This document shows positions 1 to 64,000 of a DNA stretch of 64,000 nucleotides, in pieces. The notes beneath the pieces were generated by a model. The model was not told the DNA's origin. It did not search any database and was given only the letters and a program-made list of their open reading frames with translations. This DNA is from Azadirachta indica. Taxonomy: Eukaryota > Streptophyta > Magnoliopsida > Sapindales > Meliaceae. The stretch is taken from assembly GCA_022749755.1 (NCBI GenBank), contig CM040452.1:22954773-23018772 (forward strand). The letters run 5' to 3'. Each line of letters opens with the position of its first letter. The first letter of the stretch is position 1. The translations under genes and the position numbers were made by a program.

Positions 1-696
1 AGGACAAATATTGATTTATCATCCACCCATTTGGCATGACATCTGCTTAATTTGTACTGTGTCTTTAAATGTTTCAAAGATTCATGATTTGTATAAATGA
101 CAAACTCTTTAGGCCAAAGGTAATGCTACCAAGTTTTTAAAGTTTGAACCAATGCATACAATTCTTTGTCGTTAGTGAGATCCATTTAGTTTCTCATTAA
201 AGTAAGCAATTGGTCTTCCTTCCTACATTAATACACCTCCAATTCCTATACGTGAAGCATCACACTCAATTTCAAATGTTTTAGCAAAGTTAGGTAAAAC
301 AAGTAAAGGTGCATTAGTCAATTTTTCTTTGATGAGTTTGAATGCCTTTTCTTGCTCCTGTCCCCACTTGAACGGAACATTTTTCTTGATGACTTCTGTT
401 AAGAGTGCAGCTATGTTACTAAAATCTTAAACAAAGCGTCGATAAAAACTAGTCAATCTATGAAAGCTTCTTACTTGATTCGTCAAAGTAGGCGTTGGCC
501 ATTCTTGAATTGCCTTTACCTTCTCCTCATCGACCTCAATCCCTTTAACACTTACAATAAAACCAAGAAACATAAGTTTATCCGTGTAAAATGTACATTT
601 CTTAAAATTAGCAAATAACCTTTATTTCCTTAAAACTTTTAAAACAAGGTTTTAATATTCAACATGATCATCCAACTTTTTACTATAAATCAAGAT
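1..696 (-). pseudogene. pol: A1 pol, RT palm/connection and RNase H, degenerate
   Basis: On the minus strand the sequence resumes just after the catalytic aspartates (ATATCTTGATTTATAG, DILIYS) and runs through the RT thumb into RNase H. Recognisable pieces match the same region of A4 and A5: the [16 protein letters not shown] thumb, the ECDASG start of RNase H, and a [14 protein letters not shown] stretch near 130. Many stops and frameshifts interrupt it. The first base falls within the C-terminal part of RNase H. It is continuous with the RT fragment at 4191-4620, from which it was separated by the E insertion. Confidence 0.8.
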
Positions 697-701
697 ATCA
701 T

Positions 702-1453
702 TAATACTGGAAAATAGAGGTATGTAGGAAAATTAATGTTTGCTAAGGAAAAATAAATTACTAAGCTCGATTCCTAATATTAACAACAAAGGGATACAGA
801 AACACCACTCTAAAATTATTACTAAAGGTTGTAGAGTTTCAAAGAAAACACTCACCACTCTATGAAAAATTCTCCAAGAGATACAGAGTATAAAACACAA
901 GAATTTTATTAAACTCAATTCAAAACAATTTCATTTCAATACTACATGCTTGAAGCCTTTATATAGGCTTTTACAAGGAAAGAAATGTCAAAAATTAGGC
1001 CAACAATTCTTAAAAATTTCAATGGTTAAGCCAACAACCATTACCTAACTTTAGCAAACGAATACAAATATTTAAAATTTTTTGAAAATAAACCAAAATA
1101 GCTAAAATTTTGAATTACAACTCACCAAATCCTTCTATTATGTAGAAATTAAACAAAACACATTGAATTTAAGTTAAAAAATCTCTAAAATTCGTGCATC
1201 CAGATTTTGCTTTGAAAATGAAAATATTATGAAGGAGTTATTATAATTTTCTCTAAAGAACTCTAAATGCTAAACTGTAAAATTCTATAAAAAGCTTACT
1301 TTTTCAACTTTCTAGTAGTACCAATCTCTTTCTCAAATATTACTTCAGTGAATATAGTTTAAATTTTGAAATCATCCCTCTGACAGTGTCTTCATAACTT
1401 AGTAAATTAGGATAATTTTCTTGAACTTATTAGTACTTAACACTCCCATATCA
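702..1453 (-). repeat. E 3' LTR
   Basis: About 752 bases, homologous to 2596-4190 once the solo A LTR is removed. On the minus strand it begins TGATATGGGAGTG after a short purine tract (CCAAGGGAGAT) and ends GTATTA, probably a decayed GTATCA. A TATA box (TATATAAA on the minus strand, 958-965) gives the likely U3/R boundary. It lacks ~27 bases near its U3 start that the other LTR has (the TTCTGCTCTTGATTTTGG stretch around 4160-4176). Confidence 0.85.
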
Positions 1454-1797
1454 ATCTCCCTTGGTTGAAAAATAAAGACTCTCATGAGTCTCCAATCTCT
1501 AATTCTATGATATGGCTTGAGATTGTTGTTTCTTGCATTTCGGTTCTTCTTCTTTAGATGTTCGAAACTCCATTGTGCTTCACTTGTCCACTTGAACGAG
1601 AAAGCTTTCAAGCATTGAGTGATTGCAGCAATGGTGTTGAAATTTTTGATGAATCTCCAGTAATATGCAGTTACTCCATTGAAGCATTGGATGTCATGAA
1701 GTCTAGGTGAAATTTTCTCTGGAACAACATCACAAAACTCTTCAAGAAGATGTTTAATGATCTGCGGTGGTGCATTGCCATCTTTATTTTCTCCCAA
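1454..1797 (-). pseudogene. pol: E pol remnant: protease/RT linker fused directly to RT thumb
   Basis: The minus-strand ORF begins in the linker before RT (LLEEFCDVVPEK, matching the EF.DVFPEE context of other gypsy pols) and passes almost at once to FNGVTAYYWRFIKNFNTIAA, a version of the thumb motif that normally lies several hundred codons downstream. An FKWTSEAQ..FE.LK stretch follows. The whole RT catalytic palm is therefore missing with the reading frame kept, as expected of an internal deletion. It ends with an NNNLKPYHRIRDW stretch also present at 37510-37567, then meets the 3' LTR. Confidence 0.75.
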
Positions 1798-2580
1798 AAC
1801 AAGAAGATCAAAAATATTGCCTTTCTTTTAAACTTGGAAAGAGTAAGAAAAATGTTTCCTTCTCCTTTGAAAGGTTTAGTAATACTTTTTATATTGTCAG
1901 GATTTAAAACACTCTTGACACCACTCTTCTTAAAAGAATAAGTGTTTTTAAAACCACCATACATGTTCTTTCTACCATATCTCCAAGGATATCTATTTAA
2001 ATGATAATAATCCATAGGAACAACTTCAAACTAAGTTTTATTTTGATACTTCTCTTCAACAGAAAATGAAATAAAGTAGTTTTTGGTTACCTTACTTTCA
2101 ACTTCTTCATCTCCTTTCGCATCCAATTCAGTCTCCATTTCATCTTCATGAAATTTTACTCCTTCAAAGATCCTATGAATAGGTTCTATCTCATCTTCTT
2201 CCTCTTTTGTGTAATCATCATACTTTGCTTCCATGTAGTCTTTCTCTTCTTCCACTTCAACAATGGATTCACAGACAAGTTGCACATCACCTTCTTCCTC
2301 TATGTAGTCTTCATATTCTGCCTCTATGTAGTATTCTCTATCTCCTTCATCAACAAGATTTGCATAGACAGTTTCTTCATGTTGCTAACTTCTTTGTAAA
2401 TTTTCATATGCCACAAAAAGTTGTTGAATTTGATTGAGTTGTCTTCTCATATCTTGTAATTGAGGATCATGAGGATAAGCTTTGATGATTGGGGAACTAA
2501 ACTCAAAAGACTTTAGATAATGACAAGCTGCCATGACTTCACAGGTTGTAGATACTCTCAAGTTTTGAAAGGATCTTTCG
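1798..2580 (-). pseudogene. E gag-side region with acidic ORFs
   Basis: Two minus-strand ORFs lie between primer site and pol remnant. One (2285-2031, 84 aa) is strongly acidic, with repeated Glu/Asp runs such as VEVEEEKDYMEAKYDDY. The other (2015-1671, 114 aa) is basic and contains RYPWRYGRKNMYGGFKNTY, suggestive of the gag-to-protease spacer that speaks of a former host element. No zinc knuckle or protease triad is visible. I do not recognise a function; it is probably what remains of gag and the linker after deletion. Plus-strand ORFs over the same bases are antisense shadows. Confidence 0.5.
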
Positions 2581-2594
2581 GCTCTGATACCAAA
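2581..2594 (-). promoter_or_regulatory. E primer-binding site (initiator Met tRNA type)
   Basis: Minus-strand TTTGGTATCAGAGC lies directly inside the 5' LTR. TGGTATCAGAGC is complementary to the 3' end of plant initiator Met tRNA, and the same site follows the LTRs of families A and B. It fixes the orientation of E. Confidence 0.85.
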
Positions 2595-3275
2595 TTAATA
2601 CAAGAAAATGGAGGTATGTGGAAAAATTAATGTTTGCTAAGGAAAAATAGATTACTAAGCTCGATTCCTAATATTAACAATAAAGGGATACAGAAACACC
2701 ACCCTAAAATTGTTATTAAAGGTTGTAGAAAAAGGTTGTAGAGTTTCAAAGAAAACACTCACCACTTTATGAAAAATTCTCCAAGAGATAAAGAATATAA
2801 AACACAAGAATTTTATTAAACTCAACTCAAAATAACTTCATTTCAATACTATATGCTTGAAGCCTTTATATAGGCTTTTACAAGGAAAGAAATGTCAAAT
2901 ATTAGGCCAACAACCCCTAAAAATTTCAATGGTTATGATGCAAACGAAATTGTGCAACCACGTAAACAAGAGGAGAACCTCAGACATAAGGTTGGAGACA
3001 CTCAATTACAACATCTATATGATTCGTTAAACGTGTCGAGTGGACTGATTACAAGAGCTAGAGCCAAGACATTGAAAAGTGCCTTAAATGGACTAATTAA
3101 AAAGATGTGTCATTAAAATATAATTCAAGATACACGTCTTGAAGAATTAGATTCAGTGAACATCATTCAAGCGATCGGAGTCCAAGAAGACTAATATGAA
3201 AATGTTTGAAAATTATAGTCTATTTATGTAATTTAAAAAATCTTAAAATGATGTAATCACTTACATCATACACAT

Positions 3276-3330
3276 TCGACGTCATTGCTTACGTCATATA
3301 GATAACGTCATTGCTTACGTTTTCATGTTT
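3276..3330 (+). promoter_or_regulatory. TGACG/TTACGTCA cluster in A LTR (U3)
   Basis: Repeated motifs CGACGTCATTGCTTACGTCA and AACGTCATTGCTTACG sit ~100-160 bases before the TATA box. They match the core bound by plant TGA/bZIP factors (TGACG, ACGTCA). The cluster recurs in every A LTR here, with variable TA tracts between units. Responsiveness is inferred from the motif only. Confidence 0.5.
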
Positions 3331-3431
3331 GAAATTTATAGGTTTTAAAAGTCATAAAATTTGAATTCATTTTGTCAAATTGTTAGGTAGGATTGATAGC
3401 CTAACTTTTGACATTTTCCCTTTATATTTGC

Positions 3432-3440
3432 CTATAAAAA
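3432..3440 (+). promoter_or_regulatory. TATA box of solo A LTR
   Basis: CTATAAAAA in a context kept in all A LTRs (GCCTATAAAAAGGCTTTC). Transcription would start ~30 bases downstream, at the R region. Confidence 0.6.
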
Positions 3441-4190
3441 GGCTTTCACTTCTTGAAATGAAAGAAGCAATTTGAGTGTTAAGTTATTTCTTACAAGTTC
3501 TTATTCTTGAACTCTTCAAGTTTAATTTCTTGTGGTGTTCAAAATAACCAAACTTATCATTTAGATTTTTAAGTGTTTTCTTAAGGGTCTTGGTGTGGCG
3601 TTTGAGTAAATCATACTCTTGGTTCTTATTTAGATAGGTATCGGGTCAAGACTCAATAAACTTGTGTCTTGAGGAAATCTTGACGTTCTTTACTATATTC
3701 GGTGTTGGGTTTCGTCACACTATTGGTGAGGCTCGTATCAGGTTAGGCCAATAACTAATACTTAATTTTGACAAATGAATACAAATATTTAAAATTCTTT
3801 GAAAATAAACTAAAATAGCTAAGACTTTGAATTACAACTCCCTAAATCCTTCTATCATCTAGAAATTAAACAAAACACATTGAATTTAACCTAAAAAATC
3901 TCTAAAATTCGTGCATCCAGATTTTGCGTTGAAAATGAACATGTTGTGAAGAAGTTATCATAATTTTCTCTAAAGAACTCTAAATGTTAAATCGTAAAAT
4001 TCTATAGAAAGCTTACTTCTTTAACTTTCTAGTGGTACCAACCTCTTTCTGAAATATTACTTCAGTGACTACAGTTTAAATTCTGAAATCACTCCTCTGA
4101 CAGTGTCTTCATAACTTAGTAAATTAGGATAATCTTCTTGAATTTATTGGTACTTAAGTTCTGCTCTTGATTTTGGACACTCCCGTGTCA

Positions 4191-4620
4191 ATCATCAAAA
4201 TAAACTACTATGAATTTACTAATGAAAGCATGCAAAACATGGTTTATAAGTCTCATAAAAGTACTAGGTGTATTAGTTAGCCCAAAAGGTATAACTAACC
4301 ATTCATACAAACTATATTTTGTTTTAAATACTGTTTTCCACTCATCCCCTTCTTTTATCCTAATTTGATGGTATCCACTCTTAAAATTAATTTTAGAAAA
4401 CACACAAGATCGATGCAATTCATCTAACATTTCACCTAATTGAGGAATGAAATGTCGATATTTTACCATAATATTGTTGACAGCTCGGCAATCAACACAA
4501 ATCCTCCATGTCCACTCTTTCTTAGGCACTAGTAGCATTGAAACCGTACAAGGACTCATGCTTTCTCTAATATGCCCTTCCTGCAACAACTCGTTAACTT
4601 ATTATTGAAGTTCCTTCATC
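4191..4620 (-). pseudogene. pol: A1 pol, RT fingers and palm up to the catalytic YFDD
   Basis: A minus-strand ORF of 133 codons (4589-4188) encodes the RT N-terminal half: [21 protein letters not shown], then [32 protein letters not shown] and finally VVYFDD, where the frame is cut by E. GYHQIR and [11 protein letters not shown] are classical gypsy RT blocks. Missense changes are visible compared with A5 (for example KINFKSG for KIDLKSG). The remaining RT continues at 696 down to 1. Confidence 0.85.
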
Positions 4621-5640
4621 TCCTAGGGAATACTTCTCTAGGCTTGTCGGTTCGAAATTGTTGCACCGGGTATAAAATCAATTTAATGTTCAATTTCTTG
4701 AATTAAAGGTAAACCAGAGGGCACCTCTTCAGGAAAAACATCCTCAAATTTATGCAAAAGAAACGTAATATTGCTCGTCAAAGATCCGGCAAGATCATTA
4801 CTATACAAAAAGACCTCCTTATACATAAGTACTATAAGGGGTTGTTGTGAAAGTAAAGCTCTCTTGCTCTCACTTTTTTTTTTGCAATGAAATTGTATTT
4901 TTTCTCTTTCTCATACATTAATGTTGCAACTCTCTCATTTTTCTTCTCACTCTCTTTCACATTTTTGCTTTTTTTTTTTTTTTTTTTCTTTTCACTTGCT
5001 TTTTGCATCTTTAATTAGTTTTTGAGAACTTGTTTTGGAGTTAATGGTACAAGTGATATAAGTTATTTTTTGCTGGTACAAGAGTATCTACTTGTGAAAT
5101 CGTTATGTGTGACTCGTCAATTGTACTGTCATAGTCTGCCAATAGGATGTGAAATGCGTGTATAGGTATCACATCACAAAGTACCTCATCCTCATACTTG
5201 CCAATGGAAAATGCCACCAACACTTATTTTGTTACTTTGATTTCTCCACAATTGTTTAACCATTGAAGCCGATACGGTCGTGGATATTTCATGATAGGTA
5301 ATGATAATTTCTCTACTAATTCGGTGCTGGCCACGTTGGTACAACTTCGTTCATCAATTATAATATTGCAAACTTTGTTGTTGACGAAACACTGAGTATG
5401 AAACAAGTTCTCCTGTTAATCATTTTCTTCTTCTTTAACTCGTGCACTAAAAGCTCCTCTTGCCACTAATAATTTTTCTTTCGCAGCATATTGCCCTTCG
5501 TAAGGGTCTTCAAAAGGTGGCATGTCTTCTATTTCGTCTTCTTCTTTTTCTTCTTCTTCTTCTGACTGAATCTCCCTTTGAGTATTGATCATTATTACCC
5601 TTTTATTTGAACATTGGCTAGATATATGACCCTTGCCTTG
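4621..5640 (-). pseudogene. pol: A1 protease and spacer, degenerate
   Basis: The minus strand encodes FVNNKVCNIIIDERSCTNVAS, the aspartic protease block; other A and B copies read DGGS here, and A1 has DERS, so the catalytic motif is mutated. A stop at 5223 then interrupts before MLVAFSIGKYEDEVLCDVIP. A charged low-complexity spacer (4860-5030, poly-T on the plus strand) separates it from RT. Upstream an acidic EEEEEE-type stretch follows the zinc knuckle. The element was inactive long before E entered, to judge by the number of breaks. Confidence 0.75.
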
Positions 5641-6632
5641 ACATTTAAAACACTTAATGTTACGATTTTTAGAAGTGGTGGATTCAATATTACCTTATTT
5701 TTGTGGCACAACTTGTTTGGTATCCTTAGAGGCTTCGGATTTAGACTTTGTTAATGGAAATTCCTCTCGTTTAGAGGTTGATCTCCATGAGTTTGTAGCA
5801 GTCGTACTTGCTCCTCTCCAAGCTATGTTTCTTTGCTTCAATTGTTGCTCTACCACATCTGTGATCTTACGATTTAAACCATACAATAACCTAGCCATGG
5901 TATCTTCTCAATCCTCCTCTACATTTTCTTGGATCATAGCAACCTCCATTTCTTTGTAGTATTCATCATCTATACTTTTGGATCCTTGAGTTAGACACTA
6001 CAATTTGTTAAACAATTTCTGATGGTAGTAGTTTGGAATGAAACATTTTCTCATTATTATCTTCATCTCGTTCCACATCTAAACAAGACGTTTTTTATTT
6101 CTTCTCCTATCTTTCAACAATTGATTCTACCAAAATAATAGCATAATCAGTAAATTTAACTGCCACAAGTTTTATCTTTTTGATTTCGGACTAGTTGTTA
6201 CAATCGAAAACCATCTCTATTCTCTTTTCTCACTCTAAATAAGCTTTAGTATTGTTTTTACCTTGGAACGGTAGAATTTTTATCTTACTGCTTCCTAAAT
6301 TATCATCCAACTTAGGTCTACCCAACCTAGCCTCTTTATTCCCATAATCATGCAAATTTCTACCTCGGTTCATTGGTGATTCATCTAACTCCTCATCATA
6401 CTCAACGCCATTGTACCTTGGGTTGCACTTGCCTAGGTGATTGTCTAATAGAAGAGCTTTGATGTTGCCCTTTTGATGTCTCTTCTTCCAACCTATCCAT
6501 CCTCTCATGGATTGGTTCTAACTCAGCCCTCCTCATCCATCTCATCTCCCCCAATAATGCTTGCAATTATAGATTTGGGGTGGTTGGTTGTTATACTCCC
6601 GAGGTTGAGTTTTCTTCTTGATTGCGAGACAT
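5590..6632 (-). pseudogene. gag: A1 gag with zinc knuckle, degenerate
   Basis: The probable start is the ATG at 6632 (minus), MSRNQEEN, the gag start shared with A2, A4 and A6 and preceded by a pyrimidine tract and TTTTGCAAA. It continues as a coiled, charged N-terminus, the DEELDESPMNRGRNL stretch, a capsid-like region, and a CCHC knuckle near 5660-5600 (CFKCQGKGHISSQC), which is intact in sequence. Several stops and frameshifts break the frame. Plus-strand ORFs at 5657-5959 are antisense shadows. Confidence 0.75.
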
Positions 6633-7156
6633 ATTTAAAATTTGCAAAATAAAGTTAGAAACCTTACAAGTACTTCCTCACGTGTTTTCACTCAATAAAG
6701 GTTTACTTACTCTCGTGTTTAAACACTCAAATGTTCTCCCACTTGCATATTCTTAATCAAAATTTAAGTGGCAATTTAAGATGAGAAGCAACCAAAACAA
6801 ATCACAAGATTCAATAAGTAATTCTTAAAAAATTGATAGTAATGACAAATTGGATCAAGAGTAAAGAATACTAGGTCAATACTACAAAAAATTATGAATA
6901 TAATGGAAAACAAAAATTCTCTCTTTTTTCTTTATTTCTCTGTTTTTTTTGGCTTTATTTCTTTTATAAGAACTAGAAATGAAAAATATGAAATCAAAAT
7001 ATATTGAAGGAAGTAAAATACAAAATTCGAATTTGGACCAGTCGAGAAAGAATTTGGCCACAATAATTTTTTTGTATTTTTTTTCAAAATTCTAATTGAA
7101 GAAGGAAAGGAACAACAAAGATGTAAAAGATAACTTAAACATGCCTTGGAACTAAA
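6633..7156 (-). other. A1 leader between primer site and gag
   Basis: About 520 bases, A/T-rich, containing an A-rich tract and the conserved TGTGGCCAAATTC block. No ORF of its own; the minus-strand ORF at 7309-6932 reads across LTR and leader and matches nothing. Confidence 0.6.
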
Positions 7157-7170
7157 GCTCTGATACCAAA
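7157..7170 (-). promoter_or_regulatory. A1 primer-binding site
   Basis: Minus-strand TTTGGTATCAGAGC immediately inside the LTR; initiator Met tRNA type. Confidence 0.85.
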
Positions 7171-7988
7171 TGATACGAAAATCACCAATAACATGATGAA
7201 ACCTAACACCAAATATAGTAACGAACCCCAAAATTTTCCCAAAACGTAAGTTTATTGAGTTTTCAACCCGATACCTATGTAGATAAGGACCAAAACTATG
7301 ATTACTCAAATGCTACATCAAGAATCCTTAAGAAAACACTTATGAATATAGATGATAAGTTTGGTTGTTTTGAACGCCATAAAAAATTAAACTTGAAGAG
7401 TTCAAGAAAAAGAAGCTGTAAGAAATAACTTAACACTCAAATTTGTTGTTTCATTTAAAAAATAAAAATCTTTTTACAAGCAAATACAAAGGGCAAGTGT
7501 CAAAAATTAGGCCAATAATCCTACCTAACTATTTAACAAACTAAATACAAATTTTATAACTTTTAAAACTACAAATTTCAAACATAAAAATGTAAGCAAT
7601 GATGTTATAGGTATATTACATAAACAATGATGTCATATGTATTTTGATGTAAGCAATGACATTATACGTGTATGATGTAAGTGATTACATCATTTAAAAT
7701 TCTTAAAATTACACAAACGGACTATAATTTCTGAATATTTACACATTAATCTTCTTCGTCTTTGAATGCTTGAATGATGTTCATTGAGCCTACTTCTTTA
7801 AGACGTGTATTTTGAATTGTATTTGAATCATAAATCTTTTTAATTAGTCTATTTAAAACACTTTGTAATGTCTTGGCTCTAGTTCTTGTAATCAGTCCAC
7901 TCGACACGCTTAGCAAATCATATAACTACTGTAATTGAGTATTTCTAACCTTATGTGAGAGTTTCTCCTCTTATTTGCATGGTTGCAC
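7171..7988 (-). repeat. A1 5' LTR, missing ~16 bases of U3
   Basis: On the minus strand the LTR should start TGATGCAAACGAAGTTG, but it begins GTGCAACCATGCAAAT at 7988, where A2 starts in the opposite direction. It ends at 7171 with the expected TATCA. TGACG-type motifs lie around 7570-7690. Confidence 0.85.
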
Positions 7989-8840
7989 TGATGCAAACGA
8001 TTGTGCAACCACGTAAACAAGAGGAGAACTTTAGACATAAGGTTGGAGACACTTCATTACAACATCTATATGATTCACTAAGCGTGCCGAGTGGACCAAT
8101 TACAGGAGTTAGAGCCAAGACATTGGAAAGTGTCTTAAATGGACTAATTATGAAGATGTGTGATTTAAATACAATTCAAGGTACACGTCTTGAAGAATTA
8201 GGCTCAGTGAACATTATTCAAGCGATCAGAGTCCAAGAAGACTAATATGAAAATGTTCGAAAATTATAGTACATTTATGTAGTTTTAAGAATGTTAAAAT
8301 GATGTAATCACTTACATCATGCACATTCGACGTTATTGCTTACGTCATATGTATATGACGTCATTGCTTACATTTTTATGTTTGAAATTTGTAAGTTTTA
8401 AAAGTCATAAAGTTTAAATTTATTTTGTCAAATTGTTAGGTAAGATTGATAGCCTAACTTTTGACATTTTCCTTTATATTTTGCCTATAAAAAGACTTTG
8501 ATTTCTTGAAATAAGACAAGCAATTTGAGTGTTAAGTTATTTCTTACAAGTTCTTATTCTTGAACTCTTCAAGTTTAATTTCTTGTGGCGTTTAAAACAA
8601 CCAAACTTATCATCTAAATTTTTAAGTTAAGGATCTTGGTGTGGCGTTTAAAACAACCAAACTTATCGTCTAAATTTTTAAGTTAAGGATCTTGGTGTAG
8701 CGTTTGAGTAAATCATAATCTTATTCTTATCTTTATAGATATCGGGTCAAAGCTCAATAAAGGTGTGTCTTGGAAAAATCTTGGTGTTCTTTACTACATT
8801 CGTGTTGGGTTTCGTCACACTATTGGCGAGGTTCGTATCA
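7989..8840 (+). repeat. A2 5' LTR
   Basis: 852 bases from TGATGCAAACGATTG to GGTTCGTATCA. It is longer than other A LTRs because a 56-base segment (8585-8640) is directly repeated at 8641-8696. The TATA box TATAAAAA is at 8486-8493 and the TGACG-type cluster at ~8325-8375. The first ~250 bases encode an open stretch of 96 codons (the shared polyprotein tail). Confidence 0.9.
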
Positions 8841-8854
8841 TTTGATATCAGAGC
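8841..8854 (+). promoter_or_regulatory. A2 primer-binding site, one base changed
   Basis: TTTGATATCAGAGC; other copies read TTTGGTATCAGAGC. The G-to-A change is shared with A6 and weakens pairing with Met tRNA. Confidence 0.8.
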
Positions 8855-9377
8855 TTTGGTTCCAAGGCAAGCTTAAATTATCTTTTATAATTTTGTTGTT
8901 CCTTTACTTCTTCAATTATATTCTGAAAAAAAAAAAGAAATACAAAAAAATATATATATTGTGGCCAAATTCCTCCTTGATTGGTCCCAATTCCAATTTT
9001 GTGTTTTATTTCCTTCAATTTATTTCGAGTTCATATTTTCATTTCTACTTCCTAAAAGAAAAAAAGAAGTAAAGCAAAAAAAAGAGAAAAAAAAAGAGAG
9101 AATTGTTGTTAATCTATTATATTCATAATTTATTGTAATATTGGCCTAATATTCTTTATTCTTGATCCAATATTGTCATTGCTTGCATCAATTTCTTAAG
9201 AATTGTTTATTGAATCTTGTGATTTGTTTTGGTTGCTTCTCATCTTAAAATTGTCACTGAAATTTTGATTAAGAATATGCGAGTGTGAGAACATTTGAGT
9301 GCTTAAGCACGAGAGTGAGTAAAAACACGTGAGGGAGTACTTGTGAGGTTTCTAACTTTATTTTACAGATTTTAAAT
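8855..9377 (+). other. A2 leader
   Basis: A/T-rich leader with an A tract near 8925-8945, the TGTGGCCAAATTCCTCC block, and a TTTATTTTACAG pyrimidine/AG stretch just before gag, a possible splice acceptor. Confidence 0.55.
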
Positions 9378-10285
9378 ATGTCTCACAATCAAGAAGAAAA
9401 TTTCAACTCGGGGGTACAACAACTAACCACCCCGAACCTACAATTGCAGGCGTTATTGCGGAAGATGAGGCAGATAATGAGAGCTGAGTTAGAACCAATC
9501 CATGAAAGGATGGATAGGTTGGAAGAAGAGACATCAAGAGGGCAACATCAAAACTCTTCCATTAGACAAACCACCTAGGCAAGTGCAACCAAGGGTACAA
9601 TGGGGTAATGTTGAGGATGATGAGGAGTTAGATGAATCACTAATAAACCGGAGCAGGAATTTGCATAGTTATGGGAATAGAGAAGATAGGTTGGGTAGAC
9701 TTAAGTTGGATGATGATTTAGGAAGTATTAAGGTAAAAATTCTACTGTTCCAAGGTAGAAACGATCTTAAAGCTTATTTAGAGTAGGAGAAAAAAATAAA
9801 GATGATTTTCGATTATCACAACTACTCCGAGATCAGAAAGGTAAAACTTGCGGCTATTGAATTTACTGATTATGCTATTATTTGGTGGGATCAATTGTTG
9901 AAGGATAGGAGAAGAAATCAAGAACATCCTGTTGAAACGTGGGTTGAGATGAAGACAATAATGAGAAGACATTTCATTCCAAACTACTACCATCGAGAGT
10001 TGTTCAACAAATTGCAGCATGTAACTCAAGGATCTAAAAGCATAGATGAATACTACAAAGAGATGGAAGTTGTTATGATCCGAGCAAATGTAGAGGAGGA
10101 TAGAGAAGCTACCATGGCTAGATTATTACATGGTTTAAATCGTGAGATAGAAAATGTGGTGGAAATGCAACATTATGTAGAGTTGATAGATATGGTACAC
10201 CAAGCCATCAAAGTTCAGCAACAATTGAAGTGAAGAAGCATGGTTATGAGAGGAGCAAGCACGACTGCTACAAACTCATGGAGAT
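9378..10285 (+). pseudogene. gag: A2 gag, degenerate and truncated
   Basis: Starts MSHNQEEN at 9378 and reads through LQLQALLRKMRQIMRAELEPI to a stop at 9578; it continues in another frame (9502-9786, ending in a TAG where others read TGG) and in 9802-10233 with the capsid-like FTDYAIIWWDQLLKDRRRNQ and RELFNKLQHVTQGS blocks. The frame ends shortly before NSWR, where A3 is inserted after GAGAT. The zinc knuckle and everything downstream are absent. Confidence 0.8.
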
Positions 10286-11056
10286 TGATACAAACCTCGC
10301 CAATAACGTGACGAAACCTAACACCGAATATAGTAAAGAACCCCAAGATTTCCCAAGATGCAAATTTATTGAGTCTTGATCCGATACCTATCTAGATAAA
10401 AATAAGACTATGATTTACTCAAACGCCACACCAAGATCCTTAAGAAAATACTTAAAAATCTAGATGATAAGTTTGGTTGTTTTGAACGCTACAAGAAATT
10501 AATCTTGAAGAGTTCAAGAACAAGAACTTGTAAGAAATAACTTAACACTCAAATTGCCTGTTTCATTTCAAGAAATGAAAACCTTTTTATAGACAAATTA
10601 TAAAGGGAAAATGTCCAAAATTAAGCTATCAATCCTACCTAAAAATTTGACAAAATAAATTCAAACTTTATGACTTTTAAAACCTACAAAATTCAAACAT
10701 GAAAACGTAAGCAATGATGTTATATGTGTACGATGTAAGTGATTACATCATTTTAAGATTCTTAAAATTACATAAATGGACTATAATTTTCAAACATTTT
10801 CATATTAGTTTTCTTGGACTCCGATCGTTTGAATGATGTTCACTAAGCCTAATTTTTCAAGACGTATTTCTTGAATTGTATTTAAATCACACATCTTTGT
10901 AATTAGTCCATTTAAGGTACTTTCCAATGTCTTGGCTCTAGCTCTGACAATCGGTCCACTCGGCACGCTTAGCGAATCATATAGATTCTGTAATTGAGTA
11001 TCTCCAACCTTATGTCTGAGGTTCTCCTCTTGTTTACATGGTTGCACAACTTCGTT
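10286..11056 (-). repeat. A3: family A LTR inserted in A2 gag, U3 end cut off
   Basis: Reads TGATACAAACCTCGCC on the plus strand, the reverse complement of an A LTR, and stops at CAACTTCGTT, a few bases before the expected TGCATCA. The left flank GAGAT (10281-10285) is the target duplication; its partner survives only in A6 (61709-61713 as ATCTC). The D fragment starts directly at 11057, so the right side was lost by rearrangement. Confidence 0.85.
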
Positions 11057-11101
11057 ACAACCTATAAAGTTGAGACAACCTATACTTGGGAGTTACAAGT
11101 G
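11057..11101 (+). repeat. Stub resembling the tail of a family C LTR
   Basis: GAGACAACCTATACTTGGGA followed by GTTACAA matches the last ~45 bases before the end of the C LTRs (16590-16615, 36887-36915). It sits between the A3 LTR and the D fragment. No primer site follows. Confidence 0.5.
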
Positions 11102-11810
11102 CAACTTCAAACTTATCCTCCATTTCTTCCTACAAATAAGTGCTATAAACAAGTGAGTCTATACAATCAATAAAAGAACACTTATCTTTAGTAGAAATAG
11201 AAGGAATTGATAAAGAATCAAACACTTTATATTGGACAGTTTCTCCCAATATTGTCATTGATAGCCTCCCATTTTGGACATCAATAATTGTGTTGGTAGT
11301 TGCCATGAATGGTCTACCAAGAAGAATTTATGCTCTTTGTCCTTTGAGGGTGTTCCTTCCATCTCCAAAACCACAAAGTCCACTGGTACAATGAGCTTGT
11401 CTACTTGCACCAACAAATCTTCAATTATTCCCTTTGGATATTTAACTGACTAATCCGCAAGTTGAAGTGTCATAGTTGTAGGCTTAAGCTTCCCTAAACC
11501 TAGTTGCAAGTATATAGAGTATGGCATTAGATTACTACTTGCTCCCAAGTCTAGCATGGCTTTAGCTATGTTCTTATCTCCCATAGTTATGTTTATGTTG
11601 AAACTTCCAGGATCTTTCAATTTTGGAGGCAAATTTTGTTGAAGCACTGCACTGGCAACTTCTGAGACCATGACTTTCTCATTCTTCTCATATCTTCTCT
11701 TTTTGGTGTTAAGTTCCTTGAAAAATTTTTCATATGATGGTATATTTCTAATAACATCCAAAAGAGGTAAGTTAATATCAACCTTAGAAAGCATCTCAAA
11801 AATCTCAGAA
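11102..11810 (-). pseudogene. pol: D: Athila/Tat-like protease region
   Basis: Minus-strand ORF 11794-11450 encodes KVDINLPLLDVIRNIPSYEK, NLPPKLKDPGSF and the protease block MLDLGASSNLMPYSIY (catalytic DLG instead of DTG, usual in Athila-like elements), ending in LQLAD, where a TAG replaces the next codon. Further fragments downstream (GIIEDLLVQVDKL, VDFVVLEME, a GRPF-like block) are still readable to ~11150 in broken frames. The family differs from C at many positions. RT and integrase are missing. Confidence 0.75.
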
Positions 11811-12560
11811 AATTATTTATCTTGCTTATTTTCTCTTAAACGGTGCGGATAAGGAATTTGAGGCCTATAAGGCTCGGTTGCCTTATGAAAGGATGGAGTA
11901 GAAGCTGAATCCTTCTTTTCGCTCTTCTCAGAATGCTTAGAAGGTTGGGGATCTTTAGCTTGTTCTTCTTTGGAAACTTCTTGCTCCCCATTTTCTGCAT
12001 CAAGTGGTAAATCATTAGAATTTTCATTATCAAAATGTTTGTTAATAATTTTACCACTCCGTAAGACTGTAACAGCTTTCGCTTGCTTGGGTTGGCTAGG
12101 TAGCTTTCCTTTTTGATGTCCTTGCATGTGTTCTGAAAGTTGCCCAACTTGCATTTTTTACCGTCTTCATAGATGTTTTTAAGGAATCTAACCTTTGACT
12201 ATATCTCTCATGGTTTTCTTTACTGACTTGAATGAAGGTGTTCAAGCTCTCCTCTAATGTTGATCTTCTAGGTTGTTCAGGTGACATTTTTTGGATTTGA
12301 TGTTGAATTGGCCTTGAGTTTTGAGCATATGTTGGATTGTTATTAGTCTTCGAAGAGAAATTCGGATGATTTCTCCAACTTAGGTTATGTGTTTGCAAAA
12401 CAATCATGTCTTGACCTAGGTTGGTAAGACTCCATCAAATTAGCTTGTTCTTGTTCACCACCTATGTAAGAATCATAAGGCAAAGAACAAGTGTTAACAT
12501 TATGCCCATAAATACCACAAATTCCACATACCTTATGAGTTGGCTGGTTATTAGTCGTAA
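11811..12560 (-). pseudogene. gag: D: gag C-terminal half with zinc knuckle
   Basis: The minus strand encodes a CCHC knuckle near 12535-12490 (CGICGIYGHNVNTC), then LSWRNHPNFSS, an LEESLNTFIQVSKENHE helix and the AVTVLRSGKII motif typical of Athila/Tat gags. An extra T near 12157, absent from the right copy, splits the ORF into 12407-12096 and 12154-11813. The upstream gag is missing: at ~12560 the sequence passes into the 145-bp tandem array. Confidence 0.75.
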
Positions 12561-12564
12561 GGAG

Positions 12565-15198
12565 TTTGACTTGAAAAAGGATTTCAAATCGAGACGAGCC
12601 ATATATTTTGTTACTCAGCATCGCATAAGGATCATTGCGATGCATTTTAATTTGTAAACAAAGAAGTTGATTATACAAGTTTTTCAAGGTTGGAATTGTT
12701 GAATGCCAAAAGTATGTGAAAAATGATTTCAATTCGAGACAAGCTGCACATTTTGTTACTCAGCATCATGTGACAGATTGAAAAAATGATTTCGAAGCCG
12801 GAATTGTCAAACGCGAAACAAACTCAAAAAACGAATCCAATTCAAGATGGGTTACACGTCTTGCTACTTAGCATCGCGTGAGGATCATTACGGTGAATTT
12901 TTTTTTAAAAACGGGAAAGTTGAAAATGTCCAATTTTCAGTGCTATAATTGTCAAATGCAAAACGGGCTCAGAAAATAATTTTAATTCGAGACGAGCCAT
13001 GTCTTGTTATTTCAGCATCGCGTGAGGATCGTTGCATTACATTTTAATTTGAAAATGGAGAAGTTGAAAACAAACAATTTTCTAGGGCAGAACTGTCAAA
13101 CGCTGAAAGTACGAGAAAAACAATTTCAATTCGAGACGGGCCACAATCCTATTACTCAGCATCGTGTAAAGATCGTTAGGATGCATTTTAATTCGAAAAC
13201 GGAGATATTTAAAATATACGATTTTCAAGGCTTAAATTGTCAAACGTGAAAAGTCCTCGAAAAATGATTTTAATTCGAAACGGGCTACACATCTTGTTAC
13301 TTAGCATCACGTGAGGATCATTGCGGTAAATTTTAATTCAAAAACAGAGATGTTGAAAAAATAATATTTTTGTGGTCGGAATTATCAAATGCCACAAGTA
13401 CGTGAAAAATGATTTCAATTTGAGACAGGCCACACGTCTTGTTAGTCTTGTTACTTAGTATCACGTGAGGATCATTGCAGTATCTTGTAAATCAAAAATA
13501 AAGATTTTAAAAACGGTCGATTTTCAAGGTTGGAATTGTCAAAAGCAAAACGGACTCAAAAAATGATTTCAATTCAACATGCAACACACGTCTTGTAACT
13601 CAGCATTGCATGATGATCATTACAATGTATTTTATTTCGAAAAACGGAGAAGTTGAAAACGTGCGATTTTTGATCTAGAATCGTCAAATGTGAAACAGAC
13701 TCGGAAAACAATTTCAATTCGAGACGGGTCACATATTTTGTTACTCAGCATTGTGTACAAATTATTATGATGTATTTTAATTTGAAAACGGAGAAGTTGA
13801 TTATATAAGATTTTCGCAATTGGAATTGTCAAATGCCAAAAGTATGCGGAAAACAATTTTACTTTGAAAAGGGCAGCACATTTTGTTACTCAACATCGTG
13901 TGAGGATCATCGTGCTGCCTTTTAATTTGAAAATAAAGGAGTTGAAAATGTTTGATTTTTGGGGCCGGAATTGTCAAATGCAAAATGGACTCAAAAAATG
14001 AGTTCAATTCTAGACGGACCACAGATCTTGCTACTCAACATCGCTTGAGAATCCTTATGGTGTATTTTATTTTGAAAAACGGAGAAGTTGAAAAAGTGCG
14101 ATTTTTGGGGCGGAATTGTCAAACGGGGAATGGACTCGAAAAATGATTACAATTCGAGACGTGCCACTCATCTTGTTACTCAGCATTGCATAAGGATCAA
14201 TGCTGTGCCTTTTAATTTGAAAACAGAGAAGTTAATAAATGTGCGATTTTTGAGGGCTGGAATTGTCAAACGTGAAACAGATTCAAAAAACGATTTCAAT
14301 TCGAGGCAGGCCACACATCTTGTTACTCAACATCATGTAAGGATCGTTGTGGTGTCTTTTAATTCGAAGATGAAAATGTTCATTTTTCGGGACCGTAATT
14401 GTTAAACGCAAAATGGACTGGAAAAACAATTTCAATTCGAGACGGGGCAGCTCATCCTGCTGCTCAGCATCACGTGAAGATTATTACGGCATATTTTATT
14501 TCAAAAAACGGAGATGTTGAAAATGTTTGATTTTCGGGGCCGAAATTGTGAAACGTGAAAATTGTTCAAAAAACGATTTCAATTCGAAACAGGTCACGTA
14601 TCTTATTACTCAGCATCGTGTGAGGATCATTGTGGTGCCTTTAAATTTGAAAATAGAGAAGTTGAAAATGTACGACATTCGAAGTTAGAATTGTCAAACG
14701 CGAAACAAACTCGGAAATCGATTTCAATTCAAAACAGGCCATATGTCTTGTTACTTAGCATTGTGTGAGAATCGTTGTGGTGCCTTTTAATTTAAAAATA
14801 GAGAAGTTGAAAATGTACAATATTTGAGGCTAGAATTGTCAAACGCGAAATAGAATCGAAAAATGATTTCAATTCAAGACGGGTCACACGTCTTGTTGCT
14901 CAGCGTCGTGTGTGCATAGTTGTGGTGCCTTTTAAATCGAAAACAGAGAAGTTAAAAATGTTCGATTTTCAAGGCCGGAATTGTCAAACGTGAAACGGCC
15001 TCAAAAAACGATTTCTTTTCGAAATGAGCCACAGGTCTTGTTACTCAGTATCGCATGAGGATCGTTGCGATGCATTTTAATTTGAAAATGAAGAAAGTGA
15101 AAACATACGATTCTTGGGGCCGAAATTATCAAATGGGAAACAAACTCAAAAAATTATTTAAATTCGAGATGGTCCACATGTCTTGTTACTCAGCATAA
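12565..15198 (+). repeat. 145-bp tandem array, left copy (~18 units)
   Basis: The anchor GTTACTCAGCATC recurs at about 12610, 12755, 12863, 13006, 13151, 13296, 13450, 13595, 13740, 13885, 14030, 14175, 14322, 14459, 14605, 14750, 14895, 15040 and 15185; nearly all steps are 145 bases, with one short unit of ~108 and one of 154. Units share TTTTAATTTGAAAACGGAGA, GGAATTGTCAAACG and ATTTCAATTCGAGACGGG, with perhaps 10-20% divergence. ORFs in the array are chance frames. The array continues on the far side of the C insertion (36931-37145). Confidence 0.95.
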
Positions 15199-16633
15199 TG
15201 ATGAATGTTTAAAAGTGAGGGTTTATAAAGAGAAATATTATGATTCACACTTAATAATGTTCTTCTATTCCCAATAATGAAGCATATTCCTTTATATTGA
15301 ATTGTAAAACATGAATTGGACTAAATAGTTGGTTTTGCGCAGGTTTCGTATAATGAGCGTATCTTTCAATCCAAATTATCAATTCATACGATTCTTGGGC
15401 TGAACAAACATAAACTCATCATTTCACAACTTTGTAAGCTAAAAGTTGGACTAGTTTGAGCAATTAATGGGACGAAATTGGGCTTCAACAGAACTCAAGT
15501 GCATCTTTGAACCAGCCCAACGTGCTTCTGTATTTGCGCCGTATCTCCCTAAATATGTAACGAAAAATTATATGCTTAGTTGATCTAGAAAGCTGAGACA
15601 GGGATCTAAATTATTTATGTTTTGTACTTTCTCAAATTTCAACTGGTCGGTTACCAAAAAGAGCTATCATTCTAAAAGGGCGGTGGAGAAATGCGACTTG
15701 AACATCTCTGCCTATTTTCAACACAACTCACGGTCTAAAATAGAAATAAGAGCGAGATATGGACCATTAGAAAGATGAGTTATCCACCTACAACTTTGAA
15801 GAAGAATGCTTTACGAAATTCGGTGGTTTTCATGGTCAAAGATATGTTGGAAGTTGGTAGAGCGTGATTAATTGGAAATTGACCAAATTATGTTCACACA
15901 TGTGGAATGTCTTTTGTTTTACCTATATAAAGGAAGACGTGGAAGTGAGGAAGGGGATCAGTTTTGTTTCCATTTTTATTTTCTTGTTGTAATTTGAACT
16001 TTAATTAAATGATGTATTTCTAATTTCGTAATTAGGGCTAAGGGTGAACTTTTGATGATTTTATAGTTTTGTTCTTTGATCCTTTGTTTTGTTCTTCATT
16101 GTTAATCTTTTTATTGATTGAGTACTATATTTTGCAAGTGATTTTGAATTGTTAGATCACTTCTTTTGTTCTTTGTGCTTAAATGTGTTGTTTTCATCAT
16201 CCAATTAAGATCACTTCTTTTGATTCTTACATATCAAGAGTAAGACAATTTATAGTTTTTAACCATCAACTAAAAGGTAAGTCTTTTGATTTCTTTGTGC
16301 TTAAATGTTTTCTTTATCATCCAAGTAAGATCACTTCTTTTGATTCTTAATTGTGTTTTTCTTTAAAAAAAAAAGAAGATCAAGAATAAATTCTATATAA
16401 ATCATTAAAATGGATCCCTAATGTCCTAGTATATAATAATATTGAATTTAAATTTGACAATAAGCAAATTCACTCCATTTCTCATAATATTGGAATATTT
16501 GGACTTGTAATATTTAGACATTTGGACTTGTGGACTTAATATAACATATTCCCTGTGGACCGACATTCGGACTTCCAAACTTTATTACTTGAGACAACCT
16601 ATACTTGAAAATTACAACCTTTAAATTGTAGCA
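15199..16633 (+). repeat. C 5' LTR, left copy
   Basis: 1435 bases from TGATGAATGTTTAAAAGTG to AATTGTAGCA; matches 25411-26846 almost exactly and 35517-36930 with several percent divergence. TATA box TATATAAA at 15924-15931. Internal duplicated segments (GATCACTTCTTTTG repeated around 16155, 16210 and 16330) are absent in part from the 3' LTR. Confidence 0.92.
15924..15931 (+). promoter_or_regulatory. TATA box of C LTR (left copy)
   Basis: TATATAAA in ACCTATATAAAGGAAGACG; the same box is at 26137-26144 and 36243-36250. Confidence 0.6.
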
Positions 16634-16639
16634 AGTTTT

Positions 16640-16657
16640 TGGTGCCGTTGCTGGGGA
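16640..16657 (+). promoter_or_regulatory. C primer-binding site, tRNA-Asp type (left copy)
   Basis: TGGTGCCGTTGCTGGGGA, seven bases inside the LTR. The usual Athila-group site complementary to tRNA-Asp differs at two positions, both C-to-T changes here. Confidence 0.75.
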
Positions 16658-17019
16658 GTATGGTTTGTTTACTAGTTCTTGTTTAATTTTCTTTTATTAA
16701 CTTTAACCTCTAACTCTAACTCTAACTTTAACTTTTTTTTTTTTATTTACTTGTTGTTATTTATTTTTATTGGGAGGCTCAGCTGCCCATTTATATTTAC
16801 ATTATGGTTGGTCCTACATATACCACCTAATTTTTGTTGTTCATTTTGTTCATGGTAAGCTTAGCCACCTTTCTTAATTTTTTTTCTATTACGTATTGTG
16901 TTGTTATTTTTATTTACAATAATTTTATTAAGAGGAAGGTTATACCACCTCTTTTCTTTTTTTATTTCTTTTATTGTGCTAACATTTTATTTTATTGTAT
17001 TTTACTTTATTGTGTTTTA

Positions 17020-17067
<48 letters not shown>

Positions 17068-17176
17068 GCTTGGATGGTATCGTGATCCTCATTCTCATCG
17101 ATTGGTGAAAGGTAATTCTGAAACCTCTTTTGAAAATTTGTTTGATTCATTTTCAAATTCACACACAACTAATACT
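16658..17176 (+). other. C leader with TTA microsatellite (left copy)
   Basis: T-rich leader. A (TTA)n run at ~17023-17067 is longer than in the right copy (27232-27276, interrupted by TATATT). ORFs reading Ile/Leu/Tyr runs across it are not genes. Short CTCTAA repeats occur near 16705-16730. Confidence 0.7.
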
Positions 17177-18752
17177 ATGGCTGAAAATGAAAGTATACAT
17201 GGAGAAAATGAAAATCATCATGTTCGAACTATGCGTGAATATTTGCAACCTCCTCGAAATTCATCTCCTTCATGCTTTATTTTTCTGCTTAATGCAAATA
17301 ACTTCAGATTTAAGCCCGGTATGATTCCTTTACTTCCTAATTTCCATGGCTTAAAGTCTGAAAGTCCTTATTTGCATTTGAAAGAATTTAAGGAAGTATG
17401 TGCCACATTTATGGATCAAACATATAGTGAAGAAATAATTAAGCTAAAATTGTTTCCTTTTTCTTTAAAAGATAAAAGAAAAACATAGCTTAATTCATTA
17501 AGACCTAGATCTATAGGCACATGGCAAGAAATGCAAACCAAGTTTTTAAAGCAATTTTTTCCAATACATAAAACGAATCTTTCAAGAGACAAATTTAAAA
17601 TTTTTGTCAAAAAGGAAATGAAACTTATTTTCAATGTTTGGAAAGATTTAAAAACTTGTTGAATTCATGACCACACCATGGTTTTGAAAAATGGCGTACG
17701 ATAAGTTTCTTTTATGAAGGTTAACACTAGAGACAAAATAATTTGTTGAAACAATGTGTAATGGTGAATTTTTAGACAAAAACCCAGAAGAAGCTTTAGA
17801 GTATTTAGATCATTTAGCTGAGAACTCTCAATCCTGGCAAACCACTAGTTCTTCTGAAAATTCAATTAGATCTAATATGGCTAGTTCTAGTGGGGGTAAA
17901 TATAATTTGAGTCAAGAAGATATTCTAAGTGCTAGAATTACAAATTTAACGAGAAAGATTGAAGTCATGAAATTAAGGAAAGTTAAAGAGGTCAAATCTG
18001 TGCATAATGATAAACTTTGTGAAATTTGTGAAGTCATGGGACATTCCACTCAAGATTGTCCAAATTTTCCTATTTTTAAAGAAGTGTTGCATGACCAAGC
18101 AAATTCTATGAATTCCTTCAAAAAGCCTTTTTCCTCTAATTCTCCATATTCTGAAACATACAATCCTAGATGGAGAAATCACCCAAATTTTAATTGGAAA
18201 AATGATAATCATGCCCATCGACTACCTCAAAGACCTTCAAATTTTCCACCATACCATTCACCACATTTGAAAACTCTTGAGGAAACGTTGCAAACATTCA
18301 TGCAAGGGCAAACAAGCATAAACAATCAAACATCACAAGCCATTAATGATATCAAGAATACACTTTCAACATTGACCTCAACTTTGTGCAGTCAAGAGAA
18401 AGGTAAATTTCCTGCTCAACCACAACCAAATCCAGCGGGTCAATTTCATGTAAGTGATTCTAACTCAAATGGCACACAACACGAGAATGCCAACTCCATC
18501 ACTACTCTCCAAAGTGGTAAGGTCATTGATAAAACCATTTCTTTGAAAGAGATTGAACCTAAAGAATCATCAAAATTAGTGAGTGAGGAAAATAATGTTG
18601 AACCTAAGATGTGTGATGTTAAAAAATGCCCTATCCCTGCTCCTTTTCCTCAAAGATTCCAATCAATTCAAAAGTTGAACCAAAATTCTGAAATTTTTGA
18701 ACTTTTTAAGCAAGTCAAAATTAACATTCCTTTGTTAGATGCAATTAAATAA
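17177..18752 (+). pseudogene. gag: C gag (left copy), Athila-like
   Basis: The preferred start is ATG 17177 (MAENESIHGEN), followed by RTMREYLQPPRNSSPSC, FRFKPGMIPLLPNFHGLKSE and LKLFPFSLKDK, all hallmark Athila gag blocks. A TAG at 17486-17488 stands where Trp is expected (KT.LNSLRPRSIGTW). After a frameshift region the ORF 17754-18752 (332 codons) carries the MCNGEFLDKNPEEALEYLDH block, a CCHC knuckle (CEICEVMGHSTQDC) and TTLQSGKVIDK, the LRSGK-type motif. It ends at LLDAIK, where protease sequence begins. This ORF is longer than in the right copy, which has two extra A at 28787. Confidence 0.85.
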
Positions 18753-19517
18753 GTTCTTTCTTATGCCAAATTTTTAACAGATTTATGAACTGTTAAAAGG
18801 AAGCTTAATGTTCAAAAGAAAGCATTTTTAACTGAAAAAGTTAGTTCGATTATTCAATATAACACTCCACCAAAATATAAAGATCCTAGTTGTCCCACCA
18901 TTTCTTGTGTAATTGGAAATTTTAGGATAAACCATACTTTACTTGATCTTGGTGCAAGTGTTAATTTGTTGCCATATTCAGTGTATGAGCAATTAGGTTT
19001 AGGTGAGCTTAAACCTACTTCTACAACACTTCAACTTGCTGATCGTTCTGTGAAAATATCACGAGGAATACTTGAGGATGTGTTAGTTCAAGTAAATAAA
19101 TTTTACTTTCTTGTAGATTTTATTGTCTTACACACACAACTTGTTTTTAGCTCAAGCACCCAAATTCCTGTCATATTAGGACGTCCATTTCTTACTACAT
19201 CTAATGCAATAATCAATTGTAAAAATGGAGTTCTAAAATTATCCTTTGGAAACATGACATTGGAAATGAATGTGTTTAATATTTGCAAGCAACCTAGTGA
19301 AAATGATGACATGTACGAAGTTAGTTATATTGAGGAGCTCGTTCATGACTACTTTAATGTTTCATCTTTTTCTAATCCCTTGGATGCTTGTTTAAATGGT
19401 TACAATGATTTCAATTTTGATGAAAATTTTGAAGTGTCTCATATTTATTCTCTTTTAAAATCTTCTCAGGTTTTGGAAGTTAATGGATGGAGATCAAAAT
19501 TTGAAGACTTACCTTAA
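18753..19517 (+). pseudogene. pol: C protease region (left copy)
   Basis: Broken frames at 18753-18965 include a KRKLNVQKKAFLTEKVSSII-like stretch and the start of the protease block (LLDLGASVNLLPYSVY, DLG triad). ORF 18966-19517 continues with EQLGLGELKPTSTTLQLADR, ILEDVLVQVNKFYFLVDF and VILGRPFLTTSNAIIN, the flap and hydrophobic-GR blocks of retroviral-type proteases. The remainder is spacer before RT. Confidence 0.8.
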
Positions 19518-19532
19518 CGTGCTGATAAACCG

Positions 19533-20717
19533 ATGCCATCGAGTGTTCAACCATCAAAACTTGAATTGAAACCATTACCATCTGACCTCAAGTATGCTTT
19601 CTTGGGTGCTAATGAAACTTTTCCGGTGATAATTTCTTCTAAACTCAGTGCTCTTCAAGAATGTAAGTTGTTCGAAATTCTAAAATTGCATAAACATGCT
19701 TTAGGATGGACAATAGCTGACATAAAAGGAATTAATCCTTTGATTTGCGCACATAAGATATATTTGAAAGATAATGCCAAATCATCTAGACAAATGCAAC
19801 GTAGGCTAAATCTTAATATGAAAGAGGTAGTGAGAAATGAAGTTTTCAAGTTTTTAGATGTAGGGATCATTTATCCTATTTCTGATAGCATATGAGTAAG
19901 TCCTACACAAGTTGTACCTAAGAAATCTTGAGTTATTGTATTCAAAAATGAAAATAATGAATTAATTCCAACTAGAACAATTACTGGCTGGAGAATGTGC
20001 ATTGACTATAGGAAACTCAATTCAATAACTAGGAAAGACCATTTCCCGTTACCATTCATGGATCAAATGTTAGAAAGGGTAGCTGGACATTCATTTTATT
20101 GTTTTCTAGATGGGTATTCTGGGTATAACCAAATTGAAATTGCACCTGAAGACCAAGAAAAGACCACTTTCACTTGTCCATTTAGAACTTTTGCATATAG
20201 AAGGATACCATTTGGATTGTGTAATGCACCAGCTACATTTTAAAGATGCATGCTTAGTATTTTTAGTGATATGGTTGAACGATTTCTTGAAATTTTCATG
20301 GATGAGTTTTCTGTTTTTGGTGATTCATTTGAGGATTGCTTATCTAACTTGGAAAAAGTTTTAATTAGGTGTGAAGAAAAGAATCTTGTGCTTAATTGGA
20401 AAAAATGTCATTTCATGGTCACAAATGGTATTGTGTTTGGTCACATTGTCTCATCAAAAGGAATTGAAGTAGATAAATCTAAAATTGAATTAATTGCCAA
20501 TTTACCTGTTCCTAAGTCTGTTAAAAATGTTAGATCATTTTTAGGATATGCTGGTTTTTATAGGAGATTTATCAAAGACTTTAGTGTTATATCAAGACCA
20601 TTGTGCAATCTCTTATTAAAAGATGCTCTCTTTGAGTGGACTCAGTCATGTCAAGAAGCTTTTATCGACTTTAAAACCATGCTAACATCTGCTCTTATCA
20701 TGCAGCCTCCGAATTAG
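19533..20717 (+). pseudogene. pol: C reverse transcriptase (left copy)
   Basis: Athila-type RT in broken frames: GWTIADIKGINPLICAHKIY, GWRMCIDYRKLNSITRKDHF, DGYSGYNQIEIAPEDQEKTT, IPFGLCNAPATF (then TAA where Gln is expected), LNWKKCHFMV and [19 protein letters not shown]. The catalytic block reads FMDEFSVF; Athila RTs normally have FMDDFSVF, so one catalytic aspartate is Glu. A Trp codon before VSPTQVVP is TGA in this copy but TGG in the right copy (30106-30108). Dead as an enzyme. Confidence 0.85.
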
Positions 20718-20979
20718 ACTTTACTTTTTGAAATCATGTGCGATGCTAGCGATTATGCTGTTGGAGCTGTTTTAGGACAACGAAAGGACAAGAAACCCTA
20801 TGTGATTTACTATGTTAGTAAAACCTTAAATAGTGCTCAAATGAATTATTCTACCACTGAAAAGAAATTACTTGCAGTAGTATTTGCATTGGATAAATTT
20901 CGATCTTATCTTATTGGCTCACCCATTGTGATTTTTAGTGATCATGCAGTATTAAAATATCTTCTCTCAAAAAAGGATG
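20718..20979 (+). pseudogene. pol: C RNase H N-terminal part (left copy), cut at the gap
   Basis: MCDASDYAVGAVLGQRKDKK and YSTTEKKLLAVVFALDKFR are standard RNase H blocks, and the frame stays open to KYLLSKKD at the first N. In the right copy two indels (31036 and ~31185) break this stretch, so the left version is the better guide to the frame. Confidence 0.85.
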
Positions 20980-21079
20980 NNNNNNNNNNNNNNNNNNNNN
21001 NNNNNNNNNNNNNNNNNNNNNNNNNNNNNNNNNNNNNNNNNNNNNNNNNNNNNNNNNNNNNNNNNNNNNNNNNNNNNNN
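20980..21079. other. Assembly gap, exactly 100 N
   Basis: A run of 100 N, the conventional size for a gap of unknown length. Sequence on either side overlaps by ~10.1 kb (see 10866-20979 and 21080-31193). Confidence 0.99.
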
Positions 21080-21270
21080 ATTTCTTGAATTGTATTTAAA
21101 TCACACATCTTTGTAATTAGTCCATTTAAGGTACTTTCCAATGTCTTGGCTCTAGCTCTGACAATCGGTCCACTCGGCACGCTTAGCGAATCATATAGAT
21201 TCTGTAATTGAGTATCTCCAACCTTATGTCTGAGGTTCTCCTCTTGTTTACATGGTTGCACAACTTCGTT
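21080..21270 (-). repeat. A3 LTR, right copy (truncated by gap)
   Basis: Matches 10866-11056 and ends with the same CAACTTCGTT junction to the C-LTR stub and D. Confidence 0.9.
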
Positions 21271-22773
21271 ACAACCTATAAAGTTGAGACAACCTATACT
21301 TGGGAGTTACAAGTGCAACTTCAAACTTATTCTCCATTTCTTCCTACAAATAAGTGCTATAAACAAGTGAGTCTATACAATCAATAAAAGAACACTTATC
21401 TTTAGTAGAAATAGAAGGAATTGATAAAGAATCAAACACTTTATATTGGACAGTTTCTCCCAATATTGTCATTGATAGCCTCCCATTTTGGACATCAATA
21501 ATTGTGTTGGTAGTTGCCATGAATGGTCTACCAAGAAGAATTTATGCTCTTTGTCCTTTGAGGGTGTTCCTTCCATCTCCAAAACCACAAAGTCCACTGG
21601 TACAATGAGCTTGTCTACTTGCACCAACAAATCTTCAATTATTCCCTTTGGATATTTAACTGACTAATCCGCAAGTTGAAGTGTCATAGTTGTAGGCTTA
21701 AGCTTCCCTAAACCTAGTTGCAAGTATATAGAGTATGGCATTAGATTACTACTTGCTCCCAAGTCTAGCATGGCTTTAGCTATGTTCTTATCTCCCATAG
21801 TTATGTTTATGTTGAAACTTCCAGGATCTTTCAATTTTGGAGGCAAATTTTGTTGAAGCACTGCACTGGCAACTTCTGAGACCATGACTTTCTCATTCTT
21901 CTCATATCTTCTCTTTTTGGTGTTAAGTTCCTTGAAAAATTTTTCATATGATGGTATATTTCTAATAACATCCAAAAGAGGTAAGTTAATATCAACCTTA
22001 GAAAGCATCTCAAAAATCTCAGAAAATTATTTATCTTGCTTATTTTCTCTTAAACGGTGCGGATAAGGAATTTGAGGCCTATAAGGCTCGGTTGCCTTAT
22101 GAAAGGATGGAGTAGAAGCTGAATCCTTCTCTTCGCTCTTCTCAGAATGCTTAGAAGGTTGGGGATCTTTAGCTTGTTCTTCTTTGGAAACTTCTTGCTC
22201 CCCATTTTCTGCATCAAGTGGTAAATCATTAGAATTTTCATTATCAAAATGTTTGTTAATAATTTTACCACTCCGTAAGACTGTAACAGCTTTCGCTTGC
22301 TTGGGTTGGCTAGGTAGCTTTCCTTTTTGATGTCCTTGCATGTGTTCTGAAAGTTGCCCAACTTGCATTTTTACCGTCTTCATAGATGTTTTTAAGGAAT
22401 CTAACCTTTGACTATATCTCTCATGGTTTTCTTTACTGACTTGAATGAAGGTGTTCAAGCTCTCCTCTAATGTTGATCTTCTAGGTTGTTCAGGTGACAT
22501 TTTTTGGATTTGATGTTGAATTGGCCTTGAGTTTTGAGCATATGTTGGATTGTTATTAGTCTTCGAAGAGAAATTCGGATGATTTCTCCAACTTAGGTTA
22601 TGTGTTTGCAAAACAATCATGTCTTGACCTAGGTTGGTAAGACTCCATCAAATTAGCTTGTTCTTGTTCACCACCTATGTAAGAATCACAAGGCAAAGAA
22701 CAAGTGTTAACATTATGCCCATAAATACCACAAATTCCACATACCTTATGAGTTGGCTGGTTATTAGTCGTAA
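21271..22773 (-). pseudogene. gag: D gag-protease fragment, right copy
   Basis: Same content as 11057-12560. Here the gag half is a single 197-codon ORF (22620-22027, LSWRNHPNFSS to LRENKQDK), because the extra T of the left copy is absent. The protease ORF (22008-21664) keeps DLGASSNLMPYS. The C-LTR stub lies at 21271-21315 and the zinc knuckle near 22748-22703. Confidence 0.8.
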
Positions 22774-22777
22774 GGAG

Positions 22778-25410
22778 TTTGACTTGAAAAAGGATTTCAA
22801 ATCGAGACGAGCCATATATTTTGTTACTCAGCATCGCATAAGGATCATTGCGATGCATTTTAATTTGTAAACAAAGAAGTTGATTATACAAGTTTTTCAA
22901 GGTTGGAATTGTTGAATGCCAAAAGTATGTGAAAAATGATTTCAATTCGAGACAAGCTGCACATTTTGTTACTCAGCATCATGTGACAGATTGAAAAAAT
23001 GATTTCGAAGCCGGAATTGTCAAACGCGAAACAAACTCAAAAAACGAATCCAATTCAAGATGGGTTACACGTCTTGCTACTTAGCATCGCGTGAGGATCA
23101 TTACGGTGAATTTTTTTTTAAAAACGGGAAAGTTGAAAATGTCCAATTTTCAGTGCTATAATTGTCAAATGCAAAACGGGCTCAGAAAATAATTTTAATT
23201 CGAGACGAGCCATGTCTTGTTATTTAGCATCGCGTGAGGATCGTTGCATTACATTTTAATTTGAAAATGGAGAAGTTGAAAACAAACAATTTTCTAGGGC
23301 AGAACTGTCAAACGCTGAAAGTACGAGAAAAACAATTTCAATTCGAGACGGGCCACAATCCTATTACTCAGCATCGTGTAAAGATCGTTAGGATGCATTT
23401 TAATTCGAAAACGGAGATATTTAAAATATACGATTTTCAAGGCTTAAATTGTCAAACGTGAAAAGTCCTCGAAAAATGATTTCAATTCGAAACGGGCTGC
23501 ACATCTTGTTACTTAGCATCACGTGAGGATCATTGCGGTAAATTTTAATTCAAAAACAGAGATGTTGAAAAAATAATATTTTTGTGGTCGGAATTATCAA
23601 ATGCCACAAGTACGTGAAAAATGATTTCAATTTGAGACAGGCCACACGTCTTGTTAGTCTTGTTACTTAGTATCACGTGAGGATCATTGCAGTATCTTGT
23701 AAATCAAAAATAAAGATTTTAAAAACGGTCGATTTTCAAGGTTGGAATTGTCAAAAGCAAAACGGACTCGAAAAATGATTTCAATTCAACATGCAACACA
23801 CGTCTTGTAACTCAGCATTGCATGATGATCATTACAATGTATTTTATTTCGAAAAACGGAGAAGTTGAAAACGTGCGATTTTTGATCTAGAATCGTCAAA
23901 TGTGAAACAGACTCGGAAAACAATTTCAATTCGAGACGGGTCACATATTTTGTTACTCAGCATTGTGTACAAATTATTATGATGTATTTTAATTTGAAAA
24001 CGGAGAAGTTGATTATATAAGATTTTCGCAATTGGAATTGTCAAATGCCAAAAGTATGCGGAAAACAATTTTACTTTGAAAAGGGCAGCACATTTTGTTA
24101 CTCAACATCGTGTGAGGATCATCGTGCTGCCTTTTAATTTGAAAACAAAGGAGTTGAAAATGTTTGATTTTTGGGGCCGGAATTGTCAAATGCAAAATGG
24201 ACTCAAAAAATGAGTTCAATTCTAGACGGACCACAGATCTTGCTACTCAACATCGCTTGAGAATCCTTATGGTGTATTTTATTTTGAAAAACGGAGAAGT
24301 TGAAAAAGTGCGATTTTTGGGGCGGAATTGTCAAACGGGGAATGGACTCGAAAAATGATTACAATTCGAGACGTGCCACTCATCTTGTTACTCAGCATTG
24401 CATAAAGATCAATGCTGTGCCTTTTAATTTGAAAACAGAGAAGTTAATAAATGTGCGATTTTTGAGGGCTGGAATTGTCAAACGTGAAACAGATTCAAAA
24501 AACGATTTCAATTCGAGGCAGGCCACACATCTTGTTACTCAACATCATGTAAGGATCGTTGTGTTGTCTTTTAATTCGAAGATGAAAATGTTCATTTTTC
24601 GGGACCGTAATTGTTAAACGCAAAATGGACTGGAAAAACAATTTCAATTCGAGACGGGGCAGCTCATCCTGCTGCTCAGCATCACGTGAAGATTATTACG
24701 GCATATTTTATTTCAAAAAACGGAGATGTTGAAAATGTTTGATTTTCGGGGCCGAAATTGTGAAACGTGAAAATTGTTCAAAAAACGATTTCAATTCGAA
24801 ACAGGTCACGTATCTTATTACTCAGCATCGTGTGAGGATCATTGTGGTGCCTTTAAATTTGAAAATAGAGAAGTTGAAAATGTACGACATTCGGAGTTAG
24901 AATTGTCAAACGCGAAACAAACTCGGAAATCGATTTCAATTCAAAACAGGCCATATGTCTTGTTACTTAGCATTGTGTGAGAATCGTTGTGGTGCCTTTT
25001 AATTTAAAAATAGAGAAGTTGAAAATGTACAATATTTGAGGCTAGAATTGTCAAACGCGAAATAGAATTGAAAAATGATTTCAATTCAAGACGGGTCACA
25101 CGTCTTGTTGCTCAGCGTCGTGTGTGCATAGTTGTGGTGCCTTTTAAATCGAAAATAGAGAAGTTAAAAATGTTCGATTTTCAAGGCCGGAATTGTCAAA
25201 CGTGAAACGGCCTCAAAAAACGATTTCTTTTCGAAATGAGCCACAGGTCTTGTTACTCAGTATCGCATGAGGATCGTTGCGATGCATTTTAATTTGAAAA
25301 TGAAGAAAGTGAAAACATACGATTCTTGGGGCCGAAATTATCAAATGGGAAACAAACTCAAAAAATTATTTAAATTCGAGATGGTCCACATGTCTTGTTA
25401 CTCAGCATAA
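22778..25410 (+). repeat. 145-bp tandem array, right copy
   Basis: Unit-for-unit match to 12565-15198, with a few substitutions (for example TTTAGC for TTCAGC near 23223). It ends in CTCAGCATAA, where C is inserted; CATAA (25406-25410) is the target duplication. Confidence 0.95.
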
Positions 25411-26846
25411 TGATGAATGTTTAAAAGTGAGGGTTTATAAAGAGAAATATTATGATTCACACTTAATAATGTTCTTCTATTCCCCAATAATGAAGCATAT
25501 TCCTTTATATTGAATTGTAAAACATGAATTGGACTAAATAGTTGGTTTTGCGCAGGTTTCGTATAATGAGCGTATCTTTCAATCCAAATTATCAATTCAT
25601 ACGATTCTTGGGCTGAACAAACATAAACTCATCATTTCACAACTTTGTAAGCTAAAAGTTGGACTAGTTTGAGCAATTAATGGGACGAAATTGGGCTTCA
25701 ACAGAACTCAAGTGCATCTTTGAACCAGCCCAACGTGCTTCTGTATTTGCGCCGTATCTCCCTAAATATGTAACGAAAAATTATATGCTTAGTTGATCTA
25801 GAAAGCTGAGACAGGGATCTAAATTATTTATGTTTTGTACTTTCTCAAATTTCAACTGGTCGGTTACCAAAAAGAGCTATCATTCTAAAAGGGCGGTGGA
25901 GAAATGCGACTTGAACATCTCTGCCTATTTTCAACACAACTCACGGTCTAAAATAGAAATAAGAGCGAGATATGGACCATTAGAAAGATGAGTTATCCAC
26001 CTACAACTTTGAAGAAGAATGCTTTACGAAATTCGGTGGTTTTCATGGTCAAAGATATGTTGGAAGTTGGTAGAGCGTGATTAATTGGAAATTGACCAAA
26101 TTATGTTCACACATGTGGAATGTCTTTTGTTTTACCTATATAAAGGAAGACGTGGAAGTGAGGAAGGGGATCAGTTTTGTTTCCATTTTTATTTTCTTGT
26201 TGTAATTTGAACTTTAATTAAATGATGTATTTCTAATTTCGTAATTAGGGCTAAGGGTGAACTTTTGATGATTTTATAGTTTTGTTCTTTGATCCTTTGT
26301 TTTGTTCTTCATTGTTAATCTTTTTATTGATTGAGTACTATATTTTGCAAGTGATTTTGAATTGTTAGATCACTTCTTTTGTTCTTTGTGCTTAAATGTG
26401 TTGTTTTCATCATCCAATTAAGATCACTTCTTTTGATTCTTACATATCAAGAGTAAGACAATTTATAGTTTTTAACCATCAACTAAAAGGTAAGTCTTTT
26501 GATTTCTTTGTGCTTAAATGTTTTCTTTATCATCCAAGTAAGATCACTTCTTTTGATTCTTAATTGTGTTTTTTTTTAAAAAAAAAAGAAGATCAAGAAT
26601 AAATTCTATATAAATCATTAAAATGGATCCCTAATGTCCTAGTATATAATAATATTGAATTTAAATTTGACAATAAGCAAATTCACTCCATTTCTCATAA
26701 TATTGGAATATTTGGACTTGTAATATTTAGACATTTGGACTTGTGGACTTAATATAACATATTCCCTGTGGACCGACATTCGGACTTCCAAACTTTATTA
26801 CTTGAGACAACCTATACTTGAAAATTACAACCTTTAAATTGTAGCA
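25411..26846 (+). repeat. C 5' LTR
   Basis: 1436 bases, TGATGAATG to GTAGCA, TATA box at 26137-26144. Minus-strand ORFs here are chance. Confidence 0.93.
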
Positions 26847-26852
26847 AGTTTT

Positions 26853-26870
26853 TGGTGCCGTTGCTGGGGA
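26853..26870 (+). promoter_or_regulatory. C primer-binding site, tRNA-Asp type
   Basis: TGGTGCCGTTGCTGGGGA, identical to the left copy, six bases inside the LTR. Confidence 0.75.
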
Positions 26871-27232
26871 GTATGGTTTGTTTACTAGTTCTTGTTTAAT
26901 TTTCTTTTATTAACTTTAACCTCTAACTCTAACTCTAACTTTAACATTTTTTTTTATTTACTTGTTGTTATTTATTTTTATTGGGAGGCTCAGCTGCCCA
27001 TTTATATTTACATTATGGTTGGTCCTACATATACCACCTAATTTTTGTTGTTCATTTTGTTCATGGTAAGCTTAGCCACCTTTCTTAATTTTTTTTCTAT
27101 TACGTATTGTGTTGTTATTTTTATTTACAATAATTTTATTAAGAGGAAGGTTATACCACCTCTTTTCTTTTTTTATTTCTTTTATTGTGCTAACATTTTA
27201 TTTTATTGTATTTTACTTTATTGTGTTTTTTA

Positions 27233-27270
<38 letters not shown>

Positions 27271-27385
27271 TATTATGCTTGGATGGTATCGTGATCCTCA
27301 TTCTCATCGATTGGTGAAAGGTAATTCTGAAACCTCTTTTGAAAATTTGTTTGATTCATTTTCAAATTCACACACAACTAATACT
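26871..27385 (+). other. C leader with TTA microsatellite
   Basis: T-rich, with a (TTA)n run at ~27232-27276 that is shorter than in the left copy and interrupted by TATATT. An upstream in-frame MLGWYRDPHSHRL could extend gag to 27275, but MAENESI at 27386 is a better start. Confidence 0.6.
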
Positions 27386-28981
27386 ATGGCTGAAAATGAA
27401 AGTATACATGGAGAAAATGAAAATCATCATGTTCGAACTATGCGTGAATATTTGCAACCTCCTCGAAATTCATCTCCTTCATGCTTTATTTTTCTGCTTA
27501 ATGCAAATAACTTCAGATTTAAGCCCGGTATGATTCCTTTACTTCCTAATTTCCATGGCTTAAAGTCTGAAAGTCCTTATTTGCATTTGAAAGAATTTAA
27601 GGAAGTATGTGCCACATTTATGGATCAAACATATAGTGAAGAAATAATTAAGCTAAAATTGTTTCCTTTTTCTTTAAAAGATAAAAGAAAAACATAGCTT
27701 AATTCATTAAGACCTAGATCTATAGGCACATGGCAAGAAATGCAAACCAAGTTTTTAAAGCAATTTTTTCCAATACATAAAACGAATCTTTCAAGAGACA
27801 AATTTAAAATTTTTGTCAAAAAGGAAATGAAACCTATTTTCAATGTTTGGAAAGATTTAAAAACTTGTTGAATTCATGACCACACCATGGTTTTGAAAAA
27901 TGGCGTACGATAAGTTTCTTTTATGAAGGTTAACACTAGAGACAAAATAATTTGTTGAAACAATGTGTAATGGTGAATTTTTAGACAAAAACCCAGAAGA
28001 AGCTTTAGAGTATTTAGATCATTTAGCTGAGAACTCTCAATCCTGGCAAACCACTAGTTCTTCTGAAAATTCAATTAGATCTAATATGGCTAGTTCTAGT
28101 GGGGGTAAATATAATTTGAGTCAAGAAGATATTCTAAGTGCTAGAATTACAAATTTAACGAGAAAGATTGAAGCCATGAAATTAAGGAAAGTTAAAGAGG
28201 TCAAATCTGTGCATAATGATAAACTTTGTGAAATTTGTGAAGTCATGGGACATTCCACTCAAGATTGTCCAAATTTTCCTATTTTTAAAGAAGTGTTGCA
28301 TGACCAAGCAAATTCTATGAATTCCTTCAAAAAGCCTTTTTCCTCTAATTCTCCATATTCTGAAACATACAATCCTAGATGGAGAAATCACCCAAATTTT
28401 AATTGGAAAAATGATAATCATGCCCATCGACTACCTCAAAGACCTTCAAATTTTCCACCATACCATTCACCACATTTGAAAACTCTTGAGGAAACGTTGC
28501 AAACATTCATGCAAGGGCAAACAAGCATAAACAATCAAACATCACAAGCCATTAATGATATCAAGAATACACTTTCAACATTGACCTCAACTTTGTGTAG
28601 TCAAGAGAAAGGTAAATTTCCTGCTCAACCACAACCAAATCTAGCGGGTCAATTTCATGTAAGTGATTCTAACTCAAATGGCACACAACACGAGAATGCC
28701 AACTCCATCACTACTCTCCAAAGTGGTAAGGTCATTGATAAAACCATTTCTTTGAAAGAGATTGAACCTAAAGAATCATCAAAAAATTAGTGAGTGAGGA
28801 AAATAATGTTGAACCTAAGATGTGTGATGTTAAAAAATGCCCTATCCCTGCTCCTTTTCCTCAAAGATTCCAATCAATTCAAAAGTTGAACCAAAATTCT
28901 GAAATTTTTGAACTTTTTAAGCAAGTCAAAATTAACATTCCTTTGTTAGATGCAATTAAATAAGTTCTTTCTTATGCCAAA
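27386..28981 (+). pseudogene. gag: C gag
   Basis: Open from 27386 to a TAG at 27695-27697 (in place of Trp), then readable in the same register as LNSLRPRSIGTWQEMQTKF. ORF 27963-28790 (275 codons) holds MCNGEFLDKNPEEALEYLDH, the CCHC knuckle CEICEVMGHSTQDC and TTLQSGKVIDK. Two extra A at ~28785 break the frame compared with the left copy; the rest (NSEIFELFKQVKINIPLLDA) follows to 28981. Gag would form the capsid-like particle and bind element RNA through the knuckle. Confidence 0.85.
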
Positions 28982-29731
28982 TTTTTAAAAGATTTATGAA
29001 CTGTTAAAAGGAAGCTTAATGTTCAAAAGAAAGCATTTTTAACTGAAAAAGTTAGTTCGATTATTCAATATAACACTCCACCAAAATATAAAGATCCTAG
29101 TTGTCCCACCATTTCTTGTGTAATTGGAAATTTTAGGATAAACCATACTTTACTTGATCTTGGTGCAAGTGTTAATTTGTTGCCATATTCAGTGTATGAG
29201 CAATTAGGTTTAGGTGAGCTTAAACCTACTTCTACAACACTTCAACTTGCTGATCGTTCTGTGAAAATATCACGAGGAATACTTGAGGATGTGTTAGTTC
29301 AAGTAAATAAATTTTACTTTCTTGTAGATTTTATTGTCTTACACACACAACTTGTTTTTAGCTCAAGCACCCAAATTCCTGTCATATTAGGACGTCCATT
29401 TCTTACTACATCTAATGCAATAATCAATTGTAAAAATGGAGTTCTAAAATTATCCTTTGGAAACATGACATTGGAAATGAATGTGTTTAATATTTGCAAG
29501 CAACCTAGTGAAAATGATGACATGTATGAAGAAGTTAGTTATATTGAGGAGCTCGTTCATGACTACTTTAATGTTTCATCTTTTTCTAATCCCTTGGATG
29601 CTTGTTTAAATGGTTACAATGATTTCAATTTTGATGAAAATTTTGAAGTGTCTCATATTTATTCTCTTTTAAAATCTTCTCAGGTTTTGGAAGTTAATGG
29701 ATGGAGATCAAAATTTGAAGACTTACCTTAA
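28982..29731 (+). pseudogene. pol: C protease region
   Basis: DLGASVNLLPYSVY spans 29157-29198, and ORF 29177-29731 (184 codons) continues with GELKPTSTTLQLADRSVKIS and VILGRPFLTTSNAIINCKNG. It has one codon more than the left copy (GAA near 29529). Protease would cut Gag-Pol into working proteins. The 5' part is in another frame. Confidence 0.8.
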
Positions 29732-29746
29732 CGTGCTGATAAACCG

Positions 29747-30930
29747 ATGCCATCGAGTGTTCAACCATCAAAACTTGAATTGAAACCATTACCATCTGAC
29801 CTCAAGTATGCTTTCTTGGGTGCTAATGAAACTTTTCCGGTGATAATTTCTTCTAAACTCAGTGCTCTTCAAGAATGTAAGTTGTTCGAAATTCTAAAAT
29901 TGCATAAACATGCTTTAGGATGGACAATAGCTGACATAAAAGGAATTAATCCTTTGATTTGCACACATAAGATATATTTGAAAGATAATGCCAAATCATC
30001 TAGACAAATGCAACGTAGGCTAAATCTTAATATGAAGAGGTAGTGAGAAATGAAGTTTTCAAGTTTTTAGATGTAGGGATCATTTATCCTATTTCTGATA
30101 GCATATGGGTAAGTCCTACACAAGTTGTACCTAAGAAATCTTGAGTTATTGTATTCAAAAATGAAAATAATGAATTAATTCCAACTAGAACAATTACTGG
30201 CTGGAGAATGTGCATTGACTATAGGAAACTCAATTCAATAACTAGGAAAGATCATTTCCCGTTACCATTCATGGATCAAATGTTAGAAAGGGTAGCTGGA
30301 CATTCATTTTATTGTTTTCTAGATGGGTATTCTGGGTATAACCAAATTGAAATTGCACCTGAAGACCAAGAAAAGACCACTTTCACTTGTCCATTTAGAA
30401 CTTTTGCATATAGAAGGATACCATTTGGATTGTGTAATGCACCAGCTACATTTTAAAGATGCATGCTTAGTATTTTTAGTGATATGGTTGAACGATTTCT
30501 TGAAATTTTCATGGATGAGTTTTCTGTTTTTGGTGTTTCATTTGAGGATTGCTTATCTAACTTGGAAAAAGTTTTAATTAGGTGTGAAGAAAAGAATCTT
30601 GTGCTTAATTGGAAAAAATGTCATTTCATGGTCACAAATGGTATTGTGTTTGGTCACATTGTCTCATCAAAAGGAATTGAAGTAGATAAATCTAAAATTG
30701 AATTAATTGCCAATTTACCTGTTCCTAAGTCTGTTAAAAATGTTAGATCATTTTTAGGATATGCTGGTTTTTATAGGAGATTTATCAAAGACTTTAGTGT
30801 TATATCAAGACCATTGTGCAATCTCTTATTAAAAGATGCTCTCTTTGAGTGGACTCAGTCATGTCAAGAAGCTTTTATCGACTTTAAAACCATGCTAACA
30901 TCTGCTCTTATCATGCAGCCTCCGAATTAG
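29747..30930 (+). pseudogene. pol: C reverse transcriptase
   Basis: Blocks in order: SDLKYAFLGANETFPVIISS, GWTIADIKGINPLICTHKIY (frame lost at 30035, one A fewer than the left copy), MCIDYRKLNSITRKDHFPLP, DGYSGYNQIEIAPEDQEKTT, IPFGLCNAPATF with TAA at 30454-30456, and VERFLEIFMDEFSVFG. The second catalytic Asp is Glu here as in the left copy. ORF 30463-30930 continues through the thumb ([20 protein letters not shown]). Athila assignment rests on the CEEKNLVLNWKKCHFMV and SKGIEVDKSKIE blocks. Confidence 0.87.
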
Positions 30931-31335
30931 ACTTTACTTTTTGAAATCATGTGCGATGCTAGCGATTATGCTGTTGGAGCTGTTTTAGGACAACGAAAGG
31001 ACAAGAAACCCTATGTGATTTACTATGTTAGTAAACCTTAAATAGTGCTCAAATGAATTATTCTACCACTGAAAAGAAATTACTTGCAGTAGTATTTGCA
31101 TTGGATAAATTTCGATCTTATCTTATTGGCTTACCCATTGTGATTTTTAGTGATCATGCAGTATTAAAATATCTTCTCTCTCAAAAAGGATGCTAAACCT
31201 AAATTGATTAGGTGGATTCTACTACTTCAAGAATTTGATCTCACAATTCAAGACAAAAAAGGAGTACAAAATGTGGTTGCTGATCACTTGTCAAGACTTA
31301 TGTTTGAAGAATCGATTGAGACAACACCGATTAAT
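30931..31335 (+). pseudogene. pol: C RNase H
   Basis: MCDASDYAVGAVLGQRKDKK at 30949 onward; a one-base loss at ~31036 and two extra bases at ~31185 shift the frame. The C-terminal block readable from the bases is a [16 protein letters not shown] end near 31266-31305, the usual close of gypsy RNase H. Confidence 0.8.
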
Positions 31336-32700
31336 GACAATTTTCCTGATGAGCAACTTTTCAATGTTTCTATTTTACCTTGATTTGCTGATATTGTCAA
31401 TTTTCTTGTTACAGGTCAAATGCCAAATCATTGGAATGCTCAAGATAAAAAGAAATTTTTAAGGGAGGTACGCAATTTCTTTTGGGATGATTCATATCTT
31501 TTCCAATATTGCCCTGACCAAATTATAAGGAGATGTCTACCAAACAATGAAAATCAAAATATCATTTCTTTTTGTCATTCCGAAGCATGTGGTGGTCATT
31601 TTTCTTCAAAGAAAACTGCTGCGAAAATATTGCAATGTGGATTTTATTGGCCCACCTTATTTAAAGACAAAAATACATTTTGTAAAACATGTGACCATTG
31701 TCAAAAATTAGGTGAAATAACTCGTAGAAACATGATGCCATTAAATCCTATTTTAGTCATTGAAATATTTGATTGTTGGGGTATTGATTTTATGGGTCCT
31801 TTTCCATCTTCTTTTGAATATCAATACATTTTAGTTGGAGTTGACTATGTTTCAAAATGGGTAGAGGCAATTTCTTGCAAAAATAATAATCATAAAATTG
31901 TTTTGAAATTTTTAAAAGAAAACATTTTTTCAAGATTTGGAGTGCCTCGAGCCATAATAAGTGATAGAGGTTTACATTTTTGTAATAAGCCTTTTGAGAA
32001 TTTAATGAAAAAATATAGAATTACACATAAAGTTTCAACCCCTTATCACCCACAAACAAGTGGACAAGTTGAACTTGCCAATAGAGAAATAAAACATATT
32101 TTTTGAAAAAACGGTAAAGCCGAATCGTAAGGATTGGTCTTTAAGACTAACCGATGCACTTTGAGCTTATCGAACTGCTTTTAAATCATCACTTGGCATG
32201 TCTCCTTATAGACTTGTTTTTGGAAAGGCTTGTCACCTACCGGTGGAATTAGAACATAAAGCTTTTTGGGCCATTAAAATGCTTAATTTTGACTTAGATA
32301 AAGCAGGATCATTGAGAAAACTCCAAATAGATGAACTTGAAAAAATTAGGAATGAAGCTTACGAGAATTCTAGAATTTACAAAGAGAAAATGAAGGTGTT
32401 TCATGATAAACATATTATTAGAAAATCATTTGAACCTTTACAAAAAGTTCTTTTGTATGATTCAAGATTGCATCTATTTCCTGGCAAACTTTGCTCAAAA
32501 TGGAGAAGTCCCTTCATTGTTAAGAAGGTTTACCCACATGGCGCTGTTGAAATTGAGAACCCCAAAAATGGTAATGTTTTTAAAGTTAATGGACACAGTT
32601 TAAAGCCATTCTTTGAGAATTTTCCAAGCGAGTTAGAGTTTATCACTTTGAATGAACCTGTTTACAACACTGGATTATTTTTTTTTTTGTATATACATTA
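31336..32700 (+). pseudogene. pol: C integrase
   Basis: ORF 31420-32106 (228 codons) contains the HHCC zinc domain (HSEACGGHF then CKTCDHC), the first catalytic Asp in WGIDFMGPF, the second in IISDRGLHF and the Glu in SGQVELANREIK, so D,D,E is complete. One extra T at ~32100 and a TGA at 32161 (expected Trp in DAL.AYRTAFK) break it, and ORF 32198-32776 supplies the C-terminus: [40 protein letters not shown] and [13 protein letters not shown]. No chromodomain is seen. The true end is probably shortly after 32680, beyond which the ORF reads low-complexity Phe/Tyr. Confidence 0.87.
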
Positions 32701-32872
32701 CTTGTTTTCTTGTGTTATTAATTTTATTGATTCCATTGTTTGTTTTCAGTTATTTTGCCGGTCAAGTGGCGGATAACGGTACTCCGTGACTCTTTAAGTC
32801 GGTTCTTTTAGTTACCCAAAATTACTGATACAATTTTTTTTCTCACTTCTTTTTCTGTTCTTTTCTTTCATT

Positions 32873-33160
32873 ATGGATGTCATTCTTTCTAGATTGCAAA
32901 CATATTTTCCTTCTTTTTCTAAAGATGTTATACGAAAAATGTACCAATCTAGGTGTGCAAGATTAAGAATGCTTATGCAAAAAGGTATTCCTGAAGATGT
33001 GCAATGGATAATTGAAGCAAAGGTACGTTTAGCAGGTGAGTTTTCTGATTCATTTGTTTCACGCATGCCTGGTTTAGGTAAGAGCTCTTTTGCAAAGAAA
33101 CGAAGAGCGAAAAGGTTACAAGTGTGTCACAATTGTGCATGTTCAACCTGTAACAAGTGA
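32873..33160 (+). CDS. Small basic Cys-rich protein, resembles viral nucleic-acid-binding proteins (N-terminal part)
   Basis: 95 codons from ATG 32873 to TGA 33158-33160. Residues 1-65 look helical and charged; residues 70-81 are KSSFAKKRRAKR, directly followed by Cys85, Cys88, Cys90 and Cys93. A Gly/Ser-rich lead-in, a basic RRA core and a CxxC pair is the signature I associate with the small 3' nucleic-acid-binding proteins of carlaviruses and relatives (Pfam Viral_NABP); this is recognition by motif, not alignment. The gene stands alone between integrase and the LOG-family gene, in the slot of an env-like ORF. A TTTGTTTTCAG acceptor-like site at 32739-32749 could give it a spliced mRNA. 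The TGA is in frame with the ORF at 33176. Confidence 0.45.
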   Translation: MDVILSRLQTYFPSFSKDVIRKMYQSRCARLRMLMQKGIPEDVQWIIEAKVRLAGEFSDSFVSRMPGLGKSSFAKKRRAKRLQVCHNCACSTCNK

Positions 33161-33421
33161 TGTCGTTCTCTAGGCATGGTGTCTACTAATAGAGAAGATA
33201 AAATTAAATTCATTAAGGATGGACTGAGTAAGGAGTCTTTAGATAATATCTTATTGACTCTTGAGACGCATCCTAGTGGATATGTGCAACGTGAAATTCT
33301 CAATTTGTATACATTATTTCAAAAAGAACGTGATCGTTATAGTCTTGGGAATCTGACTTTAAAAGACCCTGTTTGCCAATTTATAAGAAAATTGGATGGG
33401 AAGCCAATCCTCGACCCATAG
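33161..33421 (+). pseudogene. In-frame continuation of the Cys-rich ORF after a TGA
   Basis: The same frame continues after the TGA with a further Cys codon at once, then MVSTNREDKIKFIKDGLSKE (ATG 33176) to a TAG at 33419-33421, 81 codons from the ATG. The absence of a frame change suggests one ancestral ORF of ~182 codons broken by a single nonsense change, or readthrough. KIKFIKDGLS resembles the post-zinc region of the same viral family, weakly. The last ~50 residues match nothing I know. Part of this sequence recurs in decayed form at 34628-34690. Confidence 0.4.
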
Positions 33422-33724
33422 AGGGCGTTTAAGCCGTTACTAAACGTAAAATCAGAGGAAGATGTGAGTCACAATCACAACTATCTATAAATATTTACTT
33501 TTAGCCGTCATTGTTGAAATTTTTATGTTTTAGATTCCTATATTAGCTGTTATCTTTGACATTTTTACATTTTTAAATTTTAACTTTTATGACAACAGCT
33601 AGCTTACCTCTATTGGTTTCATTAATACATTCTCTTTAAGTTGTATAAATGCAAGACCTCACTTCTTTATTTTCATACAAAATTTGAATCACTGACGAGG
33701 GTAAAAGACTGCAAAAAAAAAAAA
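33422..33724 (+). promoter_or_regulatory. Spacer upstream of LOG-family ORF, possible promoter or leader
   Basis: About 300 bases with stops in all frames. TATAAATA at 33486-33493, ~230 bases before the LOG start, could be a TATA box brought in with the captured gene or chance in AT-rich DNA. A poly-A tract (33713-33723) directly precedes the start codon. An in-frame ATG at 33641 would add 28 residues that do not look like the family. Confidence 0.3.
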
Positions 33725-34375
33725 ATGGAAGGAGCTTCTATTCATCAATTTAAAACTATTTGTGTTTTTTGTGGGTCAAGCCCTGGGAAAGGTGAAGAGT
33801 TTGTAAAAGCAACGGACAACCTAGGTCGAGTTTTAGCTGAGCGAAAACTTAACCTAGTGTATGAAGGAGGTAACCTTGGGTTAATGGAGTGTGTGTCAAC
33901 TGCCACACATATAGGAGGAAGTGAAGTCATAGGTATCATACCAAAGACTTTATCTGCAGGTAACATAACTGGCAAAACAGTTGGAGAAGAACTAATGGTC
34001 TCAACAATGCATGAAAGAATTGCTAAAATGCTTGATTCTGCAGATGCTTTTATTGCCTTACCAGGTGGTTTTGGAACCTTAGAAGAAATTTTTCAAATTG
34101 CATCTTGGGCACAACTAATCGTTCATAAAAAACCCATAGAATTGTTAAATGTTAATAGTTTCTTTAACAAGTTGTTGTCTTTTCTTGATCATATTGTAGA
34201 ACAGAATTTTATTTCACAGATGGCTCGCAAACTCCTCATTTCTGCTCCGACTGCTAATGACTTGATAAATCAGTTGCAGAACTTTGTCCATGAACCAGAT
34301 CCAACAATGGCACGATTCGAATGGTCAAGTGAAAGCAGTAAAAAGCGAAAGCTGGACTTGTCACTTCATTTGTAA
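33725..34375 (+). CDS. LOG: LOG-family cytokinin riboside 5'-monophosphate phosphoribohydrolase, captured by retrotransposon C
   Basis: Intact, intronless ORF of 216 codons. LOG enzymes release active cytokinin bases from their riboside monophosphates in the cytosol and nucleus. Visible family blocks: ICVFCGSSPGK (12-22), NLVYEGGNLGLM (43-54; the family normally has YGGG, here YEGG), GIIPKTL (70-76), MHERIAKM (95-102; catalytic-type Arg98 kept, the usual following Lys is Ile), DAFIALPGGFGTLEE (107-121, the PGGxGTxxE motif with Glu121) and LLNVNSFFNKLLSFLD. The length is normal for LOG. I prefer ATG 33725 over 33641 because the family starts a few residues before the F.ICVFCGS strand. The C-terminus has KKRK (206-209) and LDLSLHL (210-216), resembling a nuclear signal plus an EAR-type LxLxL. 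Host LOG genes have several introns, so cDNA capture is likely. Activity is untested, and the YEGG change may matter. Confidence 0.88.
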   Translation: MEGASIHQFKTICVFCGSSPGKGEEFVKATDNLGRVLAERKLNLVYEGGNLGLMECVSTATHIGGSEVIGIIPKTLSAGNITGKTVGEELMVSTMHERIAKMLDSADAFIALPGGFGTLEEIFQIASWAQLIVHKKPIELLNVNSFFNKLLSFLDHIVEQNFISQMARKLLISAPTANDLINQLQNFVHEPDPTMARFEWSSESSKKRKLDLSLHL

Positions 34376-35516
34376 CTTTTCTTATCTTTTTTTTACCACT
34401 CATTGCATTTTGTTATTTTTTTTTTTCTTTTAGTTATTTTTGTTTAAGTTTGTTTCAGGTTTTACTTGTGTTTCAATAACTACTATCTTAGGCAATATTC
34501 TCTATACTGTACCTTTTTACATTTAAACATTGGGGACAATGTTGCAATCTGGTTGGGGGGAGTGTAGTCGACATAAGTAACCATTTTTTTTTATATAAAA
34601 CTAAAAAAAAATAGATTCATAATTTGTAAGGATGGTAGAGTAAAGAGTAATCTTACTCCTGAGACATATCTTAGTAGATATGCATTATCATTTGTTTTGA
34701 TTTTTGAATTTCATAACAAAGAATTTATCATTCACTTTCTTTTGAATTGATCAAATATACGAACTCTCACATCATCATCACGTAATAAATTCTGCTCAGA
34801 TACTCAATCAGTAAAATATTTATAAACCATCTTTCACACACACACTTTGATACATGATTGTGGATGACATATTGAAATTTTACAATATTTGAGCTCTTTA
34901 ATTTTGTCAAAGGTAGCAACTAAGGGTTTAAAAAAAAAAATCTCCAAAAATAATAATAATAAAAAAAAAAAAGTTAAAAACAAAATAAATAAGTAAAAAT
35001 TATAATCAAAACTTTTACTTAGTAACCAGGCTTCTTGCCTAATCAACAGTGAATGTTCGCGTAAAACGGTAAAATTTTGATATGAATAAGTTCATAGCCT
35101 TAACTCGAGTAATTAAGCCCATAGAGGTGTTTTAATACCCTAAGGCCAATTGGCTAAGAGTTATTGGCCCAAAGCTCGCTACATGAGTTAGGTTATGCAC
35201 AAAAAAAAAAAAATGGAAATAGAAATAATCTTTGCCCAAAGAAGTTTACCTTGACAAAATTTAGAACCGATGTTGTTTGATTCTAATTAAGTCCCATAAC
35301 ATGTATTAGTTACAAAAGCACAAAAAGAAGGTTTATTAATAATTTGACTGATGAGTATTTGACACATATATAGTAAATTTTTAAGCGAGAGTTTGTTTAT
35401 TTTGAGAAGATGAAAAGGAAAAGAATGATTTTTACTTTGAATGTAAATTCTATAAATCAACTCTAAATGGTATTGCTTATATTACTAGGGACTAGTAATA
35501 AGCTGGTTGGGGGGTG
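34376..35516 (+). other. C 3' noncoding region with two purine tracts
   Basis: AT-rich, no convincing ORF. At 34530-34565 TTGGGGACAATGT is followed by CTGGTTGGGGGGAG, the arrangement seen downstream of pol in Athila/Tat elements. A second tract, CTGGTTGGGGGGTG (35503-35516), directly precedes the 3' LTR and is the functional polypurine tract by position. Between them, 34628-34690 is a decayed partial repeat of 33215-33290. Confidence 0.65.
35503..35516 (+). promoter_or_regulatory. C polypurine tract
   Basis: CTGGTTGGGGGGTG immediately before TGATGAATG of the 3' LTR; start site for plus-strand DNA synthesis by analogy with other LTR elements. Confidence 0.75.
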
Positions 35517-36930
35517 TGATGAATGTTTAAAAGTGTAGGTTTATCAAGAGAAATATTATGATTCACACTTAATAATGTTCTTTTATTCCTCAATAATGAA
35601 GCATATTCCTTTATATTGAATTGTAAAACATGAATTGGACTAAATAGTTGGTTTTGCGCAGGTTTCGTATAATGAGCGTAACTTTCAATCCAAATTATCA
35701 ATTGATACGAGTCTTAGGCTGAACAAACATAAACTCATCATTTCACAACTTTGTAAGCTAAAAGTTGGACTAGTTCGAGCAATTAATGGGACGAAATTGG
35801 GTTTCAACAGAACTCAAGCGCATCTTTGAACCAGCCCAACATGCTTTTGTATTTGGGCCGTATCTCCCTAAATATGTAACGAAAAATTATATGGTTAGGT
35901 GATTTAGAAAGCTGAGAAAGGGATCTACATTGTTCATGCTTTGTACTTTCTCAAATTTCAACTGGTCGGTTACCAAAAAGAGCTATCATTCTAGAAGGGC
36001 GGTGGAGAAATGCGACTTGAATATCTTTGACTATTTTCTACACAACTCACAGCCTAAAATAGAAACAGGAGCGAGATATGGACCATTAGAAAGATGAGTC
36101 ATTCACCTACAACTTTGAAGAAGGATGCTTTATGAAATTCGGTGGTTTTCATGGTCAAAGATATGTTGGAAGTTGGTAGAGTGTGATTAATTGAAAATTG
36201 ACCAAATTATGTTCACACATGTGGAATGTCTTTTGTTTTACCTATATAAAGGAAGATGTGGAAGTGAGGAAGGGGACCAATTTTGTTTCCATTTTTATTT
36301 TCTTGTTGTAATTTGAACTTCAATTAAATGATGTATTTCTAATTTCGTAATTAGGGTTAAGGGTGAACTTTTGATGATTTTATAATTTTGTTCTTTGATC
36401 CTTTATTTTGTTCTTCATTGTTAATCTTTTTATTGATTGAGTACTATATTTTGCAAGTGATTTTGAATTGTTAGAAATCTTGATTCATTGTTAACAAATG
36501 GTACATTGAATGCTTGAATATTTTTTACATATCAAGAGTAAGACAACTTATAGTTTTTAACCATCAACTAAAAGGTAAGTCTTTTGATTTCTTTGTGCTT
36601 AAATGTGTTGTTTTCATCATCCAATTAAGATCACTTCTTTTGATTCTTAATTGTGTTTTTCTTTAAAAAAAAAGGATCAAGAATAACTTCTATACAAACC
36701 ATTAAAATGGATCCCTAATGCCCTAATATATAATAATATTGAATTTAAATTTGACAATAAGCAAATTCACTCTATTTCTTATAATATTGGAATATTTGGA
36801 CTTGTAATATTTAGACTTTTGGACTTGTGGACTTAATATAACATATTCCTTGTAGACCGACACTCGGACTTTCGAACTTTATTACTTGAGACAACCTATA
36901 ATTGGGAGTTACAACCTTTAAGTGGTAGCA
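35517..36930 (+). repeat. C 3' LTR
   Basis: 1414 bases, TGATGAATG to GTGGTAGCA, TATA box 36243-36250. It differs from the 5' LTR by scattered substitutions and by lacking one of the GATCACTTC-type internal repeats near 36480. CATAA follows. Confidence 0.93.
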
Positions 36931-37145
36931 CATAACGTGAAAATCGTTGCTGTACCTTTTGATTTGAAAACGGAGAAGTTGAAAATGTTTGATTTTCGAG
37001 GGCCATAATTGTCAAATGCGAAACTGACTCGAAAAATAATTTTAATTCAAGACGAGCCACATGTTTTATTAGTCAACATCGCGTGAGGATTGTTGTAGTA
37101 CCTTTTATTTAAAAAATGAAGAAATTGAAAATGTTCGATTTTGGG
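36931..37145 (+). repeat. 145-bp array, right-hand remnant (~1.5 units)
   Basis: CATAACGTGAAAATCGTTGC continues the unit interrupted by C (units normally read CATCACGTGAGGATCATTGC), followed by one full unit and part of another ending at TTCGATTTTGGGGC. Confidence 0.9.
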
Positions 37146-37567
37146 GCTAAATCTGGAGTTCAAAATGTTGTAGTCACTGCACTATGCCAAAAACATTGCT
37201 TACTATCCGCAATACAAGTAAAAGTCATAGGTTTTGAAGTCGTGAAAGACCTGTACGTAAAAGATCCAAACTTCAACATCAAAAATGAAAGTCAAGGATG
37301 GTCGGAATGTAAAGATCATCCTTGCAAATAATTCTTGCAGCATGATGGCTATCTCTTTAAGAAAGGATATTTTAGGAGAAATACGATGCTTGTTCTAGTG
37401 GAAGGAAAATGTTATCGGCACAAGATACAAAGGGACATGATAAAACATAAGCAACAACATCAAAAATGTCACCTTGCAAGCCATGGTGAGAATTTTGGTT
37501 TTGAGTTTGTGAAAAACCGAAACGCGAGAAACAACAATCTCAAGCCATTTCAGAGAATTAGATATTG
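37146..37567 (+). pseudogene. pol: E-like pol fragment: RNase H/integrase junction region
   Basis: ORF 37116-37331 contains a GFEVVKDLYVKDPNF stretch, the block that precedes the integrase zinc domain in CRM-like pols (compare [16 protein letters not shown] in A4), then a stop and HDGYLFKKG. It ends with NRNARNNNLKP, also present at the 3' end of E (1500-1545 minus). A minus-strand C fragment starts directly after it, so this is a rearranged scrap. Confidence 0.6.
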
Positions 37568-39931
37568 GAGAAATGATATTTTGAATTTTATTGTTATGTA
37601 CACATCTTCTTATAATTTGGTCAGGGCAATATTTGAAAAGATATATATCATCTCAAAAGAAATTGCGTACCTCCCTTAAAAATTTCTTCTTATCTTGAGT
37701 ATTCCAATAATTTGGCATTTGACCTGTAACAAGAAAATTGACAATATCAGCAAATCAAGGTAAAGCTAAAATACTTAAAAGTTGCTCATCAGAAAAATTG
37801 TCATTAATTGGTGTTATCTCAATTGGTTCTTCAAACATAAGTCTTGATAAGTGGTCAGCAACTACATTTTATACTCCTTTTTTATCTTGAATTGTGAGAT
37901 TGAATTCTTAGAGTAGTAGGATCCACCTAATCAATCTAGGTTTAGCATCCTTTTTGGAGAGAAGATATTTCAATGCTGCATTATCACTAAAAAATGACAA
38001 TGGGTGAGTCAACAAAATAAGATCTAAATTTATCCAATGCAAATACTATACAAGTAATTCCTTTTCAGTAGTAGAATAATTCATTTGAGCACTATTTAAG
38101 GTTTTACTAGCATACTAAATCACATAATGTTTCTTGTTCTTTCGTTGTCCTAAAACAGCTCTAACAATATAATCGCTAGCATCACACATAATTTCAAAAG
38201 GTAAAGTCCAATCTGGAGGCTACATGATAAGAGCAGACATTAGCATGCTTTTAAGTTTAACAAAAACTTATTGACTCAGACCACTCAAAGAGAGCATCTT
38301 TTAATAAGAGATTATACAACGGTCTTGATATAACACTAAAACTTTGATAAATCTCCTATAAAAACATGTATGTCTTAGAAATGATTTAACATCTTTGACA
38401 GACTTAGGAATAGGCAAGTTGGCAATTAATTCAATTTTATATTTATCTACTTCAATTTCTTTTGATGAGACAATGTGACCAAGCACAATATTATTTATGA
38501 CCATGAAATGACATTTTCCGAATTAAGCACGAGATTTTTTTCTTCACACCTAATTAAAATTTTTTCCAAGTTAGATAAACAATCATCAAATGAGTTACCA
38601 AAAACAGAAAAATCACGCATGAAAGTTTCAAGAAATCGTTCAACCATATCACTAAAAGTACTAAGCATACATATTTGAAATGTAGCTGATGCATTAGACA
38701 ATCCAAACGGTATCCTTCTATATGCAAAAGTTCCAAATGGGCAAGTAAAAGTGGTTTTTTCTTAGTCTTCAAGTGCAATTTCAATTTGGTTATACTTAGA
38801 ATACCCATTTAGGAAACAATAAAATGCATGTCCAGCTAACTTTTCTAACATTTGATTCATGAATGGTAACAGAAAATGGTTTTTCCTAATCATTGAATTG
38901 AGTTTCTTATAGTCAATGCACATTCACCAGCCAATAATTGCTCTAGTTATAATTAATTAATTATTTTCATTTTTTACTACAGTAACTCTAGATTTCTTAA
39001 GTATCACTTGAGTAGAATTTACCCATGTGCTATCAGAAATAGGATAAATGATTCCCACATCTAAAAGCATGAGAACTCCATTTCTAACTACCTCTTTCAT
39101 ATTAAGATTTAGCTTACGTTGTATTTATCTAGATGACTTGGCATTATCTTTCAAATATATATTATGTGTACAAATTAAATGATTAATTTCTTTTATGTCA
39201 GATATGGTCCATCCTAAGACATGTTTATGCAATTTTAGAATTTCAAACAACTTACATTCTTGAAGAGTATTGAGTTTAGAAGAAATTATCATTGGAAAAA
39301 TTTCATTAGCACCCAAAAAAGCATACTTGAGGTCAGATGGTAATGGTTTCAATTCAAGTTTTGGCGGTTAAACACTTGATGGTGTCGGTTGATCAGCATG
39401 TTGAGGTAAGTCTTCAAATTTTGGTCTCCATCCATTAACTTCCAAAACCTGAGAAGATTTTAAAAGGGAATAAATATGAGACACTTTAGAATTTTCATCA
39501 AAATTGAAATCATTGTAACCATTTAAACAAGCATCCAAGGGATCAAAAAAAAAGATAAAACATTAAAGCAATCATGAACAAGCTACTCAATATAAATTAA
39601 CTTCATGCATGTCATCACTTTCACTAAGTTGCTTACAAATATTTAACACATTCATTTTCAATGTCATGTTTCTGAAAGATAGTTTTAGAATTCTATTTCT
39701 ACAGTTGATTATTGCATTAGATGTAGAAAAAAATAAACATCTTAGTATGACAGAAATTTGGATACTTGAGCTAGGAACAGGTTGTGTGTTTAAGACAATA
39801 AAATCAACGAGAAAGTAAAATTTATCTACTTGAATTAACACATCCTCAAGTATTCCTCGTAATATTTTCACAGAACAATCAGCAAGTTGAAGTGTTGTAG
39901 AGATGGGTTTAAGCTCACCTAAATCTAATTG
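37568..39931 (-). pseudogene. pol: Family C pol fragment: protease to integrase start, degenerate
   Basis: On the minus strand 39931-39587 encodes LDLGELKPISTTLQLADCSV and further protease sequence; 39352-39125 the GANEIFPMIISSKL region; 38808-38301 the RT (CLSNLEKILIRCEEKNLVLN, catalytic block FMRDFSVFG). RNase H follows to ~37850 and integrase begins before the break at 37568. Many stops; no gag, LTR or cargo gene. It is more diverged from C than the two C copies are from each other. Confidence 0.85.
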
Positions 39932-40598
39932 TAATGCAAACAAAGTTACATAACCACGTAAACAAGAGGAAAAACTCACACATAAGGTTGGAAACACTCA
40001 ATTGCAGCATCTATATGATTCGCTAAGCATGGCAAGTGGACCACTTACAAAAACTAGAGCCAAGATATTGGAAAGTGCATTAAATGGACTAATTAAAAAG
40101 ATGTGTGATTCAAATATAATTTAAAATACACGTCTTGAAGAATTAGGCTCAATGAACATTATTCAAGCGATTGGAGTCCGAGAAGACTAATATAAAAATA
40201 TTCGAAAACTATAGTCCATTTGTGTAATTTTCTTAAAATGATATAATCACTTACATTATATACATATGACGTCATTGCTTATGTCATGTATATATATATA
40301 TATATATATAACATCATTGCTTACATCATATATATATATATATATGACATCATTGCTTACGTTTTCATGTTTGAAATTTGTAGTTTTTAAAAGTCATAAA
40401 GTTGTATTTATTTTGTCAAATTGTTAGCCTAACCTTTGACATTTGTTCTTTATATTTGCCTATAAAAGGGCTCTCATTTTTTAAATGAAACAAGCAATTT
40501 TGAGTGTTAAATTATTTCTTATAAGTTCTTATTCTTGAGCTCTTTAAGTCTAATTTCTTGTGGCGTTCAAAACAGTTAAACTTATCATATAGATTCTT
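39932..40598 (+). repeat. A4 5' LTR, 3' part and primer site deleted
   Basis: Starts TAATGCAAACAAAG (TG decayed to TA). At ~40599 the sequence jumps from the LTR (AGATTCTTGA) to leader sequence (GCTCTGATTCCAAGGCAAG), removing ~190 bases of LTR plus the primer site. The TGACG-type cluster is expanded by TA tracts (40279-40308 and 40330-40344). Confidence 0.85.
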
Positions 40599-41118
40599 GA
40601 GCTCTGATTCCAAGGCAAGTTTAAATTATCCTTTACAGCTTTATTGTTCATTTACTTCTTCAATTAAAATTCTAAAAAAAATATATATATTGTGGCCAAA
40701 TTCCTCCTTAACTGGTCCAAATTCGAATTTTGTATTTTACTTTGTTCAATATATTTTGAGTTCATATTTTTATTTCTAGTTCCTAAAAAAGAAAAATAAA
40801 GAAAGAAAGAAAAAAGAGAAATAGAAAAAAAAAAGAAAAAGAGAATTGTTGTTATCCATTATATTCATAATTTCTTGTAGTATTGACCTAACATTCCTTT
40901 TTTTTTATCCAATATTGCCATTGCTTGCATTAATTTCTTAAGAATTGTTTATTGAATTTTGTTATTTGTTTTGGTTGCTTCTCATCTTAAATTACCACTT
41001 AAATTTTGATTAAGAGTGTGCGAGTATGAGGACATTTGAGTGCTTAAACACGAGAGTGAGTGAAAACACGTGAGGGGGTGCTTGTGAGGTTTTTAACTTT
41101 GTTTTGCAGATTTTAAAT
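40599..41118 (+). other. A4 leader
   Basis: A/T-rich leader with purine tracts, ending TTTTGTTTTGCAG just before gag. No gene. Confidence 0.55.
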
Positions 41119-42957
41119 ATGTTTCACAATCAAGAAGAAAATTCAACCGCGGGGGTACAACAACCAACCACCCCGAACCTACAATTGCAGGCATTATTAG
41201 GGGAGATAAGACGGATGATGAGGACTGAGTTAGAACCAATCCATGAGAGGATAGATAGGTTGGAAGAAGAGACATCATGTGATGCAAATACGAATGCACA
41301 TAAGAGCAATGATCCAATTCAGCGACCTAATGGTCCCGTTACAAGAGCAAGAATGAAGAAATTCAAAGATGCATTGAATGAGATGATTCAAGATTTGTGG
41401 TATGATCTTGTAAGAATTCAAGAGTGTAAGAAAGAGTCAAATATCAAGCTTGAACTTCAAGACAATAATCAGAGCTTGGTAACATTGACACAAATACAAG
41501 AAGGCAAAACCTAAAGATTAAAGCTTCTATGGAATTCAACTTCTCAAATTTGTATAAGACCATATTCAAATGATGTCTCAAGGCTAAGCAAGCATGTTCA
41601 AGTCTTTTAATTGCAGTTCGAATCAGATCGTCATCATGATGCAAGTTTCGGATTCCATGTGTCAGTTTGGGCTAAGTTTCTGTTCAAACCCATTAGCTAT
41701 TTTAGTCTTATTTACAAACATATATTTATAGTTTGTTATGTGTTTGGGCTGTTAACTCTAATTATTAAGCCCAAATTCAGTTTATTTTATTTTAAGTTAG
41801 AATAAGTTTAATTTTGTGGCCAAACACTCCAATTAGGGTTACTTATCTCTTGTACCCTTATATATTCAACCACATGCTCCCATGGAGGGGGAATTTTTTT
41901 TTTCGAATGAAATTAAATTGAGTGTTTTCTTTTGTTTTGATTCTTGCTTGAATCAAAGTTCTTACAATCAAAGCTAATTACTTTGAGGGTATTTATTCTA
42001 AGGTTCTATTTCACAAGTTGAAATTGGGTTGCAGACTTGGGTGAATCTGATTTAACTTTCCAAGAGGTTGCTTCCATGCGTAAAGATATTGGGTCTCAAG
42101 TTTAATATACTCGGGGTTCGTATCATCAAGAGGGCAACATCAAAGCTCTTCCATTAGACAACCGTTTAGGCAAGTGCAACCAAGGGTACAATGGGGTAAT
42201 GTTGAAAATGATGAGGAGTTAGATGAATCACCAATGAACCGGGGCCGGAATTTGCATAGTTATGGGAATAGAGAAGCTAGGTTGGGTAGACCTAAGTTGG
42301 ATGATGATTTAGGAAGTATTAAGGTAAAAATTCCACTATTCCAAGGTAGAAACAATCCTGAAGCTTATTTAGAGTGGGAGAAGAAAATAGAGATGGTTTT
42401 CGATTGTCACAACTACTCCGAGATCAAAAAGGTTAACTTACGACCATTGAATTTACTGATTATGCTATTATTTGGTGGGATCAATTGTTTAAGGATAGGA
42501 GAAAAAATCAAGAACATCCTGTTGAAACGTGGGACGAGATGAAGACCATAATGAGAAGACGTTTCATCTCAAGCTACTACCATTGGGTTGTTCAACAAAT
42601 TACAGCGTCTAACTCAAGGATCTAAAAGCGTAGATGAATACTACAAGGAGATGGAGGTTGCTATGATCCGAGCAAATATAGAGGAAAATAGAGAAGCTAC
42701 CATAGCTAGATTTTTACATGGTTTAAATCGTGAGATCGCAAACGTGGTGGAAATGCAACATTATGTAGAGTTGACATATATGGTACACCAAGCCATCAAA
42801 GTTGAGCAACAATTGAAGCGAAGAAGCATGGCTAGGAGCGGAGCAAGCACGACTACTATAAACTCATGGAGATCAACTCCTAAACGGCAGGAATTTCCAT
42901 TAATAAAGACTAATTCTAAAGCTTCTAAGGATGCTAAACAAGTTGTGCCGCAAAAGT
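41119..42957 (+). pseudogene. gag: A4 gag, split by a solo B LTR
   Basis: Begins MFHNQEENSTAGVQQ at 41119 and stays open to the insertion at 41280 (LEPIHERIDRLEEETS). It resumes at 42126 with the duplicated TCAAG and encodes ENDEELDESPMNRGRNLHSY, VKIPLFQGRNNPEAYLEWEK and, after a frameshift near 42440, NKLQRLTQGSKSVDEYYKEM. ORF 42588-42959 ends QVVPQK, before the zinc knuckle (CFKYQGKGHITSQC at ~43000, with the second Cys changed to Tyr). Confidence 0.8.
41280..42125 (+). mobile_element. Solo LTR of family B in A4 gag
   Basis: 846 bases from TGATGCAAATACGAATG to GGGGTTCGTATCA, matching both B LTRs. Flanks TCATG (41275-41279) and TCAAG (42126-42130) are a target duplication with one later substitution, since the intact gag reads ACATCAAGAGG. 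No internal B sequence remains. Confidence 0.9.
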
Positions 42958-43640
42958 AAGGTAACATTGAATCCACTGCTTCTAGAAATTGTGATATTAA
43001 GTGTTTTAAATATCAAGGCAAGGGTCATATAACTAGCCAATGTCCAAATAAAAGGGTAATGGTGATCAATGCTCAAGGGGAGATTGAGTCGGAAAGAGAA
43101 GAAGAAGACGAAATAGAAGACATGTCATTTCTTGAAAATAACTACGAAGAGCAATATGCTGCGGAAGGAGAATTATTAGTAGCAAGACGTGCTCTTAGCG
43201 CACAAGTTAAAGCAGAAAATGATCAGCAGGAAAACTTGGTTCATACTCGGTGTTTCGTCAACAACAAAGTTTGCAGCATTATAATTGATGGAGGAAGTTG
43301 CACCAACGTAGCTAGCACCGAATTAGTGGAGAAATTGTCTTTGCCTACCATGAAACATCCACGACCGTACTGGCTTCAATGGCTAAACAATTGTGGAGAA
43401 ATCAAGGTAACAAAACAAGTGTCGTTGGCATTTTCTATTGGCAAGTATGAGGATGAGGTCCTTTGTGACGTGATTCCTATGCATGCTTGTCAAATCCTAT
43501 TGGGCAGACCATGGCAGTACAATCGACGAGTCACACATGACGGTTTCACCAATAAATACTATTTTACCATCAAAAAGCAACCTATATCACTTGTACCATT
43601 GATTCCAAAACAAGTTCTCGAAAACCAATTAAAGATGTAA
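42958..43640 (+). pseudogene. pol: A4 zinc knuckle, acidic linker and protease
   Basis: ORF 43059-43640 (193 codons): an acidic linker (SEREEEDEIEDM), then VCSIIIDGGSCTNVAS, the DGG-type catalytic block of this lineage, IGKYEDEVLCDVIPMH and a QILLGRPWQYNRRV flap/GRPW block. It closes with PKQVLENQLKM. The knuckle just upstream has lost one Cys (CFKYQ). This is the best-preserved protease among the A copies. Confidence 0.82.
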
Positions 43641-44782
43641 AAAGCAAGTGAAAAGAAAAAAGAAAACGAGAAAGGCAAAAATGTGAAAGAGAGTGAGAGG
43701 AAAAAAGAGAGAGTTGCAACATTGATGTGTGAGAGAGAGGAAAATTACAATTTTATTGCAAAAAAAAATGAGATCAAGAGAGCTTTACTTTCACAACAGC
43801 CCTTTATAATACTTATGTACAAGTAAGCTTTTTTGTGTACTGACAATTTTGTCGGATCCTTGCCAAACAATGTTATGTTTTTTTTGTAAGAATTCGAGAA
43901 TGTCTTTCCTGAAGAGCTGCCCCCTGGTTTAACTCCAATTCGAGGAATTAAACATCAAATTAATTTTGTACCCGATGCAACAATTCCGAACCGACCAGCT
44001 TATAGAAGTAATCCTGAAGAGACAAAAGAACTTCAACGACAAGTTACTGAGCTGAGGAGAAAGGGTATGTTAGAAAAAGTATGAGTCCTTGTGCAGTTCT
44101 GGTGCTACTAGTGCTAAAGAAAGATGGGACATGGAGGATGTGTGTTGATTGCCGAGCTATCAATAATATTACGGTAAAGTATCGACATCTCATTCCTCGA
44201 TTAGATGATATGTTAGATGAATTGCATGGATCTTGTGTGTTTTCTAAAATTGATCTTAAGAGTGGATACCATCAAATTAGGATGAAAGAAGGGGATGAGT
44301 GGAAAATTGCATTTAAAACAAAATATGGTTTGTATGAATGGTTAGTTATACCTTTTGAGTTAACTAATGCACCTAATACTTTCATGAGACTTATGAACCA
44401 TGTTTTGCGTGCTTTCATTGGGAAATTCGTAGTAGTCTATTTTAATGATATCTTGATTTATAGCCAAAACTTGAATGATCATGTTGAACATTTAAAACTT
44501 GTTTTAGCGGTTTTAAGGAAAAAAAGGCTATTTACTAATTTTAAGAAATGTACATTTTGCATGGATAAGCTTGTGTTTCTTGGTTTTGTTGTAAGTGTTA
44601 AAGGGATTGAGATTGATGAGGAAAAGGTGAAGGCAATTCAAGAATGGCCAACGCTGACTTTAATGAATCAAGTAAGAAGCTTTTATGGATTGGCCAGTTT
44701 TTATCGGTTCTTTGTTCGAGATTTTAGTAGCATAGCTACACCTTTAACTGAAGTCATCAAGAAGAATGTTCCATTCAAGTAG
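43641..44782 (+). pseudogene. pol: A4 linker and reverse transcriptase
   Basis: A Lys/Glu-rich linker with stops (43641-43900) leads to RT. ORF 44081-44782 (233 codons): [57 protein letters not shown] and [14 protein letters not shown], in which the catalytic YxDD reads YFND. The thumb block [17 protein letters not shown] follows. The Asp-to-Asn change and upstream stops make it inactive. Confidence 0.85.
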
Positions 44783-45260
44783 GAAAAAGAGCAAAAAAAA
44801 GGCATTTAAACTTATCAAAGAAAAATTGACTAATGTACTTTACTTGTTTTACCTAACTTTACTAAAATATTTGAAATAGAGTGTGATGCTTCAGGTACAG
44901 GGATCGGAGGCGTACTAATGCAAGAAGGAAGACCGATTGCGTACTTTAATGAGAAACTAAATGGCACGGCTTTAAACTATCCCACTTACAACAAAGAATT
45001 GTATGCATTGGTTCAAACTCTAGAAACTTGGCAGCATTACCTTTGGCCCAAAGAGTTTGTGATTCATACAGATCATGAATCTTTGAAACATTTAAAGGCG
45101 CAGCACAAATTAAACAGACGTCATGCCAAATGGATGGAGTTCATTAAGACATTTCCTTATATGATCAAATACAAACAAGGCAAAGAAAATATAGTTGCTG
45201 ATGCACTATCACGCAGGTACGCTTTACTTTCAACTCTTGATGCTCAATTGCTTGGATTTG
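44783..45260 (+). pseudogene. pol: A4 RNase H
   Basis: [52 protein letters not shown] and [15 protein letters not shown], the canonical start, middle and end of gypsy RNase H. A homopolymer A expansion near 44795 breaks the link to RT; the rest is open (44918-45499). Confidence 0.85.
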
Positions 45261-45990
45261 AGTACATTAAGGAGTTATATGTAACGGACTCTAATTTTTG
45301 TGACTTGTTTAAAAATTACGCTAAGGGAGCATGTGGGAAGTTCTATTTGCATGATGGTTTCCTATTTCGAGAAAATAAATTGTGTGTTTCATATTCATCC
45401 TTACGTGAGTTACTTGTTCGAGAAGCACACGGTAGTGGTTTGATGGGTCACTTTGGCATAGTTAAGACTTTACACATATTACATGAACATTTCTTTTGAC
45501 CGCACATGAAATGAGACGTAAAAAGGGTTTGTGCAAGATGCATTACTTGCAGGCAAGATAAGTCTAGGCAATAACCACATGAATTGTATATACCACTTTC
45601 TATTCCTAGTGTATCTTGAGTCGATATTTCTATTGATTTTGTTTTGAGATTACCTAGGACAAAGAGGGGGAGAGACTCAATTTTTGTAGTTGTCGATAGA
45701 TTTTCTAAGATGACACACTTTATTGTATGTCATAAAACTGATGATGCATTAGATATAGCTGATTTGTTTTTCAAGGAAGTTGTTAGGTTGCATGGAATGC
45801 CCAAAACTATTGTCTCAGATCGAGATGCAAAGTTCTTAAATTACTTTTGGAAGACATTGTAGGAAAAGTTGGGAACTAAATAATTATTTTCTACTACTTG
45901 TCACCCACAAACAGATGGTCAAACTAAAATAGTAAATAAGACATTACCTACTTTATTGCGTACTATCATACAAAAGAATCTGAAAGCTTG
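45261..45990 (+). pseudogene. pol: A4 integrase, N-terminal and core part up to A5
   Basis: [20 protein letters not shown] (zinc His pair), a CARCITC-like pair partly broken, [20 protein letters not shown] (first Asp region decayed, after a TGA at 45618), [19 protein letters not shown] (second Asp), then [16 protein letters not shown], where the expected catalytic Glu of GQTE is Lys. It stops at KAWE, where A5 entered; GGAAG (45991-45995) is the duplicated target. It continues at 59902. Confidence 0.83.
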
Positions 45991-45995
45991 GGAAG

Positions 45996-46806
45996 TGATG
46001 CAAACAAAATTGTGCAACCACGTAAACAATAGGAGAACCTCAGACATAAGGTTGGAGACACTCAATTACAGCATTTATATGATTTACTAAGCGTGCCGAG
46101 TGGACCCATTACAAGAGCTAGAGCCAAGACATTAGAAAGTGTCTTAAATAGACTAATTAAAAATATGTGTTATTCAAATACAATTCAAGATACACGTCTT
46201 AAAAAATTAGGTTCAGTGAACATCATTCAATCGATCGGAGTTCAAGAAGACTAATATGAAAATGTTTCGAAAATTATAGTCCATTTATGTAATTTTAAAA
46301 ATCTTAAAATGATGTAATCACTTACATCATACACATTCGATGTCATTGCTTACGTCATATATATATGATGTCATTGCTTACATTTTTATATTTGAAATTT
46401 GTAGGTTTTAAAAGTTATAAGGTTTGAATTTATTTTTGTCAAATTGTTAGGTAGGATTGATAACCTAACTTTTGACATTTTCCTTTTATATTTGCTGATA
46501 AAAAGGCTTTCATTTTTTGAAATGAAACAAGTAATTTTAAGGGTTAAATTATTTCTTATAAGTTCTTATTCTTGAACACTTCAAGTTTAATTTTTTGTGG
46601 CGTTCAAAATAATCAAACTTATCATCTAGATTCTTAAGTATTTTCTTAAGAATTCTTGGTGTGGTGTTTGAGTAAATCATAGTCTTGGTTCTTATCTAGA
46701 TAGGTATCGGGTCAAAACTCTATAAACTTGCGTCTTGGAGAAATTTTGGGGTTCTTTATTATATTCGGTGTTGGGTTTCGTCATGATATTGGCGAGATTT
46801 GTATCA
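45996..46806 (+). repeat. A5 5' LTR
   Basis: 811 bases, TGATGCAAACAAAATTG to GAGATTTGTATCA; TGACG-type cluster near 46340-46382, CTGATAAAAAGG in place of the usual TATA context near 46495. Confidence 0.9.
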
Positions 46807-46808
46807 TT

Positions 46809-46820
46809 TGGTATCAGAGC
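46809..46820 (+). promoter_or_regulatory. A5 primer-binding site
   Basis: TGGTATCAGAGC two bases inside the LTR; initiator Met tRNA type, unaltered. Confidence 0.85.
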
Positions 46821-47204
46821 TTTGGTTCCAAGGCAAGTTTAAATTATCCTTTATATCTTTGTTATTCTATTACTTCTTCAATTAGAATTCTGGAAAAAAA
46901 AAAGAAATACAAAAGAATATATATATATTGTGGCCAAATTCCCCCTTAATTGGTCCAAATTTCAATTTTGTATTTTATTTCATTCAATTTATTTTGAATT
47001 CATATTTTCATTTCTACTTCCTAAAAAAAAGAAATAAAGCAAAAAAAAAAGAAAAAAAAAGAGAGAATTGTTATTATCTATTATATTCATAATTTCTTAT
47101 ACTATTGGCTTAATATTCCATATTCTTGATTCAATATTGTCATTGCTTGCATCAATTTCTTAAGAATTGCTTATTGAATCTTATGATTTGTTTTGGTTGC
47201 TTCT
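46821..47204 (+). other. A5 leader, first part, up to the B insertion
   Basis: A/T-rich; the TGTGGCCAAATTCCCCC block and A tracts are present. It ends TTTGGTTGCTTCT; CTTCT (47200-47204) is the duplicated target of B. Confidence 0.75.
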
Positions 47205-48056
47205 TGATGCAAATACGGATGGACACAAGAGCAATGATCCAATTCAGCTACCTAATGGTCCCGTTACAAGAGCAAGAATGAAGAAATTCAAAGATGCATT
47301 GAATGGGATGATTCAAGGTTTTTGGGATGATCTTACAACAATTCAAGAGTGTAAGAAAGAGTCAAATATCAAGCTTGGACTTCAAGACAATAATCAAAGC
47401 TTGGTAACATTGACACAAGTACAAGAAGGCAAAACCTGAAGATTAAAGTTTCCACGGAATTCAACTTCTCAAATTTGTATAAGAGCATATTCGAACGATG
47501 TCTCAAGGCTAAGCAAGCATGTTCAAGTTCTTTTAATTGCAGTTCGAATCAGATCGTCATCATGATGCAAGTTTCAGATTCCATGTGCCAGTTTGGGCTA
47601 AGTTGCTGTTCAAGCCCATCATCTATTTTAGTCTTATTTATAAACATATATTTATAATTTGTTATGTGTTTGGGCTGTTAATGGTAATTATTAAGCCCAA
47701 ATTCAGTTTATTTTATTTTAAGTTAGAATAAGTTTAATTTTGTGGCCAAACACTCTAATTAGGGTTACTTATCTCTTGTACCCTTATATATTCAGCCACA
47801 TGCTCCCATGGAGGGGGAATTACTTTTTTTTTTTAATGAAATTAAATTGAGAGTGTTTTCTCTTATTTTGATTCTTACTTGAATCAAGGTTCTTACAATC
47901 AAAGCTAATTACTTTGAGGGTATTTATTCTAAGGTTCTATTTCACAAGTTGAAATTGGGTTGCAGACTTGGGTGAATCTGATTTAGCTTTCCAAGAAGTT
48001 GCTTCCATGCGTAAAGATATTGGGTCTCAAGTTTAATATACTCGGGGTTCGTATCA
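47205..48056 (+). repeat. B 5' LTR
   Basis: 852 bases, TGATGCAAATACGG to GGGGTTCGTATCA. The first ~235 bases are an open frame (NGPVTRARMKKFKDALNGMI to QVQEGKT) that completes the polyprotein when read from the 3' LTR. CCCTTATATATTC near 47780-47792 may be the TATA region. Confidence 0.95.
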
Positions 48057-48059
48057 GTT

Positions 48060-48071
48060 TGGTATCAGAGC
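48060..48071 (+). promoter_or_regulatory. B primer-binding site
   Basis: TGGTATCAGAGC, initiator Met tRNA type, three bases inside the LTR. Confidence 0.85.
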
Positions 48072-48448
48072 TACGGCTCTAAATCAGGTTATATAGTCTT
48101 TCAAATTTGTCTATTTGTTTATTTAGTTTCTGAGTCTAATTTATTTTTGTTTTTGTGTCTATTATATCAAAAAAAAAAAAAAAGAGGGTTTCCTTTTCAA
48201 TTCACAGCAAGTCAAGTTTGGGTTGTATCAATCTCTAATTCGGTTGATTTAGTCTTTGTCTATTCGTTTCTTTTCTGTTTGTTTCTATTTATTTTTGTTT
48301 GGTCACTCCTATGTGTTTGGAGGTAAAAAAAAAAAAAAAAAAGGGAGAGAAAAGCAAAGCCTTTGGCCAAGAGAAGAAAAAAATAAAAAAAAAAAAAAAA
48401 AAAGGGAGAGAAAAGCAAAGCCTTTGGCCAAGAGAAGAAAAAAAAAAA

Positions 48449-48516
<68 letters not shown>

Positions 48517-48983
48517 GTTGAACGAAAATAAGGAGAATATAAAGAAAAATCATATTGCTTCAAGGAGTTTGACCAAATCAATCCTACATTTCAAAACAAG
48601 CTTCCTAATCTTTCCATAATTTTTGGTTGACTTTCCTATTCCTGTACTGTTTTTTTTTTTTTTTCTTTTTCTTAATATTTTCTTTATCATTTCTAAAAAT
48701 CTATTTCCTAGTCCTTGTGCTTTCCCAATTTGTTGCCTATCTAAATTAGTTTTATTTTACTTTTCATTGTATTTAGTAAGTTTGTATAAATTTTGACTTT
48801 TGCAACTAATCTTAATAAGAGAATTAGAGTGGAAAAAGGCTTAGTGTGAGCTCATCTAGAGAAAAGCCATAAAATTAAGTGTGAAATACGAGCGAACTTG
48901 AGTGATAACATTACTTGAGTGAAACACGTGAGGGAGTGAAGTGAGGAAATTATTCTTTTGCTTTACTAACTTTGTCTTGCAGA
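48072..48983 (+). other. B leader with duplicated purine block and 67-base poly-G
   Basis: A ~60-base unit (A tract, GGGAGAGAAAAGCAAAGCC, TTTGGCCAAGAGAAG) occurs twice (~48324-48377 and ~48386-48437), followed by A's and a G run at 48449-48515. The leader ends with CTTTGTCTTGCAG directly before the gag ATG, an acceptor-like site. ORFs of poly-Gly or poly-Pro here are artefacts of the run. Confidence 0.8.
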
Positions 48984-50040
48984 ATGAGTGGACAAGCAAG
49001 AAATCCACAAGGTGAAATAGATCGATTCCAAGCTTTAACCGAGTTGTTGCAAGCCATGGATAGAAAATATGGAGAGTTGGTTGATAGAATGGAGAGGCTG
49101 AAGGTTTCAACCACAAGGGGGCAGCCACTTAATGCTCCTAATCCAACCATGCAAACTAGGCGAGTTCCGAGAAGAGCTCAATTAGATGATAGCTTTAATG
49201 ATAGTGAATCGCTTGATGACAATAGAGAGAAAGAAGAGGTGAGACCGAGGGTAAGAAACAATAACAATAGCAACAGTGGGGTCAAACTGAAAATTCCACC
49301 ATTTTATGGAAGAATGGATCCTGAGGCATACTTAGATTGGGAAACGAAGATTGAATTAGTGTTTGATTGCAATGACTACACTGAATCCAAGAAGTTGAAG
49401 CTTGCCGTGGCTGTTTTTGAAGCTTATGCTTTACTTGGTGGGATGATACTAAGCAAAAGCGAAGGAGAAATAGGGAAAGGCCCATTGAAGAGTGGAGAGA
49501 TCTGAAATCCATCATGCGCAAGAGATTTGTACCAAGCTACTACTATAAAGAATTGTATAATCGACTTCAAAATCTCACTCAAGGGTCTAAGAGTGTTGAG
49601 GAATACTACAAGGAGATGGAGGTAGCAATGATAAGAGCAAATATAGAGGAAGATAATGAGGCTACAATGGCAAGATTTCTCAATGGTTTAAACAAAGAGA
49701 TTTCTAATGTGGTTGAATTGCAGCCATATATGGAGCTAGAAGACTTGCTTCAACTTGCATTGAAGGTTGAGAAGCAACTGAAAAAGAGAGGTCGTACAAG
49801 TCAGTTTTCCTCCTATACTTCTTCATTCAAATCAAATTGGAGGAAAGATGATAAGGCTTCATCATCCAAGCCTAAAATCGAATCCAACGAGTTTCCCAAA
49901 ACATCCAACTCAAGCAAAGACAAGGGTAAGCTTGATTCTACTACTAACACCAGAAATATTAAATGTTTTAAATGTCAAGGTATAGGACATTACAAGCGGG
50001 ATTGCCCAAATCAAAGAATCATATTCATGCTTGAGGGAGA
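48984..50040 (+). pseudogene. gag: B gag
   Basis: Start ATG 48984 (MSGQARNPQGEIDRFQ). Coiled-coil-like N-terminus (ALTELLQAMDRKYGELVDRM), VKLKIPPFYGRMDPEAYLDW and FDCNDYTESKKLKLAVAVF, then a frameshift near 49440 and continuation from 49514 (RKRFVPSYYYKELYNRLQNL, GSKSVEEYYKEMEVAMIRA). A CCHC knuckle is intact (CFKCQGIGHYKRDC, ~49968-50009). Forms the particle and binds element RNA. One small indel is the only break. Confidence 0.88.
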
Positions 50041-50940
50041 GTACTATTCGGCCAGTGAAGAGGAGAATGAACAAGAGACGATGCCAACTCTTGAAGATGC
50101 AAGTGATGAAAAAGGGGATGAGCAATTTACTATGGCGGAAAATGGTAAGGCTCTTGTATCAAGAAGAGTTTTGAATATGCAAGCCCAACAAGAAGAATGC
50201 GATCAAAGAGAGAATCTCTTCCATACTAGGTGCCTTGTAAAGGATAGGGTTTGTGATGTGATAGTTGATGGTGGCAGTGTAACTAATGTTGCTAGTACTA
50301 CTCTTGTAGAAAAGTTGGTGTTACCTACTTTAAAACATCCACATCCTTACAAGTTGAAGTGGCTTAATGATTGTGGGGAAATTAGGGTGACAAAGCAAGT
50401 TCTTGTTGCCTTCAAAATAGGCAAGTATAGAGATGAGTTGTTGTTTGATGTAGTGCCCATGCATGCTGGTCATCTCTTGTTGGGACGCCCTTGGCAATTT
50501 GACAAAAGCGTGTTACATAATGGTTTTACAAATCATTATACTTTTGAGAAGGATGGGAAGAAAATTACTCTTGTACCACTTTCACCTAAAGAAGTTTATG
50601 AGGGTGAGCTTAGAAGAATGCAAAGTCAGAAAGAAAACAAGAGTGAGGAGAAAAGAGTGAGTGAAGTTGTAACAAAGGAGGGTAAGTTTTCAAAAGAAAA
50701 GAGTGGCAAAAATAATGAGAAAGAAAAAAAAGTGAGTTCGAATGGAGAGGGGCAGAATTCAAATGAGGGAAAAAGAGTGGAGGAAAAAGAAACAATTGAG
50801 TGTGAAAAGAAACAAGTGAGCTTTTATGCAAAAAGGAGTGATATTAGGGCGGCTTGGTTTTCCAACAAAAGTATACTTGTACTTATGTACAAGGAACTTT
50901 ACTTAAACACTAATGAACTTAATACTTCTTTGCCTACTGC
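50041..50940 (+). CDS. pol: B protease and linker (within ORF 49514-51418)
   Basis: In one long open frame with gag. After an acidic linker, VCDVIVDGGSVTNVASTTLV carries the DGG active site, followed by ELLFDVVPMHAGHLLLGRPW and KKITLVPLSPKEVYEGEL. A Lys/Glu-rich tether (~50625-50815) of low complexity separates protease from RT. No frame break in this part. Confidence 0.85.
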
Positions 50941-51890
50941 ATTTGTTTCTCTTTTACAGGCTTATGAAGATGTTTTTCCCGAAGAGGTGCCCAATGAATT
51001 GCTGCCCATTAGGGGTATCGAGCATCAGATCGATTTTATTCCTGGAGCTTTAATTCCAAATAAATCAGCCTATAGGAGTAATCCTGAGGAGACAAAGGAG
51101 CTTCAAAGGCAAGTTGAGGAGTTGTTAACAAAAGGATATGTTAGAGAAAGTATGAGTCCATGTGCTGTTCCTGTTCTATTGGTACCTAAGAAAGATGGCT
51201 CTTGGCGTATGTGTATTGATTGTCGTGCAATTAATAACATTACGGTAAAGTATCGCCATCCTATTCCTAGGCTAGATGATATGCTTGATGAATTATATGG
51301 TTCTACTATCTTTAGCAAAATTGATTTGAAAAGTGGGTATCATCAAATTCGCATGAGAGAGGGTGATGAGTGGAAAACTGCATTCAAAACAAAAAATATG
51401 GTCTGTATGAATGGTTAGTTATGTCTTTTGGTTTAACTAATGCACCTAGTACTTTCATGAGGCTTATGAATCATGTTTTGAAAGATTTAATTGGAAAATT
51501 TGTTGTTGTATACTTTGATGATATCCTTGTATATTCCAAAAATTCGAATGAACATGTAGAACATTTAAGGGCTGTACTTGATATTTTGAGGAAAGAAAAG
51601 TTATATGCTAACTTTAAAAAGTGTTCTTTTTGTTTAGATCGAATTGTGTTTTTAGGTTTCGTGGTAAGTGTTCAAGGCGTTGAAGTTGATGAAGAGAAGG
51701 TAAGTGCTATTAAAAATTGGCCTACTCCTAAATCGGTAAGTGAGGTAAGAAGTTTTCATGGATTGGCTAGTTTTTATAGACGGTTTATAAAAGATTTTAG
51801 CACCATTGCGGCACCCCTTACAGAGGTAATTAAAAAGAATTATACTTTTAGGTGGGACAAAGAACAAGAGCATGCATTTACTTTATTGAA
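50941..51890 (+). pseudogene. pol: B reverse transcriptase
   Basis: [60 protein letters not shown] and [20 protein letters not shown]; two extra A's at ~51390 shift the frame in the middle of [13 protein letters not shown] 51370-52095 continues with [34 protein letters not shown] (intact YFDD) and [31 protein letters not shown] and the thumb fit the CRM group. Apart from the A-run change the enzyme looks complete. Confidence 0.9.
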
Positions 51891-52310
51891 AGATAAGCTT
51901 TGTAAGGCACCCATTCTTGCCTTGCCTAACTTTGCTAATACTTTTGAACTTGAATGTGATGCATCAGGATTGGGCATTGGGGCTGTTCTTATGCAGGAAA
52001 AGAGGCCAATTGCCTACTTTAGTGAAAAGCTCCATGGCGCCTCATTGAATTATCCTACTTACGACAAAGAGCTTTATGCTTTGGTAGAGCTTTGAAAAAT
52101 TGGCAGCATTACTTATGGCCTAAGAAATTTGTTATTCATACTGACCATCAATCTTTGAAGTTCATTAAAAGTCAAGGTAAGTTGAACAAACGACATGCCA
52201 AATGGGTCGAATTTATTGAGACTTTTCCCTATGTGATTAAATACAAGCAAGGTAAAGATAATGTTGTGGCTGATGCACTTTCAAGGAGGTATACTTTACT
52301 TAATGCTTTA
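51891..52310 (+). pseudogene. pol: B RNase H
   Basis: [36 protein letters not shown], then a one-base loss at ~52093 and a new frame: [20 protein letters not shown] and [20 protein letters not shown]. Catalytic Asp in CDAS, Asp in HTDH and Asp in VADAL are present. Confidence 0.88.
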
Positions 52311-53640
52311 GATGCAAGAATGCTTGGATTTGAACATATTAAAACTCTTTATGATGATGATATTGACTTTTCTAGCATTTTCAAAGCATGTGAGAAAGCT
52401 GCATATGGTAAGTTCTATAGAATGGATGGGTTTTTGTTTAAAGAAAATAAATTGTGCATACCTATTTGTTCTCTGAGAGAATTGCTTGTAAAAGAGTCTC
52501 ATGGGGGTGGTTTAATGGGACATTTTGGCATTACAAAAACTTTAGACACTTTAGATGAATACTTCTATTGGCCTAAAATGAAAATGATGTGCAAAAAGTT
52601 TGTGATAGATGTGTTGTGTGCAAACAAGCTAAATCTAAAGTTTTAAATCAAGGTTTGTATACTCCTTTACCTGTTTCTAGTGAACCTTGGACTAATATTT
52701 CCATGGATTTTGTTTTGGGTTTACCTAGATCGAAAAAGGGAAAAGATTCTATTTTTGTAGTGGTTGATAGGTTTTCCAAGATGTCACATTTTATACCTTG
52801 TAATAAAACTGATGATGCCACTAATATTGCAAATCTGTTCTTTAGGGAAGTATTGCGTTTGCATGGCATTCCAAAAACTATAGTTAGTGATAGAGATGTG
52901 AAGTTTCTAAGTCATTTTTGGAAAGTTTTGTGGAGTAAATTGGGTACTACATTGTTATATTCTACTACTTGTCACCCACAAACTGATGGTCAAACAGAAG
53001 TTATGAATAGGACTTTGGGAACTTTGTTGCGTGCTATTGTCCAAAAGAATTTGAAGAATTGGGAAGAGTGCATTCCATTTGTTGAATTCGCATATAATAG
53101 AGTTGTGCATTCTACTACTGGTTTTTCACCATTTGAAATTGTTTATGGTTTTAACCCACTAACCCCTTTGGATTTAGTTCCTTTACCTTGTGATGAAAGA
53201 ACTAGCTTAGATGGGAAAACAAAGGCAGAATTGGTGAGAAAACTACACGCAGATGTGCGTAAGAACATTGAAAAGAAGAATCAACAAATTACAAGCCAAG
53301 TAAACAAAGGACGAAGGCGCGTTGTATTCGAGCCTGGTGATTGGGTTTGGGTACATATGCGAAAGGAAAGGTTTCCAACTTAAAGGAAGTCAAAGCTACA
53401 TCCAAGAGGAGATGGTCCCTTTCAAGTTGTTGAGAAGATCAATGATAATGCCTATAAATTGGATCTTCCTGGTGAGTATACTGTGAATGCAACTTTTAAT
53501 GTGGCTGATCTTTCTCCTTTTGATGTAGATGGTGAAGATTCGTGGATGAATCATCTTGAAGAGCGAGGGAATGATGCAAATACGGATGGACACAAGAGCA
53601 ATGATCCAATTCAGCTACCTAATGGTCCCGTTACAAGAGC
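52311..53640 (+). pseudogene. pol: B integrase with C-terminal domain, running into the 3' LTR
   Basis: Zinc domain [20 protein letters not shown] with CDRCVVC (frame lost by one A at ~52585), catalytic Asp in [20 protein letters not shown], Asp in [15 protein letters not shown] and Glu in [14 protein letters not shown]. The C-terminal part has [19 protein letters not shown], then TAA 53381-53383, and [20 protein letters not shown] and VADLSPFDVD. No chromodomain. The frame passes the LTR border at 53572 (ERGNDANTDG) and ends at a TAA near 53681, where the 5' LTR has CAA. Confidence 0.9.
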
Positions 53641-54423
53641 AAGAATGAAGAAATTCAAAGATGCATTGAATGGGATGATTTAAGGTTTTTGGGATGATCT
53701 TACAACAATTCAAGAGTGTAAGAAAGAGTCAAATATCAAGCTTGGACTTCAAGACAATAATCAGAGCTTGGTAACATTGACACAAGTACAAGAAGGCAAA
53801 ACCTGAAGATTAAAGCTTCCACGGAATTCAACTTCTCAAATTTGTATAAGAGCATATTCGAACGATGCCTCAAGGCTAAGCAAGCATGTTCAAGTTCTTT
53901 TAATTGCAGTTCGAATCAGATCGTCATCATGATGCAAGTTTCGGATTCCATGTGCCAGTTTGGGCTAAATTGCTGTTCAAGCCCATCATCTATTTTAGTC
54001 TTATTTATAAACATATATTTATAATTTGTTATGTGTTTGGGCTGTTAATGGCAATTATTAAACCCAAATTCAGTTTATTTTATTTTAAGTTAGAATAAGT
54101 TTAATTTTGTGGCCAAACACTCTAATTAGGGTTACTTATCCCTTGTACCCTTATATATCCAGCCACATGCTCCCATGGAGGGGGAATTACTTTTTTTTTT
54201 GAATGAAATTAAATTGAGAGTGTTTTCTCTTATTTTGATTCTTGCTTGAATCAAGGTTCTTACAATCAAAGCTAATTACTTTGAGGGTATTTATTCTAAG
54301 GTTCTATTTCACAAGTTGAAATTGGGTTGCAGACTTGGGTGAATCTGATTTAGCTTTCCAAGAAGTTGCTTCCATGCGTAAAGATATTGGGTCTCAAGTT
54401 TAATATACTTGGGGTTCGTATCA
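53572..54423 (+). repeat. B 3' LTR
   Basis: 852 bases, preceded by the purine tract GAAGAGCGAGGGAA. About 14 differences from the 5' LTR, mostly C/T and G/A transitions (for example TAC[T/C]CGGGG near the end). Confidence 0.95.
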
Positions 54424-54565
54424 CTTCTCATCTTAAAATTGCCACTGAAATTTTGATTAGGAGTGTGCGAATGTGAAAATATTTGAGTGCTTAAACACGA
54501 GAGTGAGTGAAAACACGTGAGAGAGTGCTTGTGAGGTTTCTAACTTTGTTTTGCAGATTTTAAAT
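54424..54565 (+). other. A5 leader, second part
   Basis: Resumes with the duplicated CTTCT and contains CACGAGAGTGAGTGAAAACA and TTTGTTTTGCAG immediately before gag. Confidence 0.75.
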
Positions 54566-55657
54566 ATGTCTTACAATCAAAAAGAAAATTCAACCTCGAG
54601 GGTACAACAACCAAGCACCCTGAGCCTACAATTGCAGGCATTATTGGGGGAGATGAGACGAATGACGAGGCCTGAGTTAGAACCAATCCATGAGAGGATA
54701 GATAGGTTGGAAGAAGAGACATCAAGAGGATAACATCAACGCTCTTCCTTTAGAAAACCACTTAGGCAAGTGCAACCAAGGGTACAATGGGGTAATGTTG
54801 AGGATGATGAGGAGTTAAATGAATCACCAATGAACCGGGGCAGAAATTTGCATAGTTACGGGAATAGAGAAGTTAGGTTAGGTAGAACTAAGTTGCATGA
54901 TGATTTAGGAAGTATTAAGGTGAAAATTCCATCATTCTAAGGTAGAAACGATAGTGAAGCTTATTTAGAGTGAGAGAAGAAAATAGAGATGGTTTTCGAT
55001 TGTCACAACTACTCCGAAATCAAAAAGGTAAAACTTGCGGCCATTGAATTTACTGATTATGCTATTATTTGGTGGGATCAATTATTGAAGGATAGAAGAA
55101 GAAATCAGGAACATCCTGTTGAAACGTGGGACGAGATGAAGACAATAATGAGAAGACGTTTCATTCCAAGCTATTACCATCGGGAGTTGTTCAACAAATT
55201 GCAGCGTCTAACCCAAGGATCTAAAAATGTAGATGAATACCACAAAGAGATGGAAGTTGCTATGATCCGAGCAAATGTAGAGGAGGATAGAGAAGTTACT
55301 ATGGCTAGATTTTTACATGATTTAAATTGTGAGATCGCAGACGTGGTAGAGATACAACATTATGTAGAGTTGACAGATATGGTACACCAAGCCATCAAAG
55401 TTGAGCAGCAATTGAAGCGAAGAAACATGGCTAGGAGAGGAGCAAGTACGACTACTACAAACTTATGGAGATCAACTCTTAAACGGCAGGAATTTCCATT
55501 AATAAAGTCTAATTCTGAAGCTTTTAAGGATGCTAAACAAGTTGTGCCACAAAAATAAGGTAACATTAAATCCACCGCTTCTAGAAATCGTGACATTAAG
55601 TGTTTTAAATGTCAAGGCAGGGGTCATATAGCTAGCCAATGCCCAAATAAAAGGGTA
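54566..55657 (+). pseudogene. gag: A5 gag with zinc knuckle
   Basis: MSYNQKENSTSRVQQ at 54566, LQLQALLGEMRRMTRPELEP, a stop at 54733, a decayed middle, then ORF 54989-55558: FTDYAIIWWDQLLKDRRRNQ, RRRFIPSYYHRELFNKLQRL and EVAMIRANVEEDREVTMARF. The CCHC knuckle CFKCQGRGHIASQC (~55600-55641) is intact in sequence. Frame breaks lie near 54733, 54940-54972 and 55558. Confidence 0.83.
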
Positions 55658-56242
55658 ATGGTGATCAATGCTCAAGGGGAGATTGAGTCGGAAGGAGAAG
55701 AAGAAGACAAAATAGAAGACATGTCATCTTGTGAAAATAACTACGAAGGGCAATATGTTGCGGAAGGAGAATTATTAGTGGCAAGACGAGCTCTTAGCTC
55801 AAAGAATAAAGAAGAAGAAAATGATCAGCGGGAAAACTTGTTTTATACTCGGTGTTTCATCAACAACAAAGTTTGCAGCGTTATAATTGATGGAGGAAGT
55901 TGCACCAACGTGGCCAGCACTGAATTAGTGGAGAAATTGTCTTTACCTAGCATGAAACATCCACGACCGTACCGGCTTCAATGGTTAAACAATTGTGGAG
56001 AAATCAAGATAACAAAATAAGTGTTAGTGGCATTTTCTATTGGCAAGTATGAGGATGAGGTCCTTTGTGACGTGATTCCTATGCACGCTTGTCACATTCT
56101 ATTGGGCAGACCATGGCAGTACAATCGACGAGTCACATATGACGGTTTCACCAATAAATACTATTTTACCATCAAAAGGCAACCTATATCACTTGTACCA
56201 TTGACTCCAAAACAAGTTCTCGAAGACCAATTAAAGATGTAA
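55658..56242 (+). pseudogene. pol: A5 protease
   Basis: Acidic linker (SEGEEEDKIEDMSS), FINNKVCSVIIDGGSCTNVA with intact DGG, then a TAA at 56018-56020 (expected Gln, KQVLVAF) and continuation AFSIGKYEDEVLCDVIPMHA, HILLGRPWQYNRRVTYDGF. Only the nonsense change interrupts it. Confidence 0.85.
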
Positions 56243-57450
56243 AAAGCAAGTGAAAAGAAAAAAGAAAACGAGAAAGGCAAAAATGTGAAAGAGAGTGAGA
56301 GGAAAAAAGAGAGAGTTGCAACATTGATGTGTGAGAGAGAGGAAAAATACAATTTTATTGAAAAAAAAAAGTGATATCAAGAGAGCTTTATTTTCACAAC
56401 AGCCCCTTATAGTACTTATGTACAAGGAGGCCTTTTTGTGTACTAACGATTTTGTTAGATCCTTGCCGAGCAATGTTATGTTTCTTTTGCAGGAATTCGA
56501 AGATGTCTTTCCTGAAGAGGTGCCCCCAGTTTACCTCCAATTCGAAGAATTGAACATCAAATTGATTTTATTCCCGGTGCAATAATTTCGAACCAATCAG
56601 TTTATCGAAGTAATCCCGAGAAAACAAAGGAACTTCAACAACAAGTTAATGAGCTGATGGAGAAAGGGTATGTTAGAGAAAGCATGAGTCTTTGTGCGGT
56701 TTCGGTGCTACTAGTGCCTAAGAAAGATGAGACATGGAGGATGTGTGTTGATTGCCGACCTGTTAACAATATTACGGTAAAATATCGACATCCCATTCCT
56801 CGATTAGATGATATGTTAGATGAATTGCATGGATCTTGTGTGTTTTCTAAAATTGATCTTAAAAGTGGATACCATCAAATTAGGATGAAAGAAGGGGATG
56901 AGTGGAAAACTACATTTAAAATAAAATATGATTTGTATGAATGGTTAGTTATGCCTTTTGGGTTAACTAATGCACCTAATACTTTCATGAGACTTATGAA
57001 CCATGTTTTGCTTGCTTTCATTGGCAAATTCATAGTAGTTTATTTTGACGATATCTTGATTTATAGTAAAAACTTTAATCATCATCATGTTGAACATTTA
57101 AAACTTGTTTTAGAAGTTTTAAGGAAAGAAAAGCTATTTGCTAATTTTAAGAAATGTACATTTTGCACGGATAAGCTTGTGTTTCTTGGTTTTGTTGCAA
57201 GTACTAAAGGGATTGAGGTTGATGAGGAGAAGTTGAAGGCAATTCAAGAATGGCCAATGCCTACTTTAACGAATCAAGTAAGAAGCTTTCATGGATTGAT
57301 CAGTTTTTATCGGCGTTTTGTACGAGATTTTAGTAGCATAGCTGCACCTTTAACCGAAGTCATCAAGAAGAATGTTCCGTTCAAGTGGGGAAAAGAGCAA
57401 GAAAAGGCATTCAAATTTATCAAAGAAAAATTGACTAATGCACCTTTACT
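56243..57450 (+). pseudogene. pol: A5 linker and reverse transcriptase
   Basis: A Lys/Glu-rich linker (56243-56340), [15 protein letters not shown], then ORF 56657-57565 (302 codons): [76 protein letters not shown] (intact YFDD) and [20 protein letters not shown]. This is the longest open RT among the A copies. Confidence 0.88.
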
Positions 57451-57820
57451 TGTTTTACCTAACTTTACTAAAACATTTGAGATAGAGTGTGATGCTTCAG
57501 GTACAAGGATCGGAGGCATACTATGCAAGAAGGAAGACCGATTGCGTACTTTAGTGAGAAATTAAATGGCGCGGCTTTAAGCTATCCCACTTACGACAAA
57601 GAATTGTATGTATTGGTTCGAACTCTAGAAACTTGGCAGCATTATCTTTGGCCCAATGAGTTTGTGATTCATACGGATCATGAATAAAGGCGCAGCACAA
57701 ATTAAACAAACGTCATGCCAAATGGGTAGATTTCACTGAGACATTTCCTTATTTGATCAAATACAAACAAGGCAAAGAAAATATAGTTGCTGATGCACTA
57801 TCACATAGGTACGCTTTACT
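57451..57820 (+). pseudogene. pol: A5 RNase H
   Basis: [14 protein letters not shown], then a frameshift at ~57522 (one base lost in the expected LMQEGRP), [18 protein letters not shown], an internal deletion of ~12 bases at 57687 (the segment encoding SLKHL), and [15 protein letters not shown]. Confidence 0.82.
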
Positions 57821-59160
57821 TTCAACTCTTGATGCTAAATTGCTTGGATTTGAGTACATTAAGGAGTTGTATATAACAGACTCTAATTTTTGTGAATTGT
57901 TTAAGAATTTCCCTAAGGGAGCATGTGGGAAGTTCTATTTGCATGATGGTTTCCTACTTCGAGAAAATAAATTGTGTGTTCCATATTCATCTTTGCGTGA
58001 ATTACTTGTTCGAGAAGCACACGGTGGTGGTTTGATGGGTCACTTTGGCGTAGCTAAAACTTTACACATATTGCATGAACATTTCTTTTGGCCGCACATG
58101 AAACGTGACATAGAAAGGGTTTGTGCGAGATGCATTACTTGTAAACAAGCTAAGTCTAGGCAAAAACCACATAGATTGTATACACCACTTCCTATTCTTA
58201 GTGTGCCTTAGGTCGATATTTGTATTGATTTTGTTTTGGGATTACCTAGGACAAAGAGGGAGAGAGACTCAGTTTTTGTCGTTGTTGATAGATTTTCTAA
58301 GATGGCACATTTTATTGCATGTCATAAAACTGATGATGCATCACATATAGCTGATTTGTTTTTCAATGAAATTGTTAGGTTGCATGTAATGCCTAAAACT
58401 ATTGTCTCAGATCGAGACATAAAGTTCTTAAGTTACTTTTAGAAGACATTGTGAGGAAAGTTGGGAACTAAATTATCATTTTCTACTACTTGTCACCCAC
58501 AAACAAATGGTCAAACCGAAGTAGTAAATAGGACATTGTCTACTTTGTTGCATACTATCATACAAAAGAATTTGAAAACTTAGGAAGATTGCTTGCCGCA
58601 TGTTGAATTTGTTTTTAATCGTTGTGTTCATTCTGCCACTAAGTTTTCACCTTTTGAAATTGTTTGTACTTTTAATCCACTAACTCTTTTGGATTTAACT
58701 CCTTTACCTATGAATGAGCGCGTTAATTTAGATGGCAAGAAGAAATCTGATTTCATTAAGCAGATTCATGAGAAAGCAAGGCAACACATAGAACAACGAA
58801 CGAAACAATATGCCAAGCAAGCCAATAAGGGGCGCAAGAAGGTTGTCTTTAAACCAGAAGATTTGATTTGGTTACACATGAGAAAGGAGCATTTTCCTGA
58901 GCAAAGATGTTCTAAACATCTGCCAAAGGGAAATGGCCCATTTCGAGTAGTGGAACGCATCAATGACAATGCCTACAAACTTGATCTATTAGGCGAGTAT
59001 AGGGTTAATACAACCTTTAATGTTTCTGACTTATCTCCTTTTGATGTAAGTAGCGATTTGAGGACAAATCCTTTTCAAGAGGGGGAGAATGATGCAAACG
59101 AAGTTGTGCAACCATGTAAACAAGAGGAGAAACTCTCACATAAGATTAGAGACACTCGAT
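57821..59160 (+). pseudogene. pol: A5 integrase, ending inside the 3' LTR
   Basis: [20 protein letters not shown] with CARCITC (complete zinc domain), [20 protein letters not shown] after a [36 protein letters not shown] (Glu kept), then ORF 58593-59168: [39 protein letters not shown] and [20 protein letters not shown]. The frame crosses into the LTR at 59090 ([19 protein letters not shown]) and stops at a TAG near 59166. Confidence 0.87.
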
Positions 59161-59896
59161 TACAGTAGTTATATGATTTGTTAAGCGTGCCGAGTGGACC
59201 GATTACAAGAGCTAGAGCCAAGACATTAGAAAGTGCCTTAAATTGACTAATTAAAAAGATCTGTGATTCAAATACAATTCAAGATACACGTCTTGAAGAA
59301 TTAGGCTCAGTGAACATCATTTAAGCGATCGGAGTTAAAGAAGATTAATATGAAAATGTTCGAAAATTATAATCCTTATGTAATTTTAAAAATCTTAAAA
59401 TGACGTAATCACTTACATCATACACATTCGACGTCATTGCTTACGTCATATATATATGATGCCATTGCTTACGTTTTCATATTTGAAATTTGTAGGTTTT
59501 AAAAGTTATAAAGTTTGAATTTATTTTTGTCAAATTGTTAGATAGGATTGATAACCTAACTTTTGACATTTTCCTTTTGTATTTACCTATAAAAAGACTT
59601 TCATTTCTTGAAATGAAACAAACAATTTTGAGTGTTAAATTATTTCTTATAAGTTCTTGTTCTTGAGCTCTTTAAGTTTAATTTCTTTTGGCATTCAAAA
59701 CAACCAAACTTATCATCTAGATTCTTAAGTATTTTCTTAAGGATTCTTGATGTGGCGTTTGAGTAAATCATAGTCTTGGTTCTTATCTATATAGGTATCG
59801 GGTCAAGTCTTTATAAACTTGCGTCTTGGGGAAATCTTGAGGTTTTTTACTATTTCGATGTTGGGTTTCGTTATGATATTGGCGAGGTTCGTATCA
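59090..59896 (+). repeat. A5 3' LTR
   Basis: 807 bases, preceded by the purine tract CAAGAGGGGGAGAA. TGACG-type cluster at ~59400-59475 (CGACGTCATTGCTTACGTCA), CTATAAAAAGAC TATA region near 59588-59595. GGAAG follows. Confidence 0.93.
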
Positions 59897-59901
59897 GGAA
59901 G

Positions 59902-60403
59902 ATTGCTTGCCGCATGTTGAATTTGCTTATAATCGTTGTGTTCATTCTGCCACTAAGTTTTCACCTTTTGAAATTGTTTATGGTTTTAATCCACTAACTC
60001 CTTTGGATTTAACTCCTTTACCTATGAATGAGCGCATTAATTTAGATAATAAGAAGAAATCTGATTTCATTAAGCAGATTCATGAGAAAGCAAGGCAACA
60101 CATAAAACAACGAACGAAACAATATGCCAAGTAAACCAATAAGGGATGCAAGAAGGTTATCTTTAAAACAGGAGATTTGGTTTGGTTACATATGAGGAAG
60201 GAGCGTTTTCCTGAGCAAAGATATTCTAAACTTCTACGAAGGGGAAATGGCTCATTTCGAGTAGTGGAGCGCATCAATGACAATGCCTACAAACTTGAAC
60301 TACCAAGCGAGTATAGGGTTAGTACAACCTTTAATGTTTTTGACTTATCTCCTTTTGATGTAGGTAGCGATTTGAGGACAAATCCTTTTCAAAAGGGGGA
60401 GAA
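59902..60403 (+). pseudogene. pol: A4 integrase, C-terminal part
   Basis: Resumes after the A5 insertion with [40 protein letters not shown], a stop in YAK.TNKG, then [17 protein letters not shown] and [20 protein letters not shown]. It runs into the 3' LTR at 60404 ([16 protein letters not shown] then TAG). Confidence 0.9.
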
Positions 60404-61179
60404 TGATGCAAACGAAGTTGTGCAACCATGTAAACAATAGGAGAAACTCTCACATAAGGTTAGAGACACTCAATTACAGTAGTTATATGATTCGCTAAGC
60501 GTGCCGAGTAGATCGATTACAAGAGCTAGAGTCAAGACATTGAAAAGTGCCTTAAATTGACTAATTAAAAAAACGTGATTCAAATACATTCAAGATACAC
60601 GTATTGAAGATTTAGGCTCAGTGAACATCATTCAAGCGACTGGAGTCCAAGAAAACTAATATGAAAATGTTCGAAAATTATAGTCTATTTATGTAATTTT
60701 AAGAATCCTAAAATGATGTAATCACTTACATCATACACATTTGACGTCATTGCTTATGTTTTCATGTTTGAAATTTATAGGTTTTAAAAGTCATAAAATT
60801 TGAATTTATTTTGTCAAATTGTTAGGTAAGATTGATAACTTACCTTTTGACATTTCTCCTTTGTATTTGCTTATAAAAAGGCTTTCATTTCTTAAAATGA
60901 AATAAGCAATTTGAGTGTTAATTTATTTCTTACAAGTTCTTGTTCTTGAACTCTTCAAGTTTAATTTCTTGTAGCGTTCAAAACAACCAAATTTATCATC
61001 TAGATTTTTAAGTATTTTCTTAAGGGTTTTGGTGTGGCATTTGAGTAAATCATAGTCTTAATTTTTATCTAGATAGATATTGGGTCAAGGCTCAATAAAC
61101 TTAAATTTTGGAAAAATCTTGGGGTTCTTTACTACATTCGATGTTGAGTTTCGTCACACTATTGTCAAGGTTCGTATCA
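60404..61179 (+). repeat. A4 3' LTR
   Basis: 776 bases, slightly short because the TGACG-type cluster has lost one unit (60742-60760). Preceded by the purine tract AAAAGGGGGAGAA; ends GGTTCGTATCA. Next bases ATTTC belong to the A6 protease region. Confidence 0.9.
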
Positions 61180-61713
61180 ATTTCTCCACAATTGTTTAGC
61201 CATTGAAGCCGGTACGGTCGTTGGATGTTTCATAGTAGGTAAAGACAATTTCTCCATTAATTTGGTGCTGGCCACGTTGGTGCAACTTCCTCCATCAATT
61301 ATAACACTACAAACTTTGTTGTTGACGAAACACCGAGTATGAAACAAGTTTTCCCGCTGATCATTTTCTGCCTTAACTTGTGCGCTAAGAGCTCTTCTTA
61401 CTACTAATAATTCTCCTTCCGCAGCATATTGCCCTTCGTAGTTATCTTCAAAAGGTGGAATGTCTTCTATTTCGTCTTCTTCTTCTCCTTTTGACTCAAT
61501 CTCCCCTTGAGCATTAATCACCATTACCCTTTTATTTGAGCATTGGCTAGCTATATGACCCTGCCTTGACATTTAAAACACTTAATGTCACGATTTCTAG
61601 AAACGGTGGATTCAATGTTACTTTGTTTTTGCGGCACAACTTATTTAGCATTCTTAGAAACTTCAGAATTAGTCTTTATTAATGGAAATTCCTGCTGTTT
61701 AGGAGTTGATCTC
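61180..61713 (-). pseudogene. gag: A6 gag end, zinc knuckle and protease start
   Basis: ORF 61572-61177: a shortened knuckle (one base lost in CFKCQG; the rest reads SRQGHIASQCSNKRV), an acidic linker and VCSVIIDGGSCTNVASTKLM with intact DGG. It stops at the boundary with A4. This is the part of gag-pol lost from A2. Confidence 0.8.
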
Positions 61714-61792
61714 TAATACAAACGAAGTTATGCAACCACGTAAATAAGAGGAGAACTTCAGACATAAGGTTGGAGATACTCAATTACAACAT
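61714..61792 (+). repeat. Remnant of the A3 LTR insertion in A6
   Basis: 79 bases TAATACAAACGAAGTTATG ... ACAACAT equal to the first bases of an A LTR (TG decayed to TA). Its outer flank ATCTC (61709-61713) is the complement of the GAGAT target duplication found at A3 in A2. The rest of that LTR and ~100 bases of gag are deleted. Confidence 0.8.
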
Positions 61793-62543
61793 GTAAGAAT
61801 CTAGCCATGGTAGCTTCTCTATCCTCCTCTACATTTGCTCGGATCACAGCAACTTCCATCTCTTTTTAGTATTCATCTATGCTTTTAGATCCTTGAGTTA
61901 GATGCTGCAATTTGTTGAACAACTCTCAATGGTAGTAGTTTGGAATGAAATGTCTTCTCATTATTGTCTTCATCTCATCTCACGTTTCAACAGGATGTTC
62001 TTGATTTCTTCTCCTATCCTTCAACAATTGATCCCACCAAATAATAGCATAATCAATAAATTCAATAGCCGCAAGTTTTACTTTTTTGATCTCGAAGTAG
62101 TTGTGATAATTAAAAATCATCTCTATTTTTTTCTCCCACTCTAAATAAGCTTCAGGATCGTTTCTACCTTAGAACAGTGGAATTTTTACGTTAATACTTC
62201 CTAAATCATCATCCAACTTAGGTCTACCCAACCTAGCTTCTCTATTCCCATAACCATGCAAATTCCTGCCCCGGTTCATTGGTGATTCATCTAACTCCTC
62301 ATCATCCTCAACATTACCTCATTATACCCTTGGTTGCACTTGCCTAGGTGGTTGTCTAATGGAAGAGCTTTGATGTTGCACTCTTGATGTCTCTTCTTCC
62401 AACCTATCCATCCTCTCATGGATTCGTTCTAACTCAACTCTCATTATCCGCCTCATCTCCCCCAATAACGCTTGCAATTGTAGGTTCGGGGTGGTTGCTT
62501 GTTGTACCCGCGAGGTTGAATTTTCTTCTTGATTGTGAGACAT
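61793..62543 (-). pseudogene. gag: A6 gag, N-terminal part
   Basis: ATG at 62543 (MSHNQEENSTSRVQQATTPN), LQLQALLGEMRRIMRVELER, a stop after QPPRQVQPRV, then the MNRGRNLH and capsid-like blocks in other frames (the plus-strand ORF 61902-62144 is antisense). Ends at the A3 remnant. Confidence 0.8.
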
Positions 62544-63069
62544 ATTTAAAATCTGTAAAACAAAGTTAGAAACCTCACAATTACTCCCTCACGTGTTTTC
62601 ACTCACTCTCGTGCTTAAACACTCAAATGTTCTCACACTCGTACACTTTTAATCAAAATTTCAGTGGCAATTTTAAGATGAGAAGCAACCAAAACAAATC
62701 ACAAGATTCAATAAGCAATTCTTAAGAAATTGATGCAAGCAATGACAATATTGGATCAAGAATAAGGAATATTAGACCAATACTACAAGAAATTATGAAT
62801 ATAATAGATAACAACAATTCTCTCCTTTTTTTTTCTCTTTTTTTTTTTGCTTTATTTCTTTTTTTATTTTAGGAAGTAGAAATGAAAATATGAATTCGAA
62901 ATAAATTGAAGGAAATAAAACACAAAATTGGAATTGGGACCAATCAAGAAGGAATTTGGCCACAATATATATTTTTTTGTATTTCTTTTTTTTTTTACAG
63001 AATTCTAATTGAAAAAGTAAAGGAACAACAAAAATATAAAAGATAATTTAAGCTTGCCTTGGAACCAAA
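62544..63069 (-). other. A6 leader
   Basis: A/T-rich with the GGCCACAATATATA block and T tracts on the plus strand; no gene. An acceptor-like CTGTAAAAC context (TTTTACAG on the minus strand) precedes gag. Confidence 0.6.
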
Positions 63070-63083
63070 GCTCTGATATCAAA
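63070..63083 (-). promoter_or_regulatory. A6 primer-binding site, same mutation as A2
   Basis: Minus-strand TTTGATATCAGAGC, carrying the G-to-A change seen in A2. Confidence 0.8.
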
Positions 63084-63901
63084 TGATATGAACCTCGCCA
63101 ATAGTGTGACGAAACCCAACACGAATGTAGTAAAGAATTCCAAGATTTTTCCAAGACGCAAGTTTATTGAGCCTTAACCCGATACCTATCTAGATAAGAA
63201 CAAGACTATGATTTAATCAAATGCCACATCAAGATCCTTAAGAAAACACTTAAAAATCTAAATGATAAGTTTGATTGTTTTGAACAGCACAAGAAATTAA
63301 ACTTGAAGAGTTTAAGAACAAGAACTTGTAAGAAATAACTTAATACTCAAATTGCTTGTCTTATTTCAAGAAATTAAAGCCTTTTTATAGGTAAAATATA
63401 AAGGGAAAATGTCAAAAGTTAAGCTATCAATCATACCTAACAATTTGACAAAATAAATTCAAACTTTATGACTTTTAAAACCTACAAATTTCAAACATGA
63501 AAACGTAAGCAATGACGTCATATATATATATATATATATATGACATAAGCAATGACGTCGAATGTGTATGATGTAAGTAATTGCATCATTTTAACATTTT
63601 TAAAATTATATAAATGTACTATAATTTTCGAACATTTTCATATTAGTCTTCTTGGACTCCGATCGCTTGAATAATGTTCACTGAGCCTAATTCTTCAAGA
63701 CGTGTATCTTGAATTGTATTTAAATCACACATCTTCATAATTAGTCCATTTAATACACTTGCCAATGTCTTGGCTCTAACTCTTGTAATCGGTCCACTCG
63801 GCATGCTTAGTGAATCATATAGATGTTGTAATTGAGTGTCTCCAACCTTATGTCTAAGGTTCTCCTCTTGTTTACGTGGTTGCACAACTTCGTTTGCATC
63901 A
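63084..63901 (-). repeat. A6 5' LTR
   Basis: 818 bases, complete (minus strand TGATGCAAACGAAGTTG to GTTCATATCA). TGACG-type cluster at 63504-63562, with a TATATA tract at ~63520-63541. The open U3 tail frame (63915-63643) reads [20 protein letters not shown] to IGVQED. Confidence 0.92.
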
Positions 63902-64000
63902 GTGCAACCATGCAAACAAGAGGAGAAACTCTCACATAAGGTTAGAGATACTCAATTACAGCAGTTATATGATTCGCTAAGCGTGCCCATTGGACTGATT
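63902..64000 (+). repeat. Start of another A LTR, missing its first ~16 bases, runs off the window
   Basis: GTGCAACCATGCAAACAAG to the window end, an A LTR in plus orientation abutting A6 head to head. It mirrors the A1 LTR end at 7988 and shares GTGAGAGTTTCTCC-type variants with it. Confidence 0.88.

Follow-up and report, generated by a model that had tools for sequence, protein, structure and literature searches.

LOG-family domains have already been described in plant retrotransposons. A YgdH (LONELY GUY) domain has been reported in consensus sequences of Ty3/gypsy elements from Citrus sinensis and C. clementina and, with a looser filter, from Populus trichocarpa, in a paper that also cites Steinbauerova et al. 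(2011) (PMC9289625). A Ty3/gypsy element of Phalaenopsis with an AlkB/2-ODD m6A demethylase is likewise a case of a host enzyme that was captured and kept, and in vitro activity has been shown for that enzyme; the available text of the paper places it in two Phalaenopsis genomes only and mentions no EAR-like tail (PMC9289625). Athila and other plant LTR elements similarly carry an extra ORF in sense orientation between pol and the 3' LTR, and these extra ORFs are heterogeneous and mostly without known domains, the words cytokinin and YgdH being absent from the available text of all three sources (PMC6317226, PMC7264820, PMC11963269).

The locus described here shares with the Citrus and Populus elements a LOG-family domain within a plant Ty3/gypsy element, and Populus proteins fall within the clade recovered in the present analysis, for which the sequence set was one without Citrus sequences. 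The available part of PMC9289625 only lists the YgdH domain, whereas the position, phylogeny, selection, pocket and tail come from the present analysis. The presence of LOG in Ty3/gypsy elements is thus already published; what appears new is the remodelling of the pocket and the NLS/EAR-like tail, no earlier account of either having been found in a literature sample made up mostly of titles and the beginnings of abstracts, with few subscription journals or preprints.

The window, by which is meant the whole stretch of 64,000 nucleotides of Azadirachta indica DNA that was analysed, contains an element of 11,520 bp (25411-36930) in which both LTRs are present, CATAA lies on either outer side and a LOG gene is placed between the integrase and the 3' LTR. 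Its features are as follows, in window coordinates.

25406..25410, no strand: left target site duplication, CATAA (read from sequence)
25411..26846, + strand: 5' LTR (TGATGA...TAGCA), 92.4% identical to the 3' LTR
26853..26870, + strand: primer-binding-site-like TGGTGCCGTTGCTGGGGA, adjoining the 5' LTR (read from sequence)
27206..28960, + strand: gag region, interrupted, with open pieces at 27206-27697 and 27963-28790 (protein matches)
29177..29731, + strand: open piece of the protease region (by position; no Pfam match)
30463..30930, + strand: reverse transcriptase piece (PF00078, 24.1 bits, under the curated cut-off of 29.6)
31420..32106, + strand: integrase, H2C2 zinc finger and rve core (PF00665, PF17921)
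32198..32776, + strand: integrase C-terminal region (by position; no Pfam match)
33725..34375, + strand: LOG-family ORF, 216 aa, intronless (open-frame scan, profile and structure matches)
33863..33865, + strand: G47E, a near-invariant glycine of the YGGGSLGLMG loop lost (alignment of copies)
33887..33889, + strand: G55E, second glycine of the YGGGSLGLMG loop lost (alignment of copies)
34340..34372, + strand: C-terminal tail KKRKLDLSLHL, a K/R cluster and LxLxLxL (tail comparison)
35505..35516, + strand: polypurine-tract-like, G-rich stretch ahead of the 3' LTR (read from sequence)
35517..36930, + strand: 3' LTR (self-comparison, read from sequence)
36931..36935, no strand: right target site duplication, CATAA (read from sequence)

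By its LTRs, target site duplication, gag, reverse transcriptase and an integrase downstream of the reverse transcriptase, the element belongs to Ty3/gypsy. The gap between the reverse transcriptase piece and the integrase is short and could hardly accommodate an aRH domain; this gap apart, the element is called Athila-type on its motifs, and TGGTGCCGTTGCTGGGGA at 26853..26870 is a putative Athila-type primer-binding site. The two LTRs are separated by a K2P distance of 0.073 over 1412 aligned sites, which, with 1.3e-8 or 7e-9 substitutions per site per year, gives an element age of about 3 or 5 Myr, and the window copy is an old, decaying insertion.

The LOG frame at 33725-34375 is translated without a stop, and its product is matched by PF03641 in a Pfam profile search (E 8.8e-40, 136 bits against a cut-off of 27) and by TIGR00730 (171 bits, curated cut-off 96). 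Its closest PDB entry is At2g37210/LOG3 (E 7e-62), and an AlphaFold model built from 33 sequences (mean pLDDT 83.8) is matched by Foldseek to 2a33 (E 5.8e-23). The motifs CGSS, MHER and PGGFGTLEE are present, and the combination that marks the LOG family, PGGxGTxxE with a catalytic Arg and Glu, is found with R98 and E121. The element LOG and plant LOGs (AtLOG3, AtLOG8, LOG7-like) are alike in fold, in PGGxGTxxE and in the catalytic Arg and Glu; the element LOG differs from them in being intronless and mobile, in its changed pocket (outside Sapindaceae) and in its K/R and LxLxL tail. Position 47 is glycine in 58/79 sampled copies from the genome and position 55 in 69/79, and both loop glycines are kept in 114/114 ordinary LOGs. 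Although the frame of the window LOG is open, the protein is damaged and its activity is likely to have been lost. A run of A ahead of the ATG was set aside as a leader element and treated as slippage, its length being inconstant (1 to 16 across 74 copies).

The genome was searched for LOG over 280.8 Mb in 21 contigs, giving at least 152 LOG matches (397 candidates at first look, of which 150 were scored and 150 listed), and all such counts are lower bounds. In 20/20 stretches around LOG copies a 3' LTR follows about 1.1 kb after the LOG on the same strand, and an integrase lies upstream of the LOG in these 20 stretches (one of which, L009, is a duplicate of the window), the integrase match being shorter in L010, L012 and L028 (17-21 residues) and in L015 (the last 77). 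Approached from the integrase side, with 150 matches listed and scored of 2313 candidates and LOG positions drawn from the main LOG matches plus 26 short ones, a LOG match 0.96-2.0 kb downstream on the same strand accompanies 100 of the 111 listed integrases at 66% identity or more, a line that was set after the integrase list had been viewed. Among the LOG matches listed, none lies downstream of the integrases below 66% identity (0/39), a count that a very divergent LOG could escape, and in one sister element about 3 kb past the integrase contains no LOG match and no sense ORF above 84 aa. On this evidence LOG is a property of one element lineage, with a sister lineage that is without it; it is an extra ORF carried by the lineage, held at one position by most copies here and present in several species, where two gene models show a gag piece beside it. 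The element copies match LOG in one piece, and host-like LOG matches include short separate exons, as on one strand at C11:6170851-6170958 (89%) and C11:6172507-6172659 (90%).

These results agree with much of a first-pass annotation of the window, which had described an uninterrupted 216-aa LOG ORF with CGSS, PGGFGTLEE and MHER motifs, now confirmed by profiles and motifs, inside a complete Athila-like element bounded by LTRs and CATAA, and had attributed it to capture of a spliced LOG mRNA; the unbroken element copies set against the separate exons of host-like matches uphold that attribution, and the suggested search for LOG at the same position in other copies found it there in the 20/20 stretches and beside the 100/111 integrases among the matches listed. 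Two further observations concern the distribution of LOG sequences in the genome. A stretch of about 0.3 Mb at C7:6.62-6.93 Mb holds at least 17 LOG matches, fragments included, with several spaced 10-14 kb apart, a dense cluster of LOG elements that is perhaps pericentromeric. Intronless LOG3-like retrocopies occur at C7:771342, C7:5951041 and C5:1908254 (L089-L091), two with an open frame of 241 residues; no element context is seen in the stretches examined, and they were not counted among the element LOGs.

Element-type LOGs were found, among the protein matches listed, in Melia and Xanthoceras (Sapindales), Reevesia and Diplodiscus (Malvales), Parasponia (Rosales) and Populus (Malpighiales), with many entries each in Reevesia, Diplodiscus and Xanthoceras; the first search, of which the best 120 of 4785 matches were used, had the tailed LOG as its query, and many of its 120 matches come from two species. 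Acer (Sapindaceae) contributes element-type LOGs in the second search (best 120 of 7999), in which matches outside the element clade include LOG7-like proteins. Full-length LOG ORFs at about 53-68% identity to the window occur in several plant orders. Linkage of gag and LOG outside this genome is seen in two gene models only, both matching the gag region of the window: in Melia P0003 the gag start opens the model (84.6% over 26 residues), and an inner gag piece lies within Xanthoceras P0002 (59.5%, E 6e-10). P0003 was not accepted as a true spliced product, the first LOG residues being absent, and was kept as evidence of gag linkage. Relatives in IMG/VR amounted to 25 loci at 25-33% identity, none of them element LOGs.

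In a tree of 55 rows the 38 element-type rows form one clade (support 97/100) on a stem of 0.84 changes per site, and within it Acer and Xanthoceras are separate from a 29-row clade (99/99) of the window, Melia, Reevesia, Diplodiscus, Populus and Parasponia. The Sapindales are therefore split in the tree, Melia on one side and the Sapindaceae on the other, which points to old sublineages or to horizontal transfer. A second tree, from which the tail and pocket columns were omitted and to which P0256 was added (56 rows and 176 columns, with a bootstrap that had yet to settle), retains the element clade (39 rows, 100/100, stem 0.75), so that the clade is not a product of those columns. The non-Sapindaceae group of this tree has 30 rows (100/97) with P0256 basal, the grouping of the other 29 rows being weak (94/33), and the LOG1/LOG3 group of the 55-row tree loses support. 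No source LOG subfamily was singled out for the element clade in either tree (55 and 56 rows). The first-pass annotation had offered recent acquisition as one explanation of the clean LOG frame; a recent capture in the window is rejected by the spread of same-type LOGs through several plant orders and by their single, long-stemmed clade in both trees.

The C-terminal tail of these proteins is absent from the sampled ordinary LOGs. An LxLxL end and a K/R cluster within the last 14 residues are found in 100/120 element-type LOGs (best 120 of 4785), the 20/120 exceptions including early-ending or fused models and some with one Leu changed; terminal LxLxL was found in 0/120 ordinary LOGs, 5/120 of which have a K/R pair there and 6/120 an LxLxL elsewhere in the protein. 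Across 22 rows of less than 80% identity, L212 is kept in 21/22, L214 in 21/21, L216 in 20/21 and K207 in 20/22, with positions 213 and 215 variable, and in this genome LxLxL is kept in 67 of the 77 sampled copies with a full tail. Residues 201-209 of the tail have pLDDT below 50 in the AlphaFold model and, because of this low confidence, are probably disordered. Sapindaceae members typically end in SKKRRLA (Xanthoceras) or SKRRRLD, a K/R cluster with no LxLxL, and they keep the K/E pocket, so that neither trait is universal in the clade; P0256 has an ordinary pocket and the full tail.

The EAR consensus is LxLxL or DLNx(x)P, of which LxLxL is the commoner and mostly C-terminal (PMC9956375), and the KLDLSLHL of the window contains the LxLxL form. 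The oomycete effector HaRxL21, like the element LOG a protein of a genetic parasite with an LxLxL end, binds TOPLESS through its C-terminal EAR motif, and ten other effectors with LxLxL showed no TPL binding in yeast two-hybrid, the EAR motif alone being insufficient; binding has been shown for HaRxL21, whereas for the element LOG we only infer it (PMC7446885). The nuclear-signal role of the K/R cluster and the recruitment of TOPLESS by the tail are proposals. It is possible, if on balance unlikely, that the tail is only a nuclear localization signal, or that it aids nuclear import of the element or its choice of integration site, with no corepressor recruited. The K/R cluster does persist in those Sapindaceae members that have no LxLxL, but an LxLxLxL with variable x is strongly conserved outside Sapindaceae and is not needed by a plain nuclear signal.

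The substrate pocket differs as well. In CgLOG, catalysis has been proposed to depend on Arg99 and Glu122; Lys100 is part of both the adenine and the prenyl site and Glu125 is part of the prenyl site, and AtLOG3 and CpLOG share Met96, His97, Lys100, Glu125 and Trp129 with CgLOG (PMC4979012). CgLOG Lys100 and Glu125 correspond to positions 99 and 124 of the element LOG, and the prenyl-site residues of the window are M95, H96, I99, Q124 and W128, with the Lys and Glu of a cytokinin LOG both replaced. Among element-type proteins the catalytic R98 is present in 108/115 and E121 in 111/115 (22/22 each in dereplicated rows), whereas position 99 is I, M or L in 113/115 against K in 114/114 ordinary LOGs, and position 124 is Q or H in 110/115 against E in 114/114. 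The rows compared were limited to 170-260 residues, with P0003 omitted and Xanthoceras P0002, P0004 and P0084 among those dropped; these three dropped models have the ordinary K and E, as do most Sapindaceae-type rows of the second search and P0256, and Xanthoceras P0241 is among the members with all five proposed prenyl-site residues. As judged from the aligned residues, the pocket is remodelled in nearly all sampled members outside Sapindaceae.

It is in this light that an ordinary cytokinin-activating enzyme, which would raise cytokinin and promote division of the cells that carry the element, has to be considered. The LOG fold and family matches, the retained catalytic Arg and Glu with PGGxGTxxE, and Xanthoceras members such as P0241 with their five prenyl-site residues all speak for such an enzyme, yet the equivalents of CgLOG Lys100 and Glu125 are replaced in nearly all other sampled members, and changes to Ala at AMP-binding or catalytic residues of CgLOG nearly abolish activity, S19A excepted (PMC4979012). 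The window LOG also scores 118 bits against the cut-off of 300 for NF058542, the cytokinin-specific equivalog of NCBIfam, a miss that may say little, as no ordinary plant LOG was scored alongside for comparison. A cytokinin-raising role would moreover leave the tail without a function, and the replaced pocket residues, to which the window copy adds the loss of two glycines (G47E/G55E), appear to weaken it to the point where we regard it as rather unlikely.

Copies with an open LOG frame are common in this genome. Stop-free frames (frameshifts not counted) are found in 25/108 LOG matches that cover at least 200 residues, and 80 sampled copies, which include the window and its duplicate, leave out L044 and were in part picked for open frames, comprise 25 without a stop and 20 without a stop or frameshift. 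Compared with most copies the window shows differences of about 16:10:12 at codon positions 1, 2 and 3, with no third-position excess. When variants in 79 copies were polarised with the commonest base as the start, singleton transversions were synonymous in 36/222 (16.7% expected), transversions shared by at least two copies in 29/115 (16.7% expected), shared T-to-C/A-to-G changes in 33/60 (41.5% expected) and shared C-to-T/G-to-A changes in 53/243 (22.5% expected), the last giving no selection signal. After dereplication to 69 copies the raw counts of transversions by codon position were 84/72/80 for singletons, 25/18/26 for doubles and 7/8/14 for the rest, in which there would be a slight codon-position signal. 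On these counts copies decay neutrally once inserted, and any selection on the active lineage would have left at most a modest trace within this genome.

The clean LOG beside broken gag and pol that had been pointed to in the first-pass annotation is indeed seen, but it is not unusual among copies, and the accompanying suggestion that selection had kept the frame clean does not hold for the window: its differences are neutral, and its open frame is no sign of selection because 25/108 copies are stop-free too and the glycines at G47E and G55E have been lost. Purifying selection is therefore rejected as the cause of the clean frame in the window copy. A gene captured once and carried ever since without gain to the element would be consistent with this neutral evolution after insertion, including the synonymous share of singleton transversions (36/222 against 16.7%) and the window differences of about 16:10:12, but it is improbable, since decay free of selection would not leave, across several plant orders, full-length ORFs that are about 53-68% identical to the window and retain the catalytic residues, nor alternate Leu residues fixed in the tail between variable neighbours.

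The surroundings of the element contain several repeats of their own. A 10.1 kb repeat, 10866-20979 against 21080-31192, is 99.6% identical and flanks a 100-N gap at 20980-21079; it is probably an unmerged contig overlap, the same DNA at two contig ends, and 10866-20979 was rejected as a second element, the near-identical repeat abutting the gap. The copy at C13:10.44 Mb (L009) has a LOG 100% identical to that of the window, and 9.9 kb including flank matches at 99.47%; it was rejected as an independent insertion and is a segmental or assembly duplicate, because the match runs on through the flank. The idea that a host LOG locus became surrounded by an element through misassembly or through a separate insertion can be dismissed, for although the window contains the assembly overlap 10866-20979 versus 21080-31192, the LOG lies outside the duplicated stretch, the order integrase, LOG, 3' LTR recurs genome-wide, CATAA flanks the whole element and the LOG has no intron. 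A satellite of about 145 bp occupies 12790-15196, 23003-25408 and 36931-37149, with 16.6 copies per array; it lies on both sides of the element, which therefore landed in a satellite array. As a preferred target the satellite was not accepted, being present in 2/20 stretches (the duplicate of the window among these two), in a weak test with little flank. Directly downstream of the 3' LTR, 37569-39931 is an inverted piece of a related element, about 89% identical. Another Ty3/gypsy-type element at 47205-54423 has 852-bp end repeats 98.5% identical and long open frames of 634, 241, 184 and 264 aa, and from the identity of its end repeats its insertion is younger than that of the LOG element.

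One plausible explanation of the LOG lineage, to which we assign a probability of about 0.5, is a single capture that gave rise to a retained accessory gene, the product of which would be a nuclear enzyme with a corepressor-binding tail. The ancestor of one Athila-type Ty3/gypsy lineage would have taken up a processed host LOG mRNA between its integrase and 3' LTR, once on present evidence and before the spread through several rosid orders, and the lineage would have retained the captured LOG as an accessory gene. Translated from element RNA, this LOG would yield a nuclear enzyme of LOG fold whose nucleotide substrate is perhaps no longer a precursor of cytokinin, the tail of this enzyme would bind TOPLESS-type corepressors, and the protein might thereby damp a host transcription programme, be it one of defence, hormone response or silencing, in cells with an active element. 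From the sequence comparisons, we favour an accessory protein that is nuclear and altered in its nucleotide chemistry over a simple cytokinin maker. The fuller version, in which a host-manipulating nuclear LOG with a changed pocket and an NLS and EAR tail would recruit TOPLESS and quieten a programme that limits the element, is tentative. The window copy would on this explanation be an old insertion, decaying without selection and probably inactive.

The sequences also bear on gene annotation in other plants. P0073, P0091 and P0118 (Populus nigra, P. trichocarpa), annotated as LOGL10, have the element-type LxLxL tail, and P0073 has the element-type pocket and lies inside the element clade; all three are likely to be element copies or domesticated ones, and Populus LOGL10 annotations of element type may not be host cytokinin genes. 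What extra ORFs do for plant LTR elements is in most cases unknown; the LOG one has a fold of solved structure. One genome holds both the LOG-bearing lineage and its LOG-less sister lineage, and the order of the pocket and tail changes is readable because the basal P0256 has the full tail and an ordinary pocket. The benefit of an extra ORF to a retrotransposon is here testable with one protein and one short peptide.
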